Below, piece by piece: positions 1 through 33,235 of a stretch of DNA of 33,235 nt (within the stretch, counting starts at the first letter, position 1; each line of letters begins with the position of its first letter). The translations under genes were made by a program, and so were the position numbers. The stretch comes from a virus. Location of the stretch: positions 1-33,235 of the IMG/VR virus record IMGVR_UViG_3300027508_000028, one strand, 5' to 3'. The notes beneath the pieces are model-generated. The model saw only the letters and a list, made by a program, of their open reading frames with translations. It was not told where the DNA came from and ran no database searches.

Positions 1-2
1 CA

Positions 3-1025
3 GATATCCCTGACGAATTTCTTTTAGACGTAATACAAAAGCGCACACACAAGGATCGTGGTGCGATGAGCCCAAATGTTGTTGATGCTGTCCGATCTGT
101 TTTTCCATCCGCTGACGACGCAGAAGTTGTTCAAATCATGAAGCGTTTGTCTACGAATTTTCGCAGATCACTCAATGAAGCACCACCAGCAATTGATGAA
201 GATACAAAAAAACTTATCAAGGCATTGAAGGACAAAAATATAGAATTTATTGAAGTTCCTGCTAGTAGCGGTATTACTTCTCCACTCTATTACTTTCACC
301 TATCTGACGATCCAGCCAAATGGGGTCGCGGATATTTTTTGAAGAAACCAGATAGAGGTTGGGAGAGCAACCAAGGAAACGGGAAAAAGATATCTCAGCA
401 CGCAGAACTAATCGGCAACATTCTTGCTAAACAAATTGGTTTTGCAAATGGTGCACCAAGGCTTGTCAAAGGAAGCAACAATAACCCATTCTTGTTAATG
501 GACATTTTTGTCAATAACGCAGAAGGAAAAGTTGCGGGTCGTTACAGCCCGGGTGGCGTCACTGATGCAAAGTCTCGTTTCTTTAATGGTGCTTTGAATG
601 CAATCATGAATGTTGCCGACAGGCATAACGGTAATGGCGACCAGATCAAAGGCAACGGCGCTATCCCATTGGATTTTGGTCGCGCTCTATTTGGTAGAAA
701 GAGCGCGTCAGGGCAAATGCAGTATTTGTCTAGGCTGATGATGGATCAAGCGTCATGGGGTGGATATTCAAAACGCCTTAACGGGAAAGTTGGGGCGGCA
801 AGAACTCGCGAAGTAAATGCGATTCGTGCTGAATTACAGGCGGACATAGCGTTGGCGGCAGAAAATATGCGTGTAGGTTTGCGTCGCGTAAACGAAATGA
901 ACCAAGCGTTTGACGCTTTGGACATTGATGCGAAAGATGACAGAATGGCAGATCTTGTCTACAATATTGACCAATTCGCATCCCCTGAATATCTTGATCT
1001 TCTGATGCAGAAAATAAACCCTTAA
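3..1025 (+). CDS. Kinase-like protein in virion gene block (5' end outside window)
   Basis: The frame is open from the window edge: codons upstream of the first ATG (66) read DIPDEFLLDVIQKRTHKDRGA without a stop, so the gene probably begins outside the window. Counting from ATG 66, residues 185-190 are DRHNGN and residues 203-205 are DFG inside IPLDFGRALFG. That is the catalytic-loop and metal-binding pair of PI3/4-kinase, HipA and FAM20-like kinases. FLKKP (K93/K94) and a helix with E114 could supply the lysine-glutamate pair. It is followed by a 91-aa reading frame and a giant Arg-rich gene, in the block that ends with the major capsid gene. A packaged kinase acting on host or virion protein is inference; a structural protein with a degenerate kinase fold is the alternative. 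No glycine-rich loop is obvious. Confidence 0.6.
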   Translation, partial: DIPDEFLLDVIQKRTHKDRGAMSPNVVDAVRSVFPSADDAEVVQIMKRLSTNFRRSLNEAPPAIDEDTKKLIKALKDKNIEFIEVPASSGITSPLYYFHLSDDPAKWGRGYFLKKPDRGWESNQGNGKKISQHAELIGNILAKQIGFANGAPRLVKGSNNNPFLLMDIFVNNAEGKVAGRYSPGGVTDAKSRFFNGALNAIMNVADRHNGNGDQIKGNGAIPLDFGRALFGRKSASGQMQYLSRLMMDQASWGGYSKRLNGKVGAARTREVNAIRAELQADIALAAENMRVGLRRVNEMNQAFDALDIDAKDDRMADLVYNIDQFASPEYLDLLMQKINP

Positions 1026-1036
1026 GGAAAATGACT

Positions 1037-1306
1037 ATGAAAAAACTTATTGGTGTAATTCAGAACTTTGGTTTTGGTATTTCGTGCGACGGTAAAAATG
1101 TTGAAGTATTCGGATCTGGTGATACAGCAGAGTCAATCAAAAAACTTATTGATGATCCAGAAAGCAGTTACAGCCAATTCGTAAAGAATGGGACAATGGA
1201 AGATCCAGTTGAATATTGGATTACATCTGCACAGAACTTTGAATACGAGACAATTCCATACTCGCAAGAAAACTTGGACATGATGAAAGCGAAATTTAGC
1301 GAATAA
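1037..1306 (+). CDS. Small conserved-type phage protein, unknown function
   Basis: This 89-aa acidic protein has no recognised domain. Two ATGs compete. The one at 1031 lies only 2 bases after AAGGA (1024-1028); the one at 1037 lies 8 bases after it, a normal Shine-Dalgarno spacing, so 1037 (MKKLIGVI) is preferred. Its TAA stop overlaps the ATG of the next gene (TAATG at 1304-1308), which indicates translational coupling with the large virion-type gene. It has several aromatic residues (FGFG, YWIT, FEYE) and no membrane segment or cysteine cluster. Confidence 0.7.
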   Translation: MKKLIGVIQNFGFGISCDGKNVEVFGSGDTAESIKKLIDDPESSYSQFVKNGTMEDPVEYWITSAQNFEYETIPYSQENLDMMKAKFSE

Positions 1307-4300
1307 TGCTTCAGAATATTGTTGACTTCAAAGCAAAATCTTTTCTTAGTGAACAGAACACGTCCACGATTGCTTACGAAGTTAAGGCTGTTCGCGCCAT
1401 GTGGGATCCAAGCCTTTCTATTCCCGGCACCAACCGTCGTGGTGGCTGGCGATGCCCAACAGGAACACGATACGGTGGACAGATAACAGATCGTTTTGGT
1501 CGGTCTTGTGGTTGGGGCGTAGCGCGACGCATCGCTAACCAAATATCAGACATTGGTCAACGCTTAGAGAATGTTGATGATGCTCGCCGTGGTCGTCGTA
1601 TTGCTCGTCGCGAACGCCGAATACTTGCAAGACTTAATCCTGAAGGCGGTGGCGCTGGTCGTCTTGAGCAAGGTTTGCGTGGTGTCGCAGATAGGTTAGA
1701 CGGCGGAGGAACGCCAAGCCCTCGTGGTGCGCGTAGGAGAACTGTTGTTGCACGACCACCATCAGTTGATACACCTGAAGCACCTAGGGAATTGACACCT
1801 GCACCTCGCCCACAGCGCAGAAGGCGTGCACCAAATGTTAGAGATTCAGAACAACGACGCATGGATCGCGAAATTGAACAGCCCGGTGCGCCACGAACAG
1901 GCGAAGCACCTGCTCGTCCTGCCCGTAGACGTCAACCTGCGAGACCACGGGGTGAAGGAAATCTTCGTGAATCAGAACAACGAAGAATGCAACGCGAAAT
2001 TGAACAGCCGGGCGCACCAAGAACTGGTGAAGCGCCTGCTCGTCGTCGCCGTCGTGCCGTAGTTGAAGCAACAAAGAAACCTAAAGCACCAACACGCCAA
2101 GCAGGAGAGACCGATCCGCTTGCAGTAGCAGAGCGTGATCTTAACGAAGCACGAGACATGTTGCAGATGATGCGACAGAATAGTGCGGCTCCACAGGGAA
2201 TCAGGCGTCAACGAGAAAAAATAGTTAAGTTGGAAGAAGAGGTAAGGCGTCTTCAGCCTCCACGCACAGTTGTTGAACCAAAAGTCGTTAAGCCTCGTCG
2301 CCCTAGGGCAAACCCTGACAGGAACGACATTGGTGCGCTACTTGATGCTGAATCGGAAGAGCGTCGGAACGCCCAACCTAAACGCAGAAAACCACAACCC
2401 GGAAATAGTGACAATGCTGCGCGTTCAGAAGAATTGCGACAAAACCGCGTAGCGATGGAACAGGCTGTGCTTGCCGACGCAAAAAAGAGGCAACGAGAAA
2501 GAGAGATCGGTCAGGAAGTTGATCTAGACGAAATACTTCAGATGAATAAACCACAACGTTTTTCACAGTATATGAATCTTGTGCTAAGAGAACAGCGCCT
2601 CGCCCTAATCAACGACTCTGAAAACTATCCAAGTGGTCGCGAAAGGCTTCAGGCTAAATCAAGAGAAGCAAGATCACGAATCAGAGATGTAGATGCACGG
2701 TTGGAAAAAATAGAAAACGCAATTGATGATAAAAAACTTTCCCTCAATGACTACATAAATGTTGGCAACGAGCGGTTGACAATATCTGATTTGAAGATGC
2801 GCATGTTTGATCACCGCGAAGGTTGGCAAGAAGTTCTTGACCAAGTCGGTTCTGGTTCTCCACCATTCAGCACATTCGCTCCTGAGCCTCTTGGTGTTCC
2901 TCTTCTAGAGAATGATGCTTTTGACAATTTTGTACGAGGTTGGATTCCCGCGATAGGAGATGATCTAGATGCCGAAGAACGAGAGGTGATGAGAGCACAG
3001 TGGGACGCTGAAGAAGAACCAATTAATGATGTCAGAAGATTCTTTAGGCGCAGGATTCTTGATGGAGATTTTGGCGAGCCCGAAGATCTGAGAGAACGAA
3101 TTGCTGTTAACTTGCAGGAAATTCGTGAGGCTCAAAGCCGAATGGACGGCGATGTTGAACTGATTCAAGATGGCGCCGCAACTGGTCAAAGAAGAGCAGA
3201 TGCATTAAATAGGATTGTTGTTAATGCTCAGGATAGGCGACGACGCGTTCTTGAAAACGAATTCTTTGAACAAGCATTACAAAATGTTGCATCTGAATCC
3301 TCACCGAAACCTAAAACCAAACCAAAAACACCTTCAACCCCAACTCCAATCCCAACACCAACACCTACTCCTACTGGTGATGCGAGCGCTCCCAAAAAGC
3401 CCAACGGAGCCGATAGAGCCCCAACAGAAATAGCATACAAGCCCCTAGAATTCAAACCCGCTTTTGAACCAGACAAGAATCGCGAAATTGAAGAAAAACT
3501 TCTAGCAATCAATAACGCTCCCGAACTAGCGGCAATGATTGCAGAACTTGACAAGTTGAAATTTAATCATGGTGCCGAGCAACAGGGACGACTCAATGAT
3601 CATCACGATGCTTTGGATAAAGCACTTAACGCTATCGCTGGTGGCAAATCGGTAGACGAGGCAATAGAGGATTATCTTGACGATCAGGACGGAACTGTTC
3701 AGGCAAACGTAAAGATCGCAAATAGACAAGCACGCTATGACGAAGAGTGGAGGCTTTTTCAACAAACTGGTAGCAATATCAGACAGTTGGATCAAGCAAA
3801 CAAACTCTTAGTTAGAGAAAAAGTTTCGCTTGAACTTCGTAAAAGATTTGAAAAAGATCTCAAGAGTGCGCTAGCCCGAAAAGAACAAGGTTTTGTTATT
3901 AACGAAAATGATTCCAATTTAGGGAAGATAACACCTGACGCTGTCAAAGCAAAGATTGAAGCCGACATAGATAAAGCAATATCTAAACGGGGTAAAAAGT
4001 TAGAGAAATATCTTGATGAACGATATCCCGCAGGTGGTCCTCAACCGAAGTTTAAAGGTATGACGCCAGCAAAATGGGCTTCGCTTAGCGCATCCGAGAA
4101 GGAGTCATATATCAGGGAAGCATATTCCCATCCTGTCATTAAAGGTGCTAATGGAAAGTTGTACAAAGTATCAGTAACTTCCTATTCCGTTGATAATGGA
4201 AAAATTAACCTACAGACATCTTTTGATGAGATTGACGCTAACGGAAGGGTCTTGCGGTTCGGAATTGCTGTTTCTTCTAGAACGATTTACCCCGGAGATG

Positions 4301-4785
4301 CCAAGAAGGTTTATCAAAACTCATTTTTCATCCGATCCGATGTGGACAAAGCGGCAGATCTTGCAACAATCTACAATCAGACAGCATTCACCTATCTCAA
4401 AGCAATTGGAATACAAACTGCTGAAGTCGGTCCTGCTGAGGACGGGAAATATGTTTGGGCACGAGTTGGTTTCAAAGAGAGACTTGGCGGAATGAATAGC
4501 ACTCATTACCAAAGGTTTGAAGAAGCATTGAAGTTTTACAAAAACTTTGGTCCGGGTGGATTGATTTCTTCAGACGAGCAATACATTCGTGTCAAGAAAT
4601 TTATTGAGTCTGGACGGGCAGGACGCAAATATAGCCATCAAGATGCAATATTCTTGATTGATGATGGCAACATCGCAGACAAAGCAAGACGAGAATATAT
4701 TAAGCACTGGTTCGTGGGTAATGCACCTTTGAGTGGTGCAGTTCTGAGTTTTGGCGAACAAAAAATTGGCGCACGGGTACGCTAG
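1306..4785 (+). CDS. Giant Arg-rich virion-type protein with GNAT-like C-terminal domain
   Basis: This 1159-aa protein has a modular layout. Residues 45-72 form a Gly/Arg/Cys segment (GGWRCPTGTRYGG, then DRFGRSCGWG). Residues about 90-260 are very Arg-rich and disordered and hold two copies of a 42-residue unit from residues 180 and 222. Long charged helices follow, then a Pro/Thr/Lys linker at about 666-691. The C-terminal domain (about 920-1159) contains YVWARVGF at 1049-1056, a form I associate with GNAT-like folds in phage and plasmid proteins. It starts by TAATG overlap with the previous gene and lies 5' of the capsid gene, so a head-associated or injected protein is likely. Acetyltransferase activity is not shown. 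The length and linker suggest several independent domains. Confidence 0.6.
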   Translation: MLQNIVDFKAKSFLSEQNTSTIAYEVKAVRAMWDPSLSIPGTNRRGGWRCPTGTRYGGQITDRFGRSCGWGVARRIANQISDIGQRLENVDDARRGRRIARRERRILARLNPEGGGAGRLEQGLRGVADRLDGGGTPSPRGARRRTVVARPPSVDTPEAPRELTPAPRPQRRRRAPNVRDSEQRRMDREIEQPGAPRTGEAPARPARRRQPARPRGEGNLRESEQRRMQREIEQPGAPRTGEAPARRRRRAVVEATKKPKAPTRQAGETDPLAVAERDLNEARDMLQMMRQNSAAPQGIRRQREKIVKLEEEVRRLQPPRTVVEPKVVKPRRPRANPDRNDIGALLDAESEERRNAQPKRRKPQPGNSDNAARSEELRQNRVAMEQAVLADAKKRQREREIGQEVDLDEILQMNKPQRFSQYMNLVLREQRLALINDSENYPSGRERLQAKSREARSRIRDVDARLEKIENAIDDKKLSLNDYINVGNERLTISDLKMRMFDHREGWQEVLDQVGSGSPPFSTFAPEPLGVPLLENDAFDNFVRGWIPAIGDDLDAEEREVMRAQWDAEEEPINDVRRFFRRRILDGDFGEPEDLRERIAVNLQEIREAQSRMDGDVELIQDGAATGQRRADALNRIVVNAQDRRRRVLENEFFEQALQNVASESSPKPKTKPKTPSTPTPIPTPTPTPTGDASAPKKPNGADRAPTEIAYKPLEFKPAFEPDKNREIEEKLLAINNAPELAAMIAELDKLKFNHGAEQQGRLNDHHDALDKALNAIAGGKSVDEAIEDYLDDQDGTVQANVKIANRQARYDEEWRLFQQTGSNIRQLDQANKLLVREKVSLELRKRFEKDLKSALARKEQGFVINENDSNLGKITPDAVKAKIEADIDKAISKRGKKLEKYLDERYPAGGPQPKFKGMTPAKWASLSASEKESYIREAYSHPVIKGANGKLYKVSVTSYSVDNGKINLQTSFDEIDANGRVLRFGIAVSSRTIYPGDAKKVYQNSFFIRSDVDKAADLATIYNQTAFTYLKAIGIQTAEVGPAEDGKYVWARVGFKERLGGMNSTHYQRFEEALKFYKNFGPGGLISSDEQYIRVKKFIESGRAGRKYSHQDAIFLIDDGNIADKARREYIKHWFVGNAPLSGAVLSFGEQKIGARVR
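1843..2046 (+). repeat. Tandem 126-bp (42-aa) repeat within the Arg-rich gene
   Basis: Two direct copies start at 1843 and 1969. Both encode [DE]SEQRRM[DQ]REIEQPGAP followed by RTGEAPAR. Synonymous differences between copies (for example cccggtgcg versus ccgggcgca) show selection on the peptide rather than a recent duplication. The second copy runs directly into a poly-Arg stretch. Confidence 0.85.
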
Positions 4786-4795
4786 GGATAATTTT

Positions 4796-5053
4796 ATGAA
4801 ACTAACCAACGAACAAAAATCTGTTATCAGAGATGAATTATTCAGAAACATAAAGAACGATGAAACACGCTCAAAAATAATTTCAACCGCTTTCGGTTTC
4901 GCTCACGAAAATGGTGAAGATGGTGACATTGAAAAAATGGTTAGTTATTTGATGAATAACAAAAACAAAATTGATGAACTTTTTATGGAATTTGGTATGT
5001 CTATGCCATACTCATCTGAGACGAAACCTGAAAAGAAAAAAACCAAAAAGTAA
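4796..5053 (+). CDS. Small helical protein, unknown function
   Basis: This 85-aa protein begins MKLTNEQKSV and ends in a Lys-rich tail (KPEKKKTKK). A longer frame opens at TTG 4751 inside the upstream gene. ATG 4796 is preferred because AGGGA at 4784-4788 sits 7 bases upstream. The stop TAA overlaps the next ATG (TAATG, 5051-5055), so it is coupled to the ART-domain gene. The sequence is acidic-amphipathic with no recognised motif. Confidence 0.7.
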   Translation: MKLTNEQKSVIRDELFRNIKNDETRSKIISTAFGFAHENGEDGDIEKMVSYLMNNKNKIDELFMEFGMSMPYSSETKPEKKKTKK

Positions 5054-7260
5054 TGTCAGAAAATAAAGAAAAAACCACTAGAGATCAAGCGCTTCGTGTT
5101 GCCCGCATGCTTGGATGTCAGGGCGCTCATGAGACCGATACTGGCTGGATGCCTTGCGCCTCACACGAAGAATATGAGGGTATCAAAAAGGGTAAAGAAG
5201 AGTATCTGAAAGTTCGTGCTTCAAATAACAAAAAACCTTTGCCAAAAATGGTTCAACGCACCAAGCGTTTAGAAACAAAGTCTGATGCATATTACGAGAA
5301 TCGTGCTGATGCTGTTGCTATTTCTAAGGCTCGTGGTTGTGGTGGTGTGCGAACTGTCATGCTTGCAGGGAAAAAGTATTATGCGATTTGCAACCATAAG
5401 GCACCTAAACGGGGTTGGGAGAACCTTGACGAGAAACCTATTACTGGTATTGCTACTTTGCCGGGTGGCGGGCTTGTAACTGGCTCGTTTTCTGGTAAGT
5501 CTTTAGGTCGTCCTATTGGTGGTGTATCTGATTTTGATGGTGATGGTGACGGGTTCTCTACTGGTCCTGACGGAGAAGATAATATTCCTGTACCCAAAAT
5601 ACCTAAAAAAATGTTTCATGGAAGCACAGTGAAGTTGAATGTTGGGGACTACTTACTCCCACCTTCGGAAACTGGAGTTAAGCCACGAGCACATCCCGAC
5701 ATTGACGCAAATGAGTTCAACAACACAAACTACGTCTACCTAACTTCAAAACTTGAAGATGCTCGTGGTTATGGATCGGATGTCGTGAAACCCGGACAGA
5801 AGATATACATCTACGAAGTTGAACCATCTGACGATGTTGAAGAAGATCCAGAGAATGAAATTTTTGGGGTAGAAGGCGGATTTCGTTCTCGTAAAGCAAA
5901 AATAAAAAAGATAGTAGCGACTCTTACGAGTAATTCTGATGGGTCAATGGACGAAAAGGGTTTCGTCAACTTTGTTAGCCGTTCCACAGATCCTGATACT
6001 TTCAGCGATCCTGATTCTGCTCGTATCCGTTCAAGGAATCTTGGCTGTATCGGTATTCGCCGTTATACGGCACGGGATGGGAAACTTGTTTGGCTTCCAT
6101 GTTCCAATGTGTCCGACTACAACCGTGTCACAGGTATCCGAGGGGATAACAGCCCGAGGAATAATCCTCGCCGTCAGGGTTCGGGTTTCAAAAAGAAATC
6201 AGAAACAGAGGAAAAAGCACTTGGTCGTTCAATCGGTGGATATAGAAGAATGTTCAAACCGATCGGTGGGGTAGGCGCTCTTGAAGATGGAGACGGAGAC
6301 GGTTTTGCTACTGGTGCAGATGGCGAAGATAATATTCCTGTAGCAAAAGTGCCAAAACCTAAAAACAAAAAACCAGCGCCCAAGAAAAAAGTACCAAAGA
6401 AAAGGTTAACACCACAACAACAGCGCGAACGAACCAGATGGGAAAACCAACTTCGGCGAGACGAACTTGCTAAAAGGAAACGAGAGATTGAATTTGAGAT
6501 AGAGCGTCGTAAACCAGATGTCCCTCGTCTCCCACCGGGCATGGTCAGCATTGAAAAAGCCCGAGAAGTTAAAAAACATTGGGATGACCTTGTTGACAAT
6601 CTTTTTGAACAAGCAGAATGGGGCAACGACGAAAAGGCTCAGGAAAAGAAAAAACGGAAGTTGTTGGCTCAGGCTTATGTTGCCACGGCGCGCAAGTTTA
6701 AACTTTCTCCCAAGCAAGTACAGCAACACATGAACGAAGTTGGTAGAAGAGTGTACGACGATTTGCCATGGGTTTGGCGTCCAGAAGATCTACCAGTAAG
6801 AGACATCATGCTAGTACGAGGTGCAAAACCATCACAAAAAGATGCGCTAAGCGATGGCATCATTTCCTTCAAAGGTGTCCCTAAGCCAAAGAAAAAACCG
6901 CCGACTGTGACAAGCACAGACATCAACAACCTTGCTGTCATGGTACGCAAGAACAACGCTAAAGCAAAAACTTCTGCCAAAACCAACCTCCGTGACCTCA
7001 AGGTGGTATTCGTCAGAGGGCTGTCCGACGGAGGACGAGAAGAAGCAAATAATCGGGTCTCAAAGTTCCTATCGTTGCTGAACTCCGACAAACCTAAAGA
7101 TGTAAAGTATTCAGAAGATAATGATCTTTTGCCTATTGACCACCCATGGAAAAGCCGTAAAACAGCCAAGAAATGGGCTGATTTTGAAGAAGGCGAATAC
7201 GGTGTCAAATACGCTGGCGGATGCTGTCCAAAGGTAGTTAAAAGATACCGTCCCAAATAG
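5053..7260 (+). CDS. Multidomain virion-type protein with Arr-like ADP-ribosyltransferase domain
   Basis: This 735-aa protein has several modules. Three Cys-pair repeats (LGCQG...WMPC near 20-35; RGCGG...YYAIC near 95-113; LGCIG...WLPC near 330-353) alternate with two acidic loops, DFDGDGDG at 160-167 and EDGDGDG at 411-417. Each loop is followed by DGEDNIP and resembles a calcium-binding dockerin/EF-hand loop. Residues about 187-288 resemble rifampin ADP-ribosyltransferase (Arr): MFHGS with H189, YVYLTS with Y229, IYIYEVEPSDDVEEDPE with an acidic cluster near D265, then FRSRKAKIKKIV. Arr uses a His-Tyr-Asp triad, and all three positions have candidates here. The rest is a Lys/Pro-rich linker and a basic C-terminus ending GGCCPKVVKRYRPK. 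It lies directly upstream of the capsid gene, so packaging and injection like T4 Alt is an attractive inference. Rifampin resistance itself is not implied. Confidence 0.65.
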   Translation: MSENKEKTTRDQALRVARMLGCQGAHETDTGWMPCASHEEYEGIKKGKEEYLKVRASNNKKPLPKMVQRTKRLETKSDAYYENRADAVAISKARGCGGVRTVMLAGKKYYAICNHKAPKRGWENLDEKPITGIATLPGGGLVTGSFSGKSLGRPIGGVSDFDGDGDGFSTGPDGEDNIPVPKIPKKMFHGSTVKLNVGDYLLPPSETGVKPRAHPDIDANEFNNTNYVYLTSKLEDARGYGSDVVKPGQKIYIYEVEPSDDVEEDPENEIFGVEGGFRSRKAKIKKIVATLTSNSDGSMDEKGFVNFVSRSTDPDTFSDPDSARIRSRNLGCIGIRRYTARDGKLVWLPCSNVSDYNRVTGIRGDNSPRNNPRRQGSGFKKKSETEEKALGRSIGGYRRMFKPIGGVGALEDGDGDGFATGADGEDNIPVAKVPKPKNKKPAPKKKVPKKRLTPQQQRERTRWENQLRRDELAKRKREIEFEIERRKPDVPRLPPGMVSIEKAREVKKHWDDLVDNLFEQAEWGNDEKAQEKKKRKLLAQAYVATARKFKLSPKQVQQHMNEVGRRVYDDLPWVWRPEDLPVRDIMLVRGAKPSQKDALSDGIISFKGVPKPKKKPPTVTSTDINNLAVMVRKNNAKAKTSAKTNLRDLKVVFVRGLSDGGREEANNRVSKFLSLLNSDKPKDVKYSEDNDLLPIDHPWKSRKTAKKWADFEEGEYGVKYAGGCCPKVVKRYRPK

Positions 7261-7279
7261 CCGAGTGTTAAATATGGGG

Positions 7280-7327
7280 TTGCATTTCTAATACTACTTT
7301 GATGTTATTCTCGTATTACAGTAATAG
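7280..7327 (+). promoter_or_regulatory. Possible capsid-gene promoter(s)
   Basis: The 152-base gap before the capsid start holds two weak sigma70-like candidates: TTGCAT (7280-7285), 17 bases, TGTTAT (7303-7308); and TTGATG (7299-7304), 17 bases, TAATAG (7322-7327). Neither is strong. The untranslated leader would be 80-100 bases. The rest of the gap shows no hairpin or ORF. Confidence 0.3.
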
Positions 7328-7412
7328 TAACTGGACTAGGTGCTTACCGAAGTCTGCAATAAAGAAACATAAGTAATCACCAACCAAATCCAATTCACTA
7401 GGAGTGAACAAC

Positions 7413-8729
7413 ATGTCATTTGACAACAGCCGTTTAACTGAACTTCAAGGTGCAATGCGCACCAAGATGGCAGAAAACAAGACAATCGCCGACAACTTCA
7501 AAATTGAAGACGGCACCGTAGTCGTATCCGCAGAACAAAAGACCGCGTTTGACAAGAACATGGCAGACATCCGCGAGATCAAGTCGCTCGTTGAGAGCCT
7601 TGAGTCAATGCGCGATGCTGACAAGTGGGCTTCAGAGCCACAGGATTCAGTAGCACAGGCTTCGGCTTTCGCTTCACAAGAAATCCAGCATGTAGTTCAG
7701 TCAATGGGTCGCAAGAGCATTGGTGAGGCATTCCTTGCTTCAGCAGAGTTCAAGTCCCTTTTGCAGAGCGGTTCGGCAAACATGCCAGCACCATACAAGT
7801 CGGGTAGCGAAGTGTACAGTCAGAAAGACTTGTACTCGGCACTCCCAACTGGTACACCTGGCTCGTTCGGAACCATCCAACGCGATGCAATGGTTATTCC
7901 TCCAATGCGTACCAAGCGTGTTCGTGACTTGTTCCCAAGTCGCACCACGACTGCTGCGATCATTGAATACTTCCGCATGACGGGATTCACCAACAACGCA
8001 GCAGCAGTTGCTGAGCGTTCGGGTTCCGCATTCGGCGCCAAGCCACAGTCGTCTTTCACCTTCGTTGGTGAGCAGGCTCCTGTTCGCACCTTGGCTCACT
8101 GGGAAGCCGCACACCGCAATGTTCTTGCTGATGAGCCACAACTACGCTCAATCATTGACAACGAGTTGATGTACGGTCTTCGCTTGCAGGAAGATGCACA
8201 AATCCTTAACGGTTCAGGAACTGGCGAAAACCTTACGGGTATCTTGAATACCCCGGGCGTACAGACCTACGACTGGTCGGATGGCGTGTACTCAGCAACT
8301 GCTGGTATGAGCGACACCAAGGCTGACGCAATCCGTCGTGCCGCAACCCTTTCCTTCTTGGCTTACTACGAGCCATCGGGTATCGTTCTTAACCCGAACG
8401 ATTGGGAAGACATTGAACTCAGCAAGGACGGCAACGGCGCTTATGTCGTAGCAGTTTCTGTTGCAATGGGTGGCGAGCAGAAGTTGTGGAGGATCCCAGT
8501 TGTGGACACCCCTGCAATTGCTGAAGGCACTGCACTTATCGGCGCATTCGGTACAGGAGCACAAATCTACGACCGTGAGTCACCAAGCATTCGCATTAGC
8601 GAACAGCATGCAGACTTCTTCGTGCGTAACGCAATTGTGATTCTTGCTGAACAGCGTTTGGCTCTTGCAGTCAAGCGTCCAGAGTCGTTCGTCAAGGTAT
8701 CTTTTGACGGCGCACCAGCAGCACCGTAA
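7413..8729 (+). CDS. HK97-fold major capsid protein
   Basis: This 438-aa protein is the main head subunit. The first about 75 residues are a charged helical segment (RLTELQGAMRTKMAENKT onward) like the HK97 delta/scaffolding domain, normally removed by the prohead protease. The core carries family features: GTIQRDAMVIPPM, ATTAAIIEYFR-type strands, a Phe-rich FTFVGEQAPVRTLAHWEAAHR segment, DNELMYGLRLQEDAQILNGSG, GILNTPGV, and near the end LAEQRLALAVKRPESFVKV. GTG 7404 is in frame but lies on the GGAG ribosome-binding site (7401-7404); ATG 7413, 8 bases downstream, is the start. GC-ending codons are more frequent than in neighbours, as expected for a highly expressed gene. A terminator follows. 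No separate protease gene is seen, so it should lie upstream of the window. Confidence 0.95.
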   Translation: MSFDNSRLTELQGAMRTKMAENKTIADNFKIEDGTVVVSAEQKTAFDKNMADIREIKSLVESLESMRDADKWASEPQDSVAQASAFASQEIQHVVQSMGRKSIGEAFLASAEFKSLLQSGSANMPAPYKSGSEVYSQKDLYSALPTGTPGSFGTIQRDAMVIPPMRTKRVRDLFPSRTTTAAIIEYFRMTGFTNNAAAVAERSGSAFGAKPQSSFTFVGEQAPVRTLAHWEAAHRNVLADEPQLRSIIDNELMYGLRLQEDAQILNGSGTGENLTGILNTPGVQTYDWSDGVYSATAGMSDTKADAIRRAATLSFLAYYEPSGIVLNPNDWEDIELSKDGNGAYVVAVSVAMGGEQKLWRIPVVDTPAIAEGTALIGAFGTGAQIYDRESPSIRISEQHADFFVRNAIVILAEQRLALAVKRPESFVKVSFDGAPAAP

Positions 8730-8745
8730 TCATTAAGTAATTAAC

Positions 8746-8785
8746 AAAAACCCCGCTCTAGCCGAAAGGTTGGGGCGGGGTTTTT
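8746..8785 (+). terminator. Strong intrinsic terminator after the capsid gene
   Basis: AAAAACCCCGC (8746-8756) pairs with GCGGGGTTTTT (8775-8785), with an inner AGCC-GAAA-GGTT hairpin closing the stem. The T-run follows directly and the A-run precedes it, so it could work in both directions. Confidence 0.9.
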
Positions 8786-8796
8786 GCTTTTTGTGG

Positions 8797-8802
8797 GATA
8801 AT
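8797..8802 (+). promoter_or_regulatory. -10 element GATAAT just before a start codon
   Basis: GATAAT ends 8 bases before ATG 8811, directly behind the terminator, so the next gene is likely transcribed independently. A GAGGA (8803-8807) lies too close to the ATG (3 bases) for ideal ribosome binding. No clear -35 is seen. Confidence 0.45.
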
Positions 8803-8810
8803 GAGGAACT

Positions 8811-9572
8811 ATGAAATTCACTGATTTGATTAACGGTCAACCAATCTCTATTCGTGTCAAAGCGGAAGAATCTTGCCCTAAAGCGACACAGGACATTGCG
8901 GTAAACCTTGCTAACAGAGGCAAAGCAATCAAGACAGCGATGTATGGTCCGCTTAATCCTTCTGAACCAAACACAGAGTACTGGGGCAAGTTGGCAAAAG
9001 AGTGGGATGTTGATAATGCTTCTGCGAAAAAACAGTTGTGCGGAAACTGTTCACTTTTCATTCAAACACCTTCAATGAAAGACTGCATCAACAAAGGTGT
9101 AACTGGTGGCGATCGTCAAGATGAGTGGGAAGCAATTGATAGTGCTGGCGAACTTGGATATTGCGAAGCATTTGATTTTAAGTGTGCATCAAAGAGGACT
9201 TGTCGTGCATGGGTTGCGGGTGGTCCGATCGTTAAGGAGAAGTCTGCCAAACCGTTGCGTGATCCAAAGGGTGGTTTAACCGCCGCTGGCAGGGAACACT
9301 TCAACAGAACAGAAGGATCAAACCTCAAACCCGGTGTCAAAGGAAGAGCCGACACACCAGACAAGATGCGTCGCAAAGGATCATTTCTTACACGGTTCTT
9401 CACCAATCCTTCTGGTCCTATGAAAGACGAAAAGGGTCGCCCAACACGACTCGCTCTTTCAGCGGCTGCTTGGGGTGAACCAGTCCCACAGAATGCAGAT
9501 GATGCTAGGGAATTAGCCTCCAAGGGCAAAAGAATGCTTGAACGATACAAGAACTCCAAAGACAAGGATTGA
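8811..9572 (+). CDS. Cys-rich phage protein with DUF6321-like C-terminal region
   Basis: This 253-aa protein has two parts. The N-terminal half has a cysteine cluster: CGNCSLF near 76-82, then C in SMKDCINKG, then GYCEAFDFKCASKRTCRAW, about seven cysteines able to hold zinc or an Fe-S centre. The C-terminal half (GGLTAAGREHFNRTEGSNLKPGVKG onward, ending RPTRLALSAAAWGEPVP) matches from memory a conserved phage domain named DUF6321. Function is unknown. It is monocistronic or starts a two-gene unit with the nuclease, whose start overlaps this stop region. The short distance from a GATAAT hexamer suggests near-leaderless expression. Confidence 0.75.
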   Translation: MKFTDLINGQPISIRVKAEESCPKATQDIAVNLANRGKAIKTAMYGPLNPSEPNTEYWGKLAKEWDVDNASAKKQLCGNCSLFIQTPSMKDCINKGVTGGDRQDEWEAIDSAGELGYCEAFDFKCASKRTCRAWVAGGPIVKEKSAKPLRDPKGGLTAAGREHFNRTEGSNLKPGVKGRADTPDKMRRKGSFLTRFFTNPSGPMKDEKGRPTRLALSAAAWGEPVPQNADDARELASKGKRMLERYKNSKDKD

Positions 9573-9574
9573 CC

Positions 9575-9976
9575 ATGGAAAGATTTTGGTACGGTGCAAA
9601 ACTATTGAAAGTCATTGACGGTGACACTGTTGAGTTGATGGTTGATCTAGGTTTCAATATCCATCACAAAATGCGTGTTCGTTTGTATGGAATAAATACA
9701 CCAGAGTCTCGGACTAAGGATTTGAAGGAAAAAGAATTAGGTCTAAAAGCAAAGAAATTCACTGAAGATTGGCTGACAAGTCATGAGTGGGTTTTTGTTA
9801 ATACAATCCCCGACAAGAACGACAAGTACGGTCGCATTCTTGCGCGTATCTTCAGTTCTGATCAGATCAACGACCCTAAAACCGCCTGCCTAAACATAGA
9901 CATCATTCAGGCTGGTTGCGCTCGTGAGTACTTTGGTGTTGGCGACAAAACATGGGCTGAATTTAAAAACAACTAA
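9575..9976 (+). CDS. Staphylococcal-nuclease-like (thermonuclease family) protein
   Basis: This 133-aa single SNase domain would be a Ca2+-dependent phosphodiesterase on DNA or RNA. VIDGDTVEL gives D17 (Asp21 of staphylococcal nuclease), VRLYGINTPE gives R36, T42 and E44 (Arg35, Thr41, Glu43), and KYGR gives R87. The residue at the Asp40 calcium-ligand position is Asn (N41), a change I recall from other phage homologues, so calcium affinity or metal choice may differ. There is no signal peptide, so it acts in the cytoplasm. ATG 9575 is chosen over TTG 9569 because AAGGA (9564-9568) is 6 bases upstream. Its stop overlaps that of the convergent small gene (CTAA, 9973-9976). Confidence 0.88.
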   Translation: MERFWYGAKLLKVIDGDTVELMVDLGFNIHHKMRVRLYGINTPESRTKDLKEKELGLKAKKFTEDWLTSHEWVFVNTIPDKNDKYGRILARIFSSDQINDPKTACLNIDIIQAGCAREYFGVGDKTWAEFKNN

Positions 9977-10131
9977 AGTTTTGTTGTTGCCTGAAACTCG
10001 TAATACCTCAAGTCGCTTTTAAGGTAATCAATCTGTTTCTTTAGATCCGCTACCTCTATACGTAGTTTTTCTAATTCGCTATCAACCAAATGGTTGAATC
10101 CTTGTTCCGCTAGATGTGTTTTTTCAAGCAT
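9973..10131 (-). CDS. 52-aa coiled-coil protein
   Basis: This short frame begins MLEKTHLAEQG and ends FQATTKL. The middle (LEKLRIEVADLKKQIDYLK) has a clean leucine/isoleucine heptad pattern, so it should form a coiled coil. It is the last gene of the minus-strand operon and its stop overlaps the nuclease stop tail to tail. AGG lies only 3 bases before the ATG and AAAGGA lies about 13 before it, so ribosome binding is not strong. Function is unknown; protein-protein interaction or oligomerisation is possible. Confidence 0.5.
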   Translation of the reverse strand: MLEKTHLAEQGFNHLVDSELEKLRIEVADLKKQIDYLKSDLRYYEFQATTKL

Positions 10132-10148
10132 CTACCTAGATTAGTCCT

Positions 10149-10709
10149 TTATTCAACTAGTAAAAAGAATGTTGAAGAGAACCTTTTTCCCTTGGTTACA
10201 GGTCTAACCCAATGCCACAGGTTCGCATCAAAGAATATGCACGAATTTGGTTGTGGTTTTAGGGTGAATAAATTCCTCAACTCGGTGTTGTCTACAGGGG
10301 TTTGAGGCAAAGGCGGTTTACTGCTTGTGAAGCAAACTTCCCCACCTTCGTAGTCATCGTTCAAGTAGTAGACGGCAGAAGCATTCGGGGAGAAACCAAT
10401 CTCTGGATCGTCTGGATAATCCTTATTAGGGACAGAGTCTTGGTGAACATCCATTCCTCGGTTCTCATAAAAAGCAAGGACATTTCCACCTTTTATCTTG
10501 AGAAGATTTTGCTGACAGTGAAGCGGGTAAAGGGTATTGATTTGTTCACGAACTTCCCAAGTCCCAACGCCATCAAGGTTAACTAAATGCGGGGTTTGTT
10601 CACTTGAACCGCCATCACGGCTAAGAGCCTGATCAAGAATATCCTTGAAACGATCTTCTGCCAAGAAATTTGTTAAATAAACAAACGGGGTAAATGGTTC
10701 AACACCCAT
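10149..10709 (-). CDS. 2OG-Fe(II) oxygenase, prolyl-4-hydroxylase-like
   Basis: This 186-aa enzyme would couple 2-oxoglutarate decarboxylation to hydroxylation of an unknown substrate. Iron ligands are H89-x-D91 (DVHQD) and H166 (LWHWVRP); R176 (TKGKRFS) can bind 2-oxoglutarate. The YYLNDDYEGGEVCF strand is typical of the prolyl-4-hydroxylase alpha-subunit fold. A longer GTG start (10724) exists, but ATG 10709 shares its A with the upstream methyltransferase stop (TGATG), indicating coupling. Related enzymes in this window are at 26571-27509 and, more distantly, 19710-20474. Being in an operon with an FkbM-like methyltransferase suggests small-molecule, glycan or protein modification; the substrate cannot be read from sequence. 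Confidence 0.85.
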   Translation of the reverse strand: MGVEPFTPFVYLTNFLAEDRFKDILDQALSRDGGSSEQTPHLVNLDGVGTWEVREQINTLYPLHCQQNLLKIKGGNVLAFYENRGMDVHQDSVPNKDYPDDPEIGFSPNASAVYYLNDDYEGGEVCFTSSKPPLPQTPVDNTELRNLFTLKPQPNSCIFFDANLWHWVRPVTKGKRFSSTFFLLVE

Positions 10710-11296
10710 CAAAGCGTTTCCCACCTCATATGTTTCTTGTATACATCAGGGCTGATAACCGTTGGGTCAACCCACCAATCTTCGTGGATCGTTCTCACAA
10801 CAAGCGTGTAGCCAAGACAGTCAAGGATTTCCCGTTGTGCGTCTCTTTGCCCTGTATTACGGAAATACATGTTCGCGTCATGTTCAAAGGTAATAATTGA
10901 AAACCTGTACTGCGTTAAAGGAACAGTGATTAGACCTAGAAGAGTGGTGTAATGATTCCCGTTAGGTCTCGTAGCCCTGTCATAGCCAGTATCAATATCT
11001 ACTTGTAGGTAGTCAATTTGTTTTGGAAAATGGTTGTTATGAAAGTAACTGATGTAATCAAAGTTCAAAGCGTCACCCATGCAAGGGTTTGACCTGTTTT
11101 CAATGAACTCTTCACGACGCTCATCAACTAGTTCAAACGAGACACCCTGCCACCCGAATTGCTTTTCTAAAACATTGGTGTTGCTACCTTCAGATGAATG
11201 AAACGCGCCTAGTTCAACATAAAAGCCATCTTTTTTATAATCAAGAATGTCTAAAACAAATGCCTCTTGATTACTGCTACCTGTGTATCGGTTCAC
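10709..11296 (-). CDS. FkbM-like SAM-dependent methyltransferase
   Basis: This 195-aa protein has a class I methyltransferase nucleotide site: GFYVELGAFHSSEGSNT near residues 24-40 (motif I, with a variant glycine pattern), FGWQGVSFELVDER (acidic strand end that would bind the SAM ribose), and DYLQVDIDTGYD further on. FkbM-type enzymes methylate sugars, polyketides or peptides. The start is GTG 11296, overlapping the TGA of the upstream gene as GTGA; no good alternative ATG exists nearby. The C-terminus (WWVDPTVISPDVYKKHMRWETL) overlaps the next start. Small-molecule or glycan O-methylation is the family expectation; DNA methylation is unlikely because no SPPY/DPPY motif is present. Confidence 0.7.
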   Translation of the reverse strand: MNRYTGSSNQEAFVLDILDYKKDGFYVELGAFHSSEGSNTNVLEKQFGWQGVSFELVDERREEFIENRSNPCMGDALNFDYISYFHNNHFPKQIDYLQVDIDTGYDRATRPNGNHYTTLLGLITVPLTQYRFSIITFEHDANMYFRNTGQRDAQREILDCLGYTLVVRTIHEDWWVDPTVISPDVYKKHMRWETL

Positions 11297-11523
11297 TTCT
11301 TGAAACCGTTTTTCCGCACTAGATCGCCGACTGTTTTTATAGTTGAGCCAAGTGAACTTTTGATGTCCTGATTAGTTATGTTGACTTTCACGGTTTCTCT
11401 TTTTGCTGAATTCAACTCAGACTGAAGAATGCGAATCATCGTTTCAAGTTCTTTTAGTTTTTGGTTTGTTTCTTCAACAAACTCTTCAAAACGATTCTCC
11501 ATATTGTCTCCGCCGTAAGGCAT
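11293..11523 (-). CDS. Small coiled-coil protein
   Basis: This protein is 76 aa from ATG 11523 (MPYGGDNMENRF) or 69 aa from ATG 11502 (MENRF). Both have GGAG about 5-6 bases upstream. The frame continues further 5', but that part overlaps the convincing Cys gene and is rejected. EETNQKLKELETMIRILQSEL is a heptad-patterned coiled coil, followed by a basic tail ending RKNGFKK. Function unknown. Confidence 0.6.
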   Translation of the reverse strand: MPYGGDNMENRFEEFVEETNQKLKELETMIRILQSELNSAKRETVKVNITNQDIKSSLGSTIKTVGDLVRKNGFKK

Positions 11524-11524
11524 T

Positions 11525-11791
11525 TCATTCTCCGTTTTCTTGTTTTTCAACAATCCTGATCGCTCGTGAACATATTCTATCCCATTGTTCTGGATGGTTA
11601 TCTTTAATCCATTTAATGGCGATCTGTGAACGCTTGTTGGCAACGATTTGGTGAAACCTAGCCTGAGACTTTCCTGCTGAGGTTTTTCTGTACCCACGCA
11701 TGTATTCGGCGGCTGCTTTTTTGCATAGTCCGCATCTACATTTAGAGTTCGTGTATGTGGCGTAAAGCCCGTGAATTATTTCGTCTGCCAT
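11525..11791 (-). CDS. Small Cys-motif protein (CRCGLCKKAAAEYMRGYRK)
   Basis: This 88-aa basic protein begins MADEIIHGLYATYTNSKCRCGLCKK. The pattern H-G-x-x-x-x-Y-x-N-x-KCRCxxC followed by a YMRGYRK helix recurs in actinophage small proteins. It resembles a treble-clef or incomplete zinc-knuckle nucleic-acid-binding module, but the remaining zinc ligands are not obvious. The start overlaps the 3' end of the deacetylase-family gene by 16 bases. TTG 11797 is in frame but ATG 11791 is preferred. TATGGT ends 5 bases before it, so an internal leaderless start is possible. Confidence 0.65.
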   Translation of the reverse strand: MADEIIHGLYATYTNSKCRCGLCKKAAAEYMRGYRKTSAGKSQARFHQIVANKRSQIAIKWIKDNHPEQWDRICSRAIRIVEKQENGE

Positions 11792-12723
11792 GACCAACCA
11801 TAGATAGTTCGGAGGTGAGTTTTTGCCACATCATCTCGTGTTGTTTTTCCGCCAGAATATCCGCCTGCTAAAGCAAAAATAGCCTTGTTGGAACCAATGA
11901 AATTAGAAACCATTTTCTCTCGTTCCGCTATGACGCTTTCGTCTATCCCGTGAGATCCTATTGGATCAATTCCTGCGTTATAGATAAATAGTGTCTTATC
12001 TGTTACGAACGGTTCTGCCAAATTCAAGGCATTCCTAATTTCCTCTAAATAGTCTTCTTCACGACCAAGAACATGTAGGGAAGCCCATGTCTCGTTTTCG
12101 GCAATGTCATATTCGTCAAACCAGTTCGTTGATAAGTCAATGTGTCGGATCGGTTTAACTGATGTTTGAAAGTTCTTGTTGAATTCCTTCAAAAAGTCCA
12201 TGGTTCCACCGCCACAGTGAGCATCAAAATCAAGAACAATAGGTTCAAATCCTTGCTGATATGCGTGGATCGCTGACAGTGCTATCCCGTTGATAGTGCA
12301 AAACCCCGCACCGCTACCCCTTGAAGCATGATGAAGACCCGAGGAAAGACTTCCGCTCCTGTTAGAGCCTGCCTTCACATCGTCTACTGATGCCACTAAG
12401 CCGTGCGTGTGTGCGCGAGCAAACTTGTATGTGTTTTTGCACCAACCAAAACCTTGGCTTTGCGATAGATGTGAATCATTATTTGTCTTTAGTGCTTCAA
12501 CATATTTCGGGGTGAGCCATTTGCTGATGAGGCGATCCGTTACAGAAATGTCCGTGATCTGCTCAGGGTCAACAATTTGGATTTCGGGTATGTCTTTAAG
12601 TAAGCGAACCCTTTCGGCAATATCGTTATCCGAATTGATCATGCTGACAATGTTGTTTGATTTCCGTGATGTATCAAAATCATGCTTAATACATGTGTAG
12701 TTTTCGTTCCAAAAAACTTTCAT
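11776..12723 (-). CDS. Histone deacetylase / acetylpolyamine amidohydrolase family enzyme
   Basis: This 315-aa protein spans one arginase/deacetylase-fold domain. The landmarks are in family order: GLHHASRGSGAGFCTINGIAL with the catalytic His pair H131-H132, VLDFDAHCGGGT with zinc ligands D167 and H169 (family form DxHxGNGT), YNAGIDPIG with the third zinc ligand D253, and LAGGYS with the transition-state Tyr Y289. All catalytic residues are present, so it should be an active zinc amidohydrolase. Substrates in the family are acetyl-lysine in proteins, acetylpolyamines or related amides. A longer frame reaches 12780 but overlaps the phosphatase; ATG 12723 lies 4 bases past that stop. Encoding such an enzyme beside a phosphatase is unusual for a phage. 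Confidence 0.88.
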   Translation of the reverse strand: MKVFWNENYTCIKHDFDTSRKSNNIVSMINSDNDIAERVRLLKDIPEIQIVDPEQITDISVTDRLISKWLTPKYVEALKTNNDSHLSQSQGFGWCKNTYKFARAHTHGLVASVDDVKAGSNRSGSLSSGLHHASRGSGAGFCTINGIALSAIHAYQQGFEPIVLDFDAHCGGGTMDFLKEFNKNFQTSVKPIRHIDLSTNWFDEYDIAENETWASLHVLGREEDYLEEIRNALNLAEPFVTDKTLFIYNAGIDPIGSHGIDESVIAEREKMVSNFIGSNKAIFALAGGYSGGKTTRDDVAKTHLRTIYGWSWQTK

Positions 12724-12727
12724 CAAA

Positions 12728-13255
12728 TTACCAACCCATCTCTGTGTGGTTGTTGCGTATCTCTGAAAGAGTTGTTCCAAGATTGAAATAGTTATCTAAA
12801 TGTTTGACCATCAGCGTGTTGGGTGCAAAAGTGCGACGAGCACCACGATAGAAACTTTTCTCAATCGGATGCTGTTTTTGTAGCGTCAAAAATGCTTCAA
12901 GCGGGTCAACGCCATTTGCTATTGCCACGCCCCATGCTGTTGCTGTAGACCTAGATATTCCTGCGTGACAGTGAACCAACAACTTAGGAACTCCAACGCC
13001 AAATTCAATCAGTTCAACAACATCGTCAAATGTCGGTCCGCCATTGCTTTCAAACATGGTGTCCCTGAATTCAACGACCTTATGTATAGGGTGTTTGAAG
13101 TCACGCACTTCGTCCTTGAAAGGACCGGCGGTGATTACAGCGTCATATTCAAGGCATTGGCTTCGTGCTTCTTGAAGGTTTCTGACGGTCGGCATGGCTA
13201 TTAGTGAGGTTTCCATATATTCGCTTTCTTTAGTATTTGTAGGTATATTACTCAT
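12728..13255 (-). CDS. Protein tyrosine / dual-specificity phosphatase-like
   Basis: This 175-aa protein carries the CX5R P-loop VHCHAGISRSTA at 94-105, with nucleophile C96 and R102. The surrounding LLVHCHAGISRSTATAWGVAIA is characteristic of compact dual-specificity phosphatases; D65 or nearby acidic residues may be the general acid. The frame extends upstream to TTG 13315, but ATG 13255 is preferred because a -35/-10 pair ends 6 bases before it, making a leaderless mRNA. It is the first gene of a minus-strand operon with the deacetylase-family enzyme. The substrate may be phosphoprotein, phospholipid or RNA 5' phosphate. Confidence 0.85.
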   Translation of the reverse strand: MSNIPTNTKESEYMETSLIAMPTVRNLQEARSQCLEYDAVITAGPFKDEVRDFKHPIHKVVEFRDTMFESNGGPTFDDVVELIEFGVGVPKLLVHCHAGISRSTATAWGVAIANGVDPLEAFLTLQKQHPIEKSFYRGARRTFAPNTLMVKHLDNYFNLGTTLSEIRNNHTEMGW

Positions 13256-13261
13256 ACCGTA

Positions 13262-13291
13262 AGTGTAGCCCCCATGTGTGGCGTTTGGCAA
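13262..13291 (-). promoter_or_regulatory. Promoter of the phosphatase-deacetylase operon (leaderless)
   Basis: On the minus strand TTGCCA (13286-13291) and TACACT (13262-13267) are separated by 18 bases. TACACT ends 6 bases before ATG 13255, so transcription would begin at or next to the start codon. Confidence 0.65.
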
Positions 13292-13348
13292 CCCGACAAA
13301 ACCCTCTGAATACAAGGAATATATATTTAAGTTTTTTTATATAAAAAG

Positions 13349-13377
13349 TTGTTTTTCTCCGACATGTTAGTTAGTCT
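13349..13377 (+). promoter_or_regulatory. Possible promoter for the small basic gene
   Basis: TTGTTT (13349-13354), 17 bases, TAGTCT (13372-13377) gives a leader of roughly 40 bases before ATG 13425. The AT-rich tract just upstream (13319-13348) could serve as an UP-like element. The match is moderate. Confidence 0.35.
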
Positions 13378-13424
13378 CTCTTTTCAGGAAGACATAAACC
13401 ACTAGACAGAAATAGGAGCCCAAT

Positions 13425-13667
13425 ATGGCTACAACATATCAGCAACTGAAAAAGAAACTTGGGGTTAGCCGTGGACGCAAGCCACTACCCGCAGAGGAGC
13501 GCGCCCGTCGCGCCGAACTGCGCAAAGTTGAGGCAAAGCGTCGCAACGAGGCGAAGCGTCGTGCATCTTTTGTTCTACAAACCCGATACACCGAAGAGTT
13601 TGATGAACTTTTTGCAGAAGAAATGAAGGCAATGAAGTTGGAAAACAAGTTCGCACCCAAAAACTAA
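13425..13667 (+). CDS. Small highly basic helical protein
   Basis: This 80-aa protein has LGVSRGRKPLPAEERARRAELRKVEAKRRNEAKRR, a long Arg/Lys helix preceded by an RGRKPL turn that resembles an AT-hook-like minor-groove motif. It then has an acidic C-terminal helix. Nucleic-acid binding is likely but unproven. The AGGAG ribosome-binding site is 7-8 bases before ATG, and the gene has its own terminator, so it is a stand-alone, probably well expressed unit. It lies opposite the phosphatase operon across a short AT-rich divergent region. Confidence 0.75.
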   Translation: MATTYQQLKKKLGVSRGRKPLPAEERARRAELRKVEAKRRNEAKRRASFVLQTRYTEEFDELFAEEMKAMKLENKFAPKN

Positions 13668-13707
13668 CATTTGGGGCAATCAGTCTATGCCCCCTCGCAT
13701 AGAAGGG

Positions 13708-13740
13708 AAGGAGCGCCGAAAGGCGCTCCTTTTCCTTTTC
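13708..13740 (+). terminator. Intrinsic terminator
   Basis: AAGGAGCGCC (13708-13717), loop GAAA, GGCGCTCCTT (13722-13731), then a T-rich tail. Perfect 10-bp stem with a GNRA loop directly after the small basic gene. Confidence 0.9.
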
Positions 13741-13751
13741 CTAGGGCGAGG

Positions 13752-13757
13752 TATAAT
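13752..13757 (+). promoter_or_regulatory. Consensus -10 TATAAT next to a start codon
   Basis: TATAAT ends 5 bases before ATG 13763 and no Shine-Dalgarno sequence fits between, so the mRNA is probably leaderless. The preceding terminator isolates this gene. The -35 region is weak. Confidence 0.7.
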
Positions 13758-13762
13758 TGCCT

Positions 13763-14056
13763 ATGCCTGAGTACATTTTTGGTGACATAGAAATCTTGCG
13801 AGCAGTCTCCGAACCATGCATTGTTTGCGGTGACCCGAACGGCAACTGCGTACCCGAAGGACATAAACCTCCTGAAAGACTTTTCGGATTGGGTATCTTC
13901 AAATCACTAGATGACAAGCAAACATTTAGAATAGAAGAAGATTTTTTTGTAGACGAAGAAATCTCTGCTGGTGTTTTCGCCAAAGTTCGCAAATTTGCTG
14001 TCGGTCAAGTGATCCCTTTATCTGAGGCAAGAAAATATAACCTTACCCGTAATTAG
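13763..14056 (+). CDS. Small protein with CxxCGDPNGNC motif, unknown function
   Basis: This 97-aa protein begins MPEYIFGDIEILRAV. CIVCGDPNGNCVPEGHKPP (residues about 21-39) holds three cysteines and a histidine, enough for one zinc site. Similar C-x2-CGDP-x3-C motifs recur in small actinophage proteins. The rest is acidic and beta-rich, ending VIPLSEARKYNLTRN. An alternative TTG at 13757 overlaps the -10 and is rejected. The ribonucleotide reductase gene follows from a separate promoter-like region. Confidence 0.7.
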   Translation: MPEYIFGDIEILRAVSEPCIVCGDPNGNCVPEGHKPPERLFGLGIFKSLDDKQTFRIEEDFFVDEEISAGVFAKVRKFAVGQVIPLSEARKYNLTRN

Positions 14057-14059
14057 GAT

Positions 14060-14088
14060 TTTACTTAAAATACTTGGTGCTGTACTAT
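14060..14088 (+). promoter_or_regulatory. Possible promoter of the ribonucleotide reductase gene
   Basis: TTTACT (14060-14065), 17 bases, TACTAT (14083-14088) gives a leader of about 35 bases. The leader is too short for a cobalamin riboswitch. Confidence 0.4.
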
Positions 14089-14130
14089 TGTTCTCCACCC
14101 ATATTGCCTAGTGCGCCGAAAGAGGATGTA

Positions 14131-16059
14131 ATGACTTCGCTGTTATCCCAAGAATTTGTAGACCGATACAAAACACAGACACCCCCATGGGGATTCAGCG
14201 GTCTTGGCGAGGTTGTCTACCTACGCACATACTCTCGTCGGATTGAAGAGTTGAACCGAAACGAAACTTGGTTGGAAACAGTACAGCGATGCGTGAACGG
14301 TGCAGTAGAAATTGGGACACCACTCACAAAAGATCAAGCAGAAAAACTTTTTGACCATGTATTTCACCTGCGTGGATCGTTCTCTGGTCGCGCCCTATGG
14401 CAACTTGGAACTCCGTTGATCAAGCAGTTCAATGCCGCTTCACTGAATAACTGCTATTTCGTAAACATAGAAAAAGTAGAAGATTTTGAGTTCCTCTTTG
14501 ATCACCTGATGCTTGGCGGTGGAGTTGGATTCTCCGTTGAACGAGCAAAAATTCATGATCTACCAAAAGTTTTGCCTAATGTAAAAATCACACACGACCG
14601 TTCAAACGATGCAGACATCATTGTTCCTGACTCTCGTCAAGGTTGGAGACGGCTACTACACAGCGTCCTTAAGTCTTATTTTGATACAGGTAAATCTTTC
14701 TCCTATTCAACGATCCTTATTCGCGAATTCGGTGCACCACTAAAAACATTCGGTGGAACAGCAAGCGGACCCGGTGCGTTGGTAGACGGAATTGCAGACA
14801 TTTGTAAAGTAATGGAAGCACGCGAAGGAAAAAAACTTCGTTCAATTGATGTCCTTGACATTTGCAACATCATCGGTCGGGTTGTTGTTTCAGGATCATC
14901 ACGACGCTCCGCACAGATCGCTATCGGCGACCCTGACGATGTTCTGTTTTTGCGAGCAAAGAACTGGGCTTCGGGAGATATCCCCGGCTACCGAGCAAAC
15001 TCAAACAACAGCATCTACGCCGACTACTACGACCACATCATGCCAGAACTATGGAAGGGCTACACAGGTGGCGGTGAGCCGTACGGCTTGGTGAATCGTC
15101 GCCTCGCCCGAAAGTTCGGACGACTCAAAGAAGAACGAGCAGATAAAACTATTGAAGGATTCAACCCATGTGCAGAAATTGGTTTGGGTGACGGAGAGTC
15201 CTGCAACCTTGCGACAATTTTCTTGCCGAACATATGCAGTATTGAGCAGTTCAAGGAACTATCAGAACTCCTTTACATGGTTCAAAAGCAAATCACTCGT
15301 CTTGCTTACCCTTACGCCAAAACAAATGCAATTGTTGCCAAAAATGCGCGTCTAGGACAAAGCATCTCTGGTGTTCTACAGGCTTCCGAGGAACAGGTTT
15401 CTTGGTTGGATGAGGCATACCGCAACCTTGACGAATTTGATGTCAACTATTCAAAGGAAAAAGGTTTCCCTCGTTCTGTCAGGTTGACAACCGTTCAGCC
15501 ATCAGGGACGCTCTCATTGCTCCCCGGGATCACTCCGGGCATTCATCCCGCATTCGCACCGTTCTACATCCGTAGGGTGCGTTTTGGAGCGTCTGACGCC
15601 CTTGTTGACGGTCTCCGCAAACGAGGACACAAGGTTGTTTGGGATATCGGCATTGACGGTCGCGAAGACCACACACGCTACGTCGTTGAATTCCCATGCA
15701 AGTCACCAGACAACGCAGTTCTCGCAGAAAACATGACAGCCGTTGAGCAACTTGAGTGGGTACGGAAAATGCAAACCGAGTGGGCAGACAACGCCGTTTC
15801 GGTGACCGTGTACTACCGCAAGGAAGAACTTGAATCCATCAAAGAGTGGCTCTCCAAGAACTACGACACAGGTGTCAAGTCTGTTTCATTCCTACTTCAC
15901 GCCGACCACAACTTCCCTTTGCCTCCATACGAAGAAATCACACCAGAACAGTATGGTTCGCTATTAAAGAAAATTGACATGAGCATTCCACTCAGTCAGG
16001 CAACAGGAATGGATCTCACCATTGACGATTGTGCGACTGGTGCCTGCCCAATAAAGTGA
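14131..16059 (+). CDS. nrdJ: Class II (adenosylcobalamin-dependent) ribonucleoside-triphosphate reductase
   Basis: This 642-aa enzyme reduces ribonucleotides to deoxyribonucleotides for phage DNA synthesis using a B12-derived radical. It follows the monomeric Lactobacillus leichmannii RTPR layout: RYKTQTPPWGFSGLGEVVYLRTYSR at the N-terminus, SLNNCYFV (first redox Cys), LGGGVGFSV, FGGTASGP, DICNIIGRVVVSGSSRRSA, FNPCAEIGLGDGESCNL (catalytic thiyl Cys and Glu, second redox Cys), TTVQPSGTLS, and the C-terminal DCATGACPIK with the cysteine pair that relays electrons from thioredoxin. At 642 aa it is about 100 residues shorter than the L. leichmannii enzyme. A longer TTG start (14074) is rejected: ATG 14131 has AGAGGA about 6 bases upstream. 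It depends on the host for cobalamin. Confidence 0.95.
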   Translation: MTSLLSQEFVDRYKTQTPPWGFSGLGEVVYLRTYSRRIEELNRNETWLETVQRCVNGAVEIGTPLTKDQAEKLFDHVFHLRGSFSGRALWQLGTPLIKQFNAASLNNCYFVNIEKVEDFEFLFDHLMLGGGVGFSVERAKIHDLPKVLPNVKITHDRSNDADIIVPDSRQGWRRLLHSVLKSYFDTGKSFSYSTILIREFGAPLKTFGGTASGPGALVDGIADICKVMEAREGKKLRSIDVLDICNIIGRVVVSGSSRRSAQIAIGDPDDVLFLRAKNWASGDIPGYRANSNNSIYADYYDHIMPELWKGYTGGGEPYGLVNRRLARKFGRLKEERADKTIEGFNPCAEIGLGDGESCNLATIFLPNICSIEQFKELSELLYMVQKQITRLAYPYAKTNAIVAKNARLGQSISGVLQASEEQVSWLDEAYRNLDEFDVNYSKEKGFPRSVRLTTVQPSGTLSLLPGITPGIHPAFAPFYIRRVRFGASDALVDGLRKRGHKVVWDIGIDGREDHTRYVVEFPCKSPDNAVLAENMTAVEQLEWVRKMQTEWADNAVSVTVYYRKEELESIKEWLSKNYDTGVKSVSFLLHADHNFPLPPYEEITPEQYGSLLKKIDMSIPLSQATGMDLTIDDCATGACPIK

Positions 16060-16060
16060 C

Positions 16061-16318
16061 ATGACCAAAAAAATAATCAGCCTTTACCCCGTCGTCATTA
16101 GACAGGCGAGGTATAGCGGGATATATGAAGGCGGAAAGTGGATTGCATTCCCAGAATGCGATGAATTCACCGAACCTATGTTCAATTACTTTCATGGTGA
16201 CGACTGCGATGCCGTTGATCTATTCACCGACGAGTACCAACAGACAGTTGGGATAGGGGAAAGTCCGAATCTTGCATATGCCGATCTTTGTAAAAAAAAT
16301 GGGATTGAAACAGAATAA
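16061..16318 (+). CDS. Small phage protein, possible HicB-like fold
   Basis: This 85-aa acidic protein starts one base after the reductase stop and ends in a TAATG overlap with the next gene, so the three are co-transcribed. YPVVIRQARYSGIYEGGKWIAFPE followed by GDDCDAVDLF and GIGESPNLAYADLCKK has the strand-strand-helix spacing of HicB-like small domains, and similar proteins occur in actinophages. This is pattern reading only. No catalytic residues can be assigned. Confidence 0.65.
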   Translation: MTKKIISLYPVVIRQARYSGIYEGGKWIAFPECDEFTEPMFNYFHGDDCDAVDLFTDEYQQTVGIGESPNLAYADLCKKNGIETE

Positions 16319-16683
16319 TGTTCCCAACATTAAAAGAACTTGGTGCTCATCATGTCTACGAGCAGGCTATAGAAATATTAGAGAAACATGGGTTCTCCAA
16401 CCACACGACATATGACCCGTACTCAAAAGAGGTAGACATTTGGGGTGCGATACTTCTTGCATGCGGTGCGAAAGAAAAACTACTCGCAGAAGGAATTGCT
16501 GATGCAGAGGAATGTGGTGTTGCGCCATTCATGTGTGGACGAGCAAGATTCTTCTGTGAATATCTAGAACTTATTACAGGAAAAGAAATAGCAGAGTGGT
16601 GCGCTATTTGCACTAAAGAAGATGCTGTTGCTCTGCTTAGAAAAGCAAGTGACAGGGTTGCTATAACAGTTCTACGCCCGTAA
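16318..16683 (+). CDS. DUF6197-like protein
   Basis: This 121-aa protein resembles from memory DUF6197, a family common in actinobacteria and their phages: an N-terminal helix (YEQAIEILEKHGF), a central VDIWGAILLACGA segment, and the C-terminal EIAEWCAICTKEDAVALLRKAS helix. Function is unknown. It has six cysteines without a clear metal motif. The ATG overlaps the upstream stop; its own stop forms the first bases of the long hairpin. Confidence 0.65.
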   Translation: MFPTLKELGAHHVYEQAIEILEKHGFSNHTTYDPYSKEVDIWGAILLACGAKEKLLAEGIADAEECGVAPFMCGRARFFCEYLELITGKEIAEWCAICTKEDAVALLRKASDRVAITVLRP

Positions 16684-16731
16684 ATAGTTGATCCCCCACA
16701 GACCTGCACGGATGTGGGGGATCAACTATTT
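16682..16731. terminator. Perfect 19-bp hairpin between convergent genes
   Basis: The left arm (16682-16700, AAATAGTTGATCCCCCACA) is exactly complementary to 16713-16731, with a 12-base loop. It starts inside the stop codon of the DUF6197-like gene and faces the convergent gene at 16762. No long T-run follows, so it may be a bidirectional terminator relying on its A/T-tipped stem, or another structural element. Confidence 0.8.
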
Positions 16732-16761
16732 GTCGGGTTTAAATTTTTACTTACTTAATTA

Positions 16762-17193
16762 TCAGGCTACAACTCCACCTGGGTGGTTGCCACGAAGTGT
16801 TGCTACTGCAACAACATCTGAACCATCTTGATCTGCTGATTGATCAATTTGAAGAAGAGCGGTCAAGTTAGAACCAGCGGTTCCCGAACCAACTGCACCA
16901 ACAACCAAGTAAACAAGATCGTCTGCTGCGAGTTCATCGGCACCATCAACGGTTGACATTGTTGCTACAGCCGAAACTGCACCAGCGGCGATTGACCAAG
17001 TTCCGACAACAGTTCCAGCGGCGCTAGCCTTGCGAACTGTTCCACTCAAAACTGAACCAACAGGTGCGGTACCAGCAGCAACCGTGATTGCGCGAACACG
17101 ACCCGAAACAGGAACGCGGGTAACAACTGAAGAAGTTGTTGCGACTGCGCCTGTAACCGTCATTGGGAGAAGAAGTGGTGCTGATGCTGACAT
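16762..17193 (-). CDS. Probable capsid decoration / head-associated protein
   Basis: This 143-aa protein is rich in Ala, Val, Thr and Gly and lacks cysteines. MTVTGAVATTSSVVTRVPVSGRVRAITVAAG, then GTVVGTWSIAAG and DLVYLVVGAVGSGTAGSNLTALLQI, gives alternating beta-strands and turns like small phage head-decoration or surface proteins (sgrV..v.v.......l..gd...). GGAGG lies 6 bases before ATG 17193, the strongest ribosome-binding site nearby, consistent with abundant expression. The frame extends to 17211 but that start is rejected. Its place on the minus strand downstream of a DNA methyltransferase, far from the capsid gene, is odd. No signal peptide is evident. Confidence 0.5.
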   Translation of the reverse strand: MSASAPLLLPMTVTGAVATTSSVVTRVPVSGRVRAITVAAGTAPVGSVLSGTVRKASAAGTVVGTWSIAAGAVSAVATMSTVDGADELAADDLVYLVVGAVGSGTAGSNLTALLQIDQSADQDGSDVVAVATLRGNHPGGVVA

Positions 17194-17256
17194 TTTTGAC
17201 CTCCAAGTCAAAGAGAAATACTGGAATACCTATGTAGGTAAATAATACAACATTTA

Positions 17257-18633
17257 TTACCCCTCAGAAGCAACCTCAAAAAGCGTGAGTTGGCTTTCTT
17301 CAATCTCACGGGCAATTCTCAACTTCTCTTTTTCGGCAGATAGACGCTCAGTCGCAATCTGCGCATATTCGGGGTTCAACTCACAGCCCAAATATGATCT
17401 ACCCAACTTTTGTGCCACCACGCCAGTAGTGCCAGCACCAAAAAACACATCAAGCACTGTGCAGGGCACTGTTTCAGCGGTTTCGCATTTGCAAGCCTTT
17501 TCCCACCCGATTGTGTCGGTTTGGGAATAACCTGCGTCTCCCTTGCCATTTATTTCCCCATATGCGCCTTCGTAGTTGTTTGGACGGTAACGAGGATCGT
17601 TCACTGGAAGTTCGTTTCGGGCTATTCTCTTGCGATTCACTTGACGGACCATCGGTGACCCACATTGAGCACAACATCCCATTTCGCTCGTACCAGCGGA
17701 GATGCAAGGCTCTATCAGATCCTGCGGGAAGGTCGCGAAGTGCGCTCCCTTGAATGGTTTCGTTGTCACAGTCCATACAGACCTCTTGTTCCTAAAGGCT
17801 CCAGTTGAGCCATGCATTGCGTTAGAAATACCTGCATCTTTACGGCTGTCTGCACGAGACCCCCTGTCGTCGTAAGCATATTTTGCTGGTTCTTTTATTG
17901 CTTCACTGTCAAAGAAATAATGTGACTTCTTCGTCAACAGAAACATGTACTCATGCGCTTTGGTGCACCTATCGCGAACAGATTCGGGCATCGGATTCGG
18001 TTTAGCCCAAATAATGTCTTGACGCAAATACCAGCCGTCTGCTTGCAAAGCAAAGGCAACACGCCAAGGAACACCAACTAAATCTTTAGGTTTGAGATCG
18101 CCGTCATCGCGACCTATTTTGGCTCTGAAATCTTCGTTCTCCCCACCAGCGTTAGAAGCATTAGTAGAAGCGATTGACTGCTTCCACCCATTCCCGTTGC
18201 TACCTGCATAAGAGTCGCCGAGGTTCAACCAGAGCGTTCCGTCTTCTCGTAAAACTCTGCGAACTTCACGGAACACTTCCACCATATGTTCTACATATTC
18301 GTCAACGGTTGGCTCTAAACCAAGTTGGCTATCCTTGCGCATCGCTCCGCAACGAGGGCATTGGACTTTATAAATGCCGTCACCGATAGCGCCTTCAAGA
18401 AGTTTCTGTCCAGTTGAGCAACTCTCACTGAACTTACTATCCCGTTTATGAGAGCATTCAGGATCGCCACCAATCCAAGTGGCAGTTCCATAATCCCTTA
18501 GACCCCAATACGGTGGTGAGGTGACAACGCAGTGAATACTGTTATCCGCCAAAGACGCAAGAGTTTCCCGTACATCACCAAGGAGAATGTTTGAATCAAT
18601 AACAAATGGCAGCACTGTTTCTTCGTTTGTCAT
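17257..18633 (-). CDS. Beta-class DNA methyltransferase (N4-cytosine or N6-adenine)
   Basis: This 458-aa enzyme has TSPPYWGLRDYG (catalytic motif IV, residues 38-49) before VLDVFFGAGTTG (SAM-binding FxGxG motif I, near 405), the beta-class order. GVPWRVAFALQADGWYLRQDIIWAKPNPMPESV is typical of the family. The central insert includes CPRCGAMR and CCAQCGSPM Cys-pairs, which may form a zinc site in the target-recognition part. The SPPYW form is common in N4-cytosine enzymes, but N6-adenine cannot be excluded. GAGGGG lies 4-5 bases before ATG 18633; the longer frame to 18693 is rejected. No nuclease is adjacent, so it is an orphan that may protect phage DNA from restriction. Confidence 0.9.
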   Translation of the reverse strand: MTNEETVLPFVIDSNILLGDVRETLASLADNSIHCVVTSPPYWGLRDYGTATWIGGDPECSHKRDSKFSESCSTGQKLLEGAIGDGIYKVQCPRCGAMRKDSQLGLEPTVDEYVEHMVEVFREVRRVLREDGTLWLNLGDSYAGSNGNGWKQSIASTNASNAGGENEDFRAKIGRDDGDLKPKDLVGVPWRVAFALQADGWYLRQDIIWAKPNPMPESVRDRCTKAHEYMFLLTKKSHYFFDSEAIKEPAKYAYDDRGSRADSRKDAGISNAMHGSTGAFRNKRSVWTVTTKPFKGAHFATFPQDLIEPCISAGTSEMGCCAQCGSPMVRQVNRKRIARNELPVNDPRYRPNNYEGAYGEINGKGDAGYSQTDTIGWEKACKCETAETVPCTVLDVFFGAGTTGVVAQKLGRSYLGCELNPEYAQIATERLSAEKEKLRIAREIEESQLTLFEVASEG

Positions 18634-18646
18634 TTTTCCCCTCGTA

Positions 18647-18663
18647 AACCCCTCATTGGGGTT
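18647..18663. other. Short hairpin upstream of the methyltransferase ribosome-binding site
   Basis: AACCCC (18647-18652), loop TCATT, GGGGTT (18658-18663) lies between the H1-like gene stop and the methyltransferase start on the minus strand. No T-run follows in that direction. It could attenuate expression or stabilise the transcript. Confidence 0.4.
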
Positions 18664-18667
18664 AAGA

Positions 18668-18985
18668 CTACTTGCTAATCTTGAACCACGCAAGCATTTT
18701 CTTGCGAAGAGGCAAAGATTTCACATCATTAACTCTGATGACGGCAGTCTGTTCAGCCATGACCTTCATGAACTTTTCGGCATTTGCGAATTGTTCTTTC
18801 GTTTCACCGACTTTTGCCAACAAATAAGGATCCTTAGCAGCGACAAGTCCCTTAGTTTTCAGTCCAGATGCCTCTTTGGCAGGAGCCTTTTTAGCAGGAG
18901 TCTTCTTTGTAGGAGTCTTCTTTGCAGACGCCTTCTTGACGGGAGCCTTCTTTTTATTGGATTTTTTTGGTTGTTTTGATGTCAT
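18668..18985 (-). CDS. Histone-H1-like Lys/Ala/Pro-rich nucleoid-type protein
   Basis: This 105-aa protein begins MTSKQPKKSNKKK and has a run of [AP]-[KV]-K-[AT]-[SP]-type units (residues about 10-38) matching the low-complexity tails of histone H1 and actinobacterial HU-like proteins. The C-terminal half (DPYLLAKVGETKEQFANAEKFM, then PLRKKMLAWFKISK) is a compact helical region with basic ends. DNA coating or packaging, or modulation of host chromatin, is the likely role. The frame extends to 19033, but ATG 18985 is chosen because a TAGTGT -10 lies 7 bases upstream. Lysine-rich tails are acetylation targets, notable with the deacetylase-family gene in the same genome. Confidence 0.75.
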   Translation of the reverse strand: MTSKQPKKSNKKKAPVKKASAKKTPTKKTPAKKAPAKEASGLKTKGLVAAKDPYLLAKVGETKEQFANAEKFMKVMAEQTAVIRVNDVKSLPLRKKMLAWFKISK

Positions 18986-18992
18986 AGAAAAA

Positions 18993-18998
18993 ACACTA
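18993..18998 (-). promoter_or_regulatory. -10 element of the H1-like gene (leaderless)
   Basis: On the minus strand TAGTGT ends 7 bases before ATG 18985 and no ribosome-binding site fits. No good -35 is seen. Confidence 0.5.
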
Positions 18999-19049
18999 GT
19001 ACAAAATAAATAGCATAAATGCAACCCCATCATTTTGGCGAAGTGACCA

Positions 19050-19055
19050 TACAGT
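19050..19055 (+). promoter_or_regulatory. Possible -10 for the 19069 gene
   Basis: TACAGT ends 13 bases before ATG 19069, predicting a leader of about 7 bases. It is divergent from the H1-like gene. The -35 is weak. Confidence 0.4.
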
Positions 19056-19068
19056 AGGGTTTCCTAAC

Positions 19069-19701
19069 ATGTATACAGGCTTCTACGAAACAGAATTTGA
19101 CAAAATAGCGCTATGCGCCGAGTCAATCAAAACTGCAAAAACTTCTTTAATTGAAGAAGATGGAATTGGCTCCGATTTAAATATAAACATATTTGGGTGG
19201 AAAAATAATGAGTTGGCAACAATAATTCAACTTAAAAATACTTTCTCCATACCTAAAGATGAGCGGATCCGATCATTAATAGAGGCTTCCGTGATCATGC
19301 GTCGTGGTTGGGGAATCACAGAATTCACCATCGCAGCCGAAGGATACTGCTCAATGGCTCCAGCCGAAACATCTGGTGAAAACCTCGCACAACTTTTTGC
19401 TTTAAAAGACTCACCAGTAACAGAATGCGTATCTTTTACCCACCTAACACTTGACGACCATATTTTTGTGGCGATGCCATACAAGGTGCAACTAGGAAGA
19501 AAAGTTGATTTCGGCGATGTGCTTTGGTTTAATGGCGGGAAAGCAATGCGCGATATTGAATACCCCGCAGCGCTAAAAGCGTCGTTGAAACTAAAACAGG
19601 AACCGATTGACTCATCTCTAGACCGAGAAACATACTTTGGTACACTTGCCTCAGCAGTAATGCACTGCGGATTTGAAATATTTTATAGGGACGATGTATA
19701 A
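19069..19701 (+). CDS. Conserved-type phage protein, unknown function
   Basis: I do not recognise this 210-aa acidic protein. Visible features are an N-terminal MYTGFYETEFDKIALCAESIKTAKT, a RRGWGITEFTIAAEGYCS strand pair, a THLTLDDHIFVAMPYKVQLGRKV beta segment, and a C-terminal GTLASAVMHCGFEIFYRDDV. The even spread of strands and helices suggests a single globular domain. It is followed 8 bases later by the dioxygenase, so the two probably form a unit. The start has no clear ribosome-binding site. Confidence 0.65.
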   Translation: MYTGFYETEFDKIALCAESIKTAKTSLIEEDGIGSDLNINIFGWKNNELATIIQLKNTFSIPKDERIRSLIEASVIMRRGWGITEFTIAAEGYCSMAPAETSGENLAQLFALKDSPVTECVSFTHLTLDDHIFVAMPYKVQLGRKVDFGDVLWFNGGKAMRDIEYPAALKASLKLKQEPIDSSLDRETYFGTLASAVMHCGFEIFYRDDV

Positions 19702-19709
19702 ATAAGAAA

Positions 19710-20474
19710 ATGGAACCAATAGATTTTTTCCACGAAAATGGTTATGTGGTATTCAAAAAGGCTATAAGCGAAAGTCTTATAGATGAATACAATTGTGCAT
19801 GGGATAAAGAAAACTCCGACAAAACTGATCAATATGGAAATAATTTTGGGTGGGATAAAGAGTCAGAGCACCTAGAACATCCCGAAGTAATGGACATAAT
19901 GTGCAGTCCAATTATTTCTGAATTTTTTGTTGAATTAGAACTTGCCGTTGCTCTTCATCGCGTGGACACTTGGGCTATGAGCAGTGAAAAACCTTGGCAT
20001 CATGATTCAACATTATCCAACCCAGTTGCATTCAATAACTATATTGGTGCTTGGGTTGCATCAGAAAATGTGTTGCCCGAATCAGGACCATTCCAACTCA
20101 TACCCAAATCGCACAAGTGGGATATTGACAAGTATTCAGTTTATTTCGGTGAAAATAATGGTGAGATTAGAGACGGCAGGTGGTTTAACCACGAAATAGA
20201 ACGGCAGATTGAAGATCACAAAGAAATTCAGCACTTTACATTTCTTGCCGAAAAAGGGGATGTTCTCATTTGGCATGGGAATCTAATTCACCGTGCACTC
20301 ATACCAACCAATAAACAAATTACACGAAAAGCGATCATCGGTCACTACAGCAACTCAAAGCAATATGAAGGTGCAGTTGACGAAGGATACGAAAAGAATA
20401 TGACCTCACTGCTTGGTGACCCAAACGTTAAACAATGGAAAAACTCAGGGTATTACTACGACAGAAAAAGGTAA
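19710..20474 (+). CDS. Phytanoyl-CoA dioxygenase (PhyH)-like 2OG-Fe(II) oxygenase
   Basis: This 254-aa protein opens with FFHENGYVVFKKAISESLIDEY, the typical PhyH start. Iron ligands are H97-x-D99 (PWHHDS) and H194 (HGNLIHRAL); R206 (ITRKAII) can hold 2-oxoglutarate. GPFQLIPKSHKWD is the conserved PhyH turn. The family hydroxylates diverse small molecules, including lipids, ectoine and phosphonates, so the substrate is open. TATAAA ends about 7 bases upstream of the ATG, which may give an extra leaderless start. It ends directly against the convergent small membrane-protein gene. Confidence 0.88.
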   Translation: MEPIDFFHENGYVVFKKAISESLIDEYNCAWDKENSDKTDQYGNNFGWDKESEHLEHPEVMDIMCSPIISEFFVELELAVALHRVDTWAMSSEKPWHHDSTLSNPVAFNNYIGAWVASENVLPESGPFQLIPKSHKWDIDKYSVYFGENNGEIRDGRWFNHEIERQIEDHKEIQHFTFLAEKGDVLIWHGNLIHRALIPTNKQITRKAIIGHYSNSKQYEGAVDEGYEKNMTSLLGDPNVKQWKNSGYYYDRKR

Positions 20475-20648
20475 TTAGAAATTTAACGGATTTTTCTGTT
20501 TTTCAAACTCTGTCCATTCGCGGAATGAACCGCCAGTATCGCCGTAACGGTCAAATTTATCAATGGAATTCATCAGGAATGAGTGAGTTGAAACAACGAT
20601 CGCCGCTGTAATAAGAAATGCAATAATCATAGGAATACATGATGCCAT
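20475..20648 (-). CDS. 57-aa single-span membrane protein
   Basis: This short frame begins MASCIPMIIAFLITAAIVVS and continues THSFLMNSIDKFDRYG to end KQKNPLNF. Residues about 5-26 form one hydrophobic helix; the remainder is polar and likely on one face of the membrane. It has the size of small phage membrane proteins (holin, spanin or superinfection-exclusion types), but no specific match. Its stop abuts the dioxygenase stop (positions 20474/20475). The upstream region has a TTGACA-containing promoter candidate. A lysis role is speculation. Confidence 0.55.
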   Translation of the reverse strand: MASCIPMIIAFLITAAIVVSTHSFLMNSIDKFDRYGDTGGSFREWTEFEKQKNPLNF

Positions 20649-20673
20649 CTCTGCGAGCGATCAACTGCAAGAA

Positions 20674-20704
20674 ACTATCGTTTTACGAAATTAGATAGTG
20701 TCAA
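20674..20704 (-). promoter_or_regulatory. Promoter candidate with overlapping inverted repeat
   Basis: On the minus strand TTGACA (20699-20704) and GATAGT (20674-20679) are 19 bases apart. ACTATC (20674-20679) and GATAGT (20694-20699) form a 6-bp inverted repeat across the same interval, which could be an operator. Leader about 25 bases. Confidence 0.4.
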
Positions 20705-20723
20705 TCTCTTTTTGTGATACTAA

Positions 20724-21341
20724 TCATTCTTCGGCATCAACTATTTCAGCATCCTGAATATCATCTTCGCCCTCACCCAACGCAGACAAATCACCGAGCA
20801 ATTCTTTGATTGTCTCACGAGGCATAATTCCCGCATCGCTCATAAGCATCAAAAGTTTCTTAGCCTCAGCCTCAGAATCAAACTTCTCCGTCTGAACCAC
20901 ACCCGGTGCGCCAGCCAAAACAGCCCGCAACGGAGAAGCATCGCGAACATCCATTTGAACATTCACATTCGTTTGTTCCATACCCAACAATTTTGCGCGA
21001 CGATCAATAATAGAAAGAACAGTAGACACAGCCTTGATATCTGGCTCAATAGAAACCTCTGTGCCGTCGTCCATTTTTTGTTTTCGGTGTTGTGTTAACG
21101 GCCAGATTGCGGATTGCAGAGCATCCAAACGCTCAAGTTCCATCTGAAGAACCTCGGGGTAAGCCAGCAAAGCCTCCTGATTCAACTTGCCAAGTTGCCT
21201 TCGGATTGAGTTGGAAACATTGGAAGTACCGACCCCGAACCTGCGTGCTATCTCAGCGATTGGAACACCAGCCTGACGCATCTTGAAAATACGCAAGTCA
21301 CGCTCGGCAAGAAATTCTCTAGTTAAACCTTTTTCAGCCAT
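20724..21341 (-). CDS. HTH protein, probable terminase small subunit
   Basis: This 205-aa protein has an N-terminal helix-turn-helix (RIFKMRQAGVPIAEIARRFGVGTSNVSNSIRRQL, residues about 18-51). A helical region with EPDIKAVSTVLSIIDRRAKLLGME, a segment typical of actinophage terminase small subunits, and an acidic C-terminus follow. The small subunit recognises packaging sites on concatemeric DNA. The start lies one base after the primase-helicase stop, so the genes are coupled. It is far from the capsid block and no large subunit is visible; a transcriptional regulator with a similar HTH is the alternative. Confidence 0.55.
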   Translation of the reverse strand: MAEKGLTREFLAERDLRIFKMRQAGVPIAEIARRFGVGTSNVSNSIRRQLGKLNQEALLAYPEVLQMELERLDALQSAIWPLTQHRKQKMDDGTEVSIEPDIKAVSTVLSIIDRRAKLLGMEQTNVNVQMDVRDASPLRAVLAGAPGVVQTEKFDSEAEAKKLLMLMSDAGIMPRETIKELLGDLSALGEGEDDIQDAEIVDAEE

Positions 21342-21342
21342 G

Positions 21343-23097
21343 TCAGGATGCTTTCATAAATTCAATAACTTCAAATGGGAAGATTTTCCCTCTTCTCATT
21401 TTAGTCGGGAACTCCCGTACATCTCGCGCGCCACGGAAATGTCGCACATCATAGACATAATCCCCCACAGCCGTTGGGTCAGGAGTCAGAGATAGACCGA
21501 ACTCCGGCCAGCGTGACCACACGGCAGAACCGAACGGTCGCAAATCTCTAGTGGTAGAAGATGTCCCCAATGGGGCGTGGTGCTCAAGCCACAATGAGCA
21601 GTTGTAGTAATCACGCAACATGTCAAAGTATTTGGCTACTTCAACAGTGATTGATTCCGATGTCCTGCCACCCGGATCAACAAAAGATTTGTAGATCGGA
21701 CCGAGCAAAATTAGATCAGGTTTAATGGTCTCAACTGCTTCTTCAATAATTGATCTGTCTGACGGACGCATCAAATCAACACCTGACGGCTTAATCAGGA
21801 TATGACACTCAGGTTCACCGTCCAAATAGCCAAGACGGCGCGCTGCACCCATGATGTTCGCCGAAGTTCTTCTAATGATTCGCTCAGGGTTTTCAAGGTC
21901 AATAGTTAATGTTCGTATGGGTTTCATGCGAGACATGGTGAATGGGTTGATGCCGAATGAACTACAGATCGCCACCTGTCTTGCGAGCATTGTTTTTCCG
22001 ACGCCTTCAGCGGCTACAACAATTACTCGCTCTCCACGCTCAAGAACATTAGGGATAATCCAGTCATAGTCTTCGTTCTCGGTCTCCAACAAAAATTGCG
22101 ACCAATTGACAAGTCTTCCCCTATCAATTTCATCTTCACGTCCAAATGAGCCGATAAGCATTGATGCTTTTGTTAAGCGAACATTCTCCGAAATATCCTC
22201 ACGGATTAACAGGGAATTCAATCTTTCAGCAAGCGCAACTAGTGGTGTCGTCGCTTCAACGATCGCTTCGGTTTGTTGTTCCTCTTCTTCATGTTGGACT
22301 ATGTCGTCCAAAGGTTCGGAGTCTTTCATTTCAACTAGATCATCAATTGTTCCACCAGCACCTAAAAGTTCTGATACATCTTTAAAATTATTTGGAGGAA
22401 CCCAACTGACAACAGTGCATCCGTTTTGTTCAAGTGTTTTAGTAACCATTTTTGCGTGGTCTCTACCTACACTGTCATTGTCCGCAATAATCCACACCTG
22501 AGCGCCCTCTAATGCGCGAGTATGTATGTCAAGCCACTTGCCCGCACCGTTTGGTGGTGTTGTCGCACAGAAACCCAAAGCGACCATATTGTCAGCATCT
22601 TTTTCACCTTCAACAAGCCAAATCACTTCTCCATTGTCTTTAGCGTGGAGGACATCGGGTAGGCGATACAAAACCTTTGGTGTGTCGTCCAAAGAAAAAA
22701 TGTATTTGCCCTTATTGGCAGGGTCTGGTCGTCTTTGTCGGAAAGTTTTCTTTCCCCACTGATCCACGAACCGTTGCTTTTGAAAAAGAAGTTTCCCGTT
22801 TTCGTCACGATAATCGTATGTAGCGACAAGAGAAAGTTTGCGTTCCTCTTTCTTTTCAGGATAAAGATCAGCCAACTTTAACCCCACCGACTGACAAACC
22901 TGATCAACGGAACAGCCCTGCCCGCGATGGCAGGTAAGTAGAATTTTGTCTTCATTTCCTAAGCCCACAGAGAGCGATGGATTGTTATCGTCGTTACGGC
23001 ATGGACAACGAGCCTCCCAGCCATTACTTGTAGGACGGACACCGTTCAGTTTTGAGAGGAACCTGTCAACATGTTGTGGGACAGAAGCATTACTCAT
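21343..23097 (-). CDS. Primase-helicase (CHC2 zinc finger, TOPRIM, RecA-like ATPase)
   Basis: This 584-aa replication enzyme has an N-terminal zinc region with C31, C33, C56 and C62 (RCPCRNDDNNPSLSV, then TCHRGQGC). The TOPRIM domain has E163 (LVEGEKDADN) and D206/D208 (IIADNDSVGRDH). The C-terminal ATPase has Walker A AAEGVGKTML at about 362-371 and a Walker B-like DLILLGPIYK at 461-470. The layout parallels T7 gp4 but the ATPase looks like the RepA/AAA_25 type. An acidic linker (residues about 255-285) joins the halves. It overlaps the WhiB stop by 8 bases and is followed one base later by the terminase-like gene, so three genes form an operon. Confidence 0.9.
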   Translation of the reverse strand: MSNASVPQHVDRFLSKLNGVRPTSNGWEARCPCRNDDNNPSLSVGLGNEDKILLTCHRGQGCSVDQVCQSVGLKLADLYPEKKEERKLSLVATYDYRDENGKLLFQKQRFVDQWGKKTFRQRRPDPANKGKYIFSLDDTPKVLYRLPDVLHAKDNGEVIWLVEGEKDADNMVALGFCATTPPNGAGKWLDIHTRALEGAQVWIIADNDSVGRDHAKMVTKTLEQNGCTVVSWVPPNNFKDVSELLGAGGTIDDLVEMKDSEPLDDIVQHEEEEQQTEAIVEATTPLVALAERLNSLLIREDISENVRLTKASMLIGSFGREDEIDRGRLVNWSQFLLETENEDYDWIIPNVLERGERVIVVAAEGVGKTMLARQVAICSSFGINPFTMSRMKPIRTLTIDLENPERIIRRTSANIMGAARRLGYLDGEPECHILIKPSGVDLMRPSDRSIIEEAVETIKPDLILLGPIYKSFVDPGGRTSESITVEVAKYFDMLRDYYNCSLWLEHHAPLGTSSTTRDLRPFGSAVWSRWPEFGLSLTPDPTAVGDYVYDVRHFRGARDVREFPTKMRRGKIFPFEVIEFMKAS

Positions 23098-23443
23098 TTG
23101 CTAAGTCTAATCTATTAATAATCCTCTGTACTCTTCCTGCGTTAACCGACCTTCGGACAGTGGGTGATGCCCTGCGATCAAGTGGCAAAGTTATTTTTTG
23201 CTGGCGTCTCAGAATTTCTCTTTCAATTTCACTTTTTCCACCCCAAACTCCAAGCGGTTCATAGCGGAGGGAATAATCTAGGCAACCCTCAACGACTTCA
23301 CATTCCTTGCACATCTCTTTTGCTAATTCAACATCTTTGCGATGCTGACCAGCGGGCAGATTTGGATAGAACAAGGTGATGTCTTTCCCCTTGCACGAGG
23401 CTTTGCTCGTATCAAAAAAGTCACTTATATCCTGAGTGTCCAA
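23090..23443 (-). CDS. WhiB-family Fe-S transcriptional regulator
   Basis: This 117-aa protein has the WhiB arrangement: C17, C45, C48 and C54 (CKECEVVEGC) to hold a [4Fe-4S] cluster, then GVWGGKSE at 65-72, then a basic C-terminal tail (RRASPTVRRSVNAGRVQR) for DNA contact. WhiB proteins are confined to actinobacteria and their phages and usually act with the main sigma factor. The mycobacteriophage TM4 WhiB represses host whiB2 and blocks superinfection, a precedent for phage use. There is no ATG in position; the start appears to be TTG 23443 behind a run of seven G residues. Confidence 0.92.
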   Translation of the reverse strand: MDTQDISDFFDTSKASCKGKDITLFYPNLPAGQHRKDVELAKEMCKECEVVEGCLDYSLRYEPLGVWGGKSEIEREILRRQQKITLPLDRRASPTVRRSVNAGRVQRIINRLDLANE

Positions 23444-23510
23444 AATCCCCCCCGAGTTGACTTGTTATCCGTGTAATGTTCGCCTAACACTACAACCCCT
23501 GTCAGGGAGT

Positions 23511-23951
23511 TCAAATGTTTTTCTCGTATTTCCCAATTTTCTTTGCAAGTTCAATATCTAAAAAAACTGTCACATAGTTCACGCGAAGAATGTTGTCTTC
23601 GCCCACCTCTGACACAACCTCAACACTGTCCTGTGGACAACCTATGGAACTCGCAATCCCTGCCCGAAGTTGAGCAACATTAACTTCCTCATTTATTGAT
23701 TCATCATAAAAATCCCACACCTCTTCAAGGGTGGGTGGCTGAACGATAGTTAATGCTTTGAGTTCTCTTCCCTTTTCCTCCCCGATGACGCACCAAGTGC
23801 AAGCAATTTTCGGTGCAGATGACGCCCTTTTTCGGACTTCAATATGTCCGCATTCAAGTTTGTGATAATAAGAGACGTCACCCCACGCGCCTTGTTTGTC
23901 AATGGAGAGAATAGTCTTCTGTGGCGCAGATTTTTTATTTATCACGGGCAA
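23511..23951 (-). CDS. Zinc-ribbon-like phage protein, unknown function
   Basis: This 146-aa protein contains YYHKLECGHIEVRKRASSAPKIACTWC (residues about 28-54), a C-x-H plus C-x2-C arrangement able to bind zinc. The pattern is familiar in actinophage proteins. The C-terminal half (LEEVWDFYDESINEEVNVAQLRAGIAS onward, then EDNILRVNYVTVFLDIELAKK) is mixed alpha/beta. The start could be TTG 23951 or GTG 23945; no ATG is available. It overlaps the 3' end of the glycosyltransferase gene. Confidence 0.65.
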   Translation of the reverse strand: MPVINKKSAPQKTILSIDKQGAWGDVSYYHKLECGHIEVRKRASSAPKIACTWCVIGEEKGRELKALTIVQPPTLEEVWDFYDESINEEVNVAQLRAGIASSIGCPQDSVEVVSEVGEDNILRVNYVTVFLDIELAKKIGKYEKNI

Positions 23952-24918
23952 ATCTGTCTAAACCTATTTTGCTCATGTACGCATCGTATGATTCTTTATC
24001 TTTTGCACCGTAGAAACCAAGTTCTTCACCTTTTAAGATCACTGAAGCATGGTGATCCATTTGACTTCCACCCAGCGTTCTTGGTTTGTTACATTGCTCC
24101 ACTTTGACTTTGTTGCGCCAATCGTCCAACCCCACAGATTCTAGATATGCACCGTTTTTGCCACTCGTATACTGCGTGTTGATTTTCATGCCGTATATAC
24201 GGTATCCGCGAGTCCATGCCCTCATTGCTAAAACGTGCTCCTCGCCCCAAAAAAATAGTCGCGGATCAGCCTCGCAGTCAAACAGAAAGTCTCTTGTTGA
24301 AAAGTGAAAGGAACCAGAAATCATGTGGACTTCTTTGTATCCGTTTTCCAAATCGGATTCACTCCAAGAATAGTCTGTTTGTTTTTCATGCTCGGAATTT
24401 AAGGCGAACTTGTTTAACTGCCAAACAAGGCTGTCCATCCAACTATCCAAATTCGGGGGTTCTTTTTCATGCACCCAAATATCCTCAGACTCAGATTTTA
24501 TAAAATCTTCCTTATGTAAGTTTATTTTATAAAATCCACCAGTTAAATGACTTAATATTAATTTGCTTGTATTTTCTTGTTTCTCTATTTTTCTAAAATA
24601 TTCAATTAGTACCGAGTCCCATTTTTCTTTCATTCTTGTATGGGCGTCTACACGTAAAACAAATTCCTCTTCTTGAAGCAACTGAGATGCAAGGTAATAG
24701 GCATGCCCAAGACCAAGCGGGAACGGGGAACGCAAATCAACGACACGAACATGATCGCCGAAACAGTCAAAAGTCTCAAAATCCTTTCTATCCGAACGCT
24801 GATTACATATACCGACGAAAACACGATCAGGATCGTCTGCCATCTCAAAAATGCTGTCAACGGTCTTGACGAGATCCTCTTCCTGAAAAGACGGAATTGC
24901 AACAAAAATACGATCCAT
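23935..24918 (-). CDS. GlcNAc-transferase-like glycosyltransferase
   Basis: This 327-aa protein has a GT-A nucleotide-sugar fold: IFVAIPSFQEEDLVKTVDSIFEMADDPDRVFVGICNQ at the N-terminus, a DxD-like RVDAHTRM at 89-96, and FSTRDFLFDCEADPRLFFWGEEHVLAMRAWTRGYRIYG late. These match the (Skp1-type) GlcNAc-transferase family found in bacteria and phages. It would add a sugar to protein, cell-wall glycan or possibly modified DNA base. There is no signal peptide, so it acts in the cytoplasm. The start is leaderless: TACTAT ends 6 bases before the ATG, in a region shared with the divergent resolvase gene. Confidence 0.8.
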   Translation of the reverse strand: MDRIFVAIPSFQEEDLVKTVDSIFEMADDPDRVFVGICNQRSDRKDFETFDCFGDHVRVVDLRSPFPLGLGHAYYLASQLLQEEEFVLRVDAHTRMKEKWDSVLIEYFRKIEKQENTSKLILSHLTGGFYKINLHKEDFIKSESEDIWVHEKEPPNLDSWMDSLVWQLNKFALNSEHEKQTDYSWSESDLENGYKEVHMISGSFHFSTRDFLFDCEADPRLFFWGEEHVLAMRAWTRGYRIYGMKINTQYTSGKNGAYLESVGLDDWRNKVKVEQCNKPRTLGGSQMDHHASVILKGEELGFYGAKDKESYDAYMSKIGLDRFARDK

Positions 24919-24923
24919 AAAAC

Positions 24924-24930
24924 TATAGTA
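24924..24930. promoter_or_regulatory. Shared bidirectional -10 region (palindrome ACTATAGT)
   Basis: ACTATAGT (24922-24929) is a perfect palindrome. It gives TATAGT on the plus strand (24924-24929), about 24 bases before the resolvase ATG, and TACTAT on the minus strand (24925-24930), 6 bases before the glycosyltransferase ATG. Confidence 0.5.
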
Positions 24931-24953
24931 ACCTTAAAAATGTGGCGCAAATA

Positions 24954-25469
24954 ATGGGTTTAGATCTTTCACTCACAAGCACAGGAGTGAGCATCGGTGG
25001 ACTAACGACAAGCATAAAGTCCAAAAACAAAGGATCCGAACGACTGCTAGAAATACGCAACGAAATTATAAAACTAGCCCAAGAGGCTGAAGTAAAAATA
25101 GTTGCCATTGAGGGATATTCATACGCCTCCCGTCACTCGCAAGCCCACTCCATCGGTGAACTAGGTGGAGTTATTAGAGTCGCATTACGAGAACTCGGAA
25201 TCCCAATAGTCGTCATACCTCCAACCTGTAGAGCAAAATTCGCCACAGGGAAAGGGAACTCAGGGAAATCGGAAGTCATGTCAGCGATCTCGGCTAAAAC
25301 GGGGATAATCTGGTCTGGTGGTGATGGCAATGATAGATGTGATGCTTGGATTCTTGAACAAATGACACTGACCTATTTGGGATTATCGCAATACGAATGG
25401 AATGAAGATCAATTTTTGGCACTTAAAAAATGCGACTTCACGGCAATAACAGGAGAACAAAATGTCTAG
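24954..25469 (+). CDS. RuvC-like Holliday-junction resolvase
   Basis: This 171-aa RNase-H-fold nuclease has the four acidic metal ligands of RuvC: D4 (MGLDLSLTSTG), E53 (AIEGYSYASR), D127 and D130 (GNDRCDAW). PTCRAKFATGKGNSGKSEV corresponds to the basic DNA-binding region. It would resolve branched phage DNA before packaging. The frame can begin at GTG 24942; ATG 24954 gives the usual MGLDLS start. Its 3' end overlaps the next gene by 8 bases, and it heads a plus-strand unit with a helical protein and a ParB-like protein. Confidence 0.85.
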   Translation: MGLDLSLTSTGVSIGGLTTSIKSKNKGSERLLEIRNEIIKLAQEAEVKIVAIEGYSYASRHSQAHSIGELGGVIRVALRELGIPIVVIPPTCRAKFATGKGNSGKSEVMSAISAKTGIIWSGGDGNDRCDAWILEQMTLTYLGLSQYEWNEDQFLALKKCDFTAITGEQNV

Positions 25470-25806
25470 GTCACAACCAATATCCCAAGTAGAGATTGAA
25501 TCGGAAATCATGAGATTGCTAGGCATGCTTGAAGAAGAAACAGAAGCATTTGAAGTACTAGCAGTTGACGCCGCGAAAAAAGATGCGCTCATGAAGGGGA
25601 ATTGGGCTAAAGAGTACCTAGCCGCCAAGGGCAGTATCAAGGAACGCGAAGCATGGGCGGACTACAAACTTTCAGACGAAGCGTACTCGTATAAGATTAG
25701 CGAAGCGTTAGTTAAATCTAAACGAGAAAAACTTTTGACCGTGCGGACATCTTTGGACGCACTCAGAACATTGAACGCCAATGTTCGCATACAAACAGGA
25801 GCCTAA
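25462..25806 (+). CDS. Helical actinophage protein, unknown function
   Basis: This 114-aa, almost wholly helical protein has KEYLAAKGSIKEREAWADYKLSDEAY and REKLLTVRTSLDALRTLNANVR, the latter a segment I recall as recurring in actinophage proteins near recombination genes. There is no catalytic motif. It begins inside the resolvase gene and ends directly before the ParB-like ATG (TAA|ATG), so the three are tightly coupled. A partner of the recombination or replication machinery is plausible. Confidence 0.7.
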   Translation: MSRSQPISQVEIESEIMRLLGMLEEETEAFEVLAVDAAKKDALMKGNWAKEYLAAKGSIKEREAWADYKLSDEAYSYKISEALVKSKREKLLTVRTSLDALRTLNANVRIQTGA

Positions 25807-26574
25807 ATGTCAGGTATTCATAAAAGCATAGAACACCTAGCAACACCGCTAGAAAAACTTGTGCACCTTGAAAATAATCCGCGCAAAGGAAACATTGATG
25901 CAATCGTTGCGTCATACCGTGAATTTGGTCAAGTAAAACCGATCGTAATCAAAGACAACACTGACGGAACATCAACAATTATTGCTGGAAACCATCAGTA
26001 TGAAGCAGCGAAAAAACTTGGGTGGGAAACAATCGCATGCGTAAAATTTGAAGGAAATACAGAAAGCGCAATCGCTTATGCCCTAGCCGATAACCGTACA
26101 AACGAACTTGGCACTACGGACAGCAATATGCTTTTTGAACTACTCGGAGAAGTTGGCGAACAATACGACAACCTCATAGACGCTCTTGGGTGGGACGAAT
26201 TTGATTTAGCCGCCATGGAAGGCGACTACTACCAAGAAGACGATGCGCCATACGAAGCACCAGTTATTCAACCAATAGCAACGATAGAACCGTCAAGCAA
26301 CCCAACCGTTATAAGTACACAAATGGAAAACGGCGAAACAATGCTTACTGCGCCTAAGGGCACAGACATACAGCAAGCAGTGACTCAGGGCGCGCCGTCG
26401 GTGGTTGCTAACGGTTCAAAAACTATTGTTCAATACACCCTTGTATTTGACAGCCCTGATCAGCAAAGAAAATGGTATGACTTTATTCGCTGGCTAAAAA
26501 GCGATCCCGGCACAGACGGAGAGACAACAGCCGAACGAGTTCTCAACTTTGTTGACGCACACGCCAACTATTAG
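25807..26574 (+). CDS. ParB-like nuclease/DNA-binding domain protein
   Basis: This 255-aa protein has an N-terminal ParB/Srx domain (about residues 10-120): NPRKGNIDAIVASYREFGQVKPIVI, IIAGNHQYEAAKKLGWETIACVKFE, and ALADNRTNELG. In chromosomal ParB this domain binds CTP; in phages the same domain is often attached to methyltransferases or works alone. A Pro/Thr-rich linker (165-210) joins a small C-terminal domain (YTLVFDSPDQQRKWYDFIRWLK). No ParA or parS is apparent, so a partition role is unlikely. Its stop overlaps that of the convergent oxygenase by 4 bases. Confidence 0.85.
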   Translation: MSGIHKSIEHLATPLEKLVHLENNPRKGNIDAIVASYREFGQVKPIVIKDNTDGTSTIIAGNHQYEAAKKLGWETIACVKFEGNTESAIAYALADNRTNELGTTDSNMLFELLGEVGEQYDNLIDALGWDEFDLAAMEGDYYQEDDAPYEAPVIQPIATIEPSSNPTVISTQMENGETMLTAPKGTDIQQAVTQGAPSVVANGSKTIVQYTLVFDSPDQQRKWYDFIRWLKSDPGTDGETTAERVLNFVDAHANY

Positions 26575-27509
26575 TCAAATAGTTCAATTTCCCGTGCGGT
26601 TATTTTTTCGTCTGAAGCATATTTTTTGTACAGTTTTTTGATAATTGGGTGAACAGAAACCGTGTCATTTGAATAATCAATCATGAGTTGGTTAAACAAA
26701 CTGTCATAGAAACTATCAGGACCACGCGGGCTATGACCCCTTGGGTATGCGCTCTCAAGGGAAAGCATTTCTTCTGTGGGTATATGGTTATACATTAAAT
26801 AGTTGCGTGAAAAGTATTTTCTTTTTTTCTTGACCGCATTTGCGCAATGGAAATAGCAGTCACCATCAAGAGGGAAATAGGGTGAACCAGAGGGGAATAT
26901 AACAACCTCTCCAGCATTTGGCTTATACGAGATCAAGCCAGCAGAACTATAAAAAACTATTTCCCCACCCTCGTAATCGTCATTCCAGTAGAAATTGCAA
27001 GTCAGCAAAAAATTGACTTCAGGACGGCACATCTTTTTTATTTCAAAATCTGTGTGGTAGTTCATAGCCAGCGGTTTTTGGATTCCGTATATAGATTCCG
27101 TTCTTATACTCTTGTCGTGATCCATTTCAAAATCGGGTTCGTATTCCCCGAAATTGACCGCTGATTGAATATGAAAATCTGAGCCTTCTGGTTCAATAAC
27201 ACCATATGTTTTGCAGTAATCTTTTATTATCAGTTCTCTGCCCTGAATTATTCTATTTGCAAGATTTTTTTGACTAATAAAATTGGGATCTTCGCTATTT
27301 GACTGGTATGAACTTTCTTCGGTATCTGTTACCCGACCGAACGTATACCAATTCCTGTAAGGCTTAAAATAGCGAGGCGCATCAGGATCTTTGGTGGTAG
27401 TTCTTTCGTGCTCATAAATGACCTCAAGAACTTCCGCAACATCTGGAAACAGGTTTGTGTAAACACGAATATAAGGCGCAATTTCGTGTGATTCCAAAGA
27501 AAACTCCAT
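26571..27509 (-). CDS. 2OG-Fe(II) oxygenase, prolyl-4-hydroxylase-like
   Basis: This 312-aa enzyme has iron ligands H152-x-D154 (NYHTDFE) and H221 (DCYFHCANAV), with K/R residues at 227-230 to bind 2-oxoglutarate. FYWNDDYEGGEIVFY closely parallels YYLNDDYEGGEVCF of the oxygenase at 10149-10709, so the two are likely homologues. This one is longer, with about 120 extra N-terminal residues and a C-terminal helical tail. It is a single-gene unit with its own TAGTCT -10 six bases before ATG. The substrate is unknown. Confidence 0.85.
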   Translation of the reverse strand: MEFSLESHEIAPYIRVYTNLFPDVAEVLEVIYEHERTTTKDPDAPRYFKPYRNWYTFGRVTDTEESSYQSNSEDPNFISQKNLANRIIQGRELIIKDYCKTYGVIEPEGSDFHIQSAVNFGEYEPDFEMDHDKSIRTESIYGIQKPLAMNYHTDFEIKKMCRPEVNFLLTCNFYWNDDYEGGEIVFYSSAGLISYKPNAGEVVIFPSGSPYFPLDGDCYFHCANAVKKKRKYFSRNYLMYNHIPTEEMLSLESAYPRGHSPRGPDSFYDSLFNQLMIDYSNDTVSVHPIIKKLYKKYASDEKITAREIELFD

Positions 27510-27515
27510 AGAAAC

Positions 27516-27535
27516 AGACTAACACCAGATAAATT
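27516..27535. promoter_or_regulatory. Divergent leaderless promoters
   Basis: Minus strand: TAGTCT (27516-27521) ends 6 bases before ATG 27509. Plus strand: TAAATT (27530-27535) ends 6 bases before ATG 27542. Both -10 hexamers fit in the 32-base gap. No strong -35 elements are seen, and the -35 regions would lie inside the opposite genes. Confidence 0.5.
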
Positions 27536-27541
27536 CATGGC

Positions 27542-27955
27542 ATGCATAACACCCCACAGAACAACCCTTCACGATACCTTCGTTATGGATCGGGGGCTTA
27601 CAGGGTTCTCTGTTACGCACGATTCAGGAAACAGGACTCCTTCACTTCGGTTGATTACAGGGATTTTGTTTTGGGAAATGTGTCGCGAAAAAAATTGGAC
27701 GCAGATTTAATCGCACTTAGCAGAATCGGCTATCTAGATAAGAGAGAGAACCCGAACCCAACAGCGACTAATACCTACGGTTTTGCTAAATATGTTTACA
27801 CCATCACCCTCATTGGACAGCACGCGTTGATGGTACTTGGCAGAAATAACCGTCTTCAAGAAGAAAAAGCGAGAAGACACAATATGAACACCAACGGGTT
27901 GGAACGCTGGAGAAACCAGCAAAAAACACTAGGATCACAGATACAAAACAAATAG
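27542..27955 (+). CDS. Small basic protein, possibly winged-helix-like
   Basis: This 137-aa basic protein has SGAYRVLCYARFRKQDSFTSVDYRDFVLGNVSRKKLDADLIALSRIGYLDKRE followed by a strand pair (YVYTITLIGQHAL). Helix-helix-recognition helix-wing is a reasonable reading of this order, giving a DNA-binding regulator, but no family is recognised. The C-terminus is a charged helix (RLQEEKARRH, then LERWRNQQ). It opens the SDR gene run, so local regulation is possible. Confidence 0.6.
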   Translation: MHNTPQNNPSRYLRYGSGAYRVLCYARFRKQDSFTSVDYRDFVLGNVSRKKLDADLIALSRIGYLDKRENPNPTATNTYGFAKYVYTITLIGQHALMVLGRNNRLQEEKARRHNMNTNGLERWRNQQKTLGSQIQNK

Positions 27956-27963
27956 GAGAAACA

Positions 27964-28755
27964 ATGAGCACACTATTTTCTTTAGACAACCGTGTTGCCC
28001 TGCTTACCTGTGGTCTCACTGGATACGGCTGGATGATTGCCGAAGGTTTGGCAGAACAAGGTGCAAAACGCGTCTATGTTGCCGACAAGGAACCATGCAC
28101 CCCTCGCACAGTCTTGGACGAGGAAGAGCAATCACAACTTGATGAAATCTACAAAAAAATTATTCATATACAGTGCGACATAACCACCGAAGAAGGACGA
28201 GAAAAACTTTTTTGTGAAATTAGCGCCCTTGAACCGAGCATCAACATTCTTGTCAACTCTTCCCTTTACAACTCTGAAGGCTGGGAAGAGGTAATAAAAT
28301 ACAACCTAGAAGCACCAATCAAAATAACCGAAAAATTCCTTCCCCTGCTCAAAGCGTCAACGAACCCTGACGAGGGGACAAGCATCTCAACAGAACAGAT
28401 GTACGGGAAAGTAATCAACATTTCCACGGTTGACGGAATAAACCCGCCACAGGTAGCGAACTTTGCTTTCAGTTCAAGCAATGCAGGGATTAACCATGCG
28501 TCAAAATCTTTTGCTGTGCAATACATTCGCCATAAAATTGTTGTTTCATCAATCACTGTCGGACTGTTCAATACAACACCCAATGAGGTGAACCCAGCGA
28601 ACAGGCTTCAAGTAACACAACGAATTCCCGCAAAACGCCTCGGGCACAAAGACGACATCGTTGCGGCGATCACATACCTTGCTTCCCGTGCTGGTGATTA
28701 CTGTGTTGGAACACACATAGTTGTAGACGGCGGTGTATCGGAAATCCGCGGATGA
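27964..28755 (+). CDS. Short-chain dehydrogenase with all three catalytic residues replaced (probable pseudoenzyme)
   Basis: This 263-aa SDR-fold protein has a degraded nucleotide motif TCGLTGYG (usual TGxxxGxG) and NSSLYN in place of NNAG. Aligned by eye to the next gene, the catalytic Ser is T155 (NISTVDG), the Tyr is F169 and the Lys is N173 (FAFSSSN in place of YxASK). The fold-specific parts survive: EEVIKYNLEAP, VGLFNTTPN, IPAKRLGHKDDIVAAITYLAS and the C-terminal VGTHIVVDGG. No frameshift or stop is present, so it is maintained as protein. AGGAG is 6 bases before ATG, and its end overlaps the intact SDR. A structural or regulatory partner in a heteromer is the likely role. Confidence 0.85.
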   Translation: MSTLFSLDNRVALLTCGLTGYGWMIAEGLAEQGAKRVYVADKEPCTPRTVLDEEEQSQLDEIYKKIIHIQCDITTEEGREKLFCEISALEPSINILVNSSLYNSEGWEEVIKYNLEAPIKITEKFLPLLKASTNPDEGTSISTEQMYGKVINISTVDGINPPQVANFAFSSSNAGINHASKSFAVQYIRHKIVVSSITVGLFNTTPNEVNPANRLQVTQRIPAKRLGHKDDIVAAITYLASRAGDYCVGTHIVVDGGVSEIRG

Positions 28756-29504
28756 GAAACATTTTTTCACTAGACGGTCGTGTCGCTGTTGTGACAGGTG
28801 GGTCAAGCGGAATCGGCGAAATGCTTGTTAAAGGGCTAGTTGGCAACGGATGCGACCGAGTGTACGACATATCCGTTCATGAGCCTGTTGCTGAAAGAAC
28901 AAGAGTTACCTTCATAAAAGCAGATCTGCTTACACTTGAAGGGATAGACGAAGCGGTCTCAAAAATAGAAGAAACAGAAAAACATATAGACATCCTTGTG
29001 AATAACGCTGGCATCAGTGGTGGGGCACCATCATTTGAAGAGTTCAGCGAAAGACAATGGGATCAAGTTGTTGATCTGAATATGAAAACTCCGCTCTTTT
29101 TCACACAACGCATGCACAAACTTTTGAAAAAATCATATGAAACCAATAAACGACTATCAAAAGTAATTAACATCTCATCAATAAATGGTTTGTCAATAGA
29201 CAGAGATAGAACATACGGATACCATGCAAGCAAAGCAGGACTGCTTCACATGACACGCCAAATGTCGTTAGACCTCATCAAAGATGGTATTTCTATGAAC
29301 GCAATCTGCCCCGGAGCGTTCCCGTCAAACATGAATAGACAAGCACGAGACTATGCGCACAAAACGTCAGAGCAAATACCAGTCGGGCGCACAGGGTCAC
29401 CAGATGACATCACAGGAGCAGTCGTATATCTCGCCTCGCAGGCAGGAGATTATGTTCTAGGGTCAACACTCGTAGTTGACGGAGGAGTAAACAACATACG
29501 ATGA
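28752..29504 (+). CDS. Classical short-chain dehydrogenase/reductase (FabG-like)
   Basis: This 250-aa enzyme is complete: TGGSSGIG cofactor motif at 15-22, NNAGIS near 89, catalytic S143 (NISSING), Y157 and K161 (YHASK), and the C-terminal LVVDGG. It would reduce or oxidise a carbonyl/alcohol with NAD(P). FabG-like SDRs act on acyl-ACP, sugars or many small molecules, so the substrate is open. It starts by ATGA overlap with the pseudoenzyme gene and ends by ATGA overlap with the next, making stoichiometric co-translation likely. Confidence 0.92.
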   Translation: MRNIFSLDGRVAVVTGGSSGIGEMLVKGLVGNGCDRVYDISVHEPVAERTRVTFIKADLLTLEGIDEAVSKIEETEKHIDILVNNAGISGGAPSFEEFSERQWDQVVDLNMKTPLFFTQRMHKLLKKSYETNKRLSKVINISSINGLSIDRDRTYGYHASKAGLLHMTRQMSLDLIKDGISMNAICPGAFPSNMNRQARDYAHKTSEQIPVGRTGSPDDITGAVVYLASQAGDYVLGSTLVVDGGVNNIR

Positions 29505-29806
29505 GCGAAAATACAGAACCACACCTAACTTATGTCCCACTGCTAGAAAAACATGATCCAGAACTGTGGGAAACCCAAGGCGTAGATATCATCGCCAATA
29601 ACTATTACACAGAAAAAAATACAGGAGCGCAAGCAGTCATTGCCGCTTGGCAAGAAATAAACCAAAAAACTCTAAACACAGTCGCGAAAAAACTAGGCTT
29701 CCCTGAACCGCTAGGAGTAATACACGCACTAAACACATTCGGGAAAAACCTTGCCATCAATGACGCGCTTTACAAAATGCGAGACAACACCACACCTTGG
29801 CGATGA
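29501..29806 (+). CDS. Small helical protein, unknown function
   Basis: This 101-aa protein is flanked by ATGA overlaps on both sides, so it belongs to the dehydrogenase cassette. It includes GAQAVIAAWQEINQKTLNTVAKKLGFPEPLGVIHALNTFG, mostly helix. No motif is recognised. An accessory or ligand-binding subunit for the dehydrogenases is possible. From this gene onward codons become strongly A/C-ending. Confidence 0.65.
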   Translation: MSENTEPHLTYVPLLEKHDPELWETQGVDIIANNYYTEKNTGAQAVIAAWQEINQKTLNTVAKKLGFPEPLGVIHALNTFGKNLAINDALYKMRDNTTPWR

Positions 29807-30342
29807 ACCATATCGGGATAATCTCACCCGGCAAAATGGGTCGCACACTTGCGCTTACCCTCAACGCCAACGGAAACAAGACATATTTTGCTAGCCGAAG
29901 CAGAAAACCCGAAACAGTTACACTCGCAAAACAAGCAGGAATAATAGAACTGCCATCTATCAAAAACCTTGTACAAGAATGCGACACAATCATTTGCATC
30001 GGGACACAAGGAATCGCATTCAACACAGCATCACAAGTAGTGCTCGCACAACCATACGACGGTCTATACATAGACTTCAACTCCCTACACACCCCACAAG
30101 AAGAAAAAGATTGGCGTTTCCTAATGGAAATGTCCAACAGCCGATATGTAGAAGGTGCTTTACAGGGCTACCCGTTTGACATACTGCCAAAAACATCAGA
30201 CACCCACCTAATGATCCTCTCAGGTGAACATGCAGATGAAGCAGAAAAACTATTTGCCAACACAATATGGTATATAGAAAAAACTAAACGAAACGCAAAA
30301 ACGGTCAACAGAGAACCGTTCCAACAGTCCCACGATGGATAA
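29803..30342 (+). CDS. Rossmann-fold dehydrogenase fragment (6-phosphogluconate / 3-hydroxyisobutyrate dehydrogenase type)
   Basis: This 179-aa protein begins MNHIGIISPGKMGRTLALTL, the GxGxMG-type dinucleotide motif with the first glycine pattern altered (GIISPGKMG), followed by FASRSRKPETVTLAKQAG and DTIICIGTQG. The all-helical C-terminal domain needed for dimerisation and catalysis in full-length members (about 290 aa) is absent. It may be an NAD(P)-binding partner of the SDRs or a single-domain enzyme. ATG 29803 overlaps the upstream stop (ATGA). The C-terminus EPFQQSHDG carries the recurrent QQ[ST]xxx end described under the repeat entries. Confidence 0.7.
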   Translation: MNHIGIISPGKMGRTLALTLNANGNKTYFASRSRKPETVTLAKQAGIIELPSIKNLVQECDTIICIGTQGIAFNTASQVVLAQPYDGLYIDFNSLHTPQEEKDWRFLMEMSNSRYVEGALQGYPFDILPKTSDTHLMILSGEHADEAEKLFANTIWYIEKTKRNAKTVNREPFQQSHDG

Positions 30343-30359
30343 ACTTAAACGCGTGGAGA
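30321..30359 (+). repeat. Stop-to-start repeat element, copy 1
   Basis: AACAGTCCC (30323-30331), 6 bases, GATAAAC (30338-30344), followed by TTAAACGCGTGGAGACC. The stop codon TAA (30340-30342) lies in GATAAAC. An in-frame GTG (30353) of the methyltransferase sits where the next start lies in copies 2 and 3. Confidence 0.7.
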
Positions 30360-31072
30360 CCAACTTTATAAAATGTGGGGACGCCCTACAAGAACTCAAA
30401 ACAATTCCCGACAACACAATAAACACCGTCATCACATCACCGCCATACAACAAAAAAGGTATCCAAAACGGCAAAACACAAAACAGCAACCAAATCTGGC
30501 AAAAACACAATATTGACTACAACGAATACCACGACAACATGCCAGAAAACGAATACCAAAACTGGATAATAGAAATCATCAACGAACTACACCGTGTAAT
30601 CACACCAGACGGATCCATCTTTTTTAACCACAAACCACGCCGACACAACAACCAAGCACGGCTACCCACAGAATTCATTCACAAAACAAACGCACACATA
30701 TATCAACTGATCATATGGAACCGCAAAAACAGCCCGAACATACGCAAAGACCACCTGCTACCAAACACCGAACACATCTACTGGCTATCCAAAGACAAGC
30801 CGAAAACATTCCGTGACAACATAGACACCAAATATCTTGGCGAAATATGGGACATATCACCACAACGGCAAACAATCCACCCCGCACCATTCCCAACACA
30901 ACTAGTAGAAAACTGCATCCTCCTCACCACACAACCCGACGACATCGTCCTAGACCCCTTCAATGGGATAGGGACAACCACAAAAACAGCCCAAAAACTA
31001 GGCAGAAAATATATCGGATACGATATAGACGAAAAATATGTGGAGATAGCAAAACAGTCCCCTGCTAGATAA
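30335..31072 (+). CDS. Beta-class DNA methyltransferase (second of the window)
   Basis: This protein is 245 aa from ATG 30335 or 239 aa from GTG 30353 (VETNFIKCG). TSPPYNKKG (motif IV, 34-42 from the ATG) precedes VLDPFNGIGTTTKTA (SAM motif I, near 205), the beta-class order for N4-cytosine or N6-adenine. DAL near the N-terminus and GRKYIGYDIDEKYVEIA at the end are canonical. It is smaller than the other methyltransferase and lacks the cysteine insert. It stands 11 bases upstream of a PD-(D/E)XK-like gene, so it may be half of a restriction-modification pair. Third codon positions are mostly A or C. Confidence 0.9.
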   Translation: MDKLKRVETNFIKCGDALQELKTIPDNTINTVITSPPYNKKGIQNGKTQNSNQIWQKHNIDYNEYHDNMPENEYQNWIIEIINELHRVITPDGSIFFNHKPRRHNNQARLPTEFIHKTNAHIYQLIIWNRKNSPNIRKDHLLPNTEHIYWLSKDKPKTFRDNIDTKYLGEIWDISPQRQTIHPAPFPTQLVENCILLTTQPDDIVLDPFNGIGTTTKTAQKLGRKYIGYDIDEKYVEIAKQSPAR

Positions 31073-31094
31073 ACTACAACGAGATGGAAACCGC
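31051..31094 (+). repeat. Stop-to-start repeat element, copy 2
   Basis: AACAGTCCC (31053-31061), 6 bases, GATAAAC (31068-31074) with stop TAA 31070-31072, then TACAACGAGATGGAAACC containing the next ATG (31084). Confidence 0.7.
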
Positions 31095-31617
31095 TACTAA
31101 ATATCCGTTGATGCACCTCACCGCCCGAGAAGTACTGCAACTACGCAGATTCACCGACCTCTGCAAAGCAAACAAAAACGAACACCAAGTAACCGACCGC
31201 AAATATACGGCAGGAGCCACCGAAAAAGGCATCATCATGCTCGGAAAAGCAGGAGAAGTGATCATCTCCCGCTACTACAACACCGAAATAGATTGGGAAA
31301 TCTATGTAGGCGCAGACAACGGTTTTGACACCATCATAAACAACAAAAAAACTGAGATCAAAACATCATCCCAAAAAGACCTGATAATCAACGACCCTGA
31401 ACACTGCAAATACGGTTTATGGAAACCCGACACAGAACAATGCATAGTCGTATGGTGTAACCAGCCTAAACACCAATGGGAAAACATAGGCACAAACACA
31501 CAGTTCCAAATAATCGGTGGAACAACCCGCCAAAATTTCTTTGCAAAAGCCCAAAAAACCGACTACGGTTATGGTCCGAGACTAAAACTAAACGAACAAC
31601 AACTAACACACCTATAG
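31084..31617 (+). CDS. PD-(D/E)XK-nuclease-like protein, possible restriction endonuclease
   Basis: This 177-aa protein contains GKAGEVIISRYYN with E58, then GFDTIINNKKTEIKTS with D82 and E91-x-K93. D-x8-E-x-K after an upstream glutamate helix is the active-site signature of PD-(D/E)XK nucleases, used by restriction and repair enzymes. The C-terminal part (KYGLWKPDTEQCIVVWCNQ) supplies the further core strands. It follows a DNA methyltransferase by 11 bases, which suggests a type II-like pair. A phage recombination or packaging nuclease is the alternative. No ribosome-binding site precedes the ATG. Confidence 0.6.
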   Translation: METATKYPLMHLTAREVLQLRRFTDLCKANKNEHQVTDRKYTAGATEKGIIMLGKAGEVIISRYYNTEIDWEIYVGADNGFDTIINNKKTEIKTSSQKDLIINDPEHCKYGLWKPDTEQCIVVWCNQPKHQWENIGTNTQFQIIGGTTRQNFFAKAQKTDYGYGPRLKLNEQQLTHL

Positions 31618-31626
31618 AAAGACATA

Positions 31627-31827
31627 ATGAACGAATTCCAACAATGGTGGGTCACCCACCTAGCCCAAGAAACAGAAAAGGCTCACAAACAAGCCGAAAG
31701 ACTATTCCCAATCCGCGTACTCAGCAACAAAGCAAAACGCGACATCTTCATGGACACCTTCCACTGGACAATGCTAGAACAGCGAATAACAATGGAAAAA
31801 CTATTTAAACAACCCGTAAACCTATAA
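31627..31827 (+). CDS. Small basic helical protein, unknown function
   Basis: This 66-aa protein, MNEFQQWWVTHLAQETEKA onward, is amphipathic helix almost throughout, with two Trp near the N-terminus. It lies 9 bases after the nuclease-like gene. It ends KQPVNL, a weak form of the shared [QK]Q-x4 terminus. No ribosome-binding site is obvious. No motif recognised. Confidence 0.55.
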   Translation: MNEFQQWWVTHLAQETEKAHKQAERLFPIRVLSNKAKRDIFMDTFHWTMLEQRITMEKLFKQPVNL

Positions 31828-31839
31828 CAGGAGCAGAAA

Positions 31840-32163
31840 ATGAGAAAAAGGCAACGCCAAATATATGCCCTCAATGTCAGCGAACCACAAATGAAAGGGC
31901 TCCTCGCACTTGTAACAGAACAACGAAAACAACTAGCAAAAACCCTGCAAGAAAAAGGCGACGCACCAGACACCGATCGCATATATCAAAAATTAACCCA
32001 ACTCAAAGGAATAGAAAAAGCATTAGAAACCTCAATCTACTTCCACGACAAATTCTATGAAGCAAACAAAACACAAATCAAAGAAAAACGCGAAACCCTA
32101 AAAAAAGCAAAACCGCCGCGCGAAATTTTGAAAAACGACCCCCAACAGTCCCTCAACAAATAA
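31840..32163 (+). CDS. Small coiled-coil/helical protein, unknown function
   Basis: This 107-aa, very basic protein has the only clear AGGAG ribosome-binding site of the local run, 6-7 bases before ATG. IYALNVSEPQMKGLLALVTEQRKQLAKTLQEKG and KLTQLKGIEKALETSIYFHDKFYEANKTQIKEKRETLKKA are long helices. The segment is rich in Gln and Lys and ends PQQSLNK. A nucleic-acid- or protein-binding scaffold is plausible; no family recognised. Confidence 0.6.
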   Translation: MRKRQRQIYALNVSEPQMKGLLALVTEQRKQLAKTLQEKGDAPDTDRIYQKLTQLKGIEKALETSIYFHDKFYEANKTQIKEKRETLKKAKPPREILKNDPQQSLNK

Positions 32164-32187
32164 ACCGAAACGACCATGACAACCACA
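32141..32187 (+). repeat. Stop-to-start repeat element, copy 3
   Basis: AACAGTCCC (32144-32152), 6 bases, AATAAAC (32159-32165) with stop TAA 32161-32163, then CGAAACGACCATGACAACC containing the next ATG (32176). Confidence 0.7.
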
Positions 32188-32505
32188 CAAAAAAATACGC
32201 CCACACCCGGCACCGAAATCCTCCAAGAAGCCTACAAAATCGTAAACCAAGACCGCCAAAACACATACGGACACCCAAAAGACGACTACACAAAAGTCAT
32301 CAACATCTACCAAACACTCACAGGAAAAGAACTAACAATAAACGAAGCAATCCTCTTCATGGTCTCCGTCAAACTCGCACGACTACGAACCAACCTAGAC
32401 CAAGGACAACTACACCACGACACACTCCTAGACACAATCGGATACCTCACCTGCCTAAACATGATCCACCACGCAGACACACCCCAACAGACCCCAGACA
32501 GATAA
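32176..32505 (+). CDS. DUF6378-like protein
   Basis: This 109-aa protein matches from memory the phage family DUF6378: EILQEAYKIVNQDRQNTYGHPKDDYTKVINIYQTLTGKELTINEAILFMVSVKLARLRTNLDQGQLHHDTLLDTIGYLTCLN, with the DRQNTYGHP block, the KLAR helix and the D-x-x-GY segment. The family is all-helical and often lies near nucleotide-metabolism genes; a MazG-like NTP pyrophosphatase role is sometimes suggested but not established. By hand count 104 of 110 codons end in A or C. It ends PQQTPDR, another copy of the shared terminus. Confidence 0.8.
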   Translation: MTTTQKNTPTPGTEILQEAYKIVNQDRQNTYGHPKDDYTKVINIYQTLTGKELTINEAILFMVSVKLARLRTNLDQGQLHHDTLLDTIGYLTCLNMIHHADTPQQTPDR

Positions 32506-32530
32506 ACCTAAAAAACAAAACGGAACCAAA
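32484..32530 (+). repeat. Stop-to-start repeat element, copy 4
   Basis: AACAGACCC (32486-32494), 6 bases, GATAAAC (32501-32507) with stop TAA 32503-32505, then a looser CTAAAAAACAAAACGGAACC. The next ATG is at 32535 and opens only a 35-aa frame. Confidence 0.65.
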
Positions 32531-32534
32531 AAAT

Positions 32535-32642
32535 ATGTCGCATGACCGCCCCCGGCTACAGAGAGAGTGCAAAAGGTTGACAGCCCCGCTTAGCAACCTG
32601 CTGTCACTGTCATACAACCCTTATGTTGTAAGGGTTTTGTGA
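32535..32642 (+). CDS. Possible 35-aa leader peptide
   Basis: ATG 32535 opens MSHDRPRLQRECKRLTAPLS, continuing NLLSLSYNPYVVRVL, with stop TGA 32640-32642 overlapping the ATG of the membrane-protein ORF (TGATG). The final codons run through a hairpin that holds the next ribosome-binding site, the arrangement expected of a coupled leader. There is no strong ribosome-binding site of its own and no family match, so it may be chance. Confidence 0.2.
   Translation: MSHDRPRLQRECKRLTAPLSNLLSLSYNPYVVRVL
32616..32636 (+). promoter_or_regulatory. Hairpin holding the Shine-Dalgarno of the membrane-protein ORF
   Basis: AACCCTTA (32616-32623), loop TGTTG, TAAGGGTT (32629-32636) is a perfect 8-bp stem. 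AAGGG (32630-32634), 7 bases before ATG 32642, is wholly inside the right arm, so folding would hide it. Confidence 0.5.
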
Positions 32643-32818
32643 TGCGTGTGCTTGTGCCTTTGTTGTTTGTGATGGTTGCTGTGTATTGGGTTTTGCAGTT
32701 GTTGCATTTTGTGTTTGTGACGAACTTTGAGAATGTTGTTGCAAGTGTTGTGATTGTTTTTATTGTTTTTGTTTTGTATAGGGGGTGTTGTGCCTTACAA
32801 AAACATTGCAGATCATAG
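32642..32818 (+). CDS. 58-aa protein with two membrane segments
   Basis: This short frame, MRVLVPLLFVMVAVYWVLQL onward, has one hydrophobic helix at about 3-26, a short polar turn (VTNFENVV), and a second at about 33-46, then RGCCALQKHCRSS-type basic end. The hairpin topology and size fit a holin or other small phage membrane protein, but no specific family is recognised. AAGGG is 7 bases upstream. Most codons end in G or T, the opposite of the upstream genes. Its end overlaps the next ORF by 29 bases. Confidence 0.5.
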   Translation: MRVLVPLLFVMVAVYWVLQLLHFVFVTNFENVVASVVIVFIVFVLYRGCCALQKHCRS

Positions 32819-33008
32819 GGAGTGGCAACGCTGTCATCGTGAGGATACGAGGGCTAAGCGTGAGAGGCGTAGGGAGTATGAGCGTGAGCGTAAGAATCGT
32901 CAGCGTGTTGCTCTGTATGAGTTGTTGCCTGAGCCTGAGAGGTCTCGTAAGTTGGAGGCTAATGCTAGGCGTAGGGCTTTTGGTTTGAGGTGGCGTGTTG
33001 AGAAATAG
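32790..33008 (+). CDS. Small Arg-rich helical protein, HNH-N-terminal-like
   Basis: This 72-aa protein from GTG 32790 reads VPYKNIADHREWQRCHREDT, then a long Arg/Glu helix (RAKRERRREYERERKNRQR). PYKxxxxxREWxRxxRxxxRAKRERRR strongly recalls the small basic segment that precedes HNH nucleases or stands alone in actinophages, so nucleic-acid binding is likely. A longer frame from 32754 has no good start. By hand count 66 of 73 codons end in G or T. Confidence 0.6.
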   Translation: MPYKNIADHREWQRCHREDTRAKRERRREYERERKNRQRVALYELLPEPERSRKLEANARRRAFGLRWRVEK

Positions 33009-33030
33009 TGGCTACGGGTGGCTACGGGTG
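33008..33030 (+). repeat. Tandem 10-bp repeat upstream of promoter
   Basis: GTGGCTACGG occurs twice in tandem and is followed by a third GTG (33008-33030), ending 4 bases before the TTGACA -35. One repeat per helical turn places both copies on the same DNA face, as expected of a repressor or activator site. Confidence 0.75.
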
Positions 33031-33034
33031 ATAC

Positions 33035-33063
33035 TTGACATATACTCTGTACTGTTATATAGT
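33035..33063 (+). promoter_or_regulatory. Consensus sigma70-type promoter (leaderless)
   Basis: TTGACA (33035-33040), 17 bases, TATAGT (33058-33063), ending 7 bases before ATG 33071. This is the best promoter match in the window. Confidence 0.85.
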
Positions 33064-33070
33064 TAGACAC

Positions 33071-33145
33071 ATGACAGCAGATGCATTACTAGGCATAGCA
33101 ACAATGGCAGTAGCCATGATCGTCCTACTTATAGGAGCACAATGA
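33071..33145 (+). CDS. 24-aa membrane micropeptide
   Basis: ATG 33071 opens MTADALLGIATMAVAMIVLL, continuing IGAQ, which is one hydrophobic helix end to end. It is leaderless behind the strongest promoter in the window and coupled by ATGA to the next gene (33142). It may be a real micropeptide or a leader that brings ribosomes to the next ORF, whose AGGAG lies within this one. Confidence 0.5.
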   Translation: MTADALLGIATMAVAMIVLLIGAQ

Positions 33146-33235
33146 ACTACAGATACGACATATCACCTGATAGATACCCTTCCACTAAGTGGCTAGTAAT
33201 AGACACACAGTGTGGCAATATGCCGTTGTCTACAC
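33142..33235 (+). CDS. Start of a protein running off the window
   Basis: ATG 33142 opens MNYRYDISPDRYPSTKWLVI, which continues open to the end of the window. AGGAG is 4-5 bases upstream. Too little is present to identify it. Confidence 0.55.
   Translation, partial: MNYRYDISPDRYPSTKWLVIDTQCGNMPLST

What the first reader, a model, noticed from the sequence alone, without database searches (positions are those of the whole stretch)
5611..5916. Arr-like ADP-ribosyltransferase domain inside a capsid-adjacent repeat protein
Residues about 187-288 follow the Arr (rifampin ADP-ribosyltransferase) order: FHGS with H189, VYLTS with Y229, YIYEVEPSDD...EDPE with an acidic cluster near D265, then the basic FRSRKAK strand. 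It is embedded between Cys-pair repeats and DxDGDG loops in a 735-aa gene immediately before the capsid gene. T4 Alt is the established precedent for an ADP-ribosyltransferase packaged in a phage head. An Arr-type fold in that role would be, to my knowledge, undescribed.
Basis: partly seen in the sequence, partly recalled or inferred. Interest (0 to 1): 0.72.

Follow-up and report, generated by a model that had tools for sequence, protein, structure and literature searches.

The report
Swappable Arr-like enzyme in phage head protein
A bacterial virus carries, inside a protein made next to its capsid protein, an enzyme module related to the one that inactivates the antibiotic rifampin, and sister viruses carry different modules in exactly the same slot, so this looks like an interchangeable payload probably shipped into the host with the viral DNA.

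Summary
Residues 187-288 of the 735-aa ORF (5053-7257, +) are a genuine Arr-type ADP-ribosyltransferase (ART) domain. Pfam Arr-ms scores 26.8 bits (cut-off 25). A profile built from bacterial Arrs alone gives 31 bits, against at most 6 for 1000 shuffles. The predicted fold best matches Arr crystal structures. H189, Y229 and D265 coincide with the three residues Arr needs for activity. It is not a rifampin-Arr equivalog (22-28 bits against a 130-bit cut-off).

The larger finding is the architecture. In relatives, the gene before the capsid gene is a conserved frame (M1-M2-M3) with two insertion sites. Arr sits in site A. Sister phages carry zincin-like sequences, an HDVLGH domain or a different, ART-like domain there; others are empty. 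All 15 large inserts begin with one EF-hand-like leader (DGDGDGxxTGxxGxDNIP); none of 44 short junctions has it. The leader also occurs in prohead-protease polypeptides, and M3 resembles the N-terminus of a protease-capsid fusion.

Most likely this is a virion-loaded polyvalent-type effector with swappable cassettes. Packaging, injection and target are inferred, not shown. T4 Alt, MuF toxins and polyvalent proteins are precedents: a new variant of a known kind.

The parts
5053..7260 (+). 735-aa frame protein, the gene immediately before the capsid gene; its ATG overlaps the stop of the preceding 100-aa ORF 4751-5053
   Evidence: conserved position in relatives
5053..5505 (+). Module M1 (aa 1-151): DUF3721 (aa 9-38) and Cys-pair motifs
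   Evidence: PF12518 E 3.3e-13; 77-95% identical in the closest relatives
5506..5604 (+). Leader A (aa 152-184) GRPIGGVSDFDGDGDGFSTGPDGEDNIPVPKIPK: EF-hand-like DxDxDG loop that begins the site A insert
5605..5949 (+). Site A payload (aa 185-299): Arr-type ADP-ribosyltransferase domain, core 5611-5922
5617..5619 (+). Codon of H189 (equivalent to Arr H18 in PMC3138739 numbering)
   Evidence: alignment; mutant data in PMC3138739
5737..5739 (+). Codon of Y229 (equivalent to Arr Y48)
5845..5847 (+). Codon of D265 (equivalent to Arr D83)
5950..6189 (+). Module M2 (aa 300-379): EKGFVNFVSRSTDPD...LGCIGIRRY...WLPC Cys-pair module
   Evidence: 81-95% identical in close relatives
6253..6348 (+). Leader B (aa 401-432) FKPIGGVGALEDGDGDGFATGADGEDNIPVAK, in the site B insert
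6190..6855 (+). Site B insert (aa 380-601): leader B plus a helical, basic payload of unknown function, 51-54% identical to L006 and L010 site B
6856..7257 (+). Module M3 (aa 602-735): homologous to a prohead domain (N-terminal part of the Roseobacter phage CRP-821 S78 protease-capsid fusion; DUF5824-related)
7404..8729 (+). Major capsid protein, HK97 type
   Evidence: PF05065 E 3.5e-45, phrog_10 E 1.1e-65
8811..9572 (+). DUF6321 protein after the capsid gene; in other phages this domain is fused to the S78 protease together with the leader
   Evidence: PF19846 E 3.6e-30

Best explanation
The segment is an active-looking Arr-type mono-ADP-ribosyltransferase carried as an exchangeable payload in a head-morphogenesis-associated frame protein. 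The frame (M1-M2-M3) is made with the capsid and probably co-assembles inside the procapsid. Payloads enter at site A (between M1 and M2) or site B (between M2 and M3), each introduced by an EF-hand-like leader. I infer that the protein is loaded in the head, possibly processed by the prohead protease, and ejected with the DNA, and that the ART then ADP-ribosylates a host macromolecule early in infection; RNA polymerase is the first candidate, since mycobacterial Arr co-precipitates its beta subunit. Shown here: domain identity, catalytic residues, purifying selection, cassette exchange at a fixed site, and sequence links of leader and M3 to prohead proteins. Inferred: packaging, processing, injection, activity and target.
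For: Arr identity: Pfam above cut-off; bacterial-only HMM 31 bits vs at most 6 for shuffles; AF2 with Arr alignment pLDDT 76.5, pTM 0.74; Foldseek best hit 2hw2 Arr E 8e-6; VIA Z 10 for Arr entries. H189/Y229/D265 invariant in all 56 aligned sequences; their Arr counterparts H18, Y48, D83 each abolish activity when mutated (PMC3138739). dN/dS 0.067. Cassette logic: L007 has no insert, with M1 and M2 adjacent, while flanking modules are 90-95% identical to the window; other site A payloads are L014 and L019 (HExxH, zincin-like), L012 (HDVLGH) and L015; L006 and L013 carry another ART-like domain at the same site. Leader in 15/15 inserts of at least 125 aa and 0/44 shorter junctions. Head link: leader fused to S78 protease + DUF6321 polypeptides; M3 homologous to the N-terminus of a protease-capsid fusion, 66 bits vs below 2 for shuffles. 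Arr co-precipitates RNAP beta (PMC3138739).
Against: No virion proteome, activity assay or cultured member exists. The Arr cassette is known in only three contigs, two nearly identical. The AF2 alignment was made of Arrs, which biases the model towards Arr; without an alignment the model is poor (pLDDT 41). 36 of 55 near-invariant Arr columns are changed, so the substrate cannot be transferred from rifampin Arr. The second ART-like family rests on sub-threshold ART-PolyVal scores (14-18 bits, cut-off 31.2) and on motifs.
Confidence: 0.6

Rival explanations
1. An antibiotic-type Arr: it detoxifies a rifamycin-like or other small molecule in the infected cell, and its place in a head-operon protein is only a way of being expressed late or delivered.
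For: Arr is the nearest family. Stand-alone phage Arrs of Gordonia, Microbacterium and Sinorhizobium phages have been read this way (PMC9503650). L091 shows a full rifampin-type Arr in a viral contig (207 bits).
Against: Far below the equivalog cut-off (22-28 vs 130 bits); conserved Arr segments SNYG and NLTDKKFPGNPT are absent. Neighbours at the same site are protease-like and other ART-like domains rather than resistance enzymes.
Confidence: 0.1
2. The ART works inside the infected cell at the end of infection on phage or host proteins during head assembly, for example modifying capsid or protease, and is not injected.
For: Gene lies directly before the capsid gene and probably is expressed with it. 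M3 and leader occur in prohead proteins.
Against: Close relatives with 92-98% identical capsids lack any Arr and have unrelated payloads or none at that site, so assembly does not need it.
Confidence: 0.15
3. Frame proteins are scaffold or decoration proteins that tolerate inserts; the inserts, Arr included, are inert passengers or only binding domains.
For: Payloads vary widely between relatives and can be absent. Mycobacterial Arr also has non-catalytic effects and binds RNAP and L11 (PMC3138739).
Against: All three catalytic residues kept and dN/dS 0.067 in the Arr segment. Payloads are mostly recognisable or motif-bearing enzymes such as zincin-like, zeta-toxin kinase and ParB-like domains.
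Confidence: 0.1
4. The segment belongs to the already described polyvalent-protein ART family (ART-PolyVal / Tox-ART-HYD2), which also has an H-Y-D active site, rather than to the Arr family.
For: Polyvalent ARTs have H, Y and D in equivalent strands (PMC5512222); the protein has a polyvalent-like make-up.
Against: No PF18760 match in the window even at E 10, whereas Arr-ms passes its cut-off and Arr structures head the fold searches.
Confidence: 0.05

Closest known systems
Arr, NAD+:rifampin ADP-ribosyltransferase (PF12120; 2HW2, 9IAF, 9IBA)
   Same: Sequence family, predicted fold and the H-Y-D catalytic residues.
   Different: Embedded in a 735-aa head-operon protein instead of a stand-alone ~140-aa enzyme; about 25-30% identical; longer loop before the VYLT strand; lacks the NLTDKKFPGNPT segment; fails the NCBIfam equivalog cut-off.
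Polyvalent proteins of phages and conjugative elements (Iyer et al. 2017, PMC5512222)
   Same: Large multidomain proteins near virion genes mixing ART, zincin-like, ParB, GNAT and other effector domains, predicted to be packaged and injected.
   Different: Here a small conserved frame with two fixed slots and a repeated EF-hand-like leader before each payload; the ART is of Arr type, and 'rifampin' does not occur in that paper.
MuF polymorphic toxins of phages (PMC5576092)
   Same: Head-associated conserved carrier with variable toxin domains, some of them ARTs.
   Different: Carrier is not a MuF protein; payloads are internal cassettes between frame modules, not a C-terminal extension; no immunity gene was sought here.
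T4 Alt (and ModA/ModB)
   Same: An ART proposed to be carried by the virion and to act early on the host.
   Different: Different ART family; Alt is a dedicated packaged enzyme shown to be injected, here that is inferred.
Phage-borne Arr-family ARTs (Microbacterium, Gordonia, Sinorhizobium phages; PMC9503650)
   Same: Arr-family ART in phage genomes, partly of actinobacterial hosts.
   Different: Reported as modifiers of small molecules; no cassette in a capsid-adjacent frame protein is described there.

Membership tests
Pfam PF12120 Arr-ms | Score above the curated gathering cut-off (25 bits) | tested here: met
   26.8 bits full protein, 32.1 bits segment
Pfam PF12120 Arr-ms | Catalytic His, Tyr, Asp in order | tested here: met
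   H189, Y229, D265 invariant with 54 other Arrs and L005; Arr mutants H18A/Y48A/D83A inactive (PMC3138739)
Pfam PF12120 Arr-ms | Arr/ART fold | tested here: met
   AF2 model pLDDT 76.5; Foldseek 2hw2 E 8e-6; VIA Z 10.0, 10.0, 9.7 for three Arr entries; the model alignment consisted of Arrs
Rifampin Arr equivalog (NCBIfam NF033144) | Score above the 130-bit equivalog cut-off | tested here: not met
   22.3 bits protein, 27.6 bits segment
Rifampin Arr equivalog (NCBIfam NF033144) | ADP-ribosylates rifamycins | not testable with these tools
   needs an enzyme assay
ART-PolyVal (PF18760) | Match to the family profile | tested here: not met
   no match in the window at E 10
Polyvalent proteins (Iyer 2017) | Several disparate effector domains in one polypeptide | tested here: inconclusive
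   one recognised enzyme domain in the window protein; relatives combine two payloads (L012: HDVLGH plus ParB-like, phrog_3170 and phrog_1033; L083: Zeta_toxin plus HEWFH)
Polyvalent proteins (Iyer 2017) | Encoded among virion genes | tested here: met
   directly before the capsid gene here and in relatives
Polyvalent proteins (Iyer 2017) | Packaged and injected | not testable with these tools
   contextual only
MuF polymorphic toxins | MuF domain in the carrier | tested here: inconclusive
   no MuF family among Pfam matches to the protein at E 1; HMMER may miss remote members
T4 Alt family | Alt-type ART sequence family | tested here: inconclusive
   no Alt-type match among Pfam or PHROG matches of the protein; Alt itself was not compared directly

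The most novel reading that the evidence does not exclude
The EF-hand-like leader (LGxPIGG...DGDGDGxxTGxxGxDNIPxP) is a portable virion-loading or processing tag: a short Ca2+-binding adaptor by which a family of probably actinobacterial phages loads arbitrary effector enzymes, including an Arr-type ART, into the procapsid through one frame protein with two plug-in sites and through other leader-bearing proteins.
Probability: 0.35. Interest if true: 0.8.

Novelty: new variant of a known kind. Interest (0 to 1): 0.58.

Why it matters
If right, an enzyme family known mainly for antibiotic resistance also serves as a phage payload, and its native target in bacteria, an open question for Arr (no endogenous ADP-ribosylation target known in mycobacteria as of PMC3138739), becomes approachable: compare what different payloads at one site do to the same kind of host. 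The frame-leader-payload layout makes effector domains recognisable in phages of uncultured bacteria by position alone, and suggests a simple rule for loading proteins into a phage head.

Tried and rejected
Single-sequence AF2 gave a useless model, pLDDT 41. tblastn of the full protein and of the Arr segment against isolate phages and plasmids found no convincing relative; the weak Dhakavirus hit (E 2-3) is a 105-aa gene beside dmd with a sub-threshold Arr-ms score (15.1 bits), kept only as a note. Profile scans of viral contigs for more Arr cassettes found only the two known carriers and one stand-alone Arr; an Arr HMM over all fetched viral loci found no further cassette, and PF12120 over 80 capsid-related records found two. 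I rejected the idea that this gene is itself the maturation protease: no S78 match was found in it, and in relatives S78 lies about 20 kb upstream. A first count of leaders was wrong because of a bad regular expression; it was redone. Profile-profile comparison of the sister ART-like family with Arr gave no similarity, and a search of solved structures found no relative for it. Literature searches for DUF3721, and for Arr with capsid, gave nothing on this arrangement.

Full report
What was checked. The ORF 5053-7260 (+) encodes 735 aa and ends 143 bp before a major capsid gene of HK97 type.

Is it Arr? Pfam-A returns Arr-ms for residues 188-267 above the curated cut-off, and the two Arr sequences in the PDB are the top phmmer hits for the segment at E 0.01. 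PHROG phrog_17296, an unnamed family, matches the same region at E 2e-8 and also matches bona fide Arr proteins. An HMM made only from bacterial Arrs collected from GTDB genomes scores the segment 31.3 bits; the best of 1000 shuffles scores 6.1. With an alignment of these Arrs AlphaFold2 gives a fair model (pLDDT 76.5, pTM 0.74). Its best match in the PDB is Arr (2hw2, Foldseek E 8e-6; VIA Z 10.0, 10.0 and 9.7 for 9iaf, 9iba and 2hw2), followed by other members of the ART superfamily. Arr rows in the alignment favour Arr, so the sequence tests carry more weight. In BFVD the nearest models are uncharacterised phage proteins, one inside a 714-aa protein.

Catalytic state and specificity. H189, Y229 and D265 are invariant across 56 sequences. 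Their counterparts in M. smegmatis Arr, H18, Y48 and D83, each abolish rifampin modification when mutated (PMC3138739). Of 55 columns at least 90% conserved in Arrs, the window keeps 19, including the catalytic three, and loses 36, among them the SNYG and NLTDKKFPGNPT segments. It scores 22-28 bits against the NCBIfam rifampin_ARR equivalog, cut-off 130. So it is an Arr-family ART, but there is no basis for calling it a rifampin-resistance enzyme. Between the two distinct carriers (window and L005) dN/dS is 0.067 in the Arr segment, similar to the frame modules.

The frame. A scan with the capsid protein fetched 80 related viral contigs. The gene directly before the capsid gene ranges from about 207 to 2557 aa. 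Taking L007 (379 aa, no insert) as reference gives three modules: M1 (DUF3721 and Cys pairs), M2 (Cys pair) and M3. In the window M1 is 90%, M2 95% and M3 77% identical to L007, with 148 aa inserted at site A between M1 and M2 and 222 aa at site B between M2 and M3. Site A holds the Arr domain here, an HEWSH zincin-like sequence in L014, an HEFAH one in L019, an HDVLGH domain (phrog_3170) in L012, and an unidentified domain in L015; it is empty in L007 and nearly empty in L010, L017, L018 and L021. After the leader the payloads show no similarity to each other.

A second ART-like family at the same site. In L006 (capsid 98% identical) and L013 (92%) M1 and the leader are followed by a domain with YRG...GNGIYF/GNGIHF motifs; there the ORF stops and M2-M3 start as a separate overlapping gene. 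Its family (16 loci) matches ART-PolyVal in 7 of 13 records, always below the cut-off (14-18 bits versus 31.2), and hhalign finds no similarity to Arr. I take it as probably ART-like, not established. If right, two different ART families occupy one slot in sister phages.

The leader. Every insert of at least 125 aa (15 of 15; 6 at site A, 9 at site B, not all independent) carries LGxPIGG...DGDGDG...DN/DK-IP near its start; none of 44 shorter junctions does. The DxDxDGxxxxxD spacing is that of EF-hand-type calcium loops (established knowledge; binding not tested). A degenerate pattern for the leader found 42 stretches in viral contigs. It precedes zincin-like, ParB-like and GNAT-like domains in other genes and also sits in polypeptides that begin with a prohead S78 protease and DUF6321. 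In the window DUF6321 is in the gene after the capsid gene.

Link to the head. M3 is homologous to residues 115-217 of a 974-aa Roseobacter phage CRP-821 protein whose later parts are S78 protease and capsid (66 bits; shuffles below 2). A related lake phage assembled from a metagenome, DSL-LC01, has an M3-containing gene close to the portal gene (PMC10611076). In G009 the order is a probable portal gene, S78 protease, about 15 kb of large modular proteins, the frame gene, capsid. The closest isolates by capsid, Gordonia phages GMA6 and Gray (about 46-47%), have the maturation protease directly before the capsid gene. The host is probably an actinobacterium, inferred from these similarities only.

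Mechanism. Best supported: a head-associated carrier protein with plug-in effectors, of which this one is an Arr-type ART acting on the host early in infection. Steps shown by sequence: domain identity, intact active site, selection, exchange at a fixed site, leader rule, homology of parts to prohead proteins. Steps inferred: loading, processing, injection, activity, target. RNA polymerase is a reasonable first target because mycobacterial Arr co-precipitates its beta subunit independently of catalysis (PMC3138739) and T4 Alt modifies RNA polymerase.

Novelty. Head-packaged ARTs are known for T4 Alt and proposed for MuF fusions and polyvalent proteins (PMC5512222, PMC9503650, PMC5576092). Arr-family ARTs in phages are known too, read as small-molecule modifiers (PMC9503650). 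New here, as far as the searchable literature shows, are the Arr-type payload in a capsid-adjacent protein and the frame-leader-cassette arrangement. That is a new variant of a known kind.

Noticed in passing
window 1306-4785; L207 (G009:C1:57500-76500); L006:1807-4953: Several large proteins between protease and capsid share an N-terminal motif WDPSLSIPGTNRRGGWRCPxGTRYGGQITDRFGRSCGW, and their C-termini carry a GNAT-like YVWARVGF segment; possibly a second carrier type.
   Followed up: no
L073:13723-14871: A leader-bearing protein with a segment (YRAMELP...PLMATATEARQGTNNFLAKYGQDILLKI) that looks like an R-S-E type ART by eye; no Pfam support.
   Followed up: partly
L158:571-885 (Escherichia phage Bp7, Dhakavirus): 105-aa protein (phrog_2110) between gp41 and dmd scores sub-threshold for Arr-ms; PMC9503650 describes an ART toxin paired with Dmd in enterophages, possibly the same gene.
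   Followed up: partly
L091:7938-8381: A full stand-alone rifampin-type Arr (207 bits, above the equivalog cut-off) in a high-GC viral contig, between a portal-like gene and a TROVE-like gene.
   Followed up: partly
L101 around 4001-4207 (Thermacetogenium MAG): 403-aa protein starting like a nicotinamidase/isochorismatase (CLIVVDYQNDF) and ending in Arr; a nicotinamide-consuming partner for an ART would make sense.
   Followed up: no
L094, L096, L104, L144, L145: Bacterial proteins of about 245-310 aa with two Arr copies in tandem.
   Followed up: no
L037:15390-17162: One protein with two leaders, each followed by a different domain (ParB-like, then GNAT-like); the ParB-like domain recurs as the site B payload in L012, suggesting leader-payload units move between genes.
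   Followed up: partly
L015:2299-5106 and L211:16059-17459: The L015 payload resembles a DSL-LC01 portal-adjacent protein matching DUF3626 (conserved YxEAQIxGGVxLxDxxYxA).
   Followed up: no
window 17257-18693 (-) and 30335-31072 (+): Two ORFs match the same DNA methyltransferase PHROG (phrog_67).
   Followed up: no

Follow-up and report, generated by a model that had tools for sequence, protein, structure and literature searches.

Analysis of the window, the whole 33,235-nucleotide stretch at positions 1 to 33,235 of IMG/VR virus record IMGVR_UViG_3300027508_000028, revealed a minus-strand core cassette with two tightly packed genes whose predicted products are a DSP-type phosphatase and an HDAC-fold zinc deacylase. 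The best reading, to which we assign a probability of about 0.42, is that the cassette is a paired eraser of phosphate and acyl groups on shared targets. A search of the open-licence literature turned up no phage cassette in which these two enzymes are paired. The hosts of the window phage and of its cassette-bearing relatives are probably actinobacteria.

The locus (9973–13255) consisted of seven close-packed ORFs, all on the minus strand and read from 13255 to 9973. The capsid and RNR genes were on the opposite strand. The features were as follows:

13262..13291, minus strand: sigma-70-like promoter site TTGCCA-N18-TACACT, conserved in relatives
12728..13213, minus strand: predicted DSP/PTP-fold phosphatase, 161 aa from ATG 13213, with P-loop HCHAGISRS and a candidate general acid in F-x-D-T
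11776..12723, minus strand: HDAC-fold zinc deacylase, 315 aa, with SSGLHHA, DFDAHCGGGT, YNAGIDP and ALAGGY (Pfam PF00850, 67 bits)
11525..11791, minus strand: zf88, core member, 88 aa, with zinc-type motif HGxxxxYxxxKCRCxxC
11293..11502, minus strand: cc69, core member, 69-aa coiled-coil protein
10709..11296, minus strand: FkbM-like methyltransferase (PF05050 via homologue L104), optional together with the oxygenase
10149..10709, minus strand: 2OG-Fe(II) oxygenase, HQD...H...R intact, optional together with the methyltransferase
9973..10131, minus strand: cc52, 52-aa coiled-coil protein, end convergent with an SNase gene

The deacylase ATG (12723) was located 4 nt past the phosphatase stop, and the zf88 ATG (11791) overlapped the end of the deacylase gene by 16 nt. 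Further downstream, the methyltransferase GTG (11296) overlapped the cc69 stop (GTGA), and the oxygenase ATG (10709) overlapped the methyltransferase stop (TGATG). The main cassette genes are under strong purifying selection; dN/dS values, obtained for five of the seven genes (phosphatase, deacylase, zf88, methyltransferase and oxygenase), were 0.01–0.2 where dS was measurable.

The core cassette is probably expressed from its own promoter. The case for the promoter site was based on conservation, since the hexamers alone were no better than shuffles: a promoter-consensus scan of the region returned 5 sites against 8.4 in shuffled sequences. The sequence TACACTTACGGTAT at the site was nearly invariant across about ten lineages (TAAACT in L017), and the only exact match of TACACTTACGGTA in a 138 kb relative was at the cassette. 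The preliminary description had proposed a leaderless promoter, and the spacing of the site fits this, as a phosphatase starting at ATG 13255 (175 aa) could be leaderless. However, apart from the deficit of sites relative to shuffles, ATA or ACG stood in place of this ATG in several relatives, and there the gene starts close to the position that corresponds to 13213 in the window. The lineages of L012, L015 and L017 carried the upstream ATG only.

The phosphatase had been described as a CX5R enzyme, and this assignment held: the HCx5R P-loop and a conserved Asp were present, and Cys82, Arg88 (within HCHAG[IM]SRS) and Asp51 were invariant in 12 homologues, with Asp51 as the putative general acid. 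The match to Pfam DSPc was weak (18.5 bits, below the cut-off of 33.5); the predicted model, with a pLDDT of 90, supports a DSP fold and gave DUSP-type PDB matches with TM scores of about 0.5–0.6. The fold and the P-loop were shared with atypical DSP/PTPs, namely Tk-PTP, DUSP13 and the DSP of Sulfolobales Beppu filamentous virus 3, although identity to these was only 16–20%. Agreement of the HCHAGISRS P-loop and the fold with DUSP-type protein phosphatases counts in favour of the paired-eraser reading.

The deacylase is a member of the HDAC (arginase/deacetylase) superfamily, as first described, and matched Pfam Hist_deacetyl above the cut-off of 27.9 bits. It retained the zinc ligands (D-x-H and D), the HH dyad and the catalytic Tyr, and the catalytic residues were invariant in two alignments, of 12 and 25 diverse homologues; loss of catalytic residues, which would have counted against the preliminary interpretation, was seen in neither enzyme. 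The deacylase model and the A4 profile were derived from an alignment of window and related-locus proteins, excluding the record of Rhodococcus phage E3. The highest Z score of the model (33.9) was obtained with the class IV deacylase HdaH of V. cholerae (9gkv/9gky), followed by Leptospira HDAC11 (9gz5; 31.7).

All 25 deacylase homologues carried SSGLHH and AGGY in place of RPPxHH and EGGY, the motifs of robust deacetylases, bacterial polyamine deacetylases having RPPGHH and EGGY (PMC11532494). The deacylase best resembles class IV HDACs. Class IV (HDAC11-like) enzymes are marked by [GS]GGxHH instead of RPPxHH and a small residue X in XGGY (PMC11532494), and the window protein likewise lacked RPP, had a small residue before GGY and was of similar length (about 310 aa). 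It differed from them in having SSGLHH rather than [GS]GG[FY]HH, a conserved N-terminal FDT[TS]RK for HPFD, NAGxDP and a DSP partner, and from HDACs in DFDAHCGGGT, with Gly at the HDAC Asp/Asn position. HPFD is the loop-1 motif of class IV clade B, with Arg replacing Pro in clade A (PMC13325672); in the deacylase the corresponding stretch, equated by eye, reads xxFDT[TS]RK, the Pro not being conserved and no Arg taking its place. Acetyl-group removal, as proposed before, is thus not borne out by the motifs, and the acyl group removed is probably not only acetyl.

An acetylpolyamine amidohydrolase (APAH, cluster 4) or other robust-deacetylase type was rejected on SSGLHH and AGGY and, for APAH, on profile scores as well. 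The window protein shares its fold with bacterial and viral APAHs (Z 30.8), as it does the zinc ligands, the dyad and the catalytic Tyr, whereas RPPGHH and EGGY were missing and the A4 profile scored 49 bits to APAH against 120 bits, the best score, to V. cholerae HdaH. Cluster 4 enzymes are further characterized by a head-to-head dimer that closes the active site and by polyamine activity. In a tree built without reference HDACs, the phage deacylases formed their own clade apart from the bacterial ones, so the function of the phage enzymes may have shifted. Rhodococcus phage E3 gp202, annotated as a putative histone deacetylase, is of the same family (33% identity, SSGLHHA and DFDAHCGGGT) but clustered with bacterial sequences and lies outside this cassette; no DSP match was detected in the E3 record.

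Comparison with related phages showed that phosphatase, deacylase, zf88 and cc69 were present without exception in the close relatives with contigs across the site. Of 40 contigs from phages related to varying degrees, 9 carried both phosphatase and deacylase, 2 the phosphatase only and 2 the deacylase only, whereas 27 lacked both genes (Fisher p 1e-5, without correction for kinship). The two genes were adjacent with the phosphatase first in all nine, and this arrangement extended to distant relatives with inverted genome context and to about 40% identity, with four exceptions in the 40 contigs. The zf88 gene adjoined the deacylase or the phosphatase in distant phages as well.

The methyltransferase and the oxygenase behaved differently. 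They were missing together in about seven lineages, where cc69 was usually followed directly by cc52, and were gained or lost as a pair at a site between the two coiled-coil genes. The methyltransferase gave no direct match to PF05050 (FkbM), even at E 10, and its FkbM-like assignment comes through the intermediate homologue L104, which matched at 8.6e-15. The oxygenase assignment was confirmed by 2OG-FeII_Oxy_3 (PF13640; 44.2 bits, cut-off 27) and the HQD/H/R residues of the HxD...H...R motif. The pair is an optional second unit that probably tailors a small molecule or a glycan. The seven genes had been presented as one operon and as a four-activity host reprogramming set: the close-packed ORFs remain, but they comprise two units, and a single module was rejected because the methyltransferase and oxygenase vary among relatives. 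Independent gain and loss thus applied to these two and hardly to the phosphatase and deacylase.

The coupling was also evaluated in 151 bacterial genomes, chosen by kinship to an Ilumatobacteraceae MAG, using a Pfam-based DSPc proximity test. A DSPc domain was found within 2 kb of 8 of the 28 deacylase-family genes (0.08 expected) and within 5 kb of 12 (0.19 expected), although kinship among the sampled genomes, as among the phages, inflates all probabilities. The bacterial neighbours took several orientations, and their DSP P-loops fell into at least two distinct types. The phosphatase–deacylase coupling thus seems to be real and to extend beyond phages. DSP genes themselves mostly lacked a deacylase, which was present inside the locus of about 3 kb for one of the ten best matches to the phage DSP profile. 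In Antrihabitans, an ADP-ribosylglycohydrolase–DSPc–macrodomain fusion was located 0.5 kb from the deacylase, and in a Gemmataceae MAG an ADP-ribosylglycohydrolase gene abutted it; such neighbours, being other removers of protein modifications, count for the eraser reading.

Adjacency in phages and proximity far above chance in actinobacterial genomes suggest that the two enzymes probably act together. During infection they would strip a shared set of targets of phosphoryl and acyl groups. These targets would most likely be regulatory proteins of the host or the phage that actinobacterial kinases and acyltransferases have modified, and their stripping would undo host signalling or modification-based defence; zf88 and cc69 may target or scaffold the two enzymes. 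The folds are predicted ones, and enzymatic activity, a common target and its protein nature are inferred. The single-gene phages, the many DSP genes without a deacylase, the separate phage deacylase clade and a betaproteobacterial polyamine-transport link speak against this reading. Its extension to a dedicated two-enzyme module of phages and actinobacteria, sometimes joined by ADP-ribose erasers, which acts on common protein targets and by which phages reset signalling or defence, is rather doubtful.

A small acyl-amine substrate is a serious rival given that betaproteobacterial context, though somewhat unlikely: the deacylase would supply phage replication with a polyamine or similar amine released from an N-acyl store, with the phosphatase acting on a related or unrelated metabolite. 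In ten betaproteobacteria the deacylase gene, not DSP-linked, lay downstream of polyamine-transporter genes (potD-potA-potB-potC-HDAC), with potA over the TIGR01187 cut-off; in several, potC stop and HDAC start overlapped. A glutamine-synthetase-family gene lay downstream in L140, and the upstream gene in L134 was a GNAT whose nearest family, with a score far below the cut-off, was spermidine acetyltransferase. The viral acetylpolyamine amidohydrolases described to date come from giant viruses and include N-acetylspermidine amidohydrolases (PMC9992855), and V. cholerae HdaH may use other small-molecule substrates (PMC11532494). However, the motifs and profile scores given above disfavour APAH, the ten potC-linked sequences occupied one branch separate from the phage clade, and the DSP coupling is left unexplained. 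Polyamine-synthesis, GNAT and kinase families were all without a Pfam match at E 1e-5 in 25 window ORFs (most of the larger ones) and in 83 of the 154 ORFs of at least 90 aa called in the 138 kb relative. The earlier option of polyamine tailoring draws its support from the betaproteobacterial relatives only.

Some other bacteria are known to use kinases for abortive infection, and this precedent, the accessory position opposite to the capsid and RNR strand and the restriction to some related phages would suit a phosphatase (with the deacylase) that undoes host kinase- or acyltransferase-based abortive infection. This is improbable, as the core genes and bacterial neighbours gave no match in PADLOC-DB, which is not aimed at counter-defence, and a defence role of the bacterial copies is hypothetical. 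Equally improbable are independent morons sharing only an insertion site and promoter, with no common pathway. The variable methyltransferase–oxygenase pair, the single-gene phages and the E3 deacylase without a detectable DSP fit such morons, but it would then be coincidence that divergent phages keep the gene order and that DSP domains lie so near the bacterial deacylase genes.

If the paired-eraser reading applies, a two-protein recombinant system could reveal which bacterial phosphorylation and acylation are reversed. The deacylase belongs to a large bacterial HDAC-fold family (SSGLHH/GGGT type), for which no characterization was found in the open-licence literature and whose members have two sharply different kinds of genomic neighbour, genes for polyamine uptake and genes for DSP phosphatases.

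Seven close-packed genes were found on the minus strand between positions 13255 and 9973, as follows.

12728-13213 (alternative start 13255), minus strand: DSP-type phosphatase (18.5 bits, below the DSPc cut-off of 33.5; predicted model with pLDDT 90 matching DUSP-type structures)
11776-12723, minus strand: HDAC-fold deacylase (Pfam, 67 bits; cut-off 27.9)
11525-11791, minus strand: 88-aa protein with an HG-Y-CRC-C motif
11293-11502, minus strand: 69-aa coiled coil
10709-11296, minus strand: FkbM-like methyltransferase (no direct Pfam match; its phage homologue L104 matches PF05050 at 8.6e-15)
10149-10709, minus strand: 2OG oxygenase (Pfam, 44 bits; cut-off 27)
9973-10131, minus strand: 52-aa coiled coil

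The deacylase, 88-aa protein, methyltransferase and oxygenase genes start 4 nt past the end of the preceding gene or overlap it. Strong purifying selection was evident for these four and the phosphatase (dN/dS 0.01-0.2 for these five of the seven genes, from pairs with measurable dS).

The phosphatase, deacylase, 88-aa and 69-aa genes kept an identical order in every close relative with a contig spanning the site, as revealed by viral-contig scans and mapping. The window and the L005, L024, L009 and L012 phage lineages have both the methyltransferase and the oxygenase; the L006, L007, L010, L011, L015, L017 and L028 lineages lack both, the 69-aa gene there usually being followed directly by the 52-aa gene. 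The methyltransferase and oxygenase form a unit separate from the core; the tight packing of seven genes in the preliminary description held, while their reading as a single set did not. Distant relatives, with a capsid protein 70-75% identical, likewise have the phosphatase and deacylase in this order, even in L054, L064, L068 and L111, where the block is inverted. The co-occurrence of the two genes that had been proposed as a check mostly held: a whole-record search of 40 contigs, many of them fragments, found both genes in nine, the phosphatase alone in two, the deacylase alone in two and neither in 27 (Fisher p 1e-5, uncorrected for kinship; a 486-aa frame in G329 with a weak phosphatase-profile match, E 1e-6, was scored absent). 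The deacylase gene of a 105 kb phage record overlaps the gene for a 178-aa protein with the HG-Y-CRC-C motif (L241:3196-4613); a search of this record found no DSP.

Upstream of the phosphatase gene lies a TTGCCA-N18-TACACT site ending at 13262. The promoter scan gave 5 sites of this kind, fewer than the 8.4 of shuffled sequence, so the hexamers are no proof by themselves and the argument is one of conservation: TACACTTACGGTAT was kept across all aligned relatives, with TAAACT in L017 and the last T changed to C in L028, and TACACTTACGGTA occurred exactly once in a related 138 kb phage record. Relative to this site, ATG 13255 would be leaderless. Its equivalent is ATA or ACG in the L007, L026, L010, L011 and L028 lineages, which start the phosphatase near the equivalent of 13213, and the L012, L015 and L017 lineages have the upstream ATG only. 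Since the window carries both ATGs, either start is possible. On the plus strand, a strong stem of 13 pairs with a T-rich run behind it (13705-13734) resembles a terminator.

All 25 homologues compared, from phages and bacteria, retained the zinc ligands, HH dyad and catalytic Tyr of the deacylase. Its predicted model (pLDDT 88) best fitted V. cholerae HdaH (Z 33.9), followed by Leptospira HDAC11 (Z 31.7) and APAH (Z 30.8); the family profile scores were 120, 89 and 49 bits, respectively. Robust and polyamine deacetylases carry RPPxHH and EGGY, the loss of which has been tied to room for longer acyl chains (Graf et al., PMC11532494). The window protein instead carries SSGLHH and AGGY; therefore, the earlier label of deacetylase was not established, and APAH membership fails on the same motifs. 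The protein comes close to the class IV HDACs without formally qualifying as one of them. In a quick, midpoint-rooted tree without reference HDACs, the metagenomic phage deacylases formed a single clade, separate from their bacterial counterparts, so function is not directly transferable from the bacterial copies; Rhodococcus phage E3 gp202 grouped with bacteria.

Phosphatase and deacylase were coupled in phages and, by proximity, also in actinobacteria. A genome scan for bacterial copies yielded 221 relatives, of which 80 were kept. In Acidimicrobiia, the deacylase adjoins DSP genes. In a sample of 151 genomes chosen as kin of the L191 MAG, an Ilumatobacteraceae genome, DSPc lay within 2 kb of the deacylase gene in 8/28 cases (0.08 expected) and within 5 kb in 12/28 (0.19 expected), the kinship inflating the probabilities. 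These neighbours showed several orientations and different P-loops. An Antrihabitans fused ADP-ribosylglycohydrolase-DSPc-macrodomain protein (L121:7450-9363) is encoded 0.5 kb from the deacylase gene, and in L137 an ADP-ribosylglycohydrolase gene abuts it. A gene resembling a sigma factor by eye, whose cluster spans four loci, lies upstream of the DSP-deacylase pair (L182:338-1273, L191:4251-5264). In Mycobacteriales (L115, L130, L144, L154), a gene upstream of the deacylase encodes a protein whose N-terminus (LVFLLDRSGSM) is von Willebrand A-like; for the copy in L115, a Pfam search gave no match at E 0.001.

Besides this coupling, the gene anatomy and the intact catalytic residues are established; the phosphatase and deacylase may share targets, which would be proteins. 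The main rival is that small acyl-amines are the substrate, as suggested by the polyamine-transport context of ten betaproteobacterial deacylase copies that form one tree branch and follow a potC-like gene, the readable operons (L186, L147) being potD-potA-potB-potC-deacylase with potA above the TIGR01187 cut-off. A scan of part of the ORFs of the window and of the 138 kb relative found no polyamine-synthesis, GNAT, kinase or sirtuin family at E 1e-5. The host is probably actinobacterial, because the 138 kb relative encodes WhiB and the cultured phages best matching by capsid infect Gordonia and Brevibacterium.

Elsewhere in the window, a 735-aa protein encoded just upstream of the capsid gene (5053-7260) carries DUF3721 and, at residues 188-267, a weak rifampin ADP-ribosyltransferase-like (Arr-ms) stretch; it may perhaps be an ADP-ribosyltransferase carried in the virion. 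PF21995, PF17975 and PF02867 were each matched by one of 25 scanned window proteins, and these matches were assigned by sequence and length to the ORF at 14074-16059, a ribonucleotide reductase with a B12-dependent insertion domain. Furthermore, the window encodes a second 2OG-Fe(II) oxygenase (26571-27509) and a PhyH dioxygenase (19710-20474), and the 138 kb relative has four 2OG oxygenases among those of its ORFs that were scanned. A GlcNAc-type glycosyltransferase (23935-24918) and two N6/N4 DNA methylases (17257-18693, 30335-31072) could also be identified.
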